Shown here piece by piece: positions 1-60,796 of a DNA stretch of 60,796 nt. A program made the translations under genes and the position numbers. This DNA comes from a virus. Location: positions 1 through 60,796 of IMG/VR virus record IMGVR_UViG_3300037963_000751. One strand, written 5' to 3'. Numbering within the stretch: the first letter of the stretch is position 1; each line of letters starts with the position of its first letter. The notes under the pieces are model-generated. The model did no database searches. It was not told where the DNA came from and saw only the letters and a list, made by a program, of their open reading frames with translations.

Positions 1-1
1 C

Positions 2-99
2 AAACTATATAAAAGCATCTAATCAATATGATGCTGATGAAAAAAAATATTATAAAGAATTAGCTGCATACACTCGAATGACACCTGAGCAAAAGGATT
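2..99. repeat. left copy of 98-bp terminal direct repeat
   Basis: Bases 2-99 match bases 60699-60796 exactly; base 1 differs, because the right-hand run has five A where the left has three. The repeat lies inside the giant gene and keeps its frame, so it is best read as the overlap left when a circular or circularly permuted genome was assembled as a line. A physical short terminal repeat is possible but less likely, since it would cut a gene. Confidence 0.9.
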
Positions 100-3000
100 C
101 AGAACAAGGGGTGCTTTTAAGAGAAAGTTTAATTTCTCAAAAGAAAAATGTAGCTAAAGCAAAACAAAAGTTAGAGTTAGATAAAAAAAATATTGCTTCT
201 CGTAAAGAAGATATATATTATTTAGCAGGAAAATATGCCGAGTATCTTGACGACCCTAATAGAGGGAACTTGTCGGGTTCTTTATGGAATGCTTTTGCTC
301 AGTCATGGTCAAGCATGACAGCAGGTACAGTAGACTTGGCTTTATGGGGAGCAGAAAAAGTTTTTGGAAAGGATGAATTAGCTCCCGAACAAACAGACAT
401 ATATCATAGTAGTCAAATAAGAGAAACCCTTGACCCTTATTGGAAGAAAAAGTATGGGTATACATGGACAGACCAACTAAATAAAAATGCAGACAAAGGT
501 AATTATGATTACACTGCGGAACAAAAGGAGGAGGCTGACCAAATAATGCAAGAGTTCTCTCCCTTTAGTTATAGTTTAGTTCAGAAAGCTAATTTAGATA
601 AAGATGGCAGAGCTATCATAAGAGAAGTAAGAAAGGGTAGTAAGTTATGGGAAGGTCCTACCTCTGATAAGTGGACAGAAACATTTAAAGAAGAACAGCC
701 TTGGTATCTTGGTGGAGGTGGATGGCTACATGGTGTAGTAGAAACTTTACCGGCTATGCCTATGATGGCTACAGGATACAAGCAAGGTGGTAGTCTTTTT
801 ATGAAGGGAGCAAGGACTTTATTTTCATATAAGTCCATGCCTATGATTGCAATGAGTTATGATAGGAACATGCAAGAGATGGAAAAAAATCCTGCATTTA
901 AAAACGTATCATTAGATGAGAAGAGAGGTATCTCTACTCTTCTTGCTGTACCTGAAGCAGCACTTGAAAAAATAACTTGGGGCTCGGGACTATTAAATGC
1001 TAAGCCACAGATAGGAGCATGGATAGCAAAAAAAGCATTAGCAAAGAAAGGCTCTACCCTTGGAACAAAAGCTTATCAGAAAGCAGTAGTGGATGTTATT
1101 GAAAATAATTTAGCACGAGGTATTGTTAGAACATTAAGCACAGGAGCAGCAGAATTTGAAACAGGTTTAGCTCAAGAGATTACTTCAATGAGTATTAAAA
1201 ACTTTTATGATGATGCCAAAGGAAAGAAGATGTTTGATAACCCTCAGTTTTTTGGAGGGGATATGTTGGAGTTTACTAAGCAAGCTTTAAAGGGTGGATT
1301 CTATGAAATGTTAGGTGGTATAGTAATGGGTGTTCCTGCAGGAGTATCTACTTCTATGAACAAAAAAGATTTCTCTAAGATGGATGATGCTACGTGGGGA
1401 ATATTTAAACAGATAAAAGATAACCCACAGCTTTTAAAACTAACAGACCAAAAGTTTATACAAGAAATTTCTCTCGGTCAAATGACTCCTCGTCAAGCTT
1501 TAATGATTAAAGAAAATTATAAAGAAGCTACTAATCTTTATAATGAAATACCTGACGCTGAAAAATATACAGGAGACCAACAAAGAGAAATCATGGGATT
1601 GCTTTTAAGAAAGCATGAACTACAAAGAAGAATAGATAAAAAAGACAAAGCTTTATCGTCAAAAGATAAAGCAGAAATAGAAACTATTAATCAGAAGTTA
1701 GTTAACATTTCAGAAAGAGCAGGAGATATTAACTACACACTTGAAAAAATAGATGATGTTTATAAGAATGTTAAGGATGATGCGGAAGTAGAATTAGCAG
1801 CAGAAACATTAGAGGAAATCCCTGACATATACAAAGATAGAGCTGTAGAAAAAGACACAGGGGATATGGGAGAGGTTGAGATAGGGTCAACTATTACAGG
1901 ACTATCTATTGGAAAACAGAAGACTCCTTACACAGGAACATATTATACATATAAATTAACCGGTAAAGAATTAAACAATGCCATTCAAGAGCAAAGCACA
2001 GATTTCGTGGATGCGAATCAATCAGCCCCAAATGTACAAGAGATGGAGGGCGGAACATCCGAGACAGGACCTGAAGTCACTACCCCAAAAGAAGGGGAGC
2101 AAGTTAGCGAAGAGCAACAGGTCCAAAAGGAAAAGTTAAATAACCTTGGGTTTACTGATGAGGTAATAGAGATGATGACACCTGAAGATATTGAGGTGGC
2201 TCAAACATATACCGAACCTTCTCAAGCCACAGAGATGGTGGAGCGTTACCAAAAAGACATGGAAGCGGCTCAATCATTAGCGGCTGAAGATACAACCACA
2301 GAAGATAAACCATTAACTGCAGAAGATGTAGAGACAGTAGGTGTAGCAGGTCAAGTTACTCAACAGAATAGAGGAAACTTAGATGTTAATCCTGTACAGA
2401 AAAAAATTATTAGACAGGCAGAGAAAGCAGTGCAGTCTTTAAAAAAGATTATGCCTAATCTTCGCATCATTACTTATGCTACTGAAGCTGAATATGCAGC
2501 CGCAGTACCCAAATCAAAGATAGGAGAGCGAGGAGAAATATCTAATGATGGTAATACCATACGTATAAATCTTGCTGCGGCTGACGAGACTACAGTAAGT
2601 CATGAAATATTCCATGCTATTATTACAAGTAAGTTTAATATCAACAGCAAGAAGATAGCTACTGCAGTTAACAATGACTTGATAAAGAAGCTACTTAAAG
2701 TTCTTCCAAAGGATAAGTACAGAATGAATGTTGTTGATAAGATAACTAAGGAGAGAAAACAAATCTCTTTACATGAATACTTGGAGGAGTATGTGAAAGA
2801 ATATAAAGATACCGAAACACACAGTGAAGAAAAGCTTGCTCAGATATTTGGTTTTTTAGGTGCAAACTATAGTACCTTAACATACCAAGAGCAAAGTGTA
2901 ATTAAAAAGTTTATAAATAAAATTAAATCTTTGGTTGGTAGACAAGTAAAAGATGCAGGGTTTACAAAAGATGATGCTCGTGTTATTGACTTATTAAACT

Positions 3001-6000
3001 CATTAGCATACAAAGTAAAAGTAGGAGAGGAAGTACAGGAGGGAGACTTACAACTATTTGATGAGGTAGCAGAAGAGGTACAGGGTCAGCCCACTGAAAC
3101 AACTACTGAAGAGGTAGTAGAGGAGACACCTGCCGAAGAGGTGGTTGAGGAAGTAGTAGATGAAGCACCTGCTGAAACAACTATAGAGGAAATATTAGAA
3201 GAAGTTGAAAGGAATGAGAAGGGTGTGTTCACTGTGTTAAATGACCGAGCAACTACAAGGAAAAGAATTATTAAAAGGCAAAGTAGAGATGAAACTTGGA
3301 GTGAGACTGTCTATGATATATTTTTATATCCACAAGGGACAAAGGAGGATATTAGTAAACACCCTGTTGTTAAGGGAAGAAGAAAGAAAACTTATAATGA
3401 TTATAATAAATATAAGAAAGCATTACAGACTCAGTTGAATAAAAAAACAACTACTGAAGAAGCACCTGCTGAGGAGATGGTAACTGATGAAGAGTTTACG
3501 GAGTTTACAAATACAGGTAAGGTTGCTGATGAGGTGATAGAAAAGATAACTGAAAAAATAAAAAGAGGTGAACAGTTAACTCAAAGGGAGGAAGCTATAA
3601 GACAGGACAAGTCAAATGAAGTTGAGGCTAAGTTAAAAGAAACTACTGAGGAAGCACCTGCTGAGGAAGTAGTAGAGGAAATAGATAAAAAGGCAGAAGA
3701 GGTTTTAAATGAAACTAAAAAATTTATAGAGAGTTCTAAGAAGAGAAAATTAGGTGTGATAACCATTATCAAAAATGGTTCTTTCTATGATTATGATTTA
3801 AGAGATGATATTGAAAACCAACTTAAGAAGCTTACAGAGTTAGCGAGGGAGGTAGATGAAAAATATTATGCGGATATAACACGTGCAGAGATAGAGCTTA
3901 AAAAAGTTTATGTAAAGATGCATCAGGATTATTTAAAACGGCTTCAATCTCCTGCCGGAACGATAGATGACGCAATAACACGTGGAATTATAAACCCGAT
4001 AGAAAAAATTACAAGACAGAAACAACTGACCGCAAATAAATCAGACAATGTTTTTTTTGCAAAGCAAGAAATTAGAGATGTAAAAGAAGAAATAGAGAGT
4101 TTAAACAATCTTATAAAAGAAGTAAGTGAAGAAGCACCCACCTCACGTAAGCAGGTAGCTGCTAAGGAGTCAGTTGCTCCTATGAAAGTCAATGAGGAGT
4201 TCAGTAAGATGACACCTGAACAGAAAAGAAAACAACTTGGTGGTAGGTATGGTATCCTTAGTTTAGAATTAAAAAAGGGTTTGTTTTTTGCTGAACAACA
4301 ATACAAGAAACGAGATGAGTATGACAGGCTATCTAAAAGCAATAAGCTTAAAGACATGGACTTGTTTGCGAAGAAGTTTCAAGGCAATCCACCTATGACT
4401 GAGGCACAAATCTTTCTTAACTCAGGAGGATGGTATCGTGGTATAGATGGTGAGTATAGATATGAGATACCTGATGGCAAGTTAGCTAAAGGTAGCTATA
4501 AAGATTTTACACGAGCGTCTAAAGATGCTGCCACAAGAGAAGCAAGACTTGATGAGGTATATATAGCACCCGAAGTTTACAAAACATACCCATTTCTAAA
4601 AGACATCATGGTGCAGTTTACTGCTATGACTATAGAGAAAGATGAAGAGACTATTCCCAATAGAACTACAGTAGGCAGTTGGAATCCTGCTACTAAAATT
4701 ATAAAATTCAATACCAACTATTCAGAGTTTGCTAAAGCTACTCCTGAAGAACAAAGAAATGAAATCTTTTACACTATTGTTCACGAAGTTCAACATGCTA
4801 TTCAAGATTTTGAAGGTTTTGCTATGGGTGGAACAGATGTTGAAACAAAGGGTGGGCTTGGCAAGAGAGTAACAGAAGAATTTGGTAAAGGTAGAGAAAG
4901 ATTAACTAAAGAAAGAATCTTTGCGTCAGAAGCTCAGAAAGGATTAAAGAAAAAATATGAAAGGTTTAGAATAAACAATGAGTTTATTGACTATTTATCT
5001 GCAGCATTAAACAAACTTAAAAAGTTAGGAGAGAAAGATTTATATAACAAATTGCTGAAGAGTAAAAACAAAGGCAAAGACTTGGTTGACATAGTGCTAC
5101 AATACGAAGCCACTGATGCTACCATGAATAGAATATATAGAGAGATAAAGGAAGACGCAAGGTATTATAATAGAGAGTTAGGATATCCTGAGGTTAAGAT
5201 GACTCAAAAAAATCTTAAAGAGTTCTTTGATAACACCGATTATAACCGCCACATATTAGATGAGTATGGAATAAACAACGCACAGACAGGTTCACAAATA
5301 GATGCTATTCAAAAAAGTTTGCTTAAAAGGTTGAGGATGTATGATGCTTATAAGATGTATGAAAGAACATATGGGGAGATAGAAGCAAGGAATGTAGAGG
5401 AGCGAGCAAAAATAAAAAAAGAATTAGCTCGATATAAATCTGAGCTTGATAAACTTAACAGACTTGGAAAGAAAGAAGTTGCAAATGAAATATTTACAAA
5501 AGAACTATATGATTACCTATCAGAAAATGTCATAGATATAGAAGATGTGATAGGTGAAGGAGTTACATACGAAGATTTTAAAATATTTCTAAAGAACAAG
5601 TCGTACAGTAAAGAGATATACGAATATTTAACAATGAAAGACCCTAACTACTCACGAGATGTTACGTTAGGAGAGTTTCAACGTAATGTGGAGGGGCTTA
5701 CTACGGAAGAAAAAATACGAGAGATAGAAGAACAGTTGTATAAACAACTACCTACTGTTACCGAAGACTCAAAAGGATTAATAGAAGATATAGATAAAAG
5801 CGAGCAAGGTCCATACATAATGAAGTCATATCCTAAAGCAAAGCGTAAGCAAGTGGCTTCTAAACAGAAGGTAGAGATGACTACTCAAGAAGAGAATGCT
5901 AAGGCTAAAGAAAAGCTTGAGGGTATGAATCGTAAGCAACTACCTTCACCCAATGCATCTATGGAAGATGTTATTGCATGGGGTAGAAGCAGAGGTGAGA

Positions 6001-9000
6001 GTGATGCAGTTCTTAGAATGTTCTTGAAGTCAAGAGGTTATGGTACAATAAAAGAAATTAGAGAAGCCATGGCTCAGACTGTACAGATGGCAGCTATGCC
6101 ACCTGACTTAGCCAACATTGAGGGTGGTCTTGAGGTAGCTGAAAAAATGTACGAAGATATAATGACTAAGTTCTATGACGCTACCATGGAAACAAGAGAG
6201 GTCGTAGCTGAAAGTAAAAAGAGAATAGCTAAGGCTAAACGAGTAATGCAAAACAATCCTAAAGAGTATGGTAAAGAAAAGGATGGTGTGTTTACTAAAC
6301 CTAACGGGGATAAAGTTACTCTTGATATAACTAAAGCAAAGCGTGGTGTTAAGATAATAACAGCTACGCAAGTGTTAGGTGCTCCACGTACATCTATGGA
6401 AAGTGTATTCACTAAATCAAAAGCACAGAGACGAGCAATCTTGCAACAAATAATAGAGAGCAATGAAGATTATCAAAACCAAGATGAAATAAACAAAGCT
6501 AACATACAAAGACTTTTAGATAGAGCATTGAACACACGAGCCAACCCTTCAGTTGAGCAACGCATGAGAGATGTAAAGAGAATAGCTAAAGCTGCTGAAC
6601 AAAATGAAAAGAAACTTCAAGAGGTAAGAAATAGATTACGAGCATTGATACGTGAGTCTATACCAAGACATTTAGAAGATTCAACCACTACTAAAAACCT
6701 AAACGCCATGATTAAAAGCTTGGCTAAGGTAAACTCTACTAATGTTTTAGTGGAGACTGATAGGATATTGAAACAGATAGAAAGAATAAACAAAAAAGAA
6801 ATAAATTCTTTAAGAAAGAAAGCTTTAAAAATAATAAAGCAGAAGTCAAGTACTGCTAAGCAAGGAAAAACCACAGGGGTAGATGCAGAAACAAATATGT
6901 TTATGCAGGAGATTAAAAAGATATGGTTAAAAATGGACGAGCTTTTAAAAGAAGAAAATAGTGGTGAACTTATAGATGAATACTTAAATAAAATACAAGA
7001 AGAGTTAGAAGATGGGAAGAAGGTAGCAGACATAGACACCATTATAAAAAAGACTATAGATGGAGAGCCGCTTAATTCACAAGAGAAAAGAAAGCTATAT
7101 AAAAACTTTGCTTATGACATGATGTACACCTATCCATCACTTGACTATGAAGGAATGCAACTATTATACGAAGAGATAGCAGACTTAAAAGCTGAAGGAA
7201 TAGCTAAGTTTAAATCCAATAGAGAAGCAAGGGTTAAAAGAAATGCTAAGCTTGAAGCAGAAGCAGTAGAACAATTAAAACTAAAGTATCCTTTCTTGGT
7301 TAATGAGAATGGAGAATTTATGGATAATGAAGAAGTGCAATTAAAAAAAGCTAAGCTTCTTAATCAATGGAAAAAGACTCGTTCATTTAAAGCCATTAAA
7401 GATTGGAGTCGAATAGTTCTTAATAAAAAGAAACAGAAATCTTCCGAATGGCTTAGAGCTTGGTTAGCAACCAATGAAACTCTTAACAATGCTCTTGATA
7501 TGCAGGGGGTAGGTAAAAGTTTCTTTACAAAAAATGTTTATCAAAGACTTCGAGATATGAGAGATGTCTTTTTAAAAGGGCAACAGTCTGAACAGAAAAA
7601 GATGAACGAGATATTGAATGGTATACCTGCTATTGCAGAGAAAGTAAGCAGAAGAAAAAGTCCTTATGCTGTGCTTGTGGATATGCTTGCAGAAGGAGAC
7701 ATGGTAGATATTCAAGGAAACATATTTACTCCTGACGAAGCACTAAGAATCTATGCCTTATCTAAGAATGAAGTGCAGCGTGAAAAATTACAGATAGGAC
7801 AAGATAAAAAAGGTAGAGGAACATTTATAACAGACGCAGGACTACAAGAACTTGAAGCCCAACTACCCACTGCACTCAAACAGTATGCAGATGCAATGGT
7901 GGATTACCTGAGTAATGATTACTATAACAGCGTGAATGATGTGTACATGGATGTGAATAGTGCATCTCTTCCTTATGTAGAAAATTATTTTCCTACTAAA
8001 ACATACAACACTACAGCAGAAAGAAGTAGCATTGAAGAAAAATTACAAAAAGGAGACGTGAATTTTAATGCTGTGTTTAATGCACAAACAGCTCCTGCTT
8101 TAAACGCAAGAACAAATGTGACAGGAAGAATACCTCTTAAAGGATACACATTTACAGGAGAACTAAGCAATCACTTTGAACAAATGGAAAGGTTTAAAGC
8201 CTATGCTGAGGGAGTTAAAGTTATAAGAGATATTGTAAGTATGGATAGTGTTAACAGCGTTCTTGATGTTACAGGATTAAAACAGGTCTATCTTAGAAAC
8301 CTAATGACTACTATTAATCCTAATGCTTTTCAAGCAAGAGGACCTGAAAGTATTTTTGGAAAGGCTCTTAACAATTTCTCTTCATTTGTTTTAGGTTTTA
8401 AACTATGGCAGATTCCTAAGCAAGCTACCTCTTTTATAAATGCATTTGAAGAGTATGATTCAGGCTTAATAAAAAAAGACGTTGATGGTTTAGGATTAAC
8501 TAAGGGAGCGGCAGACATGGTGATGTTCATGATAGACATGGCAGCAACTACAGGTTCTTTAGCATTTGAGTTAATGCCTAAAGCACTAAGAGAAAGGTTA
8601 GGTATTCCTGATGGTCCTATATCTCAAGCGTACAAAATATCCCCCACCTTTAGAAACAGAATACAAGCAGCTATGGAGGGAGACTTGTGGGGACTTGAAT
8701 CAGGTTCTAAAATAAAATACAATAATGAAGCAAAGTCGGAGGGTATTATTCCTCGTAAACTAAAAATGCTACCGCAGAAAGCAAGAAAGTATGGGTCTTA
8801 TCCTACTATGCTTGGAGATGTTCTTGGAGTAATGGGATACATGATTAACTACAGAAGAGATATAAAAAATGGAATGAGTAAAGAGGAAGCATTAAGAAAG
8901 TTTAACAGATATGAAGCAACTCAGCAGACAAGAAGTGAAACAGAGAAGAATAGATTACAATTAGAAAGTAATGACATGTTAAGAGCGTTCACTATGTTTG

Positions 9001-9629
9001 GAAGCACACCATACTTACAGCAAAATAAAATAGCTCAAGCTTCAGCTAACATGATGCAAGCTATAAGTAGAGGTAAGATGCCACGTAAACAAGATATGCG
9101 TTCATTGATTCTTAACCTTGGTTTTGCTAACGTAGCATTCATCTATATGTCCAACATATTTAAGTATGCCTTTGGAGATGATGAAGATAAAGAAGAAGTA
9201 ATGAGACACATGAAAAAAGTAATGCTTGGCTTTAATTCCTTGACAGCTATACCTTATATTGGACCTACCATAAAAGCAATGGATAATTATTATACAACAG
9301 GCAAGGTGTGGTCTCAAGACTTAGGAGTCAATCCTTTTATGCAAGTGTGGAATAGATTCAGAAAAGCTTATGAAGGTAAGCTTGAATTTAAAAATCTTCC
9401 TAAAGATGTTATTAGTTTAATAGGAATAAACACCGACCCATTTGTAGCATTGTATAATAAGACAATAGGAGAGGGTGACTTCTTTGAAAAGGATGAAGAC
9501 TTCTATGACCTACGAGGTATAAGCAAATCATATAGACCTTCAGAGTCTAAGTATGAAGAAGGCTTTGAACCATTTGAAAAAACAGAAAGCTTTAAAACAT
9601 TTAAAGAGCTTGAGGAGGAAAACAAATAG
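3..9629 (+). CDS. giant polyvalent ejection protein, C-terminal 3,200 residues (gene split by the window ends)
   Basis: This frame is open from the left edge and is the continuation of the gene starting at 59521; joined through the repeat the protein has about 3,601 residues. Visible parts in whole-protein numbering: an HEIFH zincin motif near residue 1260, Glu-rich linkers with repeated APAEE near 1410-1625, a second zincin motif HEVQH near 1987, RKQV tetrapeptides near 1775 and 2342, long Lys/Glu-rich helical stretches, and a C-terminal section from about 3180 with hydrophobic helices and TQQTRSE, resembling the last domain of phage polyvalent proteins. The gene follows two ejection-type proteins, so it is probably packaged and injected with the DNA. 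I see no RNA polymerase catalytic motif. The TAG stop lies inside a palindrome shared with the convergent gene. Confidence 0.8.
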   Translation, partial: NYIKASNQYDADEKKYYKELAAYTRMTPEQKDSEQGVLLRESLISQKKNVAKAKQKLELDKKNIASRKEDIYYLAGKYAEYLDDPNRGNLSGSLWNAFAQSWSSMTAGTVDLALWGAEKVFGKDELAPEQTDIYHSSQIRETLDPYWKKKYGYTWTDQLNKNADKGNYDYTAEQKEEADQIMQEFSPFSYSLVQKANLDKDGRAIIREVRKGSKLWEGPTSDKWTETFKEEQPWYLGGGGWLHGVVETLPAMPMMATGYKQGGSLFMKGARTLFSYKSMPMIAMSYDRNMQEMEKNPAFKNVSLDEKRGISTLLAVPEAALEKITWGSGLLNAKPQIGAWIAKKALAKKGSTLGTKAYQKAVVDVIENNLARGIVRTLSTGAAEFETGLAQEITSMSIKNFYDDAKGKKMFDNPQFFGGDMLEFTKQALKGGFYEMLGGIVMGVPAGVSTSMNKKDFSKMDDATWGIFKQIKDNPQLLKLTDQKFIQEISLGQMTPRQALMIKENYKEATNLYNEIPDAEKYTGDQQREIMGLLLRKHELQRRIDKKDKALSSKDKAEIETINQKLVNISERAGDINYTLEKIDDVYKNVKDDAEVELAAETLEEIPDIYKDRAVEKDTGDMGEVEIGSTITGLSIGKQKTPYTGTYYTYKLTGKELNNAIQEQSTDFVDANQSAPNVQEMEGGTSETGPEVTTPKEGEQVSEEQQVQKEKLNNLGFTDEVIEMMTPEDIEVAQTYTEPSQATEMVERYQKDMEAAQSLAAEDTTTEDKPLTAEDVETVGVAGQVTQQNRGNLDVNPVQKKIIRQAEKAVQSLKKIMPNLRIITYATEAEYAAAVPKSKIGERGEISNDGNTIRINLAAADETTVSHEIFHAIITSKFNINSKKIATAVNNDLIKKLLKVLPKDKYRMNVVDKITKERKQISLHEYLEEYVKEYKDTETHSEEKLAQIFGFLGANYSTLTYQEQSVIKKFINKIKSLVGRQVKDAGFTKDDARVIDLLNSLAYKVKVGEEVQEGDLQLFDEVAEEVQGQPTETTTEEVVEETPAEEVVEEVVDEAPAETTIEEILEEVERNEKGVFTVLNDRATTRKRIIKRQSRDETWSETVYDIFLYPQGTKEDISKHPVVKGRRKKTYNDYNKYKKALQTQLNKKTTTEEAPAEEMVTDEEFTEFTNTGKVADEVIEKITEKIKRGEQLTQREEAIRQDKSNEVEAKLKETTEEAPAEEVVEEIDKKAEEVLNETKKFIESSKKRKLGVITIIKNGSFYDYDLRDDIENQLKKLTELAREVDEKYYADITRAEIELKKVYVKMHQDYLKRLQSPAGTIDDAITRGIINPIEKITRQKQLTANKSDNVFFAKQEIRDVKEEIESLNNLIKEVSEEAPTSRKQVAAKESVAPMKVNEEFSKMTPEQKRKQLGGRYGILSLELKKGLFFAEQQYKKRDEYDRLSKSNKLKDMDLFAKKFQGNPPMTEAQIFLNSGGWYRGIDGEYRYEIPDGKLAKGSYKDFTRASKDAATREARLDEVYIAPEVYKTYPFLKDIMVQFTAMTIEKDEETIPNRTTVGSWNPATKIIKFNTNYSEFAKATPEEQRNEIFYTIVHEVQHAIQDFEGFAMGGTDVETKGGLGKRVTEEFGKGRERLTKERIFASEAQKGLKKKYERFRINNEFIDYLSAALNKLKKLGEKDLYNKLLKSKNKGKDLVDIVLQYEATDATMNRIYREIKEDARYYNRELGYPEVKMTQKNLKEFFDNTDYNRHILDEYGINNAQTGSQIDAIQKSLLKRLRMYDAYKMYERTYGEIEARNVEERAKIKKELARYKSELDKLNRLGKKEVANEIFTKELYDYLSENVIDIEDVIGEGVTYEDFKIFLKNKSYSKEIYEYLTMKDPNYSRDVTLGEFQRNVEGLTTEEKIREIEEQLYKQLPTVTEDSKGLIEDIDKSEQGPYIMKSYPKAKRKQVASKQKVEMTTQEENAKAKEKLEGMNRKQLPSPNASMEDVIAWGRSRGESDAVLRMFLKSRGYGTIKEIREAMAQTVQMAAMPPDLANIEGGLEVAEKMYEDIMTKFYDATMETREVVAESKKRIAKAKRVMQNNPKEYGKEKDGVFTKPNGDKVTLDITKAKRGVKIITATQVLGAPRTSMESVFTKSKAQRRAILQQIIESNEDYQNQDEINKANIQRLLDRALNTRANPSVEQRMRDVKRIAKAAEQNEKKLQEVRNRLRALIRESIPRHLEDSTTTKNLNAMIKSLAKVNSTNVLVETDRILKQIERINKKEINSLRKKALKIIKQKSSTAKQGKTTGVDAETNMFMQEIKKIWLKMDELLKEENSGELIDEYLNKIQEELEDGKKVADIDTIIKKTIDGEPLNSQEKRKLYKNFAYDMMYTYPSLDYEGMQLLYEEIADLKAEGIAKFKSNREARVKRNAKLEAEAVEQLKLKYPFLVNENGEFMDNEEVQLKKAKLLNQWKKTRSFKAIKDWSRIVLNKKKQKSSEWLRAWLATNETLNNALDMQGVGKSFFTKNVYQRLRDMRDVFLKGQQSEQKKMNEILNGIPAIAEKVSRRKSPYAVLVDMLAEGDMVDIQGNIFTPDEALRIYALSKNEVQREKLQIGQDKKGRGTFITDAGLQELEAQLPTALKQYADAMVDYLSNDYYNSVNDVYMDVNSASLPYVENYFPTKTYNTTAERSSIEEKLQKGDVNFNAVFNAQTAPALNARTNVTGRIPLKGYTFTGELSNHFEQMERFKAYAEGVKVIRDIVSMDSVNSVLDVTGLKQVYLRNLMTTINPNAFQARGPESIFGKALNNFSSFVLGFKLWQIPKQATSFINAFEEYDSGLIKKDVDGLGLTKGAADMVMFMIDMAATTGSLAFELMPKALRERLGIPDGPISQAYKISPTFRNRIQAAMEGDLWGLESGSKIKYNNEAKSEGIIPRKLKMLPQKARKYGSYPTMLGDVLGVMGYMINYRRDIKNGMSKEEALRKFNRYEATQQTRSETEKNRLQLESNDMLRAFTMFGSTPYLQQNKIAQASANMMQAISRGKMPRKQDMRSLILNLGFANVAFIYMSNIFKYAFGDDEDKEEVMRHMKKVMLGFNSLTAIPYIGPTIKAMDNYYTTGKVWSQDLGVNPFMQVWNRFRKAYEGKLEFKNLPKDVISLIGINTDPFVALYNKTIGEGDFFEKDEDFYDLRGISKSYRPSESKYEEGFEPFEKTESFKTFKELEEENK

Positions 9630-9646
9630 CTCGTTGACGAGCTATT
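9625..9646. repeat. dispersed palindrome copy 1 (between convergent genes)
   Basis: AATAGCTCG, loop TTGA, CGAGCTATT: a perfect 9-bp stem. Its left arm holds the TAG stop of the giant plus-strand gene (9627-9629), and its right arm holds, on the other strand, the TAG stop of the minus-strand gene (9642-9644). One palindrome therefore ends both converging genes. Confidence 0.9.
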
Positions 9647-10058
9647 GATAATACTTAACGTACTTAAACTTCTTAGTGAAAGGAAAGTATGCCATGAGTT
9701 CAGCGTCATTGACTGCTCCTTCTCGGGGTGGTCTACCTCCCCATCTTATTTCTCCGTTGAGTTTATCTACGGGTGAGTAGATGAGTCCATCTTCACATGC
9801 CCATATCATTATTGGATTCAATCTTTTATCTGACAGCTTGACTAACTTACGTACAGCTACAGGTAATGGGAATGCTTTACTCATTGGTCTTAGCCTACCC
9901 TTTACCTCAGCGTAAGCTACGAGTGTACCTTCTTTATTAAATACTTTGTAGTCAATATCATTTTCTCCAAGCTTCTTGAATGAGCCTTGGAATATTCTAA
10001 CAAAAGACTTAATTGCTTTTTGTTCTCTTTGTGTGTCCTCAATAGTTTCAAATCTCAT
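9642..10058 (-). CDS. PD-(D/E)xK nuclease-like protein
   Basis: About 138 residues. The ATG at 10058 overlaps the TGA of the upstream phosphoesterase as ATGA, so I prefer it to the TTG at 10073. The pattern IDYKVF...AEVKGR (Asp, then Glu-x-Lys after a hydrophobic strand) fits the core of PD-(D/E)xK nucleases, and the conserved-looking tail includes MIWACEDGLIY. It is the last gene of the early minus-strand block, after a VRR-NUC protein and helicases, so a role in DNA branch processing or host DNA breakdown is plausible. The fold call rests on one motif and no substrate can be named. Its stop is supplied by a palindrome. Confidence 0.55.
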   Translation of the reverse strand: MRFETIEDTQREQKAIKSFVRIFQGSFKKLGENDIDYKVFNKEGTLVAYAEVKGRLRPMSKAFPLPVAVRKLVKLSDKRLNPIMIWACEDGLIYSPVDKLNGEIRWGGRPPREGAVNDAELMAYFPFTKKFKYVKYYQ

Positions 10059-10765
10059 AAGTTCATCATGCAATTAAAGGCGGTGTGTCCACCTATTACT
10101 ACTCCAACTCCTATCGCCTGCTTCTTAAAGTTCTTTGCGTAAGCAGCAGCGTATGAAGTTCTGTCTATACCACACCCCACTTGCATTCCAAATATCTTTT
10201 CATGTGTGCCTACTGTCCAATCTACATACGCCTGTGTATGTATATGACCCTGACAGGTAGACATCATATCATTCTTTGCACGTGTTCTTGCTGTGCCTCC
10301 TTCTCCATGAACATACTGCACATTGTCATACACTATTCTGTCTTGCCAATTCCACTTAGTACCAAGTACATCATTGTATGATTTAATCCATTGCTTAGGT
10401 ATAGAAGATGAGAAGGCTCGTCTCATTATCATGCGGTCATGGTTGCCAATGATTACGTCTGCTTTCTTAAATGATTCTTTCCATGGCTTTAGTTTCCTGA
10501 TAGCCGCAGTCAGTTCATCTCCTCCACCCATAGCATTAGGGTCTGTCTCATGATAACTTGAGTAGTGGTTATCTATAATGTCACCAATAAATATTGTATG
10601 GTTACAGTTGTATATATTATATATGTGCTGACAGAACTCCAAGTATCCTTCTTGAATAAATGGTGCGTGCAAATCTCCTATCACTAATATTTTTTTTTCT
10701 TTCTTGTTTAGATTTTCAAAGGCTGCTTTTCTTTTCCCCTGTAGTCTTGGTCTAATTGATTTCAT
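10055..10765 (-). CDS. calcineurin-like metallophosphoesterase
   Basis: 236 residues with the full set of metal-binding motifs of this family in order: GDLH (30-33), GDIID (61-65), GNHD (107-110), a His in HGEGG (153) and GHIH (173-176). Members hydrolyse phosphoesters using two metal ions; phage members act on phosphoproteins, nucleotides or nucleic acids. The substrate cannot be told here. The first 20 residues are basic. It overlaps the upstream coiled-coil gene by 14 bases and the downstream nuclease-like gene by ATGA, so the three are likely translated from one transcript. Confidence 0.85.
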   Translation of the reverse strand: MKSIRPRLQGKRKAAFENLNKKEKKILVIGDLHAPFIQEGYLEFCQHIYNIYNCNHTIFIGDIIDNHYSSYHETDPNAMGGGDELTAAIRKLKPWKESFKKADVIIGNHDRMIMRRAFSSSIPKQWIKSYNDVLGTKWNWQDRIVYDNVQYVHGEGGTARTRAKNDMMSTCQGHIHTQAYVDWTVGTHEKIFGMQVGCGIDRTSYAAAYAKNFKKQAIGVGVVIGGHTAFNCMMNL

Positions 10766-10943
10766 CTTCTAACGAATCTAATAAAACTTTAAGGACATCA
10801 ATCTGTTCTGATATAACAGACTTCAAGTCCTCATATTCTCTGTCTACTAAGTGTTCGTAAATTTGATTATTCTTTTCGTGCAGTTCCCTCATCACAATAT
10901 TAATATGATGTAGTCTCTCTCTTTCTACTGCACTTATTTTCAT
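10752..10943 (-). CDS. small acidic coiled-coil protein
   Basis: 63 residues, Glu-rich and probably one long helix (heptad-like LKSVISEQIDVLKVLLDSL near the end). I recognise no family. It sits between a 96-residue hypothetical and the phosphoesterase, overlapping the latter by 14 bases, which supports it being a real gene of the early operon. It could be an oligomerisation partner or small regulator, but nothing in the sequence says which. Confidence 0.6.
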   Translation of the reverse strand: MKISAVERERLHHINIVMRELHEKNNQIYEHLVDREYEDLKSVISEQIDVLKVLLDSLEDEIN

Positions 10944-10964
10944 GAGTGTTTATAAAGTTACTAA

Positions 10965-11255
10965 TTATTTTTTAACTTTCTTAGAAGGGGATTTAATTTG
11001 GCGGATGTCATGTTGTAAGTCTTTTCGTTTGGTTTGTATTTTATTACTCCATGCTTCCCACCAATGATTAAATATATCCTCCTTTTGTTTTCCTCTATCC
11101 TCTACATGTAATATAATCTCAGGTTTTACTTTTGCTAATGCATCCTCTTCAGTTTCTGCATGAACAATAGTATAATGTGTTGAGTCATATACTTTTTTAG
11201 TAGGGTCAATGTCACTTGGTATTAACTTAGTATGTGTTATCTTGTACGTGTTCAT
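10965..11255 (-). CDS. hypothetical protein
   Basis: 96 residues: an N-terminal beta-type segment (KITHTKLIPSDIDP), a helix with HAETEEDALAKVKPE and a Lys-rich end. The HAETEEDAL pattern resembles short phage proteins that convert a sensory-like strand-helix unit, but I do not recognise a named family. Its start overlaps the end of the upstream gene (to 11227) by 29 bases, in keeping with the tightly packed operon. Confidence 0.6.
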   Translation of the reverse strand: MNTYKITHTKLIPSDIDPTKKVYDSTHYTIVHAETEEDALAKVKPEIILHVEDRGKQKEDIFNHWWEAWSNKIQTKRKDLQHDIRQIKSPSKKVKK

Positions 11256-11571
11256 CTTTTAAAATTTGATTTAAGTTTATATTATCAAGGTACTCATCTA
11301 CATCAATCTCTTTGAGACCTGTGCATATAGGAACCTCTCCTTTTTGTTTTAAGTATTCAATCTCAAAGAACATAGGCTCTTCAAGTCTAACTACTCCGGC
11401 TATGTATTGTAGCCATCCATCCTTTTCGGGAAGGGACTCAGCGTTAATATCTAATTGGTGTGCTATCTGTATACCATATGGTCGAGGAAGAGTATCTAAC
11501 GTATATAAGAACTCACTGTCCACTTGAAACTTTGTGAACTCAACCTCGGTATATTTCTGTTCTGCATCCAT
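11227..11571 (-). CDS. hypothetical protein
   Basis: 114 residues, acidic, with no motif I recognise (VRLEEPMFFEIEYLK is a likely beta strand pair). It overlaps both the VRR-NUC gene upstream (32 bases) and the next gene downstream, so it belongs to the same early transcription unit. Function unknown. Confidence 0.6.
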   Translation of the reverse strand: MDAEQKYTEVEFTKFQVDSEFLYTLDTLPRPYGIQIAHQLDINAESLPEKDGWLQYIAGVVRLEEPMFFEIEYLKQKGEVPICTGLKEIDVDEYLDNINLNQILKDEHVQDNTY

Positions 11572-11779
11572 GTTCTTTTAACTCTTTTAATCTATATTCT
11601 TGTAGCTTAGATACCTTTCCTTTTGGTGTCTTGACTTCACTGAACAAGACACCGCTATCTTTTGGTATAGCAATGATGTCAGGTATTCCATTCTTGTTAG
11701 TCTTTACTAACTTGATGACGTAGTACCCTTCATCTTCGAGTTGTTTAATTCTTTTTGATTGGATTTGTTGCTCAGTCAT
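11540..11779 (-). CDS. VRR-NUC domain nuclease
   Basis: 79 residues, the usual size of stand-alone phage VRR-NUC proteins. After a basic helix come GIPDIIAIP, then FSEVKTPKGKVSKLQ, giving the PD...ExK catalytic layout and the Gln typical of the family. These nucleases cut branched or flap DNA and are often found near phage helicases, as here. A TATCTTTA box on the minus strand (11793-11786) ends only six bases before the ATG, so a nearly leaderless transcript could start here, besides read-through from upstream. Confidence 0.85.
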   Translation of the reverse strand: MTEQQIQSKRIKQLEDEGYYVIKLVKTNKNGIPDIIAIPKDSGVLFSEVKTPKGKVSKLQEYRLKELKEHGCRTEIYRG

Positions 11780-11785
11780 TTAATG

Positions 11786-11793
11786 TAAAGATA
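11786..11793 (-). promoter_or_regulatory. possible -7 box TATCTTTA before VRR-NUC gene
   Basis: TATCTTTA on the minus strand, one base from the Bacteroidota -7 consensus TAnnTTTG. It sits only six bases before the ATG at 11779, so any transcript starting from it would be almost leaderless. No clear -33 element is seen. Confidence 0.35.
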
Positions 11794-11820
11794 CAAAATC
11801 CTTTTTGAAAAAAATTAAAC

Positions 11821-12003
11821 CTATACCCCTACATAAATTTGATTCTCTAATTCTTTAATCTCTTTCTTTAAGTGGTTTAACTTTGCATATGCATGGTTCA
11901 GTGAGTCTGTTAACTCTATCTTTAATTCGATTAAGCTTTTAATTTTTTCTTCTTTCTCTTGTATTACTTCATACATATGTTTTATTTGTTCTTCAGGTGT
12001 CAT
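11821..12003 (-). CDS. small coiled-coil protein
   Basis: 60 residues, nearly all one predicted coiled coil with Lys/Glu heptads (IQEKEEKIKSLIELK). Its start overlaps the stop of the DEAH helicase gene (12000) as ATGA, which favours a coupled real gene. It may act as a partner of the helicase, but that is inference from position only. Confidence 0.6.
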   Translation of the reverse strand: MTPEEQIKHMYEVIQEKEEKIKSLIELKIELTDSLNHAYAKLNHLKKEIKELENQIYVGV

Positions 12004-13229
12004 ATAAATTGTTTTTTAAAATGGTTAATAGTATAATCTTTCTTCTTCGTTACTGCTTTATATATTTGTTTTTCAATTCCTCCTTTAGAGAATATCCAAT
12101 ACACATTATTGTATAGTCTATCTTTAGTTGTCATCCTATCTCTGCTTTGCCAATAAGACGTAGCACTAAAGTCAATGTTGTAGTACACAAGGGCTTCAGC
12201 TTTTTTCAATGAGATGCCCTCACGCCCACTAACTATTTGTAACGCTATACATTTGTCTGTCTTATTAAACTCATCTAACTCAGTGGTTAGTTTATCTTCA
12301 AAGATTTCTTTTAGTGCAGCAAGTTCTGCTGTAAACTTGTAGAAGATTCCAATCTTCTTACCCTTGAAATGTTTCTTAATAAACTCAGCCTTGCTATAGT
12401 CCATGACCATAGAGTTACCGGATTCAAACTTCACTGTACCTGAGAACATCTGATGTAACTTCATCATTAACTTCACAGGCGTATCAGCAAGTATGGTTTC
12501 TTTCTTTCCTTCAATGACTAAATCTTTTTGTAATCGTTTAGTCATGTCATAAGTATATGGTTTCATGTCTACCTCCAATACATTCTCTGTTGTCTTAACT
12601 TTAAAACCTGCGTTCTCTTGTGAGAAACGTATAGTGTATGGGGTCATCATATCTAAAATAGAATTGAGTCCCTTAGAATAATCGTTAATAAGCATTCCAT
12701 TTATTTTTTTCTGTGTTACATTCACATACTCATGAGCAAACTTGTAAAAGTTTTTGTATTCTTTAAAAGGATTGTTAGGAATACCATACACCTGATGGTA
12801 CATCTGTGAGTACGACTCAGGTGTAGGTGTTCCCGACATAAGAATAACTTTACTACTACATTTCTGTATCAATTCTTTGACTGCCTTTGCTCTCTTGTTT
12901 GGTTTAGCAAATGCACCAAGGCTGTGTGCTTCATCACATATTATTACATCCCACTTAACATCAGGTAGCTTATGCATACTCTCATAGTTAATAGTGAACA
13001 ATATAAAATTAGTAGGGCATAGCATATCAAAGTCAGATGTAATTGAACTGATTGCTTTCTTCTTAGTTAAGAAGAGTACGTGTTCAACATTAAGTTGCTC
13101 ACATATACCAAGACTTGTTAGTGTCTTACCTGTTCTAACTTCCATAGCAAGATATAAGAAGTCGTGAACATTTATTATAGAAGTACCTAACTCTATAATA
13201 GCCAACTGATAATCTCTATACTCTATCAT
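12000..13229 (-). CDS. SNF2/SSL2-like DEAH-box helicase
   Basis: 409 residues with superfamily 2 motifs in order: motif I as VRTGKT (31-36), DEAH (99-102), motif III-like MSGTPTPES, motif V GREGISL and motif VI-like QSRDRMTTKDR. Motif I is a variant of GxGKT common in phage SNF2-type helicases. Such enzymes use ATP to move on or remodel duplex DNA; in phages they accompany primases and recombination genes. It overlaps the primase-helicase stop as ATGA and the following coiled-coil gene likewise. Confidence 0.88.
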   Translation of the reverse strand: MIEYRDYQLAIIELGTSIINVHDFLYLAMEVRTGKTLTSLGICEQLNVEHVLFLTKKKAISSITSDFDMLCPTNFILFTINYESMHKLPDVKWDVIICDEAHSLGAFAKPNKRAKAVKELIQKCSSKVILMSGTPTPESYSQMYHQVYGIPNNPFKEYKNFYKFAHEYVNVTQKKINGMLINDYSKGLNSILDMMTPYTIRFSQENAGFKVKTTENVLEVDMKPYTYDMTKRLQKDLVIEGKKETILADTPVKLMMKLHQMFSGTVKFESGNSMVMDYSKAEFIKKHFKGKKIGIFYKFTAELAALKEIFEDKLTTELDEFNKTDKCIALQIVSGREGISLKKAEALVYYNIDFSATSYWQSRDRMTTKDRLYNNVYWIFSKGGIEKQIYKAVTKKKDYTINHFKKQFI

Positions 13230-15631
13230 AACTCTAACTTTCCGTTCTCCTCAATGTCCTGCATAGTTCTAAACTCTATCCATCTACCACCACCATCTCT
13301 ACCTTCAAGAGGTTCAACGTCATACTTAAATATACCATAGGTCTTTAGCCATCTATAAAACCTTGTTCGACTTAACTTACGTTGGTTGTCAGGATTCTCT
13401 GTTATAAAGTCTAAGTATAAGTCATGCTTGTATATGGTATGATGAGGTATTAATAAATTGTTAGGAGCATGCCCATCAATTAAACCACACCATTCTATAA
13501 ACTCATGTGAGGTAGCAGCCGATAGCTTTCTAACCTTTAGATTTACGAACTGACTTCTTATTAATCCCTTGTTCATGTATAACTGTATACAACTAATCAT
13601 ATAGTTATCAAAGACACACCACTCTTCATCATCCCAATCACCAAACATTAATTTATTAAACTCATCAAGAGGTGTATAATGTTTTGAGTAGTGTTGGTGT
13701 AACTCAAGCTCCCACTTCCTTCTCTCAAAAGAATTACCTGCCCCCTTGATTGCATAGTTAGTAGTGATTGCAATCTTAGGAGACTTAGCAAATGGTATCT
13801 TGATAGCATCCTTGTTCTTCTTCTCAAGTGTTAGTCCCTCAGTTACTACCGAGAACAATCTTTCAAAGTCAAAGTGTTTCTTCACATCATCAAAGCAAAG
13901 TATCTGCGTGTCTGCTGATACAAGTTGGTATGCGAAACTCTTTTCAAATGCAAATGATTTACCATCAATCACTACAACTTTCTTCATCTTCTGTAGTGCA
14001 TTGATAAACAATCCCTTACCTGTACCACCCTCGGGGTTGTCAGATATAACCTCATCATTTAATATTACAGCAGGGCAATAGCTGAGGTTCTTATATCCAT
14101 GCATCATGTATCCAAGTGTAGACTCCATTGACTTTGTTCTACTCTCATCTCTCTTACATATGTTATTAATAAACCTTTGAAAGTCACAGTTGATTATAGA
14201 ACACTTGTTAAAGTTCCTATCTATTACGTGGTCTTTCCATACGTAACCACCCAAGTCTATGTAGTCTATAGGTATCACATCTTCTTTATCTATCTTGACT
14301 GCACAGTTTTTGTAATACAAGTATGAAGTATTCTTAGTGTCCTCTATAAAGTACACATCAATAGATGACAGCAATGTAAGGAACTCATCCTTAAAGAAAC
14401 GTGTGTTGTCTGCAAAGTAATTGTATATACTTATATCATCTAAGTCAATAAGATGATTGAGTATAAAATCTTTTATCTCTTTCTCTGAGGTGTGGTCGAT
14501 TAGGTTATTAGTTACCTTGACAAACACATAGTTCTTACTACCTTCAGGACAATACTTATAGAATCCATTCTCTTCCAAGAACAATTTAAACAATACGTGT
14601 ACTATCTTTATTACTCCCTTGTCATTCTTTGTCCAAAAGGTTTGCTTCTTATTATCTTCTTCAGCTTTATTTAATACTGAATCAATAACATTATCTTCCA
14701 TGTCATTACGACTAAGCTCTTCCCTTATATCTTTCTTAGATACACCACGCTTCAACTTAACCTTAATGCTATTTACTTTCTCTTCATCCTCATAGTATTT
14801 AGTGCCGAAGTTATTGGTGTTTGAATACGCTGAGTCAATCGTTCTTATTATCTCACGTTGATTAAAATCTTTGGTTGCATATTGATTGAGTACATACTTA
14901 GCTAACTCTTTATTAATCCCAAAGTCATTGAACGCTGATGCAAGTACATAACAGTTTTGGTTTCGTTGTCCCTCAGTCATAGGGTATTTCTTTTTCCACC
15001 ACTTAATTAGTATGTCTACTATTTTATTTTCGTCAGTGATGGGTATGGTTGCTACATCTCTATGTCTTACTACCTCTTTGTACTCGGGCTCTTCAATCTT
15101 ATCCCATGTGCTTGCCTTCTCATTGATATGTATCAATGGGTCATAACTTTCATAGCATACTCGTGATACATTCTTACATGTCTTGTCAAAGTATTCTGAA
15201 TTGAAATATGTTTTAAGTGAATTGAAATAGTTGGTATGGTTCTCTTCATCCTTTGGTATCTTAACGAGTACCTTTAGTCCATTGCCTGATGGAGATAAGA
15301 ATACTGAGTACACATAATTGTTCTCACTGAATCCTTGCTTTGCTCCAAGTAAATCTTTCTTCTTAGTGTACCCATCAAAGTCTAAACAAATCAAACCACT
15401 GTGTTCAAGTAGTGATGAATCATTTCTTTTGGTAAACTTCCCGGAGAAACAAATCGCAGGTAGATGTTTCTTTAACTCTTGTCTCTCGGATTTGTTTGAC
15501 TCAAGTCGTATACTTTTAACCAAGTCTCTGCTTGCTCCGTTCTTAATTCTTTCTAATATTTCCTCTACATTTCTATAAAAAGGAGTGCTTGTCTCCTTAA
15601 TAGACCTGAAAATTGTAATGTTGTGTGTCAT
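13226..15631 (-). CDS. bifunctional primase - SF3 helicase
   Basis: 801 residues. The N-terminal part resembles the VirE/BT4734-type primase-polymerase domain of Bacteroidota mobile elements: DFD (84-86) and SPSGNGLK (113-120) supply the acidic and basic active-site residues. The C-terminal half is a D5/SF3 helicase: Walker A NPEGGTGKG near residue 535, Walker B CFDD near 580, and a sensor-like ITTNYAIKG. The end has a winged-helix look. The protein should prime and unwind at the phage origin. It lies just downstream of TATGTCGATT repeats, with an AAGGACA leader before the ATG. No DNA polymerase gene is seen, so host polymerase is probably recruited. Confidence 0.85.
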   Translation of the reverse strand: MTHNITIFRSIKETSTPFYRNVEEILERIKNGASRDLVKSIRLESNKSERQELKKHLPAICFSGKFTKRNDSSLLEHSGLICLDFDGYTKKKDLLGAKQGFSENNYVYSVFLSPSGNGLKVLVKIPKDEENHTNYFNSLKTYFNSEYFDKTCKNVSRVCYESYDPLIHINEKASTWDKIEEPEYKEVVRHRDVATIPITDENKIVDILIKWWKKKYPMTEGQRNQNCYVLASAFNDFGINKELAKYVLNQYATKDFNQREIIRTIDSAYSNTNNFGTKYYEDEEKVNSIKVKLKRGVSKKDIREELSRNDMEDNVIDSVLNKAEEDNKKQTFWTKNDKGVIKIVHVLFKLFLEENGFYKYCPEGSKNYVFVKVTNNLIDHTSEKEIKDFILNHLIDLDDISIYNYFADNTRFFKDEFLTLLSSIDVYFIEDTKNTSYLYYKNCAVKIDKEDVIPIDYIDLGGYVWKDHVIDRNFNKCSIINCDFQRFINNICKRDESRTKSMESTLGYMMHGYKNLSYCPAVILNDEVISDNPEGGTGKGLFINALQKMKKVVVIDGKSFAFEKSFAYQLVSADTQILCFDDVKKHFDFERLFSVVTEGLTLEKKNKDAIKIPFAKSPKIAITTNYAIKGAGNSFERRKWELELHQHYSKHYTPLDEFNKLMFGDWDDEEWCVFDNYMISCIQLYMNKGLIRSQFVNLKVRKLSAATSHEFIEWCGLIDGHAPNNLLIPHHTIYKHDLYLDFITENPDNQRKLSRTRFYRWLKTYGIFKYDVEPLEGRDGGGRWIEFRTMQDIEENGKLEL

Positions 15632-15644
15632 TTTTTTGTCCTTT

Positions 15645-15713
15645 ATGTCGTTCTTATGTCGATTATTTTTTACTAACTAACTGATTATCAGATGTCCTGC
15701 CGATATGTCGATT
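15645..15713. promoter_or_regulatory. TATGTCGATT iteron cluster before the primase gene
   Basis: Two exact TATGTCGATT units (15655-15664, 15704-15713) and one variant (ATGTCGTT, 15645-15652) lie in a short AT-rich gap upstream of the primase-helicase, next to ACTAACTAAC. The same unit plus an AGTTAGTTA stretch recurs at 27424-27525 before groEL. Likely binding sites for one replication or regulatory protein. Confidence 0.6.
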
Positions 15714-15795
15714 TTTTTCTTTCATATATGGGAGAATAAAAATAAATATAATAAATTATATATACTATATATGAATAAAAAAACTGTCATAAGAA

Positions 15796-15819
15796 AAGGG
15801 GGATAGTTACTTCCCCCTT
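15796..15819 (-). terminator. rho-independent terminator after SSB-like gene
   Basis: On the minus strand AAGGGGGA, 8-base loop, TCCCCCTT, followed by T-rich sequence. It lies 24 bases past the stop of the SSB-like gene and before the iteron cluster, separating the recombination genes from the primase operon. Confidence 0.75.
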
Positions 15820-15842
15820 CTCGTAACCAATTAACATACCGA

Positions 15843-16097
15843 TTAGAATGGCAACCCATCCTTCTCAGTTTCTTTTGTGGATGCCTCAGCTTTAGGCTCC
15901 CAAGTATCAAGCTCCATGTAGTAGTTACCACTGCGAGCCTGATTAATATTTAAAGTACACCACCCTTTCTTGTTATTCTTTTTCAAGAAAGCAATAGCGT
16001 CATCTACTTTAACATTAACATTACCAACTACAAAGTCGGGTGCGTTCTCTCTTCTCTTGAAAGAGAATCCATCTGCAAAAATTTTATCTTCTGCCAT
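15843..16097 (-). CDS. putative single-stranded DNA-binding protein
   Basis: 84 residues. A compact beta-rich segment (GNVNVKVDDAIAFLKK, then GWCTLNINQARSG and YMELDTWEP) is followed by an acidic disordered tail ending DGLPF, very like the C-terminal tip by which SSB proteins contact partners. It is much shorter than bacterial SSB, so the OB fold is inferred rather than recognised. It sits between RecE-like/annealing genes and the primase, where an SSB is expected. The gene has an A-rich leader ending ATATATTATG and is followed by a terminator. Confidence 0.55.
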   Translation of the reverse strand: MAEDKIFADGFSFKRRENAPDFVVGNVNVKVDDAIAFLKKNNKKGWCTLNINQARSGNYYMELDTWEPKAEASTKETEKDGLPF

Positions 16098-16164
16098 AAT
16101 ATATATTTAATTTGTCTCAATAAAAAAAATAACAAACCACTATCCATTTGAGACGTACGGATAG

Positions 16165-16182
16165 TAGCTCGTTGACGAGCTA
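16165..16182. repeat. dispersed palindrome copy 2
   Basis: TAGCTCG, loop TTGA, CGAGCTA. The right arm read on the minus strand gives the TAG stop of the RecE-like gene (16180-16182). Confidence 0.9.
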
Positions 16183-16917
16183 TAGTACCTCGTTAATTAT
16201 AAAAGATTCTATATCTTCTGTTGGATGTTCCCCAAAGAATTTATTATATACCTCGATAGCTTTATCTACCTTTAACATTCCATTGTGTACGAACTCTTCT
16301 GATGGTTCATATACACCAAGCATCTTTGTGTTCTTGTCAATCACATAGAATACTAATGGTCTGCCAAACAACTCTTGGTATATGTAACACTGACTATCGT
16401 AGTTGTACTTACGTGCCGACCACTTGAAGTCGTTGATGTTTGATGTAGTCTTGAGGTCAATGATACAATCCTCGCATAATATATCCGCCTTACCTTTCCA
16501 TTGCATACCTTTAATCGTACCAATAGCAGGCTTCTCATATTCATTTGTCTCCTCTGTCATCTTGTCAAACATAAATATATTTCCCCTGATTGTTTGAACC
16601 AATTCTAATATATTACTACACTCTTTACTTAGTAGTGCTACCTCTACATTGTGTTCAGCTATGAACTCCTTGTATGCTTTTGAATTACGTGATGACACGT
16701 CAACACACAAGGTGTCCTCTGCTTTCTCAGGCTCAAGTAATAACTGATGAAAGTATCTACCCTCAGCAAAGTTTTTGTTGTCGGGTCTGCTTATCCTAAA
16801 CTCTTTAGGGTTAGATAGCAGTGTACCTATGTCTGAGTTGCTGAGGTATTGCTTACCAAAGTCTCCATAGTAATTGCTATCGTCTTCTAACTTCTTTAGT
16901 ATGTCCTGTGTTTTCAT
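16180..16917 (-). CDS. RecE/Cas4-like PD-(D/E)xK exonuclease
   Basis: 245 residues. The core reads WKGKADILCEDCIIDLKTTSN: Asp, then Asp-x-Lys of the PD-(D/E)xK fold, followed by the Gln/Tyr helix (YDSQCYIYQELFG) typical of the RecE/YqaJ type of phage 5'-3' exonuclease. The N-terminal part (YLSNSDIGTLL...NFAEGRYFHQLL) matches the usual pre-core helices. It follows the annealing-type gene by two bases, forming the standard exonuclease-annealing pair of phage recombination. The stop codon comes from a palindrome. Confidence 0.82.
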   Translation of the reverse strand: MKTQDILKKLEDDSNYYGDFGKQYLSNSDIGTLLSNPKEFRISRPDNKNFAEGRYFHQLLLEPEKAEDTLCVDVSSRNSKAYKEFIAEHNVEVALLSKECSNILELVQTIRGNIFMFDKMTEETNEYEKPAIGTIKGMQWKGKADILCEDCIIDLKTTSNINDFKWSARKYNYDSQCYIYQELFGRPLVFYVIDKNTKMLGVYEPSEEFVHNGMLKVDKAIEVYNKFFGEHPTEDIESFIINEVL

Positions 16918-16918
16918 T

Positions 16919-17446
16919 CTATTTAATTTTGAATTTCTTTTTCAACTCTGTCTTATGCTTAGTCGTTACATCATACTTGCGTTGTAACTCTTTAACTATT
17001 GCAGTCAAACCTTTCTCCTTGTTGGCAGCTACATAGTTAAGAACCTTCTCCCAATTATTACTACCTATCTCAAGTTCAATAGTTGTTTTCTTTGGTGCAG
17101 GTTTCTTATCTTGATTAGCTATGGCATTGCTTACTTCATCTGCTGATGCTACTGATACATCAAGTCCTATCCCAAAGTTAGCCAATGCTCTACCCCAAGC
17201 TGAGGTCTCGCAGTTCTCCACGTAACTTGTCTTGTTGATAAACGTACTACCCTTCTCTTCTTCAGCCAAACCTGTAGCCAATGCTCTACCTGTCTTGTCT
17301 GATATGGTAGCTTTGATTAGTATGCTTGTGTCTGTCTTGTCTAACACCTCACTCACTAACGAGTGGTCTTTATAGTTAGCTCTAAAATGTTTTAGTCTTT
17401 CGTTAACCTCAACATATTCTTTTCCTTTGATATTAATTGTTTTCAT
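16919..17446 (-). CDS. phage recombination protein, single-strand-annealing type (putative)
   Basis: 175 residues. The N-terminal domain reads KEYVEVNERLKHFR, then ATGLAEEEKGSTFINKTSYVENCETSAWGRAL and GLDVSVASADEV in pieces, a widespread phage family found beside RecE-like nucleases. The second half is Lys-rich with a helical KELQRKYDV end. Pairing with the nuclease suggests it loads on or anneals single strands, but I cannot prove the activity from sequence. It overlaps the upstream gene by four bases (ATGA). Confidence 0.6.
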   Translation of the reverse strand: MKTINIKGKEYVEVNERLKHFRANYKDHSLVSEVLDKTDTSILIKATISDKTGRALATGLAEEEKGSTFINKTSYVENCETSAWGRALANFGIGLDVSVASADEVSNAIANQDKKPAPKKTTIELEIGSNNWEKVLNYVAANKEKGLTAIVKELQRKYDVTTKHKTELKKKFKIK

Positions 17447-17841
17447 TTGATTAGATATTTATTTATTTGTTTTGTTATTCTTCTATAGTCTTTCAGTATA
17501 GTTGTCCTTGCTTTCTTCAGTGATTTAATTCTCTTGTCATTCTTCCTTGTGTTAACCTCACTCCTCATCCTCTCTTCTATTACATTTAATTTTCTCTTGT
17601 AGTTGACAAGTGCTAATCTATATACACCTATTACCCATCCATACTCTAAGAAAGTTTGATACTGTTCTGTTGTTATCTCTTTATAGAACACACCAATAGT
17701 TGTGTTGAATATCTGTACGTCATTCCCTTCCCTTGTTATCTTGATTCCTTGTCGGAGACGTGCTTCATATTCTGCACCATCAATGTTGATACTAACCTCA
17801 TCAGTATTTGCCTGATTAAATATGTCATTTAACTTGTACAT
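17443..17841 (-). CDS. hypothetical protein
   Basis: 132 residues; the first 70 look like a small beta domain (INIDGAEYEARLRQGIKIT, IFNTTIGVFYKE), the rest a basic helical tail (RTTILKDYRRITKQ). No family recognised. It overlaps the DnaA-like gene upstream by 13 bases and the recombination gene downstream by four, so it is co-transcribed with replication and recombination functions. Confidence 0.6.
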   Translation of the reverse strand: MYKLNDIFNQANTDEVSINIDGAEYEARLRQGIKITREGNDVQIFNTTIGVFYKEITTEQYQTFLEYGWVIGVYRLALVNYKRKLNVIEERMRSEVNTRKNDKRIKSLKKARTTILKDYRRITKQINKYLIK

Positions 17842-18131
17842 TCTTTTCTTATACTCTTTACTATATCTTGTATATCATCATTGGTTTCAGTCAATAGTTT
17901 TATTTTGTTGTAACCATGATAGATAGATGAGTGACTAATCTTATAGTTGTTATCCATCATATACTTTTTTAATTGAGCAAGAGTCATGGGTGCTTCAAGA
18001 GATAGGTAGTATAGCAGGTGTCTTGCATCTGCTAAATCACTACGCTTATCCTTGGCAAACAACTCGCTCTCATCTATGTAGTATGCTTTGCATATCTTAT
18101 CTACATACTTGTTGAAGATTCTTTTTTTCAT
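17829..18131 (-). CDS. DnaA domain IV-like DNA-binding protein
   Basis: About 100 residues from the ATG at 18131, which has the AAATCAAATG leader used elsewhere in this genome; in-frame starts further up to 18209 are possible. The segment DARHLLYYLSLEAPMTLAQL, then KYMMDNNYKISHSSIYHG, matches the helix-turn-helix and signature helix of DnaA domain IV. The AAA+ part is absent. Such phage proteins are expected to bind DnaA-box-like sites, so it is a good candidate to mark the phage origin or to regulate early genes. It is overlapped at its start by a 54-codon gene in another frame. Confidence 0.65.
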   Translation of the reverse strand: MKKRIFNKYVDKICKAYYIDESELFAKDKRSDLADARHLLYYLSLEAPMTLAQLKKYMMDNNYKISHSSIYHGYNKIKLLTETNDDIQDIVKSIRKECTS

Positions 18132-18261
18132 TTGATTTAATTTTCTGTTTAACTTCATGGCTCGCTGACGAGCCATCTCTTTCGTATATGTCCTTGTCAT
18201 ATACACCATTGTTTATATCCTCTTGTAACTGTTGGATATAAATATCTTTAGTCCTTCCCAT
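18097..18261 (-). CDS. small hypothetical protein (54 residues)
   Basis: The ATG at 18261 overlaps the TAA of the upstream gene as TAATG, the coupling seen many times in this genome. The product begins MGRTKDIYIQQLQEDINNG and is charged and helical. Its middle (DGSSASH) is encoded by palindrome copy 3. It overlaps the 5' part of the DnaA-like gene in a different frame. Small proteins with this kind of N-terminus occur in other phages, but I recognise no function. Confidence 0.5.
   Translation of the reverse strand: MGRTKDIYIQQLQEDINNGVYDKDIYERDGSSASHEVKQKIKSNEKKNLQQVCR
18157..18176. repeat. dispersed palindrome copy 3 (inside coding sequence)
   Basis: ATGGCTCG, loop CTGA, CGAGCCAT, a perfect 8-bp stem. 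It is translated in frame in the 54-residue gene and lies just upstream of the preferred start of the DnaA-like gene. Confidence 0.9.
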
Positions 18262-18632
18262 TAGCTTAATGTTTTAAATTTACTAACGTGCTTATCCCAA
18301 TAGAACTCCTCTACATGTTTGATGTCATCTGATTGCACACTATCACTACCTACCTGCACATAAAAGATATTATTCTTTAGTGCTTGGATATACAATCCTC
18401 CTACATATACCACTACATCTGTGCAGTCATCACGTAGTGAATCTTTAAATGCATACGCATGGTGTATGTCCGACATAAATCTTTCTCTTGGTATAAACCT
18501 GCCGAAACTTTGGAAGTCCTCGAGTGTCATCTCGTCTGTCTTATCTACGTAGTTCTGTAACCTTCGTATAAATTTTCTATTGGGTTTTGATTTGAGCTTC
18601 TGAAATAGAATCTCCTTGAATATAATGTTCAT
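18261..18632 (-). CDS. hypothetical protein
   Basis: 123 residues with a basic helical start (FQKLKSKPNRKFIRRLQNYV) and a mixed C-terminal part. No family recognised. It is the first gene after early promoter P1, with a short leader containing TTAAGGACAG before the ATG, an AAGGA-type site unusual for this genome. It ends in a TAATG overlap with the next gene. Confidence 0.6.
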   Translation of the reverse strand: MNIIFKEILFQKLKSKPNRKFIRRLQNYVDKTDEMTLEDFQSFGRFIPRERFMSDIHHAYAFKDSLRDDCTDVVVYVGGLYIQALKNNIFYVQVGSDSVQSDDIKHVEEFYWDKHVSKFKTLS

Positions 18633-18661
18633 CTGTCCTTAATTTATTTATATTAATACTA

Positions 18662-18693
18662 TAAAGATAGTTAAAAGAAACTACAATTCCAAG
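18662..18693 (-). promoter_or_regulatory. early promoter P1
   Basis: On the minus strand CTTGGAATTGT (18693-18683), 14 bases from its TTG to a TATCTTTA box (18669-18662). The same 11-mer and the same spacing are found at P2, and close variants at P3 and P4. The predicted start is about 20 bases before the gene at 18632. Confidence 0.65.
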
Positions 18694-18697
18694 TAGT

Positions 18698-18943
18698 TTA
18701 ATCTAAATCTTTTCTTTTACATATGAGTACGTTACCCACTATGCTTTGTCCTGCAAGTTTACTTGCGTGTTCATTGACAGGTAGCCCAAAGATTAATCCT
18801 TCTTCATTGACTATCATAACATCATCATCTGTGAGTCGTACCAATTCAATGTACCCACCCACTGCGTCTTGCATTTGTTTGAGGCTGTTGTCCTTGTCAA
18901 TAGCTACCTCTTCTATTGTTCCGTCTGTTTTAATCCACTGCAT
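18698..18943 (-). CDS. DUF3846 family protein
   Basis: 81 residues in the pattern of DUF3846: GGYIELVRL, then MIVNEEGLIFGLPVNEHAS and a final IVGNVLI. The family is common in phages and plasmids; its function is not known. It follows a small zinc-binding protein by four bases and ends shortly before P1, so it closes the upstream early transcript. Confidence 0.75.
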   Translation of the reverse strand: MQWIKTDGTIEEVAIDKDNSLKQMQDAVGGYIELVRLTDDDVMIVNEEGLIFGLPVNEHASKLAGQSIVGNVLICKRKDLD

Positions 18944-18947
18944 CTTA

Positions 18948-19151
18948 TTAGTTTTGATTGTTATTAATTCTATCGAGACTCATCATAGCTAACAAACGTG
19001 TAGGTAATACATGCTTGTCATTACATTTGTCGCAACATCTATCTCCTTCTTCACCCAAAGGAGCAGGGTTGTGTCCTTTATCCCATCCTGTACGAGGGCA
19101 AGGTTTTATTTCTTGGTTGCACAAACAACACTTTAGTTTTTCTTTCTTCAT
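18948..19151 (-). CDS. small zinc-binding hypothetical protein
   Basis: 67 residues with four or more paired cysteines: CCLC near the start and RCCDKC in the middle, enclosing GWDKGHNPAP. This is a known kind of small phage protein with a metal-binding HNH-like or zinc-ribbon look, though the catalytic HNH residues are not clear. It overlaps the upstream gene by four bases (ATGA). Confidence 0.6.
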   Translation of the reverse strand: MKKEKLKCCLCNQEIKPCPRTGWDKGHNPAPLGEEGDRCCDKCNDKHVLPTRLLAMMSLDRINNNQN

Positions 19152-19522
19152 TCTACTTCATTTAATCCCATGTCAATGGCATATTCATTAATCATTTCAA
19201 AAATTCTCATAGACATCCACTCACTCATAAACACTTTGTCAAGTATCTCCATTGCTTGTTCTTTAGAAGCATCCCAATTCGTTTGTACATCCTCAACACA
19301 CCACATATTACCTGCGTAGTACCCTCGTTCTTCAAGCTCGGTGCGTAAGGCATGAGTTGGTAGGTATATAGGCACAGTATCTCTTTTATCTGACAAACTT
19401 TTTAATTTGTCTGTAACAATATCTAATACCTCTCCGTCTGATAGGTATCCTCTATCTTCACTATCCTCAGCGTGCTTAGGACTCTCAATGAAGTCTATTA
19501 ATTTTTGTATTTCTGTTTTCAT
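19148..19522 (-). CDS. hypothetical protein
   Basis: 124 residues, acidic, helical (IQKLIDFIESPKHAEDSED near the start, MSMRIFEMINEYAIDM near the end). No family recognised. It overlaps the next gene by four bases. About 85 bases separate it from the preceding gene, with no clear promoter box. Confidence 0.55.
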   Translation of the reverse strand: MKTEIQKLIDFIESPKHAEDSEDRGYLSDGEVLDIVTDKLKSLSDKRDTVPIYLPTHALRTELEERGYYAGNMWCVEDVQTNWDASKEQAMEILDKVFMSEWMSMRIFEMINEYAIDMGLNEVE

Positions 19523-19607
19523 AATTATCTTAGTTTATAAATTCGTATCTTGTACTTAAATATATTCAATCTGAATATGGTTTTGTATCTGCTCATGGTA
19601 TTTGTTT

Positions 19608-19892
19608 TTATATGTGTCCACCTATCAAGTATGAATCTCCTTCAGGGTCTACTTCGTATCTCACTTCCTGCTCAGATGTTTCATCAGTCCACCCATCATC
19701 TGAATCCATACCATTTCCATGTTCAAACTCTGCTTCGTCAAGTGCTTTCTCTAACTTGTACCCCCATTCAGTTTCTTTCTCAAGGAGATAGTCATGCACA
19801 CTATCGAAGTCATCATGCAATGTACTTGGTACATCTATCTCAATCTCTGCGTACTTGTAGTACACTCTTCTAATTTTAATTACTGTTTTCAT
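19608..19892 (-). CDS. hypothetical acidic protein
   Basis: About 94 residues from the ATG at 19892, chosen because it has the AAAACAAATCAAATG-type leader used by neighbours. Starts with a beta strand (MKTVIKIRRVYYKYAEIEID) and continues as very acidic sequence (MDSDDGWTDETSEQE). It overlaps the end of the 58-residue gene by 17 bases. Its general form resembles small phage proteins of unknown role; I name no function. Confidence 0.55.
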   Translation of the reverse strand: MKTVIKIRRVYYKYAEIEIDVPSTLHDDFDSVHDYLLEKETEWGYKLEKALDEAEFEHGNGMDSDDGWTDETSEQEVRYEVDPEGDSYLIGGHI

Positions 19893-20052
19893 TTGATTTG
19901 TTTTTATTGTATTCATTAATTACTTCTTGTATGGTTTCTTCACTATCATCCATAACACTTACATAACTATCCACCTCCTCATCTATTATTATCTCTACTT
20001 GATATTTAAAATCTCCACTTGGAATCGCGTCATAATTTATATATGCTTTCAT
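19876..20052 (-). CDS. small hypothetical protein (58 residues)
   Basis: Starts with an ATG at 20052 behind the leader CTAAAAACAAATAGC, which is repeated almost exactly before the gene at 20306. The product begins MKAYINYDAIPSGDFKY, then an acidic helix (DDSEETIQEVINEYNK). It looks like a shorter relative of its neighbours (strand, then acidic helix), perhaps an old duplication. No function can be given. Confidence 0.5.
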   Translation of the reverse strand: MKAYINYDAIPSGDFKYQVEIIIDEEVDSYVSVMDDSEETIQEVINEYNKNKSNENSN

Positions 20053-20063
20053 GCTATTTGTTT

Positions 20064-20306
20064 TTAGTTAGTTAATAACTCTTCATCCTCTGAATAGTAA
20101 GACTCTATGTTATCCTCTGACACTATCTCCATTCCATCTTGTTCCCATAGGGTAACCCAACATTCCCTAATGGATACGTACTGAGGTTTATCTTTCTTTG
20201 ATTCATTGAAATGTTTCATGGCATCTTCTTGATGCTCATAAAAAGATGGGTAGTCTCTTCCATTACAATCGCTTTCCCATACTGAATATACTTTCTTTGC
20301 TTTCAT
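20064..20306 (-). CDS. hypothetical acidic protein
   Basis: 80 residues beginning MKAKKVYSVWESDCNG, with a helix (HQEDAMKHFNESKKDKPQY) and an acidic end. Same general plan as the 58- and 94-residue proteins after it. The leader CTAACTAAAAACAAATAGC matches that of the next gene over 19 bases. Function unknown. Confidence 0.55.
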   Translation of the reverse strand: MKAKKVYSVWESDCNGRDYPSFYEHQEDAMKHFNESKKDKPQYVSIRECWVTLWEQDGMEIVSEDNIESYYSEDEELLTN

Positions 20307-20307
20307 G

Positions 20308-20520
20308 CTATTTGTTTTTAGTTAGTTCAAATTCATATATGTTTTCTTTTTCATCTTCACTCATGCACTCATATATATCATCTCTTATATATACTCCCCT
20401 ATCTAAATACTCGACTTCTTCTTTCTTCCATTTTTCTTGTGAGTCAAGTTCAACAAAGTCATACCACTCATCAAACTTGTCAATGTCTTTCACAAAATAT
20501 ATTCTTCCTTTATCTTTCAT
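20308..20520 (-). CDS. hypothetical acidic protein
   Basis: About 70 residues from the ATG at 20520, which carries the leader AAAAACAAATCAAATG; the frame stays open upstream but that part overlaps the amidotransferase gene and a terminator, so it is not used. The sequence is acidic and aromatic (DEWYDFVELDSQEKWKKEE). It is the first gene of the run of small acidic proteins. Function unknown. Confidence 0.55.
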   Translation of the reverse strand: MKDKGRIYFVKDIDKFDEWYDFVELDSQEKWKKEEVEYLDRGVYIRDDIYECMSEDEKENIYEFELTKNK

Positions 20521-20547
20521 TTGATTTGTTTTTAAGATTATAAAATA

Positions 20548-20568
20548 GGGGAGAGACTTTCCCTCCCC
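20548..20568 (-). terminator. terminator after the amidotransferase fusion gene
   Basis: GGGGAG...CTCCCC stem extended by two more pairs across one mismatch, three-base loop; on the minus strand it is followed by TATTTTATAA. It comes after palindrome copy 4, which itself touches the stop codon of the gene. Confidence 0.6.
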
Positions 20569-20581
20569 ATCCTTATGTGTG

Positions 20582-20599
20582 TGGCTCGTTGACGAGCCA
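20582..20599. repeat. dispersed palindrome copy 4
   Basis: TGGCTCG, loop TTGA, CGAGCCA. It directly abuts the TAA (20602-20600) of the amidotransferase-cyclotransferase gene and precedes the terminator. Confidence 0.9.
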
Positions 20600-21808
20600 T
20601 TATGAATAGAGGTTATACTTGTTAACCTCTTCTTCAGTGAACCAACCACCACATGAATTGCAGTAGTACATATTGAACCTATCATGCTCAAGTGTACCCG
20701 AGTAACAATCAATGCAGTGGGGTGTAACAAGCATGTTACTATCTTCACTAATGTCCTTATCTCTATTCTCCCACTCTTCTAAGAACTTGTCTGCGTCCTC
20801 TGTTTGTTTGGGTGTTGAGGTAAAGAAGTTCTCCTCTTGTTTAACGTAGGTCGTGTCCTCCCATGAATCCCATGCAGTATTCTTCTTTGGTGTTGACTTG
20901 TAGCTTGGTGTCCAATTATCCCATGAATCCCATGTGCTCCAACCATAGTTGGATTTTATTTTGGGTTGAACATATGTCTTGTGTAACTGTCTGTTACCTA
21001 CCTTCTCTTGTATGTTGAAGTATACCCAAGCCATTACAATACTACCATCCTCCATCTTCACAGGTATCTTCTCACGTCTGTACCAAGTAGGGTGCGACTC
21101 CAATCCATCAATGTCCTTGAACACTGAGTCACTTACCTTGAACACATCAATCTCTACGTTGTGTCCTCGACCTTTCTCATTGATGAGGTATGGTAATCCA
21201 CTGATGATAAGAGGATACTTGTCTTGTGTCTTACCTGCACCCACATACCTTGACTTATCTAAGTACCAATTGTAATTGTTGTACCCTTTCTTCAGTGTAC
21301 CATACACACCTATCACATTGTCCTGCAACACGTTGGTCTTGGAATACCACACACCATCTTTGAAAGTATACAAGTGTCTGTTGTATATCTGAAAGGTCTT
21401 AGTCTTGGTATTGATACTGACAAACCTACTACTATACTTGGCGAGGTACTTCTTCCATTTCTTACGTGGTATGTCCCCAAGTTTCTCAGCTAACACTCTG
21501 CTATCACACTTGATGAAGTTCCCCATACCTTTGATAGTTCCGTTCATCATTAGCAGTTCATCTTTCTGCTTACCACATACGAACGGATGAGTATTTTCTA
21601 TGTTCACTGCACCCACTGTCGCATATCTGAAGTGAGCAATGTATGGTCGAGTGGTGTCAAGTATCTCCCACTCATTAGACTTGTGATAGGATACATCAAA
21701 GGTATCCAACCATACCACACCCATACCATCAGGGTTTATCATTGCCGAGTTCTCTAAGGTGTCTCGACTAACCTTGTTTTGTTTTTGTTTAATAATAATT
21801 ACACACAT
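20600..21808 (-). CDS. class II glutamine amidotransferase - gamma-glutamylcyclotransferase - zinc ribbon fusion
   Basis: 402 residues, three parts. (1) Residues 1-150: Ntn-type amidotransferase with the nucleophile as Cys2 (MCVIII), NPDGMG, HFRYATVG, NTHPF and MMNGTI. (2) Residues 165-265: AIG2/GGCT-like fold with VYGTLKKG (168-175) and the catalytic Glu in DGLESHP (237). (3) A Trp-rich linker with WDSW repeats, then a zinc ribbon with cysteines 365, 368, 383 and 386. The first domain would release ammonia or cleave gamma-glutamyl amides, the second would cyclise gamma-glutamyl groups. It follows an amidoligase, the partner predicted for such domains, so making and unmaking of amide-linked tags is the likely theme. 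Target unknown. Confidence 0.8.
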   Translation of the reverse strand: MCVIIIKQKQNKVSRDTLENSAMINPDGMGVVWLDTFDVSYHKSNEWEILDTTRPYIAHFRYATVGAVNIENTHPFVCGKQKDELLMMNGTIKGMGNFIKCDSRVLAEKLGDIPRKKWKKYLAKYSSRFVSINTKTKTFQIYNRHLYTFKDGVWYSKTNVLQDNVIGVYGTLKKGYNNYNWYLDKSRYVGAGKTQDKYPLIISGLPYLINEKGRGHNVEIDVFKVSDSVFKDIDGLESHPTWYRREKIPVKMEDGSIVMAWVYFNIQEKVGNRQLHKTYVQPKIKSNYGWSTWDSWDNWTPSYKSTPKKNTAWDSWEDTTYVKQEENFFTSTPKQTEDADKFLEEWENRDKDISEDSNMLVTPHCIDCYSGTLEHDRFNMYYCNSCGGWFTEEEVNKYNLYS

Positions 21809-21870
21809 AATTGTAAATTTAATTTAATTTGTGGCACGAATAACGTGGTCGTACCTTCCACTTATCTTTG

Positions 21871-21884
21871 GCTCGTTGACGAGC
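21871..21884. repeat. dispersed palindrome copy 5
   Basis: GCTCG, loop TTGA, CGAGC; the next pair is G-T and then T-A. The TAG stop of the amidoligase gene (21886-21884 on the minus strand) falls in its right arm. Confidence 0.88.
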
Positions 21885-22921
21885 TACTTCCAATTGTCTA
21901 TCTTCCAACCATATTCTCTGTTGTCTTGACGCTTGTTGTAGTAGTACAACTCTTTCTCTATTGCACACTGTGTCCACCTACCTGTATTGTGAAAGTCCCC
22001 ATCAAGAAAGGGTAATGCGTTGGCATCTATCCTGCCCTCGTTTAAGAATAAGTCAAAGCTTTTCGCATAATCCAATGCCTCATCTACTTTGCGAGTGTCA
22101 TTGTTATACATCATCATTAAGATGGGACGTATCTTAGCATAGAATACTTTGTGCTGTCGTCTTGGATAGTTCACTGCGGTATCCATTAACTCATAGAACA
22201 ACTCGTACCTCCTCATCATCTGTCGAACGGACGTGAATCTGCTGACAAGTCTAAACTCAACTGTCCCATTTGCTTTGGCTAACACCATGTTGTACCTGCC
22301 GTTCTGTCCATTGTAGGTATAGTTATACTTCCTCATGTTCTTGATTAACCTACTCTCTTCGCTCGTTCTCATGTTGAGGTTACCATTGCAATAGGAGTTT
22401 CCGAGTCTTAGTCTATACAAGTACATCATTATGCCACTATACTTACGTAACTTCTTGAGTAGTTCGCTTGACGTCATGCCGTCACACGCCACTGTGATAT
22501 GTCCACCACAATCTGAATTGCTTGGACTCCATCTGTCATCTATTACTCTCTCTGCTTGGTACATAAGGTTGTAGATTTTCGTTCTCCAACTACAGCGTGG
22601 GAGCAATGGTAGTATGTGAGTAACTGCCTCAGTACCACAACTACTATCTCTCTCAAAGCCACAGAATAATCTGTACTCATAGATAGAACTACGTGATATG
22701 TCCTCCTTCTCCACCTCCATACCGATAGTAAACTTGGTTTCATAATCTCCACCCAAATCAATGAGCGAGTCACGTTGCTCTCGTTTTCTTAGACCTGCAA
22801 TATCTACTTTGTACTTGGTCTTGTTTAGTTTGAGGGGTGGTAGCTTACAATGATAGTCTACTCGTTGCCCTCTTGTTCGTTCGCCCGTTAGTTCGTAGGC
22901 GATTCCATTTTGTTCACACAT
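21884..22921 (-). CDS. amidoligase (glutamine-synthetase-like ATP-dependent COOH-NH2 ligase)
   Basis: 345 residues. Motifs of the amidoligase family appear in order: GMEVE (67-71), a Cys/Gly-Thr-Glu segment before HILPL (95-106), CGGHI (138-142) and GTVEFRL (219-225); the acidic residues would bind the metal-ATP. The family joins a carboxylate to an amine with ATP. The first 60 residues, rich in Arg/Lys with two Cys, are outside the core. The gene directly precedes the amidotransferase-cyclotransferase fusion (75 bases apart), matching known genomic pairings of these families. The substrate, a protein tail, a peptide or a cell-wall group, cannot be read from sequence. The stop lies in a palindrome. 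Confidence 0.82.
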   Translation of the reverse strand: MCEQNGIAYELTGERTRGQRVDYHCKLPPLKLNKTKYKVDIAGLRKREQRDSLIDLGGDYETKFTIGMEVEKEDISRSSIYEYRLFCGFERDSSCGTEAVTHILPLLPRCSWRTKIYNLMYQAERVIDDRWSPSNSDCGGHITVACDGMTSSELLKKLRKYSGIMMYLYRLRLGNSYCNGNLNMRTSEESRLIKNMRKYNYTYNGQNGRYNMVLAKANGTVEFRLVSRFTSVRQMMRRYELFYELMDTAVNYPRRQHKVFYAKIRPILMMMYNNDTRKVDEALDYAKSFDLFLNEGRIDANALPFLDGDFHNTGRWTQCAIEKELYYYNKRQDNREYGWKIDNWK

Positions 22922-22949
22922 AATATTTGATTTTATTTAATTAAACAAT

Positions 22950-22969
22950 ATGGCTCGTTGCCGAGCCAT
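22950..22969. repeat. dispersed palindrome copy 6
   Basis: ATGGCTCG, loop TTGC, CGAGCCAT. Lies five bases past the stop of the acidic 164-residue gene and 28 bases before the amidoligase start. Confidence 0.9.
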
Positions 22970-22974
22970 TACTT

Positions 22975-23469
22975 TTATTCTTCCGTTGCACTATTAGTTT
23001 CTTGAAATTCTGTAGAAGCTTCAGCAGAAGCTCGGTCAAGTTGTTCTTGTGCTGTCTCCTCATCAATGAATGAGAAGTCATCACACATATTGTCCATTAC
23101 TACATCTAATAGTTGGTCTTGAGCCTGCTCAATCTCTCCATACATTTCACTCCCAAAGTGGAATGATAATGGGTTCACGTGTATCTCGTTGCCATCTAAC
23201 TCAAGGTCATAGTCCCAATCCTCTATCCAATTACTTGACTCTTCGTTTGATACGCTCTCACTTATAGATAGCTTGGCAAACAGGTCTGTAACATACGCCT
23301 GAAAGGCTGCCTTAGTCATGTTGATTTTACCCTCATTAGCTTGAGGTTCCTCAATCCTATTCAATAATTTAATCACTTCCTCTCGAGTGAATAATGTTTT
23401 GTGGAACACAGTCCCCATGTTCTCATCAAGTTTTGTTAGCACTTCTGCTATTGTTAATTTGTTTTGCAT
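22975..23469 (-). CDS. acidic hypothetical protein upstream of amidoligase
   Basis: 164 residues, strongly acidic, ending in a Glu/Gln/Ala-rich helix (AQEQLDRASAEASTEFQ). The start MQNKLTIAEVLTKLDEN looks like a short helical domain. It shares a transcript with the amidoligase and fusion genes and, being rich in carboxylates, could in principle be a substrate or chaperone of that pair; this is only a positional guess. No family recognised. Confidence 0.55.
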   Translation of the reverse strand: MQNKLTIAEVLTKLDENMGTVFHKTLFTREEVIKLLNRIEEPQANEGKINMTKAAFQAYVTDLFAKLSISESVSNEESSNWIEDWDYDLELDGNEIHVNPLSFHFGSEMYGEIEQAQDQLLDVVMDNMCDDFSFIDEETAQEQLDRASAEASTEFQETNSATEE

Positions 23470-23501
23470 AATACATTTTATTAATTGGTTACACTACCAA
23501 A

Positions 23502-23527
23502 ACCCCATGCCGTTGCTGACATGGGGT
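23502..23527 (-). terminator. terminator with shared TTTTGGTAGTGTA tail
   Basis: ACCCCATG, 10-base loop, CATGGGGT. On the minus strand it is followed by TTTTGGTAGTGTA, the same 13 bases that follow the terminator at 25887-25912. It ends the short transcript carrying the 31-residue membrane peptide. Confidence 0.7.
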
Positions 23528-23534
23528 AAGGTAA

Positions 23535-23554
23535 ATGGCTCGTTGGCGAGCCAT
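23535..23554. repeat. dispersed palindrome copy 7
   Basis: ATGGCTCG, loop TTGG, CGAGCCAT. It directly abuts the stop of the 31-residue peptide and precedes the terminator, the same order seen at copy 4. Confidence 0.9.
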
Positions 23555-23650
23555 CTATATTCCGTAGGCGTATGAATAATAAATACCTACGAATACTAAT
23601 GTGGATATACACACACCCACAAGCGTTAAATTAATAATGGTTGATTTCAT
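23555..23650 (-). CDS. 31-residue membrane peptide
   Basis: ATG at 23650 behind TTAAGGACAA. The product MKSTIINLTLVGVCISTL then VFVGIYYSYAYGI is almost entirely one membrane span with a single Lys at the N-terminus. Promoter P2 lies about 100 bases upstream, and stop, palindrome and terminator follow at once, so it is a one-gene unit. This complete setting argues that the tiny gene is real. A role at the host membrane early in infection is plausible. Confidence 0.55.
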   Translation of the reverse strand: MKSTIINLTLVGVCISTLVFVGIYYSYAYGI

Positions 23651-23709
23651 TTGTCCTTAATGTTAATCAGTTCTGCTTACTCTGTTCACGATTTTCAGCG
23701 TCCTCGTTG

Positions 23710-23723
23710 GCTCGTTGACGAGC
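23710..23723. repeat. dispersed palindrome copy 8 (in P2 leader)
   Basis: GCTCG, loop TTGA, CGAGC, with outer G-T and T-A. It lies in the untranslated leader between P2 and the 31-residue peptide gene. Confidence 0.88.
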
Positions 23724-23764
23724 TACCATATACAGTATATATAGTACTCTCGACAACAACAATA

Positions 23765-23796
23765 CAAAAGTACTACAAATAAATGACAATTCCAAG
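23765..23796 (-). promoter_or_regulatory. early promoter P2
   Basis: Minus strand CTTGGAATTGT (23796-23786), 14 bases, then TACTTTTG (23772-23765), which fits TAnnTTTG. The 11-mer is identical to P1. Confidence 0.7.
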
Positions 23797-23808
23797 ACAT
23801 TTTAAAAA

Positions 23809-23822
23809 AGTTATTAACAGGT
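23809..23822. promoter_or_regulatory. AGTTATTAACAGGT motif near P2
   Basis: The 14-mer AGTTATTAACAGGT is repeated, inverted, at 26768-26781 near P3. TTATTAACA differs from the usual DnaA box TTATCCACA at two positions, so it could be a site for DnaA or the phage DnaA-like protein. Confidence 0.4.
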
Positions 23823-23850
23823 TTTAATCTTTTATTTTGTTTGACTCATG

Positions 23851-23864
23851 GCTCGTTGACGAGC
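23851..23864. repeat. dispersed palindrome copy 9
   Basis: GCTCG, loop TTGA, CGAGC. The TAG stop of the 151-residue gene (23866-23864 on the minus strand) is within the right arm. Confidence 0.88.
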
Positions 23865-24319
23865 TATTTAATCCTCCTCCCTTTCTCATTCAGTTGCTTG
23901 AATTTCATTAGCTTTTCCTCGATAGTTTTACATCCCTTGTAATCTCCGTATGAACCCATTGCACTTACTCGTGCAAACCTTAACATCTCTTCATCACTCC
24001 ATGGACTCTCAAAGATTAGTTCACTCCCATCTACTACATACATGAATGGTGTCCACTCAATATACCTCTGATGATTTTTCTCCCACGATTTTAGTAAAAG
24101 ATATTTGTCCTCTTTCAGTCTTGTTGTGTATGCATAGTCCCTCTCATTGAAACTGCTGAAGTTAGTATGGTCTACGTACTTATGGTCTACATAGAACCCA
24201 CTTACTTTCATTACTAACACTTGGTCTCCTGCCTCTATGTTATCTCCGAATTGCGTACCATTGTACGTAGCTTGCCTAAGATTCTCCTCGGCAAATTGTT
24301 TAATGAATTTATTTTTCAT
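23864..24319 (-). CDS. hypothetical protein
   Basis: About 151 residues from the ATG at 24319 (leader AAAAATAAAACAG); a start at 24352 is possible but would overlap the previous gene more. It begins MKNKFIKQFAEENLRQATYN, has a beta-rich centre (DQVLVMKVSGFYVDHKYV) and an aromatic segment (HQRYIEWTPFMYVVDGSEL). No family recognised. Last gene of the P4 transcript; stop codon from a palindrome. Confidence 0.55.
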   Translation of the reverse strand: MKNKFIKQFAEENLRQATYNGTQFGDNIEAGDQVLVMKVSGFYVDHKYVDHTNFSSFNERDYAYTTRLKEDKYLLLKSWEKNHQRYIEWTPFMYVVDGSELIFESPWSDEEMLRFARVSAMGSYGDYKGCKTIEEKLMKFKQLNEKGRRIK

Positions 24320-24530
24320 CTGTTTTATTTTTAGGTTTAACTTTATTCTCATTCTCTAATGCATAGACTCGTCCATCTATTCGGTCAACGTACCTATCTA
24401 TTGCGTCTAACTTAGACTCTAAGTGTTGAATCTTTCGTTGGAGCATATACATTTTTGCTGTGATATTACTTACCACTATGCTTACTAAACTACTCGCCAC
24501 TATTGTGGCTACTATCATTGTTGTTGTCAT
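24309..24530 (-). CDS. small membrane-anchored coiled-coil protein
   Basis: 73 residues: an N-terminal membrane span (MIVATIVASSLVSIVVS) and then a coiled coil (LQRKIQHLESKLDAIDRYV). It resembles anchored phage early proteins that sit at the inner membrane. It overlaps the upstream gene by 41 bases and the downstream gene by 11. One of four small membrane proteins in this cluster. Confidence 0.6.
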   Translation of the reverse strand: MTTTMIVATIVASSLVSIVVSNITAKMYMLQRKIQHLESKLDAIDRYVDRIDGRVYALENENKVKPKNKTDEK

Positions 24531-24873
24531 GACTTATCTTTTTTTTTAAATAATTATTCCAATGTTCCATGTGAGCCTTAATATCTACTATACTACCATC
24601 ATCCTTTACCATTCTCACAACCTCAACATCACTCCAATTTTCACATTGGGTTATCTCTCTCCAAGTCCTTGCCAACTTGTGTGCTTCACGATTTGTTAAG
24701 TACAAATCATTTACCTCCACGTCCTTCCAAAAGACTGAGTAAAGTTTGAGTGATTCGTAATACTCTTGGTCGTGAGGGTATCTTGCATCCTCTAATTCTT
24801 TTTGCCAATCCAACCACTCTTGGTCAGTCATATCTCGTTCGTCTTTTAAACGTAACACTTCATCATTCTTCAT
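24490..24873 (-). CDS. hypothetical protein
   Basis: 127 residues, acidic and Trp-rich (MTDQEWLDWQKELEDARYP; HKLARTWREITQCENW; DVEVVRMVKDDGSIVD), with a His/Asn/Ser-rich tail. No family recognised. It lies between two small membrane protein genes and overlaps the second by 41 bases. Confidence 0.55.
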   Translation of the reverse strand: MKNDEVLRLKDERDMTDQEWLDWQKELEDARYPHDQEYYESLKLYSVFWKDVEVNDLYLTNREAHKLARTWREITQCENWSDVEVVRMVKDDGSIVDIKAHMEHWNNYLKKKISHDNNNDSSHNSGE

Positions 24874-24876
24874 AAC

Positions 24877-25080
24877 TTATTTGTTTTTATTGATTATATT
24901 AAAGTAAAATCCTAAGCAGGCTGTTGACTGAAAGAGCCACCACACACCTGTCATTATTCTTGTTTTCATTTGCACTTCACGTGCACTAAAGTCTCCCATG
25001 AAACTTAACACTGATGCAATACCCAACATAACTGCAAGGATAAAGCACACATTCTTTAGATAAACATCTTTCTTTTTCAT
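24877..25080 (-). CDS. small membrane protein, two spans
   Basis: 67 residues with two likely membrane helices (VCFILAVMLGIASVLSFMG and GVWWLFQSTACLGFYF) and a basic end. It follows the previous gene closely in the P4 operon. No family recognised; a host-envelope role is inferred from topology only. Confidence 0.6.
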   Translation of the reverse strand: MKKKDVYLKNVCFILAVMLGIASVLSFMGDFSAREVQMKTRIMTGVWWLFQSTACLGFYFNIINKNK

Positions 25081-25086
25081 CTGTAT

Positions 25087-25284
25087 TTATTTATTTGGTT
25101 TAACATTATGGCTCGCTAACGAGCTGTTTTCTATTTCGTTTAACATCTCAAGGTGATTGTCTAATACATCTAACATTCGTTCGAGATTCTCTACTCTTGT
25201 ATTGGCGTTATTCATTTTAATAAATCCTCGTGCACCCCCAATACATAATATTAGTGCACAAATTGGTATAACAATTAGTCCCAT
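25087..25284 (-). CDS. small membrane-anchored coiled-coil protein
   Basis: About 65 residues from the ATG at 25284, preferred over the GTG at 25314 because of its A-rich leader. A membrane span (GLIVIPICALILCIGG) is followed by a coiled coil (RVENLERMLDVLDNHLEML). Near the C-terminus SSLASH is encoded by palindrome copy 10, suggesting the element lengthened or replaced the original tail. Similar plan to the 73-residue protein downstream. Confidence 0.6.
   Translation of the reverse strand: MGLIVIPICALILCIGGARGFIKMNNANTRVENLERMLDVLDNHLEMLNEIENSSLASHNVKPNK
25111..25124. repeat. dispersed palindrome copy 10 (inside coding sequence)
   Basis: GCTCG, loop CTAA, CGAGC. Translated in frame as part of SSLASH near the end of the membrane-coil protein. 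Confidence 0.85.
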
Positions 25285-25303
25285 TTTGTTTTCTTTTTTA
25301 AAT

Positions 25304-25681
25304 TTAACTTTCACTTTTTATTTCGTTCCCCTCTATTGTAAACCACTCTCCGTCCCAATCTTCTAATACAATTTCGTTCGTACTCTTTCGCATAATATCC
25401 CACTTAAAATCTTTTTGTCTAATGTGGTATGGTGTTCGTCCAAGTATTCCATTGAGTCGTTCCTTTGTGGTGTTACTCTTACTTAAAAGCGTACTTATGT
25501 TTGACATTTTATAACGTATATACAAACGCCTATTGTTTGCAGTTAAGACTGCTATATTATATCCGAATAAATACATTTCAGCCTCATAGTTAGGCGTAAT
25601 TTTTACGTGTGTATTGCCACGTTTGAACGTCTTATATGCATACATTTTTTGCATAGCGTCCGCAGTTATTTTTCTGCTCAT
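25304..25681 (-). CDS. hypothetical protein
   Basis: 125 residues, basic: NTHVKITPNYEAEMYLFGYNI, RRLYIRYKMSNISTLLSKSN, TKERLNGILGRTPYHIRQKD, then DWDGEWFTIEG. The pattern recalls small proteins found in Bacteroidota phages and plasmids, but I know no function. It is the first gene after P4, with palindromes 11 and 12 in its leader. Confidence 0.55.
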   Translation of the reverse strand: MSRKITADAMQKMYAYKTFKRGNTHVKITPNYEAEMYLFGYNIAVLTANNRRLYIRYKMSNISTLLSKSNTTKERLNGILGRTPYHIRQKDFKWDIMRKSTNEIVLEDWDGEWFTIEGNEIKSES

Positions 25682-25695
25682 ATAAATAAATATTA

Positions 25696-25717
25696 AATGG
25701 CTCGCTGGCGAGCCATT
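25696..25717. repeat. dispersed palindrome copy 11 (in P4 leader)
   Basis: AATGGCTCG, loop CTGG, CGAGCCATT: a perfect 9-bp stem, 15 bases before the start of the 125-residue gene. Confidence 0.9.
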
Positions 25718-25730
25718 GATTAAACATTTA

Positions 25731-25744
25731 GCTCGTTAACGAGC
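25731..25744. repeat. dispersed palindrome copy 12 (in P4 leader)
   Basis: GCTCG, loop TTAA, CGAGC. It follows copy 11 by 13 bases. A possible decayed half copy (ATGGCTCATTGA on the minus strand) lies just beyond, near 25763-25774. Confidence 0.88.
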
Positions 25745-25800
25745 CACTAATAAACATATCAATGAGCCATTTTAAAGCCCTCTAAGAGCGTTTAAATGGT

Positions 25801-25833
25801 CAAAGGTATACAGGCACCACAAACAATTAAAAG
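25801..25833 (-). promoter_or_regulatory. early promoter P4
   Basis: Minus strand CTTTTAATTGT (25833-25823), 15 bases, TACCTTTG (25808-25801). The -7 box is a full match to TAnnTTTG; the upstream 11-mer differs from P1/P2 at two positions. Its leader of about 110 bases holds palindromes 11 and 12. Confidence 0.6.
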
Positions 25834-25886
25834 CCTGCTTAAAAGCAAGGTATTTAAATGAACGGGTAACTTTATACACTACCAAA

Positions 25887-25912
25887 AGCCCCTGCCAATA
25901 ACGGCAGGGGCT
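25887..25912 (-). terminator. terminator after the 226-residue gene
   Basis: AGCCCCTGCC, 6-base loop, GGCAGGGGCT: a perfect 10-bp stem followed on the minus strand by TTTTGGTAGTGTA, as at 23502-23527. Confidence 0.85.
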
Positions 25913-25937
25913 AAACTTGTTGGTATATTGTTAGGTA

Positions 25938-26618
25938 TTAGCTTAAGTCGACTGCAGTTATGTTAACACCTGCTCCCATTTTAGCTTTTAGCTTTGTATC
26001 CTTAGCCTTTTGTAACGCTGACTCCAAAGCTTTAATAACTTCGTCTATGTCGCAAGGGCTTTTAAAGTTACCTTGTGAATCAATTCGAGCGTGAACTTTG
26101 TTTTCTGACTCGTTACTCGTAAAAGTCATTAAACTTTTTTCTTTGCCCTCGTCTACAGTTACGCCCTCAGAATCTCCGCCATTATTAGCTACTTTTTTAC
26201 AAAACTTATTAAAGCCCTCAATAGATGGATTTTTTTCCGCCTCCGTACTTGCTTTTAAATAAGCCTTTTTTACATTGTTATCTTTTAGGCGGTTGTTTTC
26301 AGCCTGCACTAATTTTTTGCCCCACGAATAAGAACGATTAAAGACCTTTGTATATAAGTCCTCAATAGTCCAAGTCAAGCCCGTTGCTTTTAATACTTCT
26401 TTGCCCTCCGCACTTTTGATAAAGTCCTTAGCTTTAAGCATTAACTTAGCTAACTTAAGCGACGTTTCAAACTCATTTTTGGAAGCCTCAAAACTTGCTT
26501 TACTCAACTCGTTAATTTCAGCGTTTAAGCTGTCAATCTTAGTAGTGTTAATTTGTGTTTTAACTTTAGCGTTATTTAAGAACGCTGTTTCGATAGTGTT
26601 TAATTGTGTGTTATTCAT
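25938..26618 (-). CDS. hypothetical early protein
   Basis: 226 residues. An N-terminal helical region with TTKIDSLNAEINELSKASFE, a central GLTWTIEDLYTKVFNRSYSW, basic stretches, then a C-terminal helix (DIDEVIKALESALQKAKDTK). The centre could bind DNA, but I do not recognise a family. It is the first early gene, alone between promoter P3 and a strong terminator, so it may be an immediate-early regulator or host-takeover protein. Confidence 0.6.
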   Translation of the reverse strand: MNNTQLNTIETAFLNNAKVKTQINTTKIDSLNAEINELSKASFEASKNEFETSLKLAKLMLKAKDFIKSAEGKEVLKATGLTWTIEDLYTKVFNRSYSWGKKLVQAENNRLKDNNVKKAYLKASTEAEKNPSIEGFNKFCKKVANNGGDSEGVTVDEGKEKSLMTFTSNESENKVHARIDSQGNFKSPCDIDEVIKALESALQKAKDTKLKAKMGAGVNITAVDLS

Positions 26619-26636
26619 AACATTAAATTTTAGTTT

Positions 26637-26652
26637 GGCTCGTTGGCGAGCC
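26637..26652. repeat. dispersed palindrome copy 13 (in P3 leader)
   Basis: GGCTCG, loop TTGG, CGAGCC, 18 bases before the start of the 226-residue gene, in the predicted leader of P3. Confidence 0.9.
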
Positions 26653-26698
26653 GTTTATTAAATTAGATTAATTGTATACTGCCAACCGCATACGAGTA

Positions 26699-26730
26699 CA
26701 ATATTAGTCTATAACTATGACAATAGCAAG
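26699..26730 (-). promoter_or_regulatory. early promoter P3
   Basis: Minus strand CTTGCTATTGT (26730-26720), 14 bases, TAATATTG (26706-26699). Same spacing as P1 and P2, with two changes in the upstream 11-mer and one in the -7 box. Confidence 0.6.
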
Positions 26731-26767
26731 CGAATTAAGGAAAAAGTTTTCAACAATTTTTTAATCG

Positions 26768-26781
26768 ACCTGTTAATAACT
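26768..26781. promoter_or_regulatory. inverted AGTTATTAACAGGT motif near P3
   Basis: Reverse complement of the 14-mer at 23809-23822. DnaA-box-like; lies upstream of P3. Confidence 0.4.
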
Positions 26782-27140
26782 CTGTAACGTGTTGATAGTC
26801 AAGCAGTTACGACAAAAATAATCCTGCAAATAAATTTAAAATATTTTTTTTGGTGCAGTGGTTCCCCTTTTTCTTTATACGTGTAACACGTGAAACGTAG
26901 CAGGGGCAACGGATACAGGGCGAACGAGGGCAGGGGTACAGGGGTGCAGGGGCGTACGTGTGCGAATAGCTACAATGTAGGCAGGGCAGGGGCTACAGGC
27001 GAAAAGCAAAACGCCAAAAAATTGGGACGGCACCACAGGAAAACAAAATCGAGGGTAAAAAAATATCGGTTTTGCAGATGGGGGGTCGTTGCGTGAAATA
27101 CCATAGGACCCAATACCTACGGGTATCTAATATTTTTTTG

Positions 27141-27148
27141 TACCTTTG
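27141..27148 (+). promoter_or_regulatory. Bacteroidota-type -7 box TACCTTTG
   Basis: A full TAnnTTTG match 22 bases before the ATG at 27171; no clear -33 TTG at the usual distance. Confidence 0.55.
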
Positions 27149-27170
27149 TATATAATTAAAATAATATACC

Positions 27171-27362
27171 ATGGATGGATTAACAATAAAAGATGGTAGG
27201 TTAATTAATAACCGACCTAATAGTATTACAGGAATAGAGGAGGCTGCTATGCTGAAGAGAGCTGCTAAGAAAGCGAGAAAGGTTGAACAGATTGCGGCAG
27301 GAATGGAGATGGCTGAGTCTATGAAAGAGATGAGAACCATCATGAGTAAGAGAAAATTCTAA
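27171..27362 (+). CDS. small basic protein
   Basis: 63 residues: LTIKDGRLINNRP at the start, then a basic Ala/Lys-rich helix (AAMLKRAAKKARKVEQIAAG) and a helical MAESMKEMRTIM. No family recognised. A -7 box lies just upstream and a terminator just downstream, so it forms its own transcript at the head of the plus-strand block. It could be a small DNA-binding regulator; this is a guess. Confidence 0.6.
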   Translation: MDGLTIKDGRLINNRPNSITGIEEAAMLKRAAKKARKVEQIAAGMEMAESMKEMRTIMSKRKF

Positions 27363-27388
27363 CAACAAATGTCCTTAATGTTGTTTAG

Positions 27389-27415
27389 GGGATACCTTTA
27401 TGGTGTCCCTTTTTT
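27389..27415 (+). terminator. rho-independent terminator
   Basis: GGGATACC, TTTAT loop, GGTGTCCC (one G-T pair), then six T. Ends the transcript of the 63-residue gene. Confidence 0.8.
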
Positions 27416-27423
27416 ATTTCCCT

Positions 27424-27525
27424 GTGTCGATAATAATATAGTTAGTGTCGATTCTATGTCGATTTCAAAATAGTTAAGTAGTTGATTTATAGTTAGTTAT
27501 TTTTTTTTATGTCGATATGTCGATT
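27424..27525. promoter_or_regulatory. TATGTCGATT iteron cluster before groEL
   Basis: Five units: GTGTCGATA (27424), AGTGTCGATT (27444), TATGTCGATT (27455), TATGTCGAT (27508) and TATGTCGATT (27516), with AGTTAGTTA between. This is the same unit as at 15645-15713. It lies about 100 bases upstream of the groEL promoter. Confidence 0.65.
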
Positions 27526-27594
27526 TTAAAGTCTCGTATATAAGAAAGAGTTACGCAGTAGTAATAATATATATATATATATATAGAAAATTTT

Positions 27595-27629
27595 TTGACA
27601 CATGACATAAGAGATATTTATTATCTTTG
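27595..27629 (+). promoter_or_regulatory. groEL promoter
   Basis: TATCTTTG at 27622-27629 with a TTG at 27595-27597 (24 bases apart, slightly long for Bacteroidota). An ATATAT tract lies upstream, and the leader is AAATTTAATTCAAT before the ATG at 27652. Confidence 0.7.
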
Positions 27630-27651
27630 TGAAAATTAAATTTAATTCAAT

Positions 27652-29265
27652 ATGCAACAACATGGATACAATCCGAAGGAGTTAAACTTCGGAGAGGAAG
27701 GACGAAAGAAGTTAGAAAGCGGAATCACGAAACTCGCTAATGCTGTAAAGAGTACTCTCGGTCCTCGAGGGAACACAGTATTAATTGAATCACCACATCA
27801 CACATCAGGTATCACAGTTACTAAAGATGGTGTCACTGTAGCTAAGTCAATAGACTTGGTAGACCCGGTGGAGAATCTCGCAGTCAAGATAATGAAAGAG
27901 GCTGCGGATAGGACTGCGACTCTTGCAGGAGATGGAACGACTACAGCGATAGTATTAGCTGAAGCTATTATTAATATTGGTAATAAATATATTACTGACA
28001 AACATAATCGTACGGAGGTACTAAGAGAGTTAGTCTCGGCAAAAGATTATGTGGTTGAGATGTTAGCTAAAGATTCTTTGAGTATAACTGACAAGACATT
28101 GAAAGATGTGGCTATAGTATCAGCGAACAATGATACTGAGGTGGGAGAGTTGATAACTGAAACTTATCTTGAGGTAGGCAAGGATGGTCTTGTTACAGTA
28201 GAGAAGGCACAGGGTGCTGAGACTTATTATGAAACCACTAAAGGTTTACAAGTTGATAGAGGTTACATGTCAAACATGTTTGTGAACAATCACAAGAATG
28301 ATGAGTGTATATTAGAAGATGTACATATATTAGTATCTGACTCAGAGATAAGTAGTATCATGCAGATTGATGGTGTATTGAAACCATTGGTAGCTGACCG
28401 ACATAATATAAAGTTATTAATCATTGCACCTTGCTCCAAGGAAATGGAGAATACTCTAACGGCTAATGTAGTAAAGAATGGTTTAAAGATATGTTCTATA
28501 CCACCTCCCAACTTTGGATACAAACAACATGAGTTGATGAGCGACATTGCTGTGTCAGTAGGAGCGACATACTTCAGTGAGAAGACAGGAGATGATTTAA
28601 GTCTTATCGAGTTCAGCGACTTGGGTAAAGCTAAGAAGGTTATAGTGGGTAGGTCAAAGACAGTTATCATTAATAATGATGATGAGGATTTGGTATACAA
28701 GAGAGACCTGAGAGTTGAGGAGCTATGGGTTCAACATAATAATACAAAGAAGAAAGCAGATAGGGATTTTATAAAATCTCGAATTGCCACCCTTACGGGT
28801 GGCGTGGGTGTCATACATGTAGGAGGAGACACTGACATAGAGCAGAAAGAATTATATGATAGAGTTGATGATGCAGTATGTGCTGTTCGAGCTGCACTAA
28901 GTGAAGGGATACTTCCGGGAGGAGGAGTTGCTTTGATGAGATATGCTGATATGTATAATCGCATGGACCACCAAAACAAAAACATAAAGGCAGCTATACA
29001 GATAATGTCTGAAGCGTTAATGGCTCCTGTCATACAGATACTTACTAACGCAGGGAAAAACTTTGAGGATATATATACAGAGATACCAAAGAAGAACCAT
29101 GGCTATGATGTGAAGAATGAAAAGAAAGGGGACTTGATAAAGATGGGAGTAATAGACCCATCCAAAGTAACAAGGTCTGCTCTTATCAATGCTATGTCTG
29201 TAGCGACAACAATACTAAGTACAAATGCAATCGTAACAATGGCGAGAAGTTATGAAACCAATTAA
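27652..29265 (+). CDS. groEL: chaperonin GroEL (phage-encoded)
   Basis: 537 residues, near the usual length. ATP-site motifs are intact: TLGPRG, TKDG (57-60), GDGTTT (93-98) and the catalytic-type Asp near residue 406 in DRVDDAV, followed by GILPGGGVAL. The apical part has YMSNMF and NFGYKQHELMSDIA in the place of the usual GFGDRR segment. The C-terminal Gly-Gly-Met tail of host GroEL is missing. It should form a folding chamber for phage proteins. groES follows with a 14-base overlap, the reverse of the usual bacterial order. The gene is well diverged, so it is not a recent host copy. Confidence 0.93.
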   Translation: MQQHGYNPKELNFGEEGRKKLESGITKLANAVKSTLGPRGNTVLIESPHHTSGITVTKDGVTVAKSIDLVDPVENLAVKIMKEAADRTATLAGDGTTTAIVLAEAIINIGNKYITDKHNRTEVLRELVSAKDYVVEMLAKDSLSITDKTLKDVAIVSANNDTEVGELITETYLEVGKDGLVTVEKAQGAETYYETTKGLQVDRGYMSNMFVNNHKNDECILEDVHILVSDSEISSIMQIDGVLKPLVADRHNIKLLIIAPCSKEMENTLTANVVKNGLKICSIPPPNFGYKQHELMSDIAVSVGATYFSEKTGDDLSLIEFSDLGKAKKVIVGRSKTVIINNDDEDLVYKRDLRVEELWVQHNNTKKKADRDFIKSRIATLTGGVGVIHVGGDTDIEQKELYDRVDDAVCAVRAALSEGILPGGGVALMRYADMYNRMDHQNKNIKAAIQIMSEALMAPVIQILTNAGKNFEDIYTEIPKKNHGYDVKNEKKGDLIKMGVIDPSKVTRSALINAMSVATTILSTNAIVTMARSYETN

Positions 29266-29509
29266 TAAATATATTATAATAAAACCTATTGATGAGGAAA
29301 TAAAAACCTCATCAGGTCTTTTACTATCTGCACATGATGTAGATAAGTTTAGATATAAGAAAGCAAAAGTAATAAAGCCGGGTACAACAGTTGAGGATAT
29401 AAAGGAGGGAGATGAGATTTACTTTGATAAACGTACAGGCTACTCTATGATGCTTAACAATGAGAAGGTAACTATCATTGTTGAGAGGGACGTTGTTGTT
29501 GTCTTGTAA
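29252..29509 (+). CDS. groES: co-chaperonin GroES (phage-encoded)
   Basis: 85 residues, slightly short of the usual 95. It begins NKYIIIKPIDEEIKTSSGLLL, where the SSGLLL part stands in the mobile-loop position, then KVIKPGTTVEDIKEGDEIYF and a final VTIIVERDVVVVL, matching the GroES fold. It should cap the phage or host GroEL ring. It overlaps groEL by 14 bases and its 3' end overlaps the convergent regulator gene by 35 bases. Confidence 0.88.
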   Translation: MKPINKYIIIKPIDEEIKTSSGLLLSAHDVDKFRYKKAKVIKPGTTVEDIKEGDEIYFDKRTGYSMMLNNEKVTIIVERDVVVVL

Positions 29510-29915
29510 TCTTATTCATTTTCTTAATCATGTTTCGGTACACCTTGTCGGTGTACTTTACATTCTTGTTGAACATAGGATTAATGTAAGGTTCTTCAGA
29601 TAGTTCCTTACCACTAAGTTGATTATACATATTAGTCATCATACGTTGTGACTTAAAGGATACTTTGTATATTGTTTTGTGAGTGTGATTCTTTTTTTTG
29701 GAGAAGACTTCAATCCATCCGTCACGTAGTAGCTCTTCAAACCTTCTCTCTCTCCAAGGGAGTAGTTCATCAAACTCTTTAAACTTTTGTTTAGTAAAGT
29801 ATTTCTCTGAACGTAAGAAGAGTAGCATCTCAAGTTCCGCAGTCTTAAGCTTATACTTTTGTAAAGTATAGTATCTGATTACCCTCCAATACTTGAGATA
29901 GTCATCTTGAGCCAT
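29475..29915 (-). CDS. winged-helix transcription regulator (putative)
   Basis: 146 residues. The layout YWRVIRYYTLQKYKLKTAEL, LEMLLFLRSEKYFTKQKFKE, then a WRERRFEELLRDGWIEVF wing-type segment, resembles MarR-like winged helices of Bacteroidota phages. The C-terminal third is basic. It is divergent from the late block and convergent with groES. A palindrome covering both -7 boxes in the upstream gap suits an autoregulatory operator that also controls late genes. Confidence 0.6.
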   Translation of the reverse strand: MAQDDYLKYWRVIRYYTLQKYKLKTAELEMLLFLRSEKYFTKQKFKEFDELLPWRERRFEELLRDGWIEVFSKKKNHTHKTIYKVSFKSQRMMTNMYNQLSGKELSEEPYINPMFNKNVKYTDKVYRNMIKKMNKITRQQQRPSQQ

Positions 29916-29930
29916 TAAAATAAATTTAAT

Positions 29931-29953
29931 TAAATTTGTACTTTACAAATATA
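29931..29953. promoter_or_regulatory. divergent promoters with ATTTGTA-CTT-TACAAAT operator
   Basis: The inverted repeat at 29934-29950 overlaps TAAATTTG (plus, 29931-29938) and TATATTTG (minus, 29953-29946). Binding here would block both the regulator gene and the first late gene. Confidence 0.55.
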
Positions 29954-29974
29954 TAAATTTAAATTTTTTTTATC

Positions 29975-30511
29975 ATGGCATACAAAAGAGACATGTCTTC
30001 GCCTTTAGCTGTTACTCCTAATCCGGGGGACCCTGAAAAAAGGATGAAGAAAAGAATAGCGAAAGCTAAATTAAAAAACGAGTTGAAGGCTGTTAAAGCA
30101 AAAGGAAAAAACAAACGTAAAGTAAGAAAAGCTACAGCAGATGCGAAAGCAGATGCAATCTTAAAAAAGAAAAAAGATAGTCGAGCAAAAAGAATCTCAT
30201 CAATTGCCAAAAGCGTTAGAACTAAAAGCGTAAACGTAAAAGGAGATAGAAGATTAAAAGGTGATAACGTAACAAAGACAACTAAGATTACGAAAACCAA
30301 AAACGTAAACAAGAACAAGAACACTAACCTAAATAACCAACAGAAGCAAGCTCAAAAATCAAAAGCTGCCGGTGGAGCAGGTGGAGGTGGAGGAATGTCA
30401 CGTTCAAGTGCTAACAAGACTCGAGTTAAAAATGTTTCAAAGAAAAAGCAAAATAACACACGAGTCTATAATGATAACAGAAGAGATAACAGAAGATACG
30501 GAATAAATTAA
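29975..30511 (+). CDS. highly basic disordered protein
   Basis: 178 residues, very rich in Lys/Arg/Asn, with a Gly-rich patch (AGGAGGGGGM) near residue 135 and an Arg/Asn tail. Almost certainly disordered and nucleic-acid binding. First gene of the late block; similar basic proteins are found at the head of structural blocks in Bacteroidota phages. It could be a packaged DNA-condensing protein. No family named. Confidence 0.65.
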   Translation: MAYKRDMSSPLAVTPNPGDPEKRMKKRIAKAKLKNELKAVKAKGKNKRKVRKATADAKADAILKKKKDSRAKRISSIAKSVRTKSVNVKGDRRLKGDNVTKTTKITKTKNVNKNKNTNLNNQQKQAQKSKAAGGAGGGGGMSRSSANKTRVKNVSKKKQNNTRVYNDNRRDNRRYGIN

Positions 30512-30544
30512 ATTGTTATCTTTAAAAAGCTAAACCAAATACAC

Positions 30545-30582
30545 GCATTCATATCCTTTCTCAATAGAGAGAGGATGAATGC
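30545..30582. other. long imperfect hairpin between two basic-protein genes
   Basis: GCATTCAT pairs with ATGAATGC, followed inward by CCT/AGG and a CTC-rich/GAG-rich part. No T-run follows, so it is not a standard terminator; it could be an RNA processing or stability element. Confidence 0.45.
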
Positions 30583-30615
30583 TATGGTACATTCACACAC
30601 TCCAATATTTTAATC

Positions 30616-30909
30616 ATGGCAATAAAGAACAAAGAGGAAAGGAAAAAAAAATTAGAAGCTTATAAAAAATATCAAAAGGAAGCTGCATCAAGAACAAAGA
30701 TGGCTAAAGAAAAAAGAGATAAGCTAAAGTCTGCGAAGAGAAAGTCCATGGAGAAAAAAAATAAGGAAAAGAAAGAAAGAATGTTGAAGTTTGTAGAAGC
30801 ATCTAAACAACAGAGACAAGAGAATGAGTCTCAAAGAAAAACAAGAAGTTATAACAGAGATACAGGTTCAAGCATTAAAAAGCTTCAGTGGTTAAAGACC
30901 GGAATATAA
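30616..30909 (+). CDS. basic helical protein
   Basis: 97 residues, nearly all charged helix (KEERKKKLEAYKKYQKEAAS and onward), ending TRSYNRDTGSSIKKLQWLKT. Likely nucleic-acid or capsid-interior binding. It lies in the group of small basic late proteins. No family recognised. Confidence 0.6.
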   Translation: MAIKNKEERKKKLEAYKKYQKEAASRTKMAKEKRDKLKSAKRKSMEKKNKEKKERMLKFVEASKQQRQENESQRKTRSYNRDTGSSIKKLQWLKTGI

Positions 30910-30929
30910 AGCATATTAATTTTTATCAT

Positions 30930-30937
30930 TATCTTTG
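30930..30937 (+). promoter_or_regulatory. Bacteroidota-type -7 box TATCTTTG
   Basis: Full match, 21 bases before the ATG at 30959. Confidence 0.6.
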
Positions 30938-30958
30938 TTTAAATAAAAATTTTTAAAA

Positions 30959-31183
30959 ATGAAAAAGCAAGGTTACAACGCAAGACTTGATGAGTCAATA
31001 GGTGGAAGACACAAAGGAGCTCACAAGCAATCAATGAAAGACAGAAGAGATGAAAGCAAAGCTATGTCTAAAAAAATGTATGGTCATTCATACGGAGCAG
31101 ACAAAGGAATGTCTTATCGTCATTCTCATCCTCAGTGTGTTAACTATGTAAAGAAGCATTTATCAGGCTTAATTAAAAAGTAA
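30959..31183 (+). CDS. small His/Lys-rich protein
   Basis: 74 residues: LDESIGGRHKGAHKQSMKDR, then YGHSYGADKGMSYRHSHPQC and a basic end. I know this kind of small protein from Bacteroidota phage late blocks without a function. The TAA overlaps the next ATG (TAATG). Confidence 0.6.
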   Translation: MKKQGYNARLDESIGGRHKGAHKQSMKDRRDESKAMSKKMYGHSYGADKGMSYRHSHPQCVNYVKKHLSGLIKK

Positions 31184-31338
31184 TGCCACGCATAGGATTT
31201 AAAAAATTAGTTTCTAATTTAGAACGCAAAGGCAAATCAAAAGAATCTGCTCAAAAGATTGCTGCTTTTATTGGTAGAAAAAAATACGGAAAGAGCAAGA
31301 TGTCTAAGATGGCTGCTGCAGGAAGAAGAAAAAGATAA
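31183..31338 (+). CDS. small basic protein (51 residues)
   Basis: MPRIGFKKLVSNLERKGKSK, then ESAQKIAAFIGRKKYGKSKM and a Lys/Arg end. Coupled by TAATG on both sides, which strongly supports translation. The helix with an FIGRKKYGKSKM stretch suggests nucleic-acid binding. No function known. Confidence 0.65.
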   Translation: MPRIGFKKLVSNLERKGKSKESAQKIAAFIGRKKYGKSKMSKMAAAGRRKR

Positions 31339-31505
31339 TGGATAACAACACATCAAAAGGTCTTGGAGACTCGATAGAAAAGTTTACTACTAAGACAGGC
31401 ATTAAGTCTGTAGTAAAGAAAGTAACTAAAGCTATGGGGGTGGAGGATTGTGGTTGTGGTAAAAGACGTGACGCATTAAATAAAGTTGTACCTTATAAAA
31501 AATAA
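31338..31505 (+). CDS. small protein with DCGCGKR motif (55 residues)
   Basis: Begins MDNNTSKGLGDSIEKF and ends with a Cys-Gly-Cys motif (EDCGCGKRRDALNKVVP). Coupled by TAATG to the previous gene. Similar Cys-Gly-Cys-Gly tails recur in small late proteins of Bacteroidota phages and could bind metal as a dimer. Function unknown. Confidence 0.6.
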   Translation: MDNNTSKGLGDSIEKFTTKTGIKSVVKKVTKAMGVEDCGCGKRRDALNKVVPYKK

Positions 31506-31508
31506 ACA

Positions 31509-31982
31509 ATGGCATATCAAAAATTACAAGCCGGAGCTGCATTAGCTGTTATAAAAAGTGATGATGTAGACATCCCTAATCCTGCATCATTAATGGTGTC
31601 ATCTACAACAACGTCTGCTACAGCAAGTCAGTTGAATGATACAAATCAAAATTTTAATACATTGGGTGTAAAACCGGGTGATATTATATATGATAGTAGT
31701 AACACTGTTGCTTCAAAAGTAAACTTTGTTGTAAGTGACAATGAGTTAAATGTAACTCCTGCTATAGCAAGTGGTGCAAATTATAAACTATACGCACAAT
31801 CATCACTACCAAGTAACGGGTGTGTATTATACATTGGCTCAGGTGGAGATGTAAGTATTACTACTGTTAGTGGAGACACTGTATTATTTAAAGGATTAGT
31901 AACAGGACAGTTTGTTCCTGTCCAAACCATACGTGTTAATAGCACAGGTACAGCAGCAGCAGACATAGTAGCATTGTGGTAA
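31509..31982 (+). CDS. probable virion surface or fibre-associated protein
   Basis: 157 residues, beta-rich and Thr/Ser/Gly-rich (SSTTTSATASQLNDTNQNF; CVLYIGSGGDVSITTVSGDT). Few charged residues, as in decoration or fibre proteins. It precedes a LamG-like protein and the tail fibre. No family named. Confidence 0.55.
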   Translation: MAYQKLQAGAALAVIKSDDVDIPNPASLMVSSTTTSATASQLNDTNQNFNTLGVKPGDIIYDSSNTVASKVNFVVSDNELNVTPAIASGANYKLYAQSSLPSNGCVLYIGSGGDVSITTVSGDTVLFKGLVTGQFVPVQTIRVNSTGTAAADIVALW

Positions 31983-31985
31983 GAG

Positions 31986-32813
31986 ATGAATCTATCAGGA
32001 CTCGCTAACATAATAGGTAACTCCATTGTTGGAGGTGTACCGGGGGGAGGAGGAACACCATCTCAACCTGCGAATGCGTGGTCTATGCAGACAGATGGTG
32101 TTAACCAATTTGCTGAGTCAGTTACTACTCCCTATGATACTCTTGATGGAGCTACTAATTTTTCTATTAGTGTTTGGGTGAAGCCTGATAACTTTACTCA
32201 TGACAGAGTAATAACTCATGTAGCACGAGATTCGAATGTTAATAATTCTCAGTTTTTTTTATGGATAAGAGCTTCTACAGGTTTTTTGAATTTTTCTATG
32301 GAAATTCCGTCTTATTATATAAGGTCAAATGTAGGATTAACTGCAGGTGTTTGGCAACACGTAGCGGTAACAGTAGACTTTTCTCAACCTGACTGTCCGG
32401 GAGGAAATAAAAGTAATCTATATATAAATGGAGTTAATGTTAATGGATTGTGTAACCAAAGAAGTCCGGTGTGGGCAGGTACAAGTCTATCACCTTCTAC
32501 AGGTAGAATAGGTATAGGTCAAGATGTAGTAGCAAGTTCACTTGCTCCTTATTATGGATTTATAGATGAGTTTGCTATATGGAACGGAGTAACACTAAGT
32601 CCTGCAGATGTATTAGGTATTTATAATCAAGCAGGTGCAGGAAAGCCCGGCAACTTAAATCAATTAACTAACCCACCAAACTTGTGGTACAGATTCGGAG
32701 ATAACAATACACCTCCCGGTGGTGGAACTGCTATTCCTAATCAAGGAAGCTCAGGAGCTACAGATAATGGCGTTGCTATTAATGGTGCAAGTTTTGTAAA
32801 TGATACACCTTAA
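31986..32813 (+). CDS. LamG/concanavalin-like domain protein
   Basis: 275 residues. After a Gly/Pro-rich start, residues 30-230 follow the LamG jelly roll: FSISVWVKPDNFTHDRVI, GVWQHVAVTVDFS, LYINGVNV, and GFIDEFAIWNGVTLS with ADVLGIYNQ. The fold usually binds sugars or other ligands. In a fibre region it is a likely receptor- or cell-surface-binding protein. The C-terminal 45 residues (WYRFGDNNTPPGGG) are also typical of phage LamG proteins. Confidence 0.8.
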   Translation: MNLSGLANIIGNSIVGGVPGGGGTPSQPANAWSMQTDGVNQFAESVTTPYDTLDGATNFSISVWVKPDNFTHDRVITHVARDSNVNNSQFFLWIRASTGFLNFSMEIPSYYIRSNVGLTAGVWQHVAVTVDFSQPDCPGGNKSNLYINGVNVNGLCNQRSPVWAGTSLSPSTGRIGIGQDVVASSLAPYYGFIDEFAIWNGVTLSPADVLGIYNQAGAGKPGNLNQLTNPPNLWYRFGDNNTPPGGGTAIPNQGSSGATDNGVAINGASFVNDTP

Positions 32814-32823
32814 TATATAAACC

Positions 32824-33078
32824 ATGGCACTAAAAAGTATATATGATGTTTACGCAGTAATAAATGTAAGTGACCTTGATAAAATGGATTACTCGCAAAT
32901 ATCAACTACTTCACGAGAAACAGTTATGTACAATATTGCTAATACGGAGTTTATAACTTCATGGGATACTACTCCTACTTTTATTAGTGATGGAAGCGTT
33001 ACTCCTGTTAGCACAATGAATCATGCTGAGGCAGTGGAACTTATTGCTTCTGCTGAGTGGAGTATTCCTATAGAGTAA
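32824..33078 (+). CDS. hypothetical protein
   Basis: 84 residues, acidic, mixed (VYAVINVSDLDKMDYSQIST). No family recognised. It lies between the LamG-like protein and the membrane/coil protein, so it may belong to the fibre or lysis group. Confidence 0.55.
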   Translation: MALKSIYDVYAVINVSDLDKMDYSQISTTSRETVMYNIANTEFITSWDTTPTFISDGSVTPVSTMNHAEAVELIASAEWSIPIE

Positions 33079-33090
33079 AAAATAATTTTG

Positions 33091-33098
33091 TATATTTG
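33091..33098 (+). promoter_or_regulatory. Bacteroidota-type -7 box TATATTTG
   Basis: Full TAnnTTTG match 32 bases before the ATG at 33131, at the head of the lysis-like genes. Confidence 0.55.
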
Positions 33099-33130
33099 TG
33101 ACAATGAATTAATAGACACTTTTTTATGTC

Positions 33131-33397
33131 ATGAATCTATCAGAAAAAACTAAAATAACTTTTACTCCTGCTAACTTACTTTCACTTGTAACAACAGTAG
33201 TCGCAGTAACAGGAATATGGTTTCACCTTAATGGTCAAATCGAAGAAGCAAAAGAACTTCCCAAGAATGAAAATGATAAAGTTGTAAGAGAAGCTGTTCT
33301 AAAAATGAACGCAGACATGCAATACATTAAAGATGAGATAACAGAAATTAAATCTCGTCTTGATAAAATGGAAGAAAGGCTTTACCAACTTAAATAA
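33131..33397 (+). CDS. membrane-anchored coiled-coil protein (holin-region candidate)
   Basis: 88 residues: one membrane span (LLSLVTTVVAVTGIWFHL) and then a coiled coil (MQYIKDEITEIKSRLDKMEE). It directly precedes the putative endolysin by three bases. Its topology fits either a single-span holin-like protein or an anchored lysis helper; topology alone cannot decide. Confidence 0.55.
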   Translation: MNLSEKTKITFTPANLLSLVTTVVAVTGIWFHLNGQIEEAKELPKNENDKVVREAVLKMNADMQYIKDEITEIKSRLDKMEERLYQLK

Positions 33398-33400
33398 AAT

Positions 33401-34009
33401 ATGACTCTAATAGAACAAATGACTCTTGCTAAGGTGCAAGAAGTATTCAAAGAAAAGAACTATGCGTTCTTCACTAAAGGAAATTACAACTTAAACATAA
33501 TAGGAGTAAGAAGTCCTAATCAAGTAGCTAATAGCTTTGATGACTATATGCTTGTTATATATAAAAAACTTGACAAGTGGGTTATCAATGAGTTTACTAT
33601 TACTACAGATGCAGGTTTGTATTGGTTACAAAATCCTATGAATAAAAAAGGAACAGCACTACTTGTTCCTAATCAGTATAGAAGTACATACAAACTTGAT
33701 GGTCATGGAAGAACAAGATACGAAGCGTTGTGTCAGAGACTTGCTAACGTAGAAGTATATCGTGATGACAACAAGGATAAGATACTTGACTATGATGACG
33801 CAACGAAGGAGTGGGGGATGTTTGGTATAAACATTCACCGGTCACATCCTTACCATGAGAAAGACACAGTAGATAAATACAGTGCAGGCTGTCAGGTCTT
33901 TCAATCTATATATGAGTATAATGATTTTATAGCATTATGCAAAACCTCATCAAGACTTTACGGAAACAGTTTTACATATACCCTTCTTTTAGAAAGTGAT
34001 TTACTATAA
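33401..34009 (+). CDS. putative cell-wall-active enzyme (endolysin candidate)
   Basis: 202 residues. A His in INIHRS (146) and, 15 residues on, SAGCQVF with Cys164, make the H...SxGC pattern of YkuD-type L,D-transpeptidase folds, also used in some phage wall enzymes. The middle has an Asp/Lys-rich loop (DDNKDKILDYDD). Next to a membrane/coil protein and before the fibre gene, it is the best endolysin candidate in the genome. The reaction, cutting or joining peptidoglycan peptides, is not settled. Confidence 0.55.
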   Translation: MTLIEQMTLAKVQEVFKEKNYAFFTKGNYNLNIIGVRSPNQVANSFDDYMLVIYKKLDKWVINEFTITTDAGLYWLQNPMNKKGTALLVPNQYRSTYKLDGHGRTRYEALCQRLANVEVYRDDNKDKILDYDDATKEWGMFGINIHRSHPYHEKDTVDKYSAGCQVFQSIYEYNDFIALCKTSSRLYGNSFTYTLLLESDLL

Positions 34010-34020
34010 TTTTATTTAGT

Positions 34021-34028
34021 TATCTTTG
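34021..34028 (+). promoter_or_regulatory. Bacteroidota-type -7 box TATCTTTG
   Basis: Full match, 16 bases before the ATG at 34045; likely promoter of the tail-fibre unit. Confidence 0.65.
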
Positions 34029-34044
34029 TATAAAATTAAATACA

Positions 34045-34269
34045 ATGAAATTAACTAAAGAAGAATTAGAAAGAGTTCAGGAATTGAACAATTCGTTTAC
34101 TCAAGCAAAATTAGCTATTGGAGAGTTAGAACTAAAACGCCATGGAATGTTACAGGAAGTGGATAAGTTGAGACAATCTTTTGCTATTGAGGAACAGAAA
34201 TTAATTAGTAAATACGGAGCTGATTCTGTTATCAACTTACAAACAGGAGAGGTGACAGAAAAGAAATAA
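34045..34269 (+). CDS. small coiled-coil protein
   Basis: 74 residues, mostly coiled coil (KEELERVQELNNSFTQAKL, GMLQEVDKLRQSFAIEEQKL). One base separates it from the tail fibre gene. It may be a fibre chaperone or trimerisation helper by position. No family recognised. Confidence 0.6.
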   Translation: MKLTKEELERVQELNNSFTQAKLAIGELELKRHGMLQEVDKLRQSFAIEEQKLISKYGADSVINLQTGEVTEKK

Positions 34270-34270
34270 T

Positions 34271-36271
34271 ATGTCAAAGATAAGTAACCAAAGTGCGTAT
34301 CCTGCAGCAGCACCTGCATTAGATGATTATTTAATTGGAACAGATGTTAGTGATAGTAATGCAACCAAGACATTTACTCTTGGAGATATTACAGGTTTAA
34401 CACCTGCAGATACTTTAGAAGAAGTATTAACAGCAGGGAATACAGCAACCAACAATATAATTTTAACAGGTGACGTAAGCTGTACTAATGCAATACTAAC
34501 AGGTGATATAAGTTGTGTCAATGCCACTTTAACAGGTGACGTAAGCTGTACAAACTTAACAGCAACTACAACTATAACAGGAACAACAATAAATGGAACA
34601 TCTATAACAGGAACAGTTGTTGTAGGTAATACTTCAGTTACTACTCCATTAGTTAGACCAACGAACATTGAGGATAGTGCAGGTAGTACAGGAACTGCAG
34701 GGCAATACTTACGTTTTCAACCCGGTGGAATTGTGTGGGAAACAGTAGTACCTGCAATACCTAATTTATCTGATGTACTTACTTCAGGTAACACTGCAAC
34801 CAACAATATTGTATTAACAGGAAACATAAGTTGTACCAATTTAACTGCAACTCAAGATGTTAATGGGGATGTGTTTAATGCAACCACTCAAGTTAGCACT
34901 GCACTACTTGATGCTACAGATATTCAAGATGGTGCAGGTGATACAGGAACCGCAGGACAATATCTTACCGCTACAGGTACAGGTTTACTGTGGCAAACAG
35001 TCAGCCCTACAGCAATCCCTTTAGCGGATGTATTAGCCGCAGGGAATACTGCAACAAACGATATAAATCTTACGGGTGTCATAGATGTTGTTGGAACTAT
35101 AACGGCAGGTGCAATAGCTCTTCATGAACCTTCAGGGTCAATTAACGGAACTTCTTTATCAGTAGGAGAGATATATGATGATATAGGAAGTGCAGGAACA
35201 GCAAACCAAGTGCTTGCAAAAAATTCTTTCAGTAACCTTTTAGAATGGAAAGCGGTTTCAGGTTCTGTACTACCTTTAAATCAATATAAATATTTTGTTG
35301 GGGACGCATCTAATCAAGCAAGTGAATCAACCTTATTAACAGAAACTGCAGGAGGAAGAGTAAACGCTACAAAGTTTACTACTCCTGACTTTGAATGTGT
35401 TGGTGTAGGTTCTACCTTTGTTCAAGAGGGAATGAATCCTGTAGGAACAAATAACCTTTCATTAGGTGAGGATAATTTAATTACAGTAAACCATTCAAAT
35501 ACACTTATTTTGGGTCATGGTAACAATGCATTAAATGTAGGTGGTGCAACCGATAGTGTTATTCTTGGTCAAGGTAACTTGGCTGCTATTACAGGTTCTG
35601 TAGAAGACAACTATATAATTGGACAAGAAGTATTACAAACTGAGACAACAAGTTCTCTAAGCAATATTGCTATTGGAAAGCAAGTAATGACGTTCACTAC
35701 AGGAGCACCTAATTCAAATGTTGTTATTGGTAACTTAGCTGTATCAACAGGAGCAGGAACAGGAGGAGTAGAAGAAAATGTTATTGTTGGAGCAGGTTCT
35801 GCGTTGGGGATAGCCACATTAAATCAGAAGAATGTAGTTCTTGGATTTAGTGCATTAGGAGAAGTAACAGGAACGGCAAGAGACAATGTAGTTATTGGCT
35901 CTAATGCTTTAGAAGGGGGTACATCAAAAACATCTTTAACAGGAAGTATTGTTATTGGTACTGCTGCTGACACCGGTGCAACCACTGCTATTAATAATGC
36001 GATTGTTGTGTCAAGTGGACCTGTAAACCTTCCATACGGACCAACGCAAACAGGAGTACAAGACAATGAAACTTTTATTGGTAACGCCAACACTACTTAC
36101 GCTCAGATTGAAGGAAGAATAAACTTCCCTCTTGTTGGAGCATCAGGTGGAGGGTTTCAAGATGATGCCGCAGCAGGTGCAGCAGGACTGACACGAGGTG
36201 ATGTGTACATGACTAATGGTACAGGAACAGGTCCTTTAGCTGTAGCAGGTATCCTAATGATAAAACAATAA
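34271..36271 (+). CDS. tail fibre with tandem repeats and YadA-like head repeats
   Basis: 666 residues. The start (SAYPAAAPALDDYLIGTDV) is a standard marine phage fibre N-terminus. Then come three copies of a module beginning VLTAGNTATNNI (near residues 53, 170, 255), the first followed by three 11-residue LTGDVSCTN units. Residues about 400-590 are YadA-type head repeats (NVVIGNLAV, NVVLGFSAL, NVVIGSNAL), which form trimeric left-handed beta rolls. The protein should bind the host surface. Its TAA overlaps the next ATG. Confidence 0.82.
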   Translation: MSKISNQSAYPAAAPALDDYLIGTDVSDSNATKTFTLGDITGLTPADTLEEVLTAGNTATNNIILTGDVSCTNAILTGDISCVNATLTGDVSCTNLTATTTITGTTINGTSITGTVVVGNTSVTTPLVRPTNIEDSAGSTGTAGQYLRFQPGGIVWETVVPAIPNLSDVLTSGNTATNNIVLTGNISCTNLTATQDVNGDVFNATTQVSTALLDATDIQDGAGDTGTAGQYLTATGTGLLWQTVSPTAIPLADVLAAGNTATNDINLTGVIDVVGTITAGAIALHEPSGSINGTSLSVGEIYDDIGSAGTANQVLAKNSFSNLLEWKAVSGSVLPLNQYKYFVGDASNQASESTLLTETAGGRVNATKFTTPDFECVGVGSTFVQEGMNPVGTNNLSLGEDNLITVNHSNTLILGHGNNALNVGGATDSVILGQGNLAAITGSVEDNYIIGQEVLQTETTSSLSNIAIGKQVMTFTTGAPNSNVVIGNLAVSTGAGTGGVEENVIVGAGSALGIATLNQKNVVLGFSALGEVTGTARDNVVIGSNALEGGTSKTSLTGSIVIGTAADTGATTAINNAIVVSSGPVNLPYGPTQTGVQDNETFIGNANTTYAQIEGRINFPLVGASGGGFQDDAAAGAAGLTRGDVYMTNGTGTGPLAVAGILMIKQ

Positions 36272-36495
36272 TGGATATTAGAAAGATTTCTGTTGGACCT
36301 GACTATAAGTCGGGAGCTATGCACTACTTAGTTGGTCAAGACGTGCTTAACGGAAGTCACAAGATACATCTTATTCAATTTGATGTAGATAAAAAATCAT
36401 TTAAGATTTGGATTATAAGGTCCAATGAAGTAGTTTTATGGAAAGAGTTTACATCTCAAATCCCTATTTCAATAGAATATAACATAAACTTTTAA
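36271..36495 (+). CDS. hypothetical protein
   Basis: 74 residues, beta-rich (KISVGPDYKSGAMHYLVGQD, HKIHLIQFDVDKKSFKIWII). Coupled to the fibre gene by TAATG. I have the impression of a widespread small late protein in crAss-like phages but cannot name it. A fibre-associated role is possible. Confidence 0.55.
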   Translation: MDIRKISVGPDYKSGAMHYLVGQDVLNGSHKIHLIQFDVDKKSFKIWIIRSNEVVLWKEFTSQIPISIEYNINF

Positions 36496-36497
36496 TT

Positions 36498-36686
36498 ATG
36501 AAAAATAGATTAATATCAAATTACGTTACTACAATCGTAGGACTTTTAATTATGGCTTTTTGTCTTGTAATGATTTACACAGGTAAGGCTGATAGCACAG
36601 ATATGAGTGGATGGTTAGCAGTATCTTTATTGTTCTTACGCTCTAAAGATTCCTTAATTGCTTTACCAAAGGATGAAGGAAAATAA
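36498..36686 (+). CDS. small membrane protein, holin-like
   Basis: 62 residues with one strong membrane span (TTIVGLLIMAFCLVMIYTG) and a second weakly hydrophobic helix (GWLAVSLLFLRS). It overlaps the following membrane protein by 14 bases. Small two-helix proteins next to a spanin-like gene are good holin candidates; this is by topology and position. Confidence 0.5.
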   Translation: MKNRLISNYVTTIVGLLIMAFCLVMIYTGKADSTDMSGWLAVSLLFLRSKDSLIALPKDEGK

Positions 36687-37386
36687 AAATGATATAACCA
36701 CTATTAAAAATATTATTATAGCAATACTTATTCTATTGCTATGTATGAGTGGTTGTGCTGTATGGAGTAACTACAAGAAGTTAAAACACTACGAGAGACA
36801 AGTTAGTAAACTAAACATTGAAGGACAGTCCTTTGATACTCTTAGAGATGAAACAGGTAAGCTACTTGCAGAACAAGAACAAATCATTTTAACTCAGAAG
36901 CAAGCGATTGACTATGGGTGGACAGCCTACAGAAAATTAAAAAAACTACAAAGCAATGTAAAAGTAAAAACTGTTACACAGCTTGATAGTATCTTTATTC
37001 CCTATACAAAAGATAGTATTGTAATTAAATATGATACAGTGTATATGGATACTACACAACATTTACATTCTATTACTGTTCCTCGTAAGTTTAGTATCTT
37101 AGATGAATACTATACTATAGGAGGTAGGGTAAAAAAAGATGGGGTGGTAGTAGATAGCTTGAAAATATTTAATACTATGAATGTAAACATAGGTCTTAAA
37201 TCTCAAGGACTATTTAAAAAACCTAAGCCTATTGTTATGGTAGATTATGACAACCCTTATGTTAGTACAATAGGATTGTCTAATATTATTGTAAAAGATG
37301 AAAAGAAATTTTATGACCGAAAGTTATTTTGGTTTGGACTTGGATTAGTGAGTGGCATAACAACTACTGCAATTATACTTAAATAA
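36673..37386 (+). CDS. spanin-like membrane protein
   Basis: About 237 residues from the ATG at 36673 (a TTG at 36658 is also open). N-terminal membrane span (IIIAILILLLCMSGCAV), a long helical then beta-rich middle facing the periplasm, and a C-terminal hydrophobic stretch (FGLGLVSGITTTAIIL). A protein anchored at one end and hydrophobic at the other fits a unimolecular spanin that bridges the two membranes, or an inner-membrane lysis helper. Bacteroidota phages carry such proteins beside holins. Confidence 0.5.
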   Translation: MKENKNDITTIKNIIIAILILLLCMSGCAVWSNYKKLKHYERQVSKLNIEGQSFDTLRDETGKLLAEQEQIILTQKQAIDYGWTAYRKLKKLQSNVKVKTVTQLDSIFIPYTKDSIVIKYDTVYMDTTQHLHSITVPRKFSILDEYYTIGGRVKKDGVVVDSLKIFNTMNVNIGLKSQGLFKKPKPIVMVDYDNPYVSTIGLSNIIVKDEKKFYDRKLFWFGLGLVSGITTTAIILK

Positions 37387-37392
37387 AATAAA

Positions 37393-37956
37393 ATGCGTTC
37401 ACCTGAAAGGTTTATAGTTCGTCCTTATAATGGGAGGAGGTATGACAATATAAAAAATGTAGAAGGAGTCAATGTAATCATTGGAACTTCAGAAGAAAAC
37501 TATAAAGTTTCTAATAGAGAAGCTGAGGTAATATCTGTACCTTTAAACTATAAAGGAGAGATAGAGCCCGGAGATACTTTGCTTGTTCACCATAATGTCT
37601 TTAAGTTTTATAATGACATTAAAGGTAGAAGGAGAAGTGGTAGAAGTTTTTTTAAAGATGATTTGTTCTTTATTGAGGACGACCAATTTTTTATGTATAA
37701 AAAAAATGGTAAATGGAAGGCTTATGGAAAGAATTGTTTTATAAAACCTTTACCCAAAAAAGATACAGACATATATAAGACAGGGCAATACGAACCTTTA
37801 ATAGGAACTATTAAATATATTAATGAAGATTTAAAAAACTTTGGACTTAAAGAAGGGGATGAAGTAGGGTTTGAACCTGAGAGTGAGTATGAGTTTAGGG
37901 TAGATGGCGAAGTATTGTACAGAATGTTTACTAACAATATAACATTTTTAGTGTAA
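37393..37956 (+). CDS. GroES-like protein with two related halves
   Basis: 187 residues. The first half has NREAEVISVPLNY, then GEIEPGDTLLVHHNVFKF; the second has EPLIGTIKYINEDLK, LKEGDEVGFEPESEYEF and GEVLYRMF. Each half follows the GroES plan (strand, KxGDxVxF, closing strand), so it may be a double GroES-fold protein. It sits just before the terminase rather than beside groEL. It may be a co-chaperonin adapted to large virion proteins. The family is known in Bacteroidota phages; partner binding is inferred. Confidence 0.55.
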   Translation: MRSPERFIVRPYNGRRYDNIKNVEGVNVIIGTSEENYKVSNREAEVISVPLNYKGEIEPGDTLLVHHNVFKFYNDIKGRRRSGRSFFKDDLFFIEDDQFFMYKKNGKWKAYGKNCFIKPLPKKDTDIYKTGQYEPLIGTIKYINEDLKNFGLKEGDEVGFEPESEYEFRVDGEVLYRMFTNNITFLV

Positions 37957-38237
37957 TGGAATCAAGTGAACTTAAATTAAAAATAATAGCAGCAGGTAAA
38001 AAAGCTGTAAAGGAGTTAATAAAAGTTGCTCAAGAGGAAATAATAAAGCCTGACCCTGAAGATGAACTTGCTGCAGATAGATTAAAGAACGCTGCAGCTA
38101 CTAAAAAGTTAGCTATCATAGATGCGTTTGACATATTAAAACGTATAGATGAAGAGAAAGAAAGATTAGATTACGAGAGTAAAGGAACAACACGAACAGA
38201 TACAAAACAAGGATTTGCAGAAAGAAGGTCTAAATAA
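37956..38237 (+). CDS. possible small terminase subunit
   Basis: 93 residues, helical and charged (LKLKIIAAGKKAVKELIKVA, LAIIDAFDILKRIDEEKERL). The position immediately before the large terminase suggests the small subunit, though I see no clear DNA-binding motif. Coupled to the preceding gene by TAATG and overlapping the terminase start by 23 bases. Confidence 0.5.
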   Translation: MESSELKLKIIAAGKKAVKELIKVAQEEIIKPDPEDELAADRLKNAAATKKLAIIDAFDILKRIDEEKERLDYESKGTTRTDTKQGFAERRSK

Positions 38238-40449
38238 TTTATACACTGTAGTTAAAGACTATATTCCATCTTCTCATATTAAGAAACATAATAAGAGAAA
38301 GTCATGGGCTTATGGATATAACAAAGACTTTGATGTTGTAGTTATATCTCGCACCGGACAAATAGGTGAGGTGGTTTGTATTAGTGGATTGCACATTGCT
38401 TTACCTTTAGCACCTCAACAGCTCGTTGACGAGCCATTTAATTATTGGCATAGAAAAGATTATCCTAAAGAGTTAGATAGAATAAATAGTATTTTTCAAT
38501 GGAATGAAATGCCACGAGAGTTTAAAGACAAATGGGTAGACTACATTGAAGAAGAGTTTGACCGCAGAGAAGAAGGGCATTGGTTTATAAACAAGAATAA
38601 ACCTACTTATATTACAGGTGCACACTATATGTATCTTCAATGGACTAAGATTGATGTAGGGTATCCGGATTACCGAGAAGCTAATAGAATATTCTTTATA
38701 TATTGGGAGGCGTGCAAGGCTGACAAGAGATGCTTTGGAATGATATATTTAAAGATAAGACGTTCAGGTTTTTCATTCATGGGTTCAGCAGAAGCAGTTA
38801 ATACCGCAACCATAGCGAGAGACTCAAGGGTAGGCATACTATCTAAGACAGGTTCAGATGCAAAGAAGATGTTTACTGATAAGGTCGTACCTATATCTCA
38901 ACACTTACCATTCTTTTTTAAACCCATTCAAGATGGTATGGACAGACCAAAGACTGAGCTTGCTTATAGAATACCTGCATCTAAAATAACCAAAAAGAAT
39001 ATGCATGAAGTAGGTGATGATGAGATGGAGGGATTGGATACTACAATAGATTGGAAGAACACAGATGATAACTCTTATGATGGTGAGAAGTTGTTACTAC
39101 TTGTGCATGATGAGAGTGGTAAATGGCTAAAGCCAAATGATATATTAAATAATTGGAGGGTAACCAAAACTTGTTTAAGGTTAGGTAGTAAGATAATTGG
39201 TAAGTGCATGATGGGTTCTACATCAAATGCATTAAGCAAGGGAGGAAGTAACTTTAAAAAGTTATACGAAAGTTCTAATGTAATGAAAAGAAACTCCAAT
39301 GGTATGACAAAGAGTGGCATGTATTCTTTGTTTATTCCTATGGAGTGGAACATGGAAGGATTTATAGACAGGTATGGATATCCTGTATTCAGAACACCAA
39401 GCAAAGAGGTTAGAGGAGTGGATGATGAAATGATTGACTTTGGAGCTATAGACTATTGGGAGAATGAAGTTACATCTTTAAAGGGAGACCCTGATGCATT
39501 GAATGAATTTTACAGACAATTTCCAAGAACAGAGTCTCATGCATTTAGAGATGAAAGCAACTCTTCATTGTTTAACTTAACTAAGATATATCAACAGATA
39601 GATTATAATGATTCTTTAATAACACAACATCATTTAACACGAGGTTCTTTTCATTGGCAGAACGGAGAGAAAGATACTAAGGTTGTGTTTAGTCCTGATA
39701 TACGAGGAAGATTCCTTGTTAGTTGGACACCTGAGAAAGCTTTACAAAATAGAGTTGTAGTAAAAAATGGAATTAAATATCCGGGCAATGAACACTTAGG
39801 TGCATTTGGTTGTGACTCTTATGACATCTCCGGTGTAGTAGGTGGAGGTGGTTCTAATGGTGCGTTACATGGTGTAACTAAATTCAATATGGATAATGCT
39901 CCAAGCAATGAGTTTTTTTTACAGTATATTGCACGACCCCAAACTGCAGAGATATTTTTTGAAGAAGTATTAATGGCTTGTGTTTTTTATGGTATGCCAA
40001 TACTTGCAGAGAATAATAAACCAAGATTATTATATCATTTTAAGAATAGAGGATATAGAGGATTCTCTATGAATAGACCTGATAAAGTATATAATAAACT
40101 ATCTAAGACAGAAAGGGAGTTAGGTGGTATACCTAATAGCTCTGAAGATGTGAAACAATCTCACGCTTCAGCAGTAGAGTCATACATTGAAAAGCATGTA
40201 GGGATAGATATGGAAGGAACTTATAGAGATAAGGATGACATGGGGTCTATGTTATTCACAAGAACATTAGAAGATTGGGCAAAGTTTGACATTAATAATA
40301 GAACTCGATATGATGCAACAATAAGCTCCGGCTTAGCTATAATGGCTATACAGAAGCACTTATATCAGCCTCAGAAAAAAGAGTCAAAAATAAGCGTTAA
40401 CTTTGCAAGGTATAATAACAAGGGAAGAATCAGTGAATTAATAAAATAA
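38215..40449 (+). CDS. terL: terminase large subunit
   Basis: 744 residues, probably starting at the TTG at 38215, because no in-frame ATG occurs for nearly 100 codons while conserved-looking sequence begins at once (NLYTVVKDYIP). The ATPase part has KIRRSGFS as an atypical Walker A, SKTGSDAKKMFTDKV and LLLLVHDESGKW as Walker B with the catalytic Glu. The nuclease part starts with FGCDSYD. The protein cuts and pumps DNA into the procapsid. It is close in plan to crAss-like terminases. Palindrome copy 14 encodes part of QQLVDEP after ALPLAP, an apparent in-frame insertion. Confidence 0.88.
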   Translation: MQKEGLNNLYTVVKDYIPSSHIKKHNKRKSWAYGYNKDFDVVVISRTGQIGEVVCISGLHIALPLAPQQLVDEPFNYWHRKDYPKELDRINSIFQWNEMPREFKDKWVDYIEEEFDRREEGHWFINKNKPTYITGAHYMYLQWTKIDVGYPDYREANRIFFIYWEACKADKRCFGMIYLKIRRSGFSFMGSAEAVNTATIARDSRVGILSKTGSDAKKMFTDKVVPISQHLPFFFKPIQDGMDRPKTELAYRIPASKITKKNMHEVGDDEMEGLDTTIDWKNTDDNSYDGEKLLLLVHDESGKWLKPNDILNNWRVTKTCLRLGSKIIGKCMMGSTSNALSKGGSNFKKLYESSNVMKRNSNGMTKSGMYSLFIPMEWNMEGFIDRYGYPVFRTPSKEVRGVDDEMIDFGAIDYWENEVTSLKGDPDALNEFYRQFPRTESHAFRDESNSSLFNLTKIYQQIDYNDSLITQHHLTRGSFHWQNGEKDTKVVFSPDIRGRFLVSWTPEKALQNRVVVKNGIKYPGNEHLGAFGCDSYDISGVVGGGGSNGALHGVTKFNMDNAPSNEFFLQYIARPQTAEIFFEEVLMACVFYGMPILAENNKPRLLYHFKNRGYRGFSMNRPDKVYNKLSKTERELGGIPNSSEDVKQSHASAVESYIEKHVGIDMEGTYRDKDDMGSMLFTRTLEDWAKFDINNRTRYDATISSGLAIMAIQKHLYQPQKKESKISVNFARYNNKGRISELIK
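38421..38434. repeat. dispersed palindrome copy 14 (inside terL)
   Basis: GCTCG, loop TTGA, CGAGC, then CATTTAA, as at the other copies. The only copy outside the early region; read in frame within the terminase. Confidence 0.88.
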
Positions 40450-42884
40450 TGGAAGAGGTAAAGATAAATATAAATGACGTAGGTTTTCCAAATCAGTTTG
40501 TATCTGACGCAGAAAAGAAAACTGTTCAATATGGATTACAAATAGGACAAGCAATTCAATATGAGTGGTTTAGGAAAGCAGGTAATCAATGTAGATTTTA
40601 TAATCAATTTGCAAACTTTAATAGACTGCGATTATATGCAAGAGGGGAACAACCTATTGCTAAATACAAAAATGAATTAGCTATTGATGGTGATTTATCT
40701 TATCTAAATCTTGATTGGACTCCCGTTCCTATTATACCAAAGTTTGTAGACATTGTTGTTAACGGAATGTCCGATAGACTATTTCAAGTTCAAGCGTATG
40801 CACAGGATGCATTGTCTCAAGGCAAAAGAAGTAAATACAAAAACTTAATTCGTTCTCAAATGATAGCAAAGCCTATCTTAGAAAACATAGAACAGAATTT
40901 TAAAATAAATCCTTTTACTGTAAACAAAGATGAGCTTCCTAATACAGATGAAGAGTTGTCTTTATATATGCAGCTCAACTATAAACCTGCAATAGAGATA
41001 GCAGAGGAAGAAGCTATTAACACTTTACTTGAAGCAAACCATTACAATGACTTGCGTAAAAGATGTGACTATGACTTAATGGTATTAGGTGTAGCCATGA
41101 CTAAACATGAGTTCCTTATTGGAGATGGAGTTAAAATAAAATATGTAGACCCTGCTAATGTGGTGTATAGTTATACTGAAGACCCACACTTTAAGGATTG
41201 TTTCTATTGGGGTGAGATTAAAACTATTCCTATTAGTGAGTTAATAAAAATAGACCCTACCTTAACTAACGAAGATTTAGAAAAAATTAGTCAGTATAGT
41301 CAGAGTTGGTATAATTATTATAACACAGCACAGTTCTATGAGAACAGCATGTTCTATAAAGATACTTGTACTGTTATGTATTTTAATTACAAGACCACAA
41401 GCAAAATGGTTTACAAAAAGAAAAACCTTGATGGTGGTGGTTCACGTATAATAGAGAAAGACGATACTTTTAATCCACCTGAAGATATGATGGAGGAAGG
41501 TAACTTTGAAAAGTTAGAGAAGACTATTGATGTGTGGTATGATGGCGTAATGGTAATGGGGACTAACATAATGTTAAAGTGGGAGCTTGCTAAAAATATG
41601 GTACGACCTCAGTCAGCAACACAACACGCTTTACCTAACTATGTCGCAGTCGCACCAAGAATGTATAAAGGAGCTATTGAATCTTTAGTAAGACGAATGA
41701 TTCCATTTGCTGATTTAATTCAGATAACACATTTAAAACTACAGCAGGTATTATCACGAGTAGTTCCTGATGGAGTGTTTATAGATGCTGACGGATTAAA
41801 TGAAGTAGACTTAGGCACAGGTAATGCTTATAATCCTGAAGATGCATTAAGACTATACTTTCAAACGGGTAGTGTTATTGGTCGAAGTTATACACAAGAT
41901 GGAGACTTTAATCAAGCACGAGTTCCTATTAGAGAATTAAATTCTTCTTCCGGTGCAAATAAAATGCAGATGTTAATTCAAAACTATAACTACTATTTAA
42001 GTATGATTAGGGATGTAACAGGATTAAATGAAGCAAGAGATGCTTCTACTCCTAACCCTGACTCTTTAGTTGGATTACAAAAGCTTGCGGCATTAAATAG
42101 TAATACCGCTACACGTCATATTCTTGATGGAAGCCTATACCTAATTAAAAGTTTAGGTGAAGCACTAACTTATAGAGTAGCAGATATATTAGAGTATTCT
42201 GATTTTGCAGATGAGTTTGTAAATCAAATTGGAAAGTATAATGTATCTATCCTTCATGAAATAAAAGATTTATATATATATGACTTTGGTATATTTATTG
42301 AGGTAAGTCCTGATGAAGAACAAAAAGCTTTGCTTGAACAAAATATTCAAATGGCTTTATCTAAGAATGATATTAATCTTGAAGATGCTATTGACATTAG
42401 AGAGATTAAAAACATTAAACTTGCAACTCAATTACTAAAAGTTAAGAGAGAACAGAAGGCAGCTAAGGAGCAACAGATGGCTATGCAACAACAAGCTATG
42501 CAACAACAAGCTGCAATGCAAGCACAACAATTAAAAGACCAAGCTGATATACAAAAGATACAATTAGAAACTCAATCTAAAATTCAAATCGAGCAAGCTA
42601 AGATTGCATTTGAAGTAGAAAAGATGCAGGCGGAAGCAGCGTTAAAACGTGAGCTTATGGCTGAAGAGTTTAATTATAATATGGGTCTTCGTGATATTAG
42701 CGAGAAAGCATTGCAGGAGCGTGAAACTCAAAGAGAAGAAGCTAAGTCGGAAAGAATAACTCAGCAAAACAATCAACAATCAAAATTAATTAATCAAAGA
42801 CAAAATAATCTACCACCTCAAACCTTTGAGTCTAATGAGGATAGCTTAGATGGATTTGACTTCGCAGAGTTCAATCCAAGGTAG
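40449..42884 (+). CDS. portal protein
   Basis: 811 residues. Directly follows the terminase with a TAATG overlap, the standard place. It has a long helical and mixed core, with FVDIVVNGMSDRLFQVQAY and ITHLKLQQVLSRVVPDGVFI in the wing and stem regions, and a C-terminal Gln-rich coiled coil (MQQQAMQQQAAMQAQQLKDQ) followed by a charged tail. The length and Gln-rich end agree with portals of crAss-like and other Bacteroidota podoviruses. It forms the dodecameric DNA entry ring. Confidence 0.82.
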   Translation: MEEVKININDVGFPNQFVSDAEKKTVQYGLQIGQAIQYEWFRKAGNQCRFYNQFANFNRLRLYARGEQPIAKYKNELAIDGDLSYLNLDWTPVPIIPKFVDIVVNGMSDRLFQVQAYAQDALSQGKRSKYKNLIRSQMIAKPILENIEQNFKINPFTVNKDELPNTDEELSLYMQLNYKPAIEIAEEEAINTLLEANHYNDLRKRCDYDLMVLGVAMTKHEFLIGDGVKIKYVDPANVVYSYTEDPHFKDCFYWGEIKTIPISELIKIDPTLTNEDLEKISQYSQSWYNYYNTAQFYENSMFYKDTCTVMYFNYKTTSKMVYKKKNLDGGGSRIIEKDDTFNPPEDMMEEGNFEKLEKTIDVWYDGVMVMGTNIMLKWELAKNMVRPQSATQHALPNYVAVAPRMYKGAIESLVRRMIPFADLIQITHLKLQQVLSRVVPDGVFIDADGLNEVDLGTGNAYNPEDALRLYFQTGSVIGRSYTQDGDFNQARVPIRELNSSSGANKMQMLIQNYNYYLSMIRDVTGLNEARDASTPNPDSLVGLQKLAALNSNTATRHILDGSLYLIKSLGEALTYRVADILEYSDFADEFVNQIGKYNVSILHEIKDLYIYDFGIFIEVSPDEEQKALLEQNIQMALSKNDINLEDAIDIREIKNIKLATQLLKVKREQKAAKEQQMAMQQQAMQQQAAMQAQQLKDQADIQKIQLETQSKIQIEQAKIAFEVEKMQAEAALKRELMAEEFNYNMGLRDISEKALQERETQREEAKSERITQQNNQQSKLINQRQNNLPPQTFESNEDSLDGFDFAEFNPR

Positions 42885-42909
42885 CTAAAAAATTGTAGTA
42901 TTTTTTATG

Positions 42910-42917
42910 TAACTTTG
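42910..42917 (+). promoter_or_regulatory. Bacteroidota-type -7 box TAACTTTG
   Basis: Full TAnnTTTG match 17 bases before the ATG at 42935; a TTG lies 14 bases upstream of it. Confidence 0.6.
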
Positions 42918-42934
42918 TAACAAAATTAAATCAA

Positions 42935-44038
42935 ATGGAAATAAAAGTAAGAGAAATTAGTGGAGGTGAAAGTAAAAGCGTACAAGAAGTAGAAAAGGAA
43001 TTGCTTGAAAAGCATGAAGAAAAAATGCAAGCTGAAGAAGTTAATAACGATTCAGTAAATGTAACGCAAGAAACAGAGACGCAAGAAGCAGAACCAAAAC
43101 AAGAAACATCCTTAACGGATGAAGAAGTTCTTTCATATATTGGAAAAAGATACGGAAAAGATATTAACTCATTTGATGAGTTAATGCAGGAGCGTGAGAC
43201 ATCAGAAGAATTACCTGAAGATGTAGCCGCTTACTTTAAGTATAAAAAAGATACAGGTCGTGGCATGGATGATTATGTTAAGTTACAACGAGACTTTGAC
43301 TCCATGGAAGACGACACTTTGTTAGCTGAGTATTATCTAAGTACAGAAGAAGGTATAGACCGAGATGATGTAAAAGATATGATAGACGAGTATTCATATG
43401 ATGAAGACATTGATGAAGATAAGTTTATTAGGAAACAAAGACTATCAAAGAAAAAAGAAATTGCTAAAGCTCGAAAGTATTTTACTGAGCAGAAGGAGAC
43501 ATATAAACAACCACTTGAGTCAAGTTCGGTTGGGGTGTCTACAGAAACACAGGAACAACTTGATGAGTATAAGCGATACTTAGCGGATGCTAAAAACTAT
43601 GAGGAGGAGACTAAACGTAAATCAGAATGGTTTACTAAGAAAACAAATGATGTCTTTAATAATGAGTTCAAAGGTTTTGAGTTTAATATTAATGATAAAA
43701 ATTTTCAATATTCTCCCGGAGACCGAGAAGAATTAAGAAAGGCTCACTCAACTCCTATGAATTTTTATTCAAAGTTCTTGGATGACAATGGTCTTTTAAA
43801 TGACGCAGAAGGTTATCATAAGTCCTTAGCTATTGCTATGAATCCTGAAAAGTTTGCTAAGTTCTTTTATGAGCAAGGCAAGGCTGAAGCGGTTGATGAT
43901 GTAATGCGTAAACAAAAGAACGTCAGTATGACAACACGCAGAACACCTGAGACAGTCAGTAAAGATGGATTAAAAGTTCGTGCTATAAACTCGGATTCGG
44001 GTAGAGGCTTACGAATTAAAAGTATAAAACGAGGTTAA
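42935..44038 (+). CDS. scaffolding-like protein
   Basis: 367 residues, very acidic N-terminal half with coiled-coil character (SVQEVEKELLEKHEEKMQAE; LTDEEVLSYIGKRYGKDI), basic tail. Located between portal and major capsid genes, where phage scaffold proteins are encoded, and without a protease-like motif. It would guide capsid assembly and leave before packaging. Confidence 0.65.
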   Translation: MEIKVREISGGESKSVQEVEKELLEKHEEKMQAEEVNNDSVNVTQETETQEAEPKQETSLTDEEVLSYIGKRYGKDINSFDELMQERETSEELPEDVAAYFKYKKDTGRGMDDYVKLQRDFDSMEDDTLLAEYYLSTEEGIDRDDVKDMIDEYSYDEDIDEDKFIRKQRLSKKKEIAKARKYFTEQKETYKQPLESSSVGVSTETQEQLDEYKRYLADAKNYEEETKRKSEWFTKKTNDVFNNEFKGFEFNINDKNFQYSPGDREELRKAHSTPMNFYSKFLDDNGLLNDAEGYHKSLAIAMNPEKFAKFFYEQGKAEAVDDVMRKQKNVSMTTRRTPETVSKDGLKVRAINSDSGRGLRIKSIKRG

Positions 44039-44062
44039 ATTAAAAATTAAAAACTAAAAAAA

Positions 44063-45487
44063 ATGTCAGTACAATCAACACCGGGGTTCGATTTACAACC
44101 CTCAGCAGAGCGAGTGGCACTTGAGAGTAACTATCTTGGGGACGCAAGCTTTAATTTTATGAATCAATATCTGCCTGACACATACGAAAGAGAATTTGAA
44201 AGATACGGAAATAGAACTGTAGCTTCTTTCTTACGTATGGTAGGAGCAGAAATGCCATCTAACTCAGACCTTATCAAATGGGCAGAGCAAGGAAGGCTAC
44301 ACACAAAATACACTCAATGTGGTACAACTGCAGGAGCAGGAGATGATACAGCCACATGGCAGGTAAATGATACTTTAGTTCCGGCAGGAGGAAGTATCGC
44401 AATTAGAAAAGGTCAAACAATTTTAGTAGACTTTAATGGTGCTACTACCGCTTCTAACAAAGCAGTTGTTACATCTGTAGATTATGCAGCAGGTACATTT
44501 GACGTAGCTTACTACGAAGGTGCAGGTCAAGGAGCTGCAGGTACAGGTGCAGGTAACAGTGATGCGACAATAATGATTTACGGGTCTGAATTTGTTAAAG
44601 GTAGCGAATCTATGGAAGACTCTTTAGAAGCTAATGATGTTTTCTTTGACAACAAACCAATCATTATTAAAGATAAGTATGCAGTATCAGGTTCTGATAT
44701 GGCACAAATCGGATGGGTTGAAATCACAACTGAGAATGGAGGAACAGGATACCTATGGTATTTAAAGTCTGAGCATGAAACAAGACTACGTTTTGAAGAT
44801 TACTTGGAGACTGCAATGATTGAAACAGTTCCTGCAGAAACAGGTTCGGGAGCAATCGCAGCAGGTGTTTTAGGAAATCCATCAGGTTCAGAAGGTGTAT
44901 TCTACACAGTTAACGATAGAGGTAATGTATGGCAAGGAACAAATCCTGCTACATTAAATGCATGGGATACTATTGTACAACGTCTTGACAAACAAGGTTC
45001 TATTGAAGAGAATGCTCTTTTCTTGAATCGTCAGTTTGGGTTTGATATTGACGATATGTTAGCTCAGCAAAACTCTTATGGGACAAACGGGTCTTCTTAT
45101 GGACTGTTTGACAATGATGAAGAGATGGCTCTTAACTTAGGATTCTCAGGATTCCGAAGAGGTTATGACTTCTACAAGACTGATTGGAAATACTTAAATG
45201 ACCCAACAATGAGAGGAGGATTGACTTCTGATGTTGTTAATGGTCTTTTAGTTCCTGCAGGTTCTACATCTGTATACGACCAAATTCTTGGGAAGAATGC
45301 TAAGCGTCCTTTCTTACACGTTCGTTACAGAGCTTCTGAAACAGAAGATAGAAGATATAAGAATTGGGTTACAGGTTCCGCAGGAGGAGCAAGAACATCA
45401 GGGAAAGATGTAATGGAAGTTCACTTCCTATCTGAAAGATGTGTTTGTGTTCTTGGAGCTAACAACTTCTTTATTTTCAAATCATAA
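44063..45487 (+). CDS. major capsid protein
   Basis: 474 residues, following the scaffold gene by 24 bases and ending in a strong terminator, as expected for a highly expressed gene. The N-terminal helix (NFMNQYLPDTYEREFERYGN) and the C-terminal section (GKNAKRPFLHVRYRASETED, MEVHFLSERCVCVLGANNFF) match what I recall of capsid proteins in crAss-like and related Bacteroidota phages of the HK97 fold. A Gly/Ala-rich insert near residue 150-175 could be a surface domain. Confidence 0.82.
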   Translation: MSVQSTPGFDLQPSAERVALESNYLGDASFNFMNQYLPDTYEREFERYGNRTVASFLRMVGAEMPSNSDLIKWAEQGRLHTKYTQCGTTAGAGDDTATWQVNDTLVPAGGSIAIRKGQTILVDFNGATTASNKAVVTSVDYAAGTFDVAYYEGAGQGAAGTGAGNSDATIMIYGSEFVKGSESMEDSLEANDVFFDNKPIIIKDKYAVSGSDMAQIGWVEITTENGGTGYLWYLKSEHETRLRFEDYLETAMIETVPAETGSGAIAAGVLGNPSGSEGVFYTVNDRGNVWQGTNPATLNAWDTIVQRLDKQGSIEENALFLNRQFGFDIDDMLAQQNSYGTNGSSYGLFDNDEEMALNLGFSGFRRGYDFYKTDWKYLNDPTMRGGLTSDVVNGLLVPAGSTSVYDQILGKNAKRPFLHVRYRASETEDRRYKNWVTGSAGGARTSGKDVMEVHFLSERCVCVLGANNFFIFKS

Positions 45488-45500
45488 CACATAATATATT

Positions 45501-45530
45501 AGGGAGGGTGAATGCCCTCCCTTTTTTTTT
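45501..45530 (+). terminator. strong terminator after major capsid gene
   Basis: AGGGAGGG, TGAATG loop, CCCTCCCT, then nine T. Confidence 0.92.
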
Positions 45531-45548
45531 AATTTTAAATCTAATCAA

Positions 45549-46298
45549 ATGAAAACAAAACAATCACCAAAGACTCGTATCTATAGATTAACAAAAGACC
45601 GAGCACCATTATCATGGACGCTTTCAACCGGAACGTCTAAAAGAACCGCCTTATTATATTTTGACGAAGAAAAACAAGAGAATAGAGTATTAAGATACGC
45701 TTCTAATCAGAGAAGTCCGTTTGAAGATGAACAGGATGGAAACGTAGTTCTTGAGCCTATTGTATTTGAAGATGGTTTTTTAACTGTCCCTACAAATAAA
45801 CCTGTTTTACAAGAGTTTTTATATTATCATCCTAAAAACGGAATAGACTTTGAAGAAATAGATAAGGAACAAGAAGCACAAGAAGATATATCTTTCTTAG
45901 AAGAAGAAGTAAATGCATTGATAAGAGCAAAGTCATTAAGTATAGATGAGCTTGAGCAAGCGTATAGAGTTTTATTTAATGGTGACCCTGACACTGTAAC
46001 TACTGCAGAAATGAAAAGAGATATTCTTGTGTATGCAAGAAGAGAACCACATAACTTTTCTATAATTTTGGATGACCCACAATTACAATTACATAACATA
46101 GTTAGAAAAATATTTGCAGCTAACTTATTAAGTAAAAGAAATAAGGGTCGTGATGTATACTTTAATACACCATCAAATAAGAAGAGAATGCTTGTAGTTC
46201 CTTATGGAGAAGATGCCAATGATATAGTAACTTCTTACTTTCAAACTGAAGAAGGAGTGGAGTCATTGAAGATGCTCGAGAAATTATTAGAGCAATAA
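45549..46298 (+). CDS. hypothetical protein after the capsid gene
   Basis: 249 residues. The N-terminal third is beta-rich (RIYRLTKDRAPLSWTLSTGT), the middle acidic and helical (QEAQEDISFLEEEVNALIRA), the end basic with FNTPSNKKRMLVV. Its place between capsid and connector genes suggests a head-associated or assembly protein. I recognise no family. Leader ATCAAATG. Confidence 0.55.
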   Translation: MKTKQSPKTRIYRLTKDRAPLSWTLSTGTSKRTALLYFDEEKQENRVLRYASNQRSPFEDEQDGNVVLEPIVFEDGFLTVPTNKPVLQEFLYYHPKNGIDFEEIDKEQEAQEDISFLEEEVNALIRAKSLSIDELEQAYRVLFNGDPDTVTTAEMKRDILVYARREPHNFSIILDDPQLQLHNIVRKIFAANLLSKRNKGRDVYFNTPSNKKRMLVVPYGEDANDIVTSYFQTEEGVESLKMLEKLLEQ

Positions 46299-46309
46299 AA
46301 ATTAATGAC

Positions 46310-46317
46310 TATCTTTG
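46310..46317 (+). promoter_or_regulatory. Bacteroidota-type -7 box TATCTTTG
   Basis: Full match, 30 bases before the ATG at 46348. Confidence 0.6.
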
Positions 46318-46347
46318 TAATATTATAAACACATTTATTTTTTAACA

Positions 46348-47022
46348 ATGGCAAAATATTTTAAATTTGTATATGACGCTGATGCAGGGATATCAGAAAA
46401 TCTACTTGTAGATAATCTACAATACATACATCAAGAGGACTCTTCAAAATTAGCATTTATTCCTGCTGATTTTAATGAAGGTGGAGTGGTTAAATTAACT
46501 CTTAATCAAGAAGACCCAAGAAGGAAAATAAAAACTTATCTCGAAGAACAGTGGGAAATATTAATGAGTAGCAATCAAACTTTTGTAGAAATACCTATAA
46601 GAGAATTACCTGCTACAGAATCTGTAGAGTGTAATGATAACACTTGGGGAGAGTGGGTAGTTCAAGTAGGTTTTGACCCAACTGATTGTAATGTAATATT
46701 ATCTGCAACGATTGAGCCGGAAGGTTTAGGTGCTATTACTATTGGTTCATCATTTTCAATAGAAGGTGTTACAGGATGGTATGCTACCGCTACAGGTACA
46801 CCATGTGGTACGCAAGATATAGCGTTTATTACAGGTACGGAATGTGGAGAAGGAGGAACTCCTGTACTACTTGTACCGGGACTTGAAGAATATTTCTTTA
46901 CAGGTGTAGTCGTTTTATGTGAAGGAGAAGAGCCTGTTACATACTGCTTGATAGCTAAGAAAGTATTTAACACTGTAGGTTTTTCAGGAACATTAAGCTT
47001 CAATAAACTTACTGTATTGTAA
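46348..47022 (+). CDS. probable structural protein
   Basis: 224 residues. N-terminal 85 residues form one section (KYFKFVYDADAGISENLLVD; LTLNQEDPRRKIKTYLEEQW); the rest is beta-rich with Cys pairs (CNDNTWGEWVVQVGFDPTDC). The start (MAKYFKFVYDADAG) resembles that of the next small protein (MATKYLSFTTDVGTEL), so the two may be related. Likely head or tail surface protein. Confidence 0.55.
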   Translation: MAKYFKFVYDADAGISENLLVDNLQYIHQEDSSKLAFIPADFNEGGVVKLTLNQEDPRRKIKTYLEEQWEILMSSNQTFVEIPIRELPATESVECNDNTWGEWVVQVGFDPTDCNVILSATIEPEGLGAITIGSSFSIEGVTGWYATATGTPCGTQDIAFITGTECGEGGTPVLLVPGLEEYFFTGVVVLCEGEEPVTYCLIAKKVFNTVGFSGTLSFNKLTVL

Positions 47023-47036
47023 TAATATTTTTTAAG

Positions 47037-47044
47037 TATCTTTG
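47037..47044 (+). promoter_or_regulatory. Bacteroidota-type -7 box TATCTTTG
   Basis: Full match with a TTG 17 bases upstream (47017-47019), the best -33/-7 pair in the late block; 31 bases before the ATG at 47076. Confidence 0.7.
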
Positions 47045-47075
47045 TAGTATTATTAACCCATTAAATTTTTAAACA

Positions 47076-47354
47076 ATGGCAACTAAATATTTATCTTTCA
47101 CTACAGACGTAGGAACGGAATTAGTAAACGCAGGAGCAATTTCTTTTGTTGTACTTCAAAGTGCAACTGAAGTTAGAATGTATGAGCTTACAGGAGCAAA
47201 ACACTTTAAACTAACAACAACAGGTGCAACTCAAGAATTTGTTGATTCAATTAACGCTTCTTTACAACAAGCAGCAGAAACTTCATGGCATAAAGCTGTG
47301 ACTGCGGTAGCAAACACAGGTGTTACAACTATTACAAGCATTACTGTAGTTTAA
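47076..47354 (+). CDS. small probable virion protein
   Basis: 92 residues, Thr/Ala-rich and beta-like (ISFVVLQSATEVRMYELTGA), low in charge. It has its own promoter and terminator, suggesting high expression, as for a decoration or other abundant particle protein. No family named. Confidence 0.6.
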   Translation: MATKYLSFTTDVGTELVNAGAISFVVLQSATEVRMYELTGAKHFKLTTTGATQEFVDSINASLQQAAETSWHKAVTAVANTGVTTITSITVV

Positions 47355-47380
47355 TTCCACTTTATTTAAACTTATAAAAG

Positions 47381-47414
47381 AGAGGGTGTAAAAAAATACA
47401 TCCTCTTTTTTTTT
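47381..47414 (+). terminator. terminator
   Basis: AGAGGGTGTA, AAAAAA loop, TACATCCTCT (one G-T pair), then eight T. Confidence 0.9.
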
Positions 47415-47417
47415 CTT

Positions 47418-47425
47418 TATCTTTG
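47418..47425 (+). promoter_or_regulatory. Bacteroidota-type -7 box TATCTTTG
   Basis: Full match right after the terminator T-run and 16 bases before the ATG at 47441, so one transcript ends where the next starts. Confidence 0.68.
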
Positions 47426-47440
47426 TATAAACTATAAAAC

Positions 47441-48193
47441 ATGATAGACTCAGTAAGAGAAACAGTTTTATCTATAATAAATAAGAATAACTACGGATAC
47501 ATATCTCCGGAGGATTTTAATCTATTTGCTAAACAAGCACAATTAGATTTGTTTGAAGATTATTTTTATACGTATAACTTTCAAATTAATAAAGAGAATA
47601 CAAGGCAATCGGGTACAGGTTACGCTGATATAAAGAAAGGATTAGCAGAGGTAATTGAATTTTTTTCAGTTAGTGCTGACTTAACTCATATTTCTGCCAA
47701 TACATTTACTGTTCCCACCGCAGCCACAACAGGAAGTGATTACTACCTTATTAATAAAGTATTATTTAATAGTGGTGTAGCTGCTACTCCATTAAGAGAA
47801 ATGGAAAAAGTAAGTCATACTAAAATCACTATGTTGAATAACTCTTTACTTACTGCACCTAATGAAACTTTTCCTGCATACACTTTGGAAGGAGATGTTA
47901 TTACAGCTTATCCTTCTACTATAAATGCAACAGCAGGGCAGAAAGTAAACTGTCAATACTTTAGGTATCCCAAAGACCCTAAGTGGACATACAAAGTTAT
48001 ACCTGTTAATCAAGGTTCTCCTTTGTTTGATTCTACTCAGCCTGATTATCAAGATTTTGAATTACCTTTATCTGACCAACCATATTTAGTGGTTAAGATA
48101 TTAGAGTACGCAGGAATTTCTATTAGGGAAACAGAAGTATATCAGTTTGCTAAGACAGAAGAAACACAAAACATTCAAGAAGAAAGTAGATAA
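47441..48193 (+). CDS. head-tail connector/ring protein (putative)
   Basis: 250 residues with a helical start (VRETVLSIINKNNYGYISPE, FNLFAKQAQLDLFEDYF) and a later beta part. The order capsid, ring proteins, large hub is that of crAss-like and P22-like short-tailed phages, where these proteins stack below the portal. The specific ring cannot be assigned. Followed by the next ring gene after two bases. Confidence 0.6.
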   Translation: MIDSVRETVLSIINKNNYGYISPEDFNLFAKQAQLDLFEDYFYTYNFQINKENTRQSGTGYADIKKGLAEVIEFFSVSADLTHISANTFTVPTAATTGSDYYLINKVLFNSGVAATPLREMEKVSHTKITMLNNSLLTAPNETFPAYTLEGDVITAYPSTINATAGQKVNCQYFRYPKDPKWTYKVIPVNQGSPLFDSTQPDYQDFELPLSDQPYLVVKILEYAGISIRETEVYQFAKTEETQNIQEESR

Positions 48194-48195
48194 CC

Positions 48196-49119
48196 ATGGC
48201 ATATTTAACTCAATACCAATATTACGAGAACGGAGGTAACTTACCTGAGAATGCTAATTGGGGTTCATACCAATACGTTAGTTTAGAAGATGTTGTTAAC
48301 AACTTTATGTTAATGTATAATGGGAACCATGAGTTAGTTAATAACGAAGAAAGATATAAGGTTTTATTTCACGCAAAGAGAGCTATACAAGAATTAAACT
48401 ATGATGCGTTTAAAGAAATTAAAACATTAGAGCTTACAGTGTGTGATACATTAAGATTTGTATTGCCTTCTGATTATGTTAATTGGGTTCGTATATCTTT
48501 ATATAAAGACCAAGTACTAAGACCTCTTACTGAGAATATTCAAATCAACGGAGCGACAGCATATCTACAAGACAATGATTGTAGAATATTGTTTGATGCA
48601 AGTGGTAATGCATTATCACCGCAAAACTCTCAACTTGATTACGACAGAATAACAGGGTCAAAGAAAAGCATTTACTTAAATGAGAATAGTCCTTATAATG
48701 GTAGACAAGGATATTGTTGTGATGGTGTGTGGTATTTTGAATATAATATTGGAGCAAGGTTTGGATTAAACACAGAAACCGCTAACTTTAATCCTACGTT
48801 TAGAGTAGATAATAAAGCAGGAGTAATAAACTTTAGCTCAGGTGTAGCAGGAGAAACTATTATTTTAGAATATGTGTCAGATGGTATGGAAGGTGGTATT
48901 GATTCTAATGTTACAGTTAATAAATTATTTGAGGATTACATATATGCATACATTCAATATGCTATTTTAAATAGTAAATTAGGTGTGCAGGAATACATAG
49001 TAAGACGAGCACAGAAAAGTAAATCAGCTTTGCTTCGTAATGCTAAGATTAGAATAAGTAATATTCATCCGGGTAGACTCTTAATGAATCTACGAGGAAG
49101 AGATAAATGGATTAAATAG
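48196..49119 (+). CDS. tail ring/adaptor protein (putative)
   Basis: 307 residues. LFHAKRAIQELNYDAFKEIK, then LELTVCDTLRFVLPSDYVNW and a C-terminal YIVRRAQKSKSALLRNAKIR match a conserved structural protein of crAss-like and Cellulophaga-type podoviruses placed just before the large hub protein. It likely forms part of the connector between portal and tail hub. One base separates it from the hub gene. Confidence 0.65.
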   Translation: MAYLTQYQYYENGGNLPENANWGSYQYVSLEDVVNNFMLMYNGNHELVNNEERYKVLFHAKRAIQELNYDAFKEIKTLELTVCDTLRFVLPSDYVNWVRISLYKDQVLRPLTENIQINGATAYLQDNDCRILFDASGNALSPQNSQLDYDRITGSKKSIYLNENSPYNGRQGYCCDGVWYFEYNIGARFGLNTETANFNPTFRVDNKAGVINFSSGVAGETIILEYVSDGMEGGIDSNVTVNKLFEDYIYAYIQYAILNSKLGVQEYIVRRAQKSKSALLRNAKIRISNIHPGRLLMNLRGRDKWIK

Positions 49120-49120
49120 A

Positions 49121-52100
49121 ATGCCGAACATTCAAAGAAATTTTATAAAAGGTAGAATGAACAAGTCTATTGACGAAAGACTTGTAGCTAACGGAGAATA
49201 CATTGATGCAATGAATGTCCGTCTTGGTTCTACAGAAGATACTGAGATTGGTTCAGTAGAAAACTCTAAAGGTAATACTGCTTTAAGTGATATTACTTAT
49301 AACTCAGTTGCATTAAGTGATGATGCCAAATGTATCGGAGCCTTTGAAGATGGAGCAAGAGAAACAATTTATTGGTTTGTTACTGACCCAAACTTTTCAG
49401 GTAGTACTAACACAGGGAAGTTAGATTTAATTTTATCTTTTAATGTAGCTACAAGTTTATTAACCTATCATGTGATTAGCATTGATGATGGTGGTGGTGT
49501 TAATACAACTTTAAACTTTAATTCTAAATATCTTATTACAGGAGTAGATATGGTAGAGGATTTATTATTCTTTACAGATGATTACAATCCTCCTCGTAAA
49601 ATAAATATTACAAGAAACTATGCAGACCCTAATCCCATAGGAAGTGGAGTAGATGAGTCTACATTAGCAGATGATTTACTTGTAATTAAAGCTCCGCCTG
49701 TAATGGCTCCGAAGTGGAGTTTCCCCGGAGCTAATGCACCTAATCAAGAAAACTATATTAAGGAAAGATTTATTTGTTTTGCGTATAGATACAGATATGC
49801 GGATGGAGAATATAGTGCTACGTCTCAATTCTCAAAGGCAGCATTCTTAGCTTCTAATTATTCTATTGATAGTACAAGTTATTTAAACACAGGAATGACA
49901 AACTTGTATAATCAAGTAGATGTTTCTTTTAATGCAGGAGGTCCTCTTGTAAAAGATATAGAATTGTTATTTAAAGATTCAGATAGTTCTCTTATAAGAG
50001 TTATAGAAAAATTTAATAAAGCAGAAGAAGGGTGGTTAGATAATGTAGATTATACTTATAGGTTTAACAATAGTAAAACCTATACTGTTTTATCAAGCTC
50101 AGAGATATTAAGACTATATGATAACGTGCCACGATTTGCAAAGGCACAAACAATAATGGGTAATAGACTAATGTATGGTAACTATATAGATGGTTATGAT
50201 TTAAAAGATGCTAATGATAATCCTATTAAGTTAAACTATACTACTGAGGTGGTGCAAAGTGCTGTTATAATAGAAGAGTTTGAAGCTAATTTAATTCAAC
50301 TTGTAGATGTAGACTATACAGTGTTTACTCCTGTAACAATAAACAATGCAGGATTTACTATTGATTTAACAGGAAAGCTTTTAAATGAAGGAGCGGTATT
50401 ATCTTTTACCATAAGGTTTAGACATGATTCATTTGCAGGCACATCTCCTCCTACTGAGATTACAGGGAATGTAGATATAGATGTTTCTTTTATTTTACAG
50501 CAAGACTATCCTTCGGTATATGACCTTGCAACAAGCCCTGAGTTTTTAGCAGCAATAGGAACTAATGCTACCATACAACCATTTGCAGACGCATGTCTTG
50601 GGACAACTCTTACAGATGAGATGAATTGTTTGATACCTCAAAACCTTGGGGCATATAGCAAAGTGGATAGTGGTATATCAGCTATAGGACAAGCTATTGA
50701 TATTATTGCTAATCCGGGTAGTAATATTATACAGTTAGATTTAGTTGCAGCTTATTATGTAAATGGTGCGATTAATCTATATGAATATTATGAGATACAA
50801 TTTGTGGATGCGTTTTGGCAAACCACTGACAATCTTAGAAGCCTTCATAGTGATAGAGATTATGAGGTAGGTATTGTATACATGGATAATTTTAATCGAG
50901 CTACTACTGCGTTAGTTAGTGAGTTCAATACTGTGCATGTACCCTGTGGTAACTCAGGAGGAAAGAATCAAATATTTGCAACCCTGCCGGTAGATATGCT
51001 TGCTCCAAAATGGGCAACAAGATACAAGTGGGTAGTTCAAGAAAACGTACACAAGTATGAGACTATATATAGTTTATTCTTTGTAGAAGAAGTAGATACA
51101 AATTCAATATGGTTTTTACTTGAGGGTGAGAATGCAGCTAAAGTAAATAAAGGAGATAGGTTAAAAGTAAAAGCAGATAGTAGTGGTGCAGTCAATGGAT
51201 GTGTATGGACTACAATCCTTGATAAAGAAGCTAAGCCTGCTGACTTTACTTTAGACCCTGCAGACCCTCCTCAGTTTGGGGTTAAGTCTCCATCAGGAGT
51301 ATATGTAAAAGTAAACCCGAACAACTTTGATGCTGTCTATGATAGTAACTCTATAATAGATTTAGGTAAACGTCAATTTGAACAAAAAGATAAAGGAGAA
51401 TATCCTCAACTAAAATATTTTCTTAACTTAAACAATTCCACACAAGACTTTGATATTCCTGTAGGTAGTACAATTAGAATGAACATTGAGTTTAGTAGAG
51501 AGGGTAAGGGTAGTAAATGTGGAAAAGATAGTTACTATTATGACAAGTCTTTTGTTTCATCTCAGAACTATGATAATTTTTATGATTGGTTTGTAGGAGA
51601 TGGAGTGAATTTAACGACAGGTGATTGTGAAGTTAACAACGGGGAGACATGTAACTCTAACATTTTTAATACCAATCCTCCTCCTCCTTCCGGAGCAGGT
51701 ACAGGTACAGGTAATATAACTGCAGAAAACTCTAAAAATTTCTATCAATTTTTTAGAGCGACTCCGACTCACCCAACAAATCCTAATGCTTTGGTATTTA
51801 TGATGTCTTCAGGTACTCCTACTTGTTCAGGTTCAAGCGATAAAAGACACTCATGGATTAAGTGTCAGATAGAAGTATTTAGAGCATCAAGTCAATTTGT
51901 TTTTGAAACAGAACCTGTAGAGACTACACCCGACCTTTACTATGAGGGGAACATGACTTACTTTATAGATGCGAATGGATACCACTTAACAACAAATCCG
52001 GATAGCCCTGATAACCAAGACCAAACTGCAACACAACAAGGAGAAGTTTATCTTGACTTCTTTAATTGTTTTGCTTTTGGAAATGGGGTAGAGAGTTATA

Positions 52101-53734
52101 AGATACAAGACTCAATAACAGGAAGAGCTTTAACTCTTGGAAACAGAGTCGTGTCTGTATCTGCACAAGACTTTAAAGAAGCAGATAGATTTGCAGATAT
52201 AACCTATAGTGGCGTATACAATGATGAATCAAATGTAAATAAGCTAAATGAATTTAACTTAGGTTTATTAAATTTCTTTCCATTAGAAGATTCTTATGGT
52301 GAGTTGCAGATACTACATGGTAGAGCTACTGATATACTTACACTACAAGAAGATAAAATATCTTATGTAACTGTGGGTAAAAATATTTTAACTGATGCTG
52401 TAGGGGGAGGTACAGTAACCTCAGTGCCTGAAGTGTTAGGACAACAAGTAGCACGACAAGATGCTTATGGCATTAGTAATAATCCTGAAAGTTTTGTGGC
52501 GTATGGATACGATAAATACTTTACAGATTCTAAACGTGGAGCAGTATTAAGATTAAAAGGAAGTGCAGGAAGCAATGAACAATTAACTGTAATATCTGAA
52601 GCAGGTCTTAGGTCTTGGTTTAGAAATTTATTTATTGATTATCCTGCCACTCAAAAGCTTGGAGGGTTTGACCCTTACATGAATGAGTTTGTTTTATCTT
52701 CTAATGAAAGACTGTTACCTGCTGAAGAAAAATGTATAGGGTGTGGAGTCTTACAAGACTTATTTATTAAAGCAGGCAAGACATATACTTTTTGTATAGA
52801 GTTAGGTTCAGTAGTAGGCTCCACAAATATTTCTTATAATATTAGCGAGGGTATAGCAGATATATCAGTGGTTTATGATTCAGTTACTACATCCACAGGA
52901 AATGTTTCAGGTGGAGGAGTATTAACTTATAATAAATCTTTACCGGGAGTTACTACGGCAAGCATAACCATTACACCAAATGCAGTAGATACTACACTAA
53001 GTATTCAAGCATTATGTCCCGGAGTAGTTTCATTAACAGTTATTCAAGTATGTGTTACTAACAACTCAGAAGCATTTCAAAGTATACATAATGAGTATAC
53101 TTATACAGATGGAACGTATGTTTCTCCTACTAATTCAACAGGAGTCATCTTTGCTTCAGGAAGTACAAATCCTTTAATAACATCTTATACAAGTTTAACA
53201 GGAGGAATAGGAGATTCTAATTGTCCTACGGATGGAAGTACAGTAACAATGATTTCTAATAAGCTTGGAGCAAACAGCTTTGTGTTTGACCCAACAGGTT
53301 CAGATAAGTTTAGATATTTAAAAACAAATACACTTTATGCGAACAACCCTGCTTCTGTTCAAAGTTTAATTAGTGCGTCTACGCAAGCCACACCTTTAAT
53401 CACTACGTTTGCTCCTAACAGATACTCGGCTGAATTTACTATGCCTTCAGGTGTAAACACATATCTATATTTAATATGGGATTATAGAGATTCAATTCAA
53501 CATGATTTATGTTTTGACTCTGTACTATTAGATTCTTGTTGTGGATGTACACAGCATTGGTATCTAATGAGAAACTCAGCAGATAGTCTTGAAGAGTATC
53601 ACGTTCAATCTCCTGTAGCTTTAACATTAGGAACTTACTATACTCTTATTGGAATGGGAACAAGATGTTTTGAAGTAATAAGCACAACAACAACAATTCC
53701 TACTAAACACATTAACACAACATGCACACCTTAA
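49121..53734 (+). CDS. large tail hub/stabilisation-type protein
   Basis: 1,537 residues. The start NFIKGRMNKSIDERLVANGE, then YIDAMNVRLGSTEDTEIGSV, is a clear signature of large hub or packaged-DNA stabilisation proteins of Bacteroidota short-tailed phages. The first 900 residues read as repeated beta strands compatible with a propeller; later parts are Thr/Ser-rich with Cys motifs (EKCIGCGVLQDLF, DSCCGCTQHWY). It probably closes the head and forms the main tail body. The last 300 residues look like a separate surface domain. Confidence 0.75.
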   Translation: MPNIQRNFIKGRMNKSIDERLVANGEYIDAMNVRLGSTEDTEIGSVENSKGNTALSDITYNSVALSDDAKCIGAFEDGARETIYWFVTDPNFSGSTNTGKLDLILSFNVATSLLTYHVISIDDGGGVNTTLNFNSKYLITGVDMVEDLLFFTDDYNPPRKINITRNYADPNPIGSGVDESTLADDLLVIKAPPVMAPKWSFPGANAPNQENYIKERFICFAYRYRYADGEYSATSQFSKAAFLASNYSIDSTSYLNTGMTNLYNQVDVSFNAGGPLVKDIELLFKDSDSSLIRVIEKFNKAEEGWLDNVDYTYRFNNSKTYTVLSSSEILRLYDNVPRFAKAQTIMGNRLMYGNYIDGYDLKDANDNPIKLNYTTEVVQSAVIIEEFEANLIQLVDVDYTVFTPVTINNAGFTIDLTGKLLNEGAVLSFTIRFRHDSFAGTSPPTEITGNVDIDVSFILQQDYPSVYDLATSPEFLAAIGTNATIQPFADACLGTTLTDEMNCLIPQNLGAYSKVDSGISAIGQAIDIIANPGSNIIQLDLVAAYYVNGAINLYEYYEIQFVDAFWQTTDNLRSLHSDRDYEVGIVYMDNFNRATTALVSEFNTVHVPCGNSGGKNQIFATLPVDMLAPKWATRYKWVVQENVHKYETIYSLFFVEEVDTNSIWFLLEGENAAKVNKGDRLKVKADSSGAVNGCVWTTILDKEAKPADFTLDPADPPQFGVKSPSGVYVKVNPNNFDAVYDSNSIIDLGKRQFEQKDKGEYPQLKYFLNLNNSTQDFDIPVGSTIRMNIEFSREGKGSKCGKDSYYYDKSFVSSQNYDNFYDWFVGDGVNLTTGDCEVNNGETCNSNIFNTNPPPPSGAGTGTGNITAENSKNFYQFFRATPTHPTNPNALVFMMSSGTPTCSGSSDKRHSWIKCQIEVFRASSQFVFETEPVETTPDLYYEGNMTYFIDANGYHLTTNPDSPDNQDQTATQQGEVYLDFFNCFAFGNGVESYKIQDSITGRALTLGNRVVSVSAQDFKEADRFADITYSGVYNDESNVNKLNEFNLGLLNFFPLEDSYGELQILHGRATDILTLQEDKISYVTVGKNILTDAVGGGTVTSVPEVLGQQVARQDAYGISNNPESFVAYGYDKYFTDSKRGAVLRLKGSAGSNEQLTVISEAGLRSWFRNLFIDYPATQKLGGFDPYMNEFVLSSNERLLPAEEKCIGCGVLQDLFIKAGKTYTFCIELGSVVGSTNISYNISEGIADISVVYDSVTTSTGNVSGGGVLTYNKSLPGVTTASITITPNAVDTTLSIQALCPGVVSLTVIQVCVTNNSEAFQSIHNEYTYTDGTYVSPTNSTGVIFASGSTNPLITSYTSLTGGIGDSNCPTDGSTVTMISNKLGANSFVFDPTGSDKFRYLKTNTLYANNPASVQSLISASTQATPLITTFAPNRYSAEFTMPSGVNTYLYLIWDYRDSIQHDLCFDSVLLDSCCGCTQHWYLMRNSADSLEEYHVQSPVALTLGTYYTLIGMGTRCFEVISTTTTIPTKHINTTCTP

Positions 53735-53743
53735 TAAAATAAT

Positions 53744-54700
53744 ATGGCATCATTTGGAACATACTACATAGACTCGAATACTTTTGCAGGAGCAACAGGA
53801 GTGTACATAGATGCATCCTTAACTACGGGTGCACCTGATGGATATTATTCGGATGGAATTATAACACGTTTACAAACTGCAGGTGTGTTATCAAGAAGTA
53901 TTTTATGTCCTGAATGTAACCCTCCTTGTTCATCTGCTATAAGCGGTTCAGCATCTACTACAGATGGAGGGGTGTACTATTTAAACTTTGATGCAGGAAA
54001 TAGTTTAGGAGCAATCATTATTACGTTAACACCAACAGGAACTTTTATTCCTGTAGGATTAACTGCAACATATGATAGTGGAGTTTATAATTCTTTTAGT
54101 TCAGTTAATGATGGTTTTCTTGGAGGAACCATGACTAATGCTCCGACTTATGTAGGAGATACTGCGGCAACTTGTAGTCCTTTTGCAGGAGTAATTCACA
54201 CTGAGGATGAATTTGAATATGATGTTTCATCAGGATTGTTTGTTTCTACAGGAACGCAATTAGCCTTTGGAATATCAGCCTCTCAAGTTCAAACAACTAC
54301 AGGAACACCCGGTGCTTGTGTTATGGCTATACCTAAAGTAAACCCATCACCTAACACTGTAGCTTTAGCTATATTTGCTCCCTGCGTAAGCACGACTTTT
54401 TCTATTGATGTTGCGTGTCCTGCATTACTTACTTCTTTTGACAGTACAACTCTACCTGCTGCCACATCAAGTGCGGCTTGTAGTGGAATAGTAGAAGGAT
54501 TATATTATAATGTTCCTGTAACAGGAGTAGCAGGAAGTCCAAACACTCATGATATAATATATACAGATGCTTACGCACAACAAAGATTATCTAATGCGGC
54601 AGGACCGGGATATTATAAATGGGATGATGGCACAGCAAGTGGTGCGTGGTTTGAAATAGATAGTAATAGTGTAATAATTAATAACGGAAGTTGTCCATAA
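53744..54700 (+). CDS. tail-associated structural protein
   Basis: 318 residues, beta-rich, Thr/Ser/Gly-rich with several Cys (LCPECNPPC). It starts MASFGTYYIDSNTFAGATGV, with APDGYYSDGIITRLQ, a form I associate with fibre or tail accessory proteins of flavobacterial phages. It follows the hub after nine bases and shares its C-terminal composition, so it may decorate the tail. Confidence 0.6.
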   Translation: MASFGTYYIDSNTFAGATGVYIDASLTTGAPDGYYSDGIITRLQTAGVLSRSILCPECNPPCSSAISGSASTTDGGVYYLNFDAGNSLGAIIITLTPTGTFIPVGLTATYDSGVYNSFSSVNDGFLGGTMTNAPTYVGDTAATCSPFAGVIHTEDEFEYDVSSGLFVSTGTQLAFGISASQVQTTTGTPGACVMAIPKVNPSPNTVALAIFAPCVSTTFSIDVACPALLTSFDSTTLPAATSSAACSGIVEGLYYNVPVTGVAGSPNTHDIIYTDAYAQQRLSNAAGPGYYKWDDGTASGAWFEIDSNSVIINNGSCP

Positions 54701-54704
54701 AGAT

Positions 54705-55082
54705 ATGAGTAATTATAATAAACCAAGTTTAAGAAAAAGAATAGTAGCTCAAGTAACCCGAGGAACTAAAGGGGGTAAAGCCGGACAATGGTCTGCTCGT
54801 AAAGCACAGCTTGCAAAAAAAAAATATGAAGCAGCAGGCGGAGGATATAGAGGAGCTAAAACTAAAAAACAAAAAAGTTTATCTGAGTGGACTAAACAGA
54901 AGTGGACTACAGCAAGTGGTAAGCCTTCAAGTAAGACAGGAGAAGTATATGCTCCTAAGAAAACTATAGATAGATTAAGAGGTACAAGTAAGTTAGCTAA
55001 AGCAAATAGAATAAAAAGAAAAGCAACTCGTGCAGGAAAGCAACACGCTAAGCATGGTTTGCATAAAGGTAAAAAAAGATAG
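54705..55082 (+). CDS. DUF5872-like basic protein
   Basis: 125 residues, highly basic. KGGKAGQWSARKAQLAKKKY, GGYRGAKTKKQKSLSEWTKQ and KWTT fit a family known from phages and large eukaryotic DNA viruses (DUF5872). Probably binds nucleic acid, perhaps packaged. It is paired with a second basic protein two bases downstream that also has relatives in both virus worlds. Confidence 0.6.
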   Translation: MSNYNKPSLRKRIVAQVTRGTKGGKAGQWSARKAQLAKKKYEAAGGGYRGAKTKKQKSLSEWTKQKWTTASGKPSSKTGEVYAPKKTIDRLRGTSKLAKANRIKRKATRAGKQHAKHGLHKGKKR

Positions 55083-55084
55083 TT

Positions 55085-55381
55085 ATGCCAAGTAAATTAA
55101 AAAAAAGAAGCATATTAAAACGTTTAGGATTATCCGGTTATAATAAACCTAAACGAACTCCTGACCACCCAACCAAGTCTCATGTAGTTGCGGCTAAAGA
55201 AGGTTCTAAAGAAAAAGTAATTAGATTTGGTGAGCAAGGTGCAAGTACAGCAGGCAAACCTAAAAGCGGAGAGTCTGCACGAATGAAAGCAAAAAGAAAG
55301 TCTTTTAAGGCAAGACATGCAAGAAACATAAAGAAAGGAAAAATGTCTGCAGCATATTGGGCAGATAAAGTAAAATGGTAA
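55085..55381 (+). CDS. basic protein with FKARHARNI...AAYWADKVKW end
   Basis: 98 residues: RTPDHPTKSHVVAAKEGSKE, IRFGEQGASTAGKPKSGESA, then RKSFKARHARNIKKGKMSAA and YWADKVKW. This conserved form occurs in many phages and also in giant viruses; its function is not known. The pairing with the DUF5872-like gene supports a shared role, maybe in DNA packaging or as a virion DNA-binding component. Confidence 0.65.
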   Translation: MPSKLKKRSILKRLGLSGYNKPKRTPDHPTKSHVVAAKEGSKEKVIRFGEQGASTAGKPKSGESARMKAKRKSFKARHARNIKKGKMSAAYWADKVKW

Positions 55382-55384
55382 ACA

Positions 55385-56194
55385 ATGGCAGAGTACACAC
55401 TAACATATAGCGAGAGTGTTCAAGGGTTTCCCTCGTTCTATTCTTACATTCCTGACATGATGATAGGAATGAATAATTATTTTTATTCGTTTAAAAACGG
55501 AAATCTATGGAGACACAATACTAATGCCAATAGAAATAGTTACTATGGTTTGGCAGCAGAGTCAAGTCCTTCAAGTATAACAAGTGTGTTTAATGAATCT
55601 CCATTAGAAAATAAAATATTTAAAACCATTAACCTTGAATCAGATGACGCTTGGAGTGTCACCTTAAATACAGACTTACAAACAAATGGATATATTGACC
55701 CTCAATGGTTTGAGAAAAAAGAAGCTGCTTGGTTTGCTTTTGTAAGAGCAACCAATACTACACCTGCTCCTGATGCTGAGTACTTGTTGCGTTCAGTTGG
55801 TGGTATAGCTGATTGCACTGCAGTAAGTGGTTCGGGAGGTCCTTCAGCTATCGTGGACTTTGCACTTACTGTTCCTATTGGAAGTATTGTAAGTGTAGGT
55901 GATTACTTTTATTTCGGAGTTTCTCCTACTTACGCACCACAATGGGGAGGAACAATTAGAGAAGTTAATATAGATTTAAAAAACAATATAAACAATATAA
56001 AGGTAGACAACGCTGCTATTGTTGGAGTTAATCCATTACCTGCTGCACCTTTCTATTGTATGTACGTTAAGAACTCTATAGCTGAGTCTCATGGTATGTT
56101 AGGACACTACTGTGAGTTTACATTAACTAATGATAGTGTAACAGCTACAGAGCTTTTTGCAGTAGAGTCTCAAGTAATGAAAAGCTTTCCTTAA
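55385..56194 (+). CDS. structural protein of the tail region
   Basis: 269 residues: YSESVQGFPSFYSYIPDMMI, MNNYFYSFKNGNLWRHN, then ENKIFKTINLESDDAWSV and WFEKKEAAWFAFVR. This matches a conserved structural protein of crAss-like phages, of which the exact tail position is unknown to me. It ends 25 bases before a new promoter. Confidence 0.65.
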   Translation: MAEYTLTYSESVQGFPSFYSYIPDMMIGMNNYFYSFKNGNLWRHNTNANRNSYYGLAAESSPSSITSVFNESPLENKIFKTINLESDDAWSVTLNTDLQTNGYIDPQWFEKKEAAWFAFVRATNTTPAPDAEYLLRSVGGIADCTAVSGSGGPSAIVDFALTVPIGSIVSVGDYFYFGVSPTYAPQWGGTIREVNIDLKNNINNIKVDNAAIVGVNPLPAAPFYCMYVKNSIAESHGMLGHYCEFTLTNDSVTATELFAVESQVMKSFP

Positions 56195-56202
56195 AAATTT
56201 CT

Positions 56203-56210
56203 TATCTTTG
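56203..56210 (+). promoter_or_regulatory. Bacteroidota-type -7 box TATCTTTG
   Basis: Full match only eight bases before the ATG at 56219, so the cupin and ejection genes may have an almost leaderless transcript. Confidence 0.6.
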
Positions 56211-56218
56211 TACTTAAC

Positions 56219-56737
56219 ATGGATGTAGTTAAGGCAATAGAAAAGGATTTACCCGAACAAATATTATCTTGCGTACATCAACATAGAGGATTGTTGTGGG
56301 AAAAGATTGAGTCGTTTAGACAGCAATTAGCTGTGGTAAATGGGTCAGTCTCACATCATACTGAAGAGATGGAAGAAGCATTTCCTACTACACACCATAT
56401 TGAAAATGGTTTGTATACTCGGGAAGTATTAATGCCGAAGGGTTCGTTAGTGGTTAGCTTTATACACAAACAAAACCATCCATCATTTTTTCTTTCAGGT
56501 GAGATGTCAATCCTAACAGATGAAGGAGAAATAAAAAGAATTAAAGCACCAATGAAAGTAATGACAGAAGCAGGCACACAAAGAGTAGCTTATATGCACG
56601 AAGACTGTGTGTGGGTTTGTGTTTATAAAACAGATAAAGAAACTGTTGAGGAAGCAGAGAAAGATGTCTATACATTAGACTATAAAGAGTTACCTCAACA
56701 TATAATATTAAACCAAAAACTATTATGTCAGGAGTAG
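56219..56737 (+). CDS. cupin-like protein
   Basis: 172 residues. The central barrel reads YTREVLMPKGSLVVSFIHKQ, HPSFFLSGEMSILTDEGEIK, then APMKVMTEAGTQRVAYMHED and VWVCVYKT, a standard phage cupin plan with His residues available for a metal. Such proteins are found in many phages near ejection or tail genes; the function is uncertain. It overlaps the next gene by 13 bases. Confidence 0.65.
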   Translation: MDVVKAIEKDLPEQILSCVHQHRGLLWEKIESFRQQLAVVNGSVSHHTEEMEEAFPTTHHIENGLYTREVLMPKGSLVVSFIHKQNHPSFFLSGEMSILTDEGEIKRIKAPMKVMTEAGTQRVAYMHEDCVWVCVYKTDKETVEEAEKDVYTLDYKELPQHIILNQKLLCQE

Positions 56738-57750
56738 CATTAGGAATCACAAGTGCAGCCATTAGCTTAGGAGGAGCGACAGCATCTTTTATTCAAGCAG
56801 GTCAAAGAAGTAAAGACATTAGAGAAGCAGAAGCTGCGGCTAATGCCGCAATGGAAGCGGCTCGTAAAAGAACGGAAGTTAATTACATGGAACAGCTTGG
56901 TATACAAAAGGACGCATATCGTCAAGCATATGAAGCGAACTTGGTTACAAGTAAAGCGTTAAGTGATGCTGCCATAGAGGGAGACCAAAGAGGTGGAGGT
57001 GCAGCAGCAAGCAGAATTTTAGCCGGAAGCTTAGACCAAGCTGACAGAGTAAGGGCGGCTCAAGAAGGAGAGATGGTTGCACGTGACCAAGCTATTGCTA
57101 CAGAAAACCAAAGACTAAATGATATTAATATTCAGTTAGACTTAGAAGAAGTAGCAGGAGCACAGCAACAGATAGCTGATGCAGAACTTGCAAAAGGCAT
57201 GGCGATACAAGAAGGTATCAGTGGACTAAGTGATGCTGCTATGGCAGGAGCTGAGACTGTTCCTTTATATATGAAGAAGAGGGGAGCAGGAGATGCAAAA
57301 AACCTTACGCATGGAATGAAAGTTAATAAACTCACCGGAAAAGGAAAGGTAGTTACTCAAGGAAGCAGAAGAGACAAACAAGCATTTAAACAAAATGTTG
57401 CTAAAGGTGAGTTAGACATTGCTTTACAAGCTCAGAAAATGGGATTAAATGACCCCAACCGAAACCCATTTGCTGCCTTAGAATCACCTAAACCAACAGG
57501 GGCTAATGAGAAATATATAAATAAACAACAACCCTTATTTAAAAAAGATTTACCTCAAATGAGTTCTGTTATTACTAATAAAAAACAAGGAGACGCATTT
57601 AGAGAATATGTCGTAAGCAAGCATCCTGAATATGCAAAGAAGATGTATTCAGATGGACTGTCTAAGTCGGGTAGTTTTGATAACAAATATATAAAGAAAG
57701 CATATGATGATTATGGTTTAGAATATTTAAACTTTCAAAGAGGTTATTAA
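56725..57750 (+). CDS. internal virion/DNA ejection protein 1
   Basis: 341 residues. Ala/Gly-rich hydrophobic start (GVALGITSAAISLGGATASF), a long coiled coil with Ala/Glu/Arg repeats to about 190, and a basic disordered end. This is the plan of T7 gp14-like ejection proteins, which enter the envelope first and form a pore. It is followed by a second such protein and the giant protein. Confidence 0.65.
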   Translation: MSGVALGITSAAISLGGATASFIQAGQRSKDIREAEAAANAAMEAARKRTEVNYMEQLGIQKDAYRQAYEANLVTSKALSDAAIEGDQRGGGAAASRILAGSLDQADRVRAAQEGEMVARDQAIATENQRLNDINIQLDLEEVAGAQQQIADAELAKGMAIQEGISGLSDAAMAGAETVPLYMKKRGAGDAKNLTHGMKVNKLTGKGKVVTQGSRRDKQAFKQNVAKGELDIALQAQKMGLNDPNRNPFAALESPKPTGANEKYINKQQPLFKKDLPQMSSVITNKKQGDAFREYVVSKHPEYAKKMYSDGLSKSGSFDNKYIKKAYDDYGLEYLNFQRGY

Positions 57751-57760
57751 AAGATAAGCA

Positions 57761-59491
57761 ATGGCAAAGACATTTTATAAATACGTACAGAGAGACCAAG
57801 AAGCAAGAGTTAATTGGGCTGATGTTGCAAAGAATTTTTCAGACTCTTTAAAGGAAGAAGCTGAGGATAGACTTCGTAGAAAAGAAGAGTTAAGGTTAGC
57901 TCAGGACGAGTACTTAAAATATGTACAAGAACCTCCTCAAGGAGATAATCAAACTTTAAATTCAAACATACAAGGCTTTGCTAATTCTGCTATGGAACAA
58001 GCAACAGTAATGTATGACCTTCTTACAAGCGGACAGTTAAATCCTCGTGATTATAAAATGAATATGCAAAACCTTGCAGATGATACACAAGGTTTATATG
58101 ATGTGTGGACACAATATAGTGAGGACTATACAAGCATGCTTGAAAGACAGAATGTTCCTGAAGGACAACTATACTCAGAAGGTGCAGAGATTGAAGGATT
58201 TATGTGGCAAAACATGGAGTTCTTTAGTAACTTTGAAAACTTCAAACCAACTATAGACCCTACATCAGGCAGGGTGTATTATGCTAAGGTAGATAAGGAT
58301 GGTAATATTAGTACCAATCCCAATGACAGGGCAAGTATAATGGATTTGCGTTCACGACTTAGAACAAAGTATGACAACGTAGATGTTGATGGCTTAACTA
58401 CAAAAGTAACCGACCAAATTGGAAAATGGGTTTGGGAAAACAGACAAGGTAGAAAGGGGATTGAGGTTTTAGATGACATGCGTGGAGCTGAAGGTACAGA
58501 AAGAAGAAAACAATATGAAGACTATAAAACCAATAGCATTAATGCATTGATGGTTAATAAAATTGACAATGCTACTATACTTACCAACCATGTAGGAACA
58601 GTGGACATAAATGGAAACCAAGAATCTTATACATTTACATGGGACCCTGAAGAAGCTAAGACAAGTGAAAAGTTTATTTTACTTACAAAAGATAAACAGT
58701 CGGGACAACCGCAACCTCAACTTACCGACAAACAAGAACAGACAGTTAGAGATTATTTAGGAACTCGTATTGATATTAAGATAGACCAAGTAAGAAAGTT
58801 TAGAGAGCATTATGATGGATTAAATTATGCCGGATATAATGCTAAGAAAAATTATGAGAGACAACAAGAACCTGATGTAATGGTAATGGACCAATTAGTA
58901 AATTTAGGTCAAGGAACTCTTGAACAGCAAAGAGCAGCTATAGAATATTTACGTAAGAAGAGTGGTGTTGTTGACTTAAAGGTTGTTACTACTTCCGGTA
59001 CAGGAGGAACAGAAAGAATAACTAAAATAAGTTATAAAGATATTAATGGTAATACTGTAACACGAGATGTGTCAGGCTTTAATACTGAGAACTTTGTGGA
59101 TGCTAATATTTTAGATTTTGTATCTCCGGAAGCAAACATAAATCATTTAAAAAGACAATCTGCAAGTTACAATCACTATCAAAACAAAGACCTAAGCGGA
59201 GAATCAATTAGTAATGTTGTGGTAGCAAATGTCGGTAGTGAGCTTCATAAACAATTGAGAAAGAAAATTACAAAAATTAACGCATATGTTAATATGCCAA
59301 AGAAAACTCAATTAAGTAAATTGAAGAGAGCTGACTTGCTAAAAGAAAAAGCAGCTCTTCAAAAATCAAGATTTAATAATGAAAAAGAAGAGGCAATGCG
59401 TAAAAAAGGAATAGAGGACATTGACAAGATATTAGCAGAGATGGATAAAGGAGGAAGCTCAAGTAAGTTTAATAAAAAAACGAACCAATAG
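57761..59491 (+). CDS. internal virion/DNA ejection protein 2
   Basis: 576 residues, helical and charged: FYKYVQRDQEARVNWADVAK at the start, long coiled coils, a central section with GRVYYAKVDKDGNISTNPND, and a basic coiled end. Located between ejection protein 1 and the giant gene, like the three-protein ejection sets of short-tailed phages. No enzymatic motif seen. Confidence 0.6.
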   Translation: MAKTFYKYVQRDQEARVNWADVAKNFSDSLKEEAEDRLRRKEELRLAQDEYLKYVQEPPQGDNQTLNSNIQGFANSAMEQATVMYDLLTSGQLNPRDYKMNMQNLADDTQGLYDVWTQYSEDYTSMLERQNVPEGQLYSEGAEIEGFMWQNMEFFSNFENFKPTIDPTSGRVYYAKVDKDGNISTNPNDRASIMDLRSRLRTKYDNVDVDGLTTKVTDQIGKWVWENRQGRKGIEVLDDMRGAEGTERRKQYEDYKTNSINALMVNKIDNATILTNHVGTVDINGNQESYTFTWDPEEAKTSEKFILLTKDKQSGQPQPQLTDKQEQTVRDYLGTRIDIKIDQVRKFREHYDGLNYAGYNAKKNYERQQEPDVMVMDQLVNLGQGTLEQQRAAIEYLRKKSGVVDLKVVTTSGTGGTERITKISYKDINGNTVTRDVSGFNTENFVDANILDFVSPEANINHLKRQSASYNHYQNKDLSGESISNVVVANVGSELHKQLRKKITKINAYVNMPKKTQLSKLKRADLLKEKAALQKSRFNNEKEEAMRKKGIEDIDKILAEMDKGGSSSKFNKKTNQ

Positions 59492-59520
59492 TTAAAGAAC
59501 TTAAAGTAAATAAATAAAAA

Positions 59521-60796
59521 ATGAACGAGGAAGCATTACAAAGATTTTATGAGCTGTTTCAAGCAGATGGATATGGAGATTCATTCGAGGACTTCCGACA
59601 ATTAATGTTACAGAATGAGGAAGCTCAAAGAGCTGCTTATGAATTGGCGTTAGGAGATGGGTACGGAGATTACTTTGATGACTTCAAAGTGTTAGTGGGA
59701 GCAAAGGAAAGTGAAGAAGAGTTGCAGCGTACTCGAGATGAGCAAAGAAAGATGGAAGAGCGTGATGCAATGGAAGCATTGTTATTAAAAAAAAAAAGAG
59801 ATGCGGAATCGTCATTGGAAGGTTCTTCTTCGGAATCACCTACGGCTAAAGACTATTATAAATTTATGGGTCCTCAAAGTGAGGAGGATAAATCTGAGAT
59901 AGGCGTACAAAAAGGAGAGGGGGTAATGGATTTACCTACCTCAACAGAAGCTGTTCAAGAAATTTATACAACTGATTCAGGTGTAACTATGCCAAGTAAA
60001 GCTATTGGTATAGGATTTTTGTCTAAAGAATTTCCATTAAGCTTTGAGGGTGCAGATGAGAGAACTCGATTGCTTCTAAGTAAAATGCCAAGAGAAGAGC
60101 TGCATAGATATGAAACTCTTTTAAAGGACAAGAACGAGGCATATCAAAAAATACCTAACGTAAAATATACCGAAGTAACACCTGAATATAAAAACTTTCA
60201 GAAGTTAGATAACTTAACTCGAAAGATAGAAGAAGATTATTTAGAGGCTAAGGTTTATGACTATGGAGAACCTATTAAAAAACAAACACTTACTAAAGAA
60301 GAACAGCAATTTACTTCAGACTTAGCTGCTTATAATAAACAATTAAAGGAAGAAAGTAGAGATTTTTTTGAAGAGTCTGTTGATGAATATATAACTAAAG
60401 ATTTAATAAGTAGTGAAGAAGAGGAAGTCGTTTCCTTTTTAAACAATCAATTTGGTGATGTTGGTTTTGGGTTTGAAGAGACCGGAATAATGGATGCCAT
60501 GATAGTTACTGCTCCCAATGGTGCGACTAAAGAAATAGATTTAGACACCATCATGAGTGATGACGAAGAAAAGGAGAAGCTAAAAACTTTTATGAAGAAC
60601 AATCGTCCGTCTGAAAAGATAGACAAGGTTAAGCTTCAAAGGTATGAAGACCAAGAAGATTTAGATGAAGGACTGTTTGAAATAGAAAACCTAAACAAAA
60701 ACTATATAAAAGCATCTAATCAATATGATGCTGATGAAAAAAAATATTATAAAGAATTAGCTGCATACACTCGAATGACACCTGAGCAAAAGGATT
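59521..60796 (+). CDS. giant polyvalent ejection protein, N-terminal part (continues at base 3)
   Basis: The ATG at 59521 opens a frame that runs off the right edge and continues, in frame, at base 3. The first 60 residues hold a 30-residue tandem repeat centred on DGYGDSFEDF (16-25) and DGYGDYFDDF (46-55), a motif seen at the start of large ejection proteins of marine Bacteroidota phages. An acidic, Lys/Glu-rich helical region follows. Twenty-nine bases separate it from ejection protein 2. Confidence 0.8.
   Translation, partial: MNEEALQRFYELFQADGYGDSFEDFRQLMLQNEEAQRAAYELALGDGYGDYFDDFKVLVGAKESEEELQRTRDEQRKMEERDAMEALLLKKKRDAESSLEGSSSESPTAKDYYKFMGPQSEEDKSEIGVQKGEGVMDLPTSTEAVQEIYTTDSGVTMPSKAIGIGFLSKEFPLSFEGADERTRLLLSKMPREELHRYETLLKDKNEAYQKIPNVKYTEVTPEYKNFQKLDNLTRKIEEDYLEAKVYDYGEPIKKQTLTKEEQQFTSDLAAYNKQLKEESRDFFEESVDEYITKDLISSEEEEVVSFLNNQFGDVGFGFEETGIMDAMIVTAPNGATKEIDLDTIMSDDEEKEKLKTFMKNNRPSEKIDKVKLQRYEDQEDLDEGLFEIENLNKNYIKASNQYDADEKKYYKELAAYTRMTPEQKD
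60699..60796. repeat. right copy of 98-bp terminal direct repeat
   Basis: Identical to bases 2-99. Within the giant gene; see the left copy. Confidence 0.9.

Follow-up and report, generated by a model that had tools for sequence, protein, structure and literature searches.

The window, which is the whole 60,796-nucleotide stretch of viral DNA that was analysed, encodes on its minus strand an amidoligase (AL; 345 residues, positions 21884-22921) and, 75 bases further along the same strand, a fusion of an amidotransferase, a cyclotransferase and a zinc knuckle (GG; 402 residues, positions 20600-21808). We favour, with moderate confidence, the reading of these two genes as a compact γ-glutamyl-amide module of Bacteroidota phages that is made early, with AL as the writer and GG as a bifunctional glutaminase and eraser. 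Clusters of amidoligase, amidotransferase and cyclotransferase genes have been described in phages of the phiEco32, LUZ24 and RIO-1 types, with the prediction that they act together, and the combination in phages has already been published (PMC5498523, PMC10580990, PMC3890496), so it is less surprising than the original prediction, which was made from the sequence alone, had held. New here are the fusion, the divergence of the amidoligase and the reduction to two genes, with neither an ATP-grasp nor a COOH-NH2 ligase.

Genomic context and host

Both open reading frames were recovered, together with all of the motifs that had been named for them (GMEVE at residues 67-71, CGGHI at 138-142 and VEFRL at 221-225 in AL; Cys2, E237 and CxxC-x14-CxxC in GG). 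AL and GG share their strand and block with downstream genes for a DnaA-like HTH protein (17829-18209, minus strand), the Sak SSAP annealing protein (16919-17446), a PDDEXK nuclease (16180-16917), a primase and a helicase. Because these replication genes lie on the same strand and in the same block, the AL-GG module is probably expressed early, with the replication genes, and the early phage operon of the original prediction stands as far as gene position goes. Sites found in a scan for sigma-70 promoters were no commoner than in shuffled sequence. Among window open reading frames of ~200 residues or more, neither an ATP-grasp nor a COOH-NH2 ligase was recognised by Pfam or PHROGs.

The host very probably belongs to the Bacteroidota, because the sequence relatives of the large terminase subunit (TerL) are from phages of Flavobacterium, Cellulophaga, Tenacibaculum and Maribacter, and two metagenome-assembled contigs that carry GG are labelled Cytophagales and Flavobacteriales. 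The closest named relative is MW202828 (Manatee Spring), at 47% for GG, 41% for AL and 74% for TerL.

AL has a predicted glutamine synthetase-like fold

AL has no Pfam match and had been assigned from motifs alone, and a test of its fold was therefore needed. The AlphaFold2 model, computed from an alignment of 47 AL sequences (the window protein and IMG/VR relatives), has a pLDDT of 90 and a pTM of 0.89. The best 50 PDB matches listed for it by each of two programs were chains of the glutamine synthetase (GS) superfamily only. The top structural match was YbdK, with a modest Z-score of 9.1 over 197 residues (4.7 Å), followed by GS; Foldseek also matched the model to GmaS, PafA and Dop, and the viral models (BFVD) that AL matches include many annotated as phage amidoligases. 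None of AL and its 46 relatives reached the Pfam gathering cut-off for PF12224 (Amidoligase_2), and sequence searches of Pfam and the PDB gave nothing useful, whether the query was AL itself or its profile. In hhalign comparisons, the AL profile matched a profile of six unrelated phage amidoligases (95.3%, E 2.4e-8) and the second amidoligase of a relative, L132 (98.4%, E 6.8e-15). Against the single amidoligase of phage C75C1 the value was 0.7%, the match being clear only with the six-member profile. The predicted fold and the profile comparison thus confirm AL as a member of the GS-like carboxylate-amine ligase (amidoligase) superfamily, as had been proposed; its homology to Amidoligase_2 is distant, visible at the level of profile comparison only.

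The predicted active site is strongly conserved among 90 AL sequences. The GhExE motif, the defining signature of the superfamily (PMC2588565), is present as G67-M-E69-V-E71 (22709-22723, minus strand), in which G67, E69 and E71 are invariant and which is the predicted metal/ATP site. The second acidic motif, E90-x-D92-x-S94...E98 (22628-22654, minus strand), has invariant E90, D92 and E98 and a serine at position 94 in 99% of sequences, and its D-x-S...E pattern is also found in unrelated phage amidoligases. In the C138-G-G-H141 motif (22499-22510, minus strand), C138 and H141 are invariant, and G139 and G140 are kept in 98%. The E222-F-R224 motif (22250-22258, minus strand) has invariant E222 and R224, the E-x-R pair being invariant in unrelated phage amidoligases as well, and R238 is also invariant in AL. 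The spacing of E-x-E, E-x7-E, H and E-x-R is what we take to be that of the metal and substrate sites of GS, a correspondence of spacing rather than of superposed residues. The third motif of AL reads H141-I-T143 (H-x-T) and keeps only the first histidine of the H-x-H of Amidoligase_2, in which H123 and H125 are invariant among six phage members. In two relatives, AL carries an N-terminal extension of ~230 to 280 residues (L001, 8218-9942; L131, 1104-2891).

GG combines two predicted catalytic domains with a Cys4 knuckle

The GG model, obtained with AlphaFold2 from an alignment of 48 GG sequences (the window protein and IMG/VR relatives), has a pLDDT of 83.9. The fusion is present in 88/88 aligned GG members, and the predicted folds agree with the amidotransferase and GGCT/AIG2 cyclotransferase domains that had been proposed. 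Residues 1-162 (21323-21808, minus strand) form a predicted class-II glutamine amidotransferase (Ntn hydrolase) domain, assigned from its fold and invariant residues. In the model, residues 2-162 superimpose on EgtC with a Z-score of 12.5 (152 aligned residues, 3.4 Å) and on the glutaminase domain of GlmS with a Z-score of 12.1. In sequence searches the domain stays below the Pfam cut-off (GATase_4, 2.4e-4) and matches a phage amidotransferase PHROG (4e-7). M1, C2, H59, R61, N89, G90 and D102 are invariant in 88 GG sequences, and the set from C2 to D102 is common to unrelated phage amidotransferases. Judged by sequence, the N-terminal cysteine nucleophile, the glutamine-binding arginine, the Asn-Gly oxyanion pair and the aspartate are all present.

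Residues 163-285 (20954-21322, minus strand) form the γ-glutamylamine cyclotransferase (GGACT/AIG2) domain, which matches PF06094 with an E-value of 7.7e-20 (72.1 bits, compared with a cut-off of 22.8). The Y169-G-T-L172 loop, the catalytic E237, Y243 and R245 are invariant in 88 sequences. The catalytic residues of both proteins show no loss among their homologues. For residues 161-284 of the model, the Z-scores are 18.6 and 18.4 for mouse and human GGACT (123 and 121 aligned residues; 2.3 Å for mouse), compared with 11.8 for GGCT and 10.0 for ChaC2. The modelled domain thus resembles the γ-glutamylamine enzyme more closely than the glutathione-degrading ones and would therefore be of the γ-glutamylamine type.

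The two domains are followed by a linker (residues 286-362; 20723-20953, minus strand) that is predicted to be disordered, with pLDDT values mostly below 50. It had been described as Trp-rich, which is true of the window sequence, but across the family tryptophan makes up 2.7% of the linker compared with 2.2% of the domains. Tryptophan enrichment was therefore rejected as a family trait; common to the family are acidity (27% D+E) and predicted disorder. Residues 363-392 (20633-20722, minus strand) contain a Cys4 zinc-ribbon-like knuckle, C365-x2-C368-x14-C383-x2-C386, with all four cysteines in 98% of the 88 sequences. The window GG protein has no Pfam zinc-ribbon match, and the knuckle is missing in two relatives (L160 and L161) and in the C75C1 lineage. 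The zinc ribbon of the original prediction thus holds as a cysteine pattern in the lineage of the window, but not in that of C75C1.

AL and GG are linked in related phages

When IMG/VR was scanned with small alignments, 190 GG relatives and 165 AL relatives emerged, and 80 were retained for each protein. In 57/57 GG loci whose upstream flank reaches 5 kb or more, AL lies upstream on the same strand, and GG is present in 61/62 AL loci whose downstream flank is at least that long. AL precedes GG throughout. The spacing ranges from ~60 bases to ~5 kb, with small genes in between. This co-occurrence in related phages bears out the functional linkage of the families that had been proposed. In the sole exception, L132, the fused GG is missing and a different amidoligase-amidotransferase pair is found beside AL. 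Directly upstream of AL in that locus (3022-5971) are genes for a second amidoligase, for an amidotransferase whose tail is Cys-rich and for a RadC/JAB-domain protein.

A further conserved partner gene (25938-26618, minus strand; family match with an E-value of 1.3e-39) is located ~3 kb upstream of AL in the window. Members of its family (~214 residues) are found upstream of AL in 88/95 loci, directly so in most relatives. Co-occurrence within one lineage partly reflects vertical inheritance. However, the linkage does not come from vertical inheritance alone, because it recurs in different phage backbones with very different amidoligases. The clearest such case is C75C1 (39 kb) and its IMG/VR relatives, in which the same amidotransferase-GGACT fusion is found downstream of an amidoligase. 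In contrast to the window, this lineage has a clear PF12224 amidoligase (3.5e-30), no zinc knuckle and a different phage backbone of ~40 kb. The fusion in C75C1 is located ~0.85 kb downstream of its Amidoligase_2 gene. The C75C1-type fusion occurs in 12 more IMG/VR contigs, with an amidoligase upstream in 10/12; the remaining two have little upstream DNA. The fusion itself provides independent evidence that the amidotransferase and GGACT act in one pathway.

Comparison with known systems

The cassette of phiEco32, LUZ24-like and RIO-1-like phages and of the crAss-like phage phi14:2 also includes GGACT and a class-II amidotransferase along with an amidoligase, encoded within the replication module or next to it. 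In that cassette each enzyme has its own gene, an ATP-grasp ligase is also encoded and a COOH-NH2 ligase (PF14395) is frequently present, whereas the window has one fused gene for the amidotransferase, GGACT and an additional Cys4 knuckle, and lacks the two other ligases. The genes of the cultured Cellulophaga phage phi14:2 are arranged in the row GGACT, ATP-grasp, COOH-NH2 ligase, amidotransferase and amidoligase; the amidotransferase thus precedes the amidoligase, whereas elsewhere the amidoligase mostly comes first. Unfused neighbours in the order amidoligase then amidotransferase were found in Acinetobacter phage 313, MEP401, Marvin, UFV-P2 (LUZ24-like) and MW202615. As in the window, the amidoligase gene of MEP401, Marvin and Acinetobacter phage 313 directly precedes a gene for an amidotransferase with an N-terminal cysteine, but no GGACT is annotated in the stretches shown for these three phages, and Cys-rich motifs are located in the amidoligase (MEP401 and Acinetobacter phage 313) or in both proteins (Marvin). 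In the Grimontviridae phage BUCT695, a γ-glutamylcysteine-ligase-like gene is followed by genes for an amidotransferase, an ATP-grasp ligase and GGACT. Amidoligase cassettes span podoviruses, crAss-like phages and mycobacteriophages. AL with GG is the smallest GGACT-containing form seen here, which makes reconstitution in vitro feasible.

Two cellular systems offer further parallels. In ergothioneine biosynthesis, the γ-glutamyl ligase EgtA is paired with EgtC, an Ntn amidohydrolase of the class-II amidotransferase fold (PMC9103826). The pairing of a ligase with an Ntn partner is alike in AL and GG, but GG additionally contains GGACT, and no genes of the ergothioneine pathway were recognised in the window. 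Bacterial ligases related to GCS2, which belong to the same superfamily as AL, have one of two partners, an amidotransferase or an AIG2 cyclotransferase (PMC2588565), whereas the window holds both partners in one polypeptide. In the literature searched, which did not cover the original 2009 amidoligase survey, we found no earlier report of an amidotransferase-GGACT fusion and no activity assay of these phage cassette enzymes.

Proposed reactions and substrate

We infer the following reactions, direction, timing and substrate for AL and GG. In line with its predicted fold and active site, AL would couple a glutamate-type carboxylate, activated with ATP, to ammonia or an amine. GG would contribute two independent active sites for L-γ-glutamyl compounds. 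Its amidotransferase, through the N-terminal cysteine, may hydrolyse glutamine, with the ammonia passing to AL, or, similarly to EgtC, a γ-glutamyl amide. Its GGACT domain would free the amine from a γ-glutamyl-amine, with 5-oxoproline as the other product. AL would thus write, and GG would supply, edit or erase. The arginine and aspartate of class-II amidotransferases hold the α-carboxylate and α-amine of the γ-glutamyl group, and cyclisation by GGACT requires a free α-amine; both sites of GG therefore point to L-γ-glutamyl compounds, which are the products of many GS-fold ligases. From the GGACT-like fold, γ-glutamyl-amines are the likely substrates, and the specificity of GGACT would be best fitted by a γ-glutamylated amine, either a polyamine or a protein lysine.

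A role of the amidotransferase in ammonia supply is favoured by the phage cassettes, because it is the more constant partner and GGACT is optional. A removal role shared by the two domains is favoured by the bacterial gene pairs, in which the partner of a related ligase is an amidotransferase in some cases and an AIG2 protein in others (PMC2588565). The two cleavage sites of GG could duplicate each other's function, and GGACT may be dispensable, because other phages have amidoligase-amidotransferase pairs without a neighbouring GGACT.

What the module acts on can be read in several ways. The best-surviving alternative, to which we give roughly one chance in four, is small-molecule metabolism, in which the two enzymes would act as an auxiliary metabolic module, drawing off glutamine or glutamate together with amines (polyamines, thiol precursors) to supply nitrogen or polyamines while the phage replicates. 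GmaS and YbdK are among the top folds matched by AL, the cyclotransferase is of the GGACT rather than the ChaC type, and both genes are located among replication genes; however, the window scans recognised no further enzyme of nitrogen or polyamine metabolism. Somewhat less likely is a role in peptidoglycan, in which the infecting phage would use AL and GG to alter the stem peptides of wall precursors, for example as a barrier to superinfection. Such a role was proposed for the wider cassette of phiEco32- and RIO-1-like podoviruses (PMC5498523, cited in PMC10580990), and the host, judged by the relatives of the phage, is a Gram-negative member of the Bacteroidota. However, the ATP-grasp and COOH-NH2 ligases of that cassette are absent from the window. 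The γ-D-Glu inside the stem peptide also lacks the free α-amino group that GGACT needs, a point of general knowledge applied here, so GG could remove only a terminal γ-Glu cap. The GGACT-like fold thus speaks against direct cleavage of internal γ-D-Glu bonds in peptidoglycan.

A more specific version of the writer and eraser module, which we consider unlikely, is the reversible γ-glutamylation of lysines in proteins, or of an amine bound to some other macromolecule, with AL as the writer, GG as coupled glutaminase and eraser and the Cys4 knuckle steering GG to a target bound to replication or transcription. If true, this would be a viral ligase/eraser cycle for γ-glutamyl-lysine. Slightly less probable still is that GG is an independent γ-glutamyl scavenger or glutaminase with AL merely as its neighbour; many phage records match GG across the GGACT part only, but the linkage of the two genes (57/57 and 61/62) and the separate pairing in the C75C1 lineage argue against it. 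Pup-like tagging, in which AL would join a small phage protein through its C-terminal Glu or Gln to lysines and GG would remove it, is very improbable despite the matches of AL to PafA and Dop, as GGACT targets γ-glutamyl groups with a free α-amine rather than a protein C-terminus, and no conserved C-terminal Glu or Gln was found in 13 neighbouring gene families.

Candidate stop codon read-through in GG and other features

In three related phages, GG contains a single in-frame TGA at the otherwise invariant Trp118 (L162, 7224-8417; L164, 2637-3725; L165, 3854-4390). The bases 3' of this codon are near-identical across the three contigs, and the third (L165) is also frameshifted further along the gene. 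For L162 and L164, dN/dS is ~0.16 past the TGA compared with 0.17 before it, so purifying selection persists. Recoding of UGA in the whole genome was rejected for these contigs, as the gene for an 801-residue primase has no in-frame stop in 3/3 and TGA appears to serve as the stop codon of other genes. The purifying selection after the TGA and the standard code in the primase gene therefore suggest, from sequence, that UGA is read through as tryptophan at GG position 118.

An 18-nt palindrome, TGGCTCGNNNNCGAGCCA, is located at the AL stop codon (21869-21886, minus strand), with further copies at 20582-20599 and 22951-22968. With up to three mismatches, the palindrome (TGGCTCGTTGACGAGCCA) occurs in 14 copies in the window, compared with 0.44 expected, starting at 9627, 16165, 18158, 20582, 21869, 22951, 23536, 23708, 23849, 25109, 25698, 25729, 26636 and 38419. 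Many copies coincide with the stop codon or 3' end of a gene on the minus strand, AL and GG among them, and some are followed by T-rich tails; by its sequence and placement, the palindrome is a hairpin repeat between genes of the replication block. The window also encodes a GroEL-like chaperonin (27652-29265) and, ~8 kb away among the packaging genes, a 187-residue match to a phage GroES family (37393-37956). A giant open reading frame of 3183 residues (78-9629) is almost without family matches, apart from a weak LPD23 polyvalent-protein domain, and its product is possibly a giant protein delivered by the virion. The C-terminal domain of the crAss-like phage muzzle (PF25729, 4e-17) is encoded at 55385-56194 of this ~60-kb phage.
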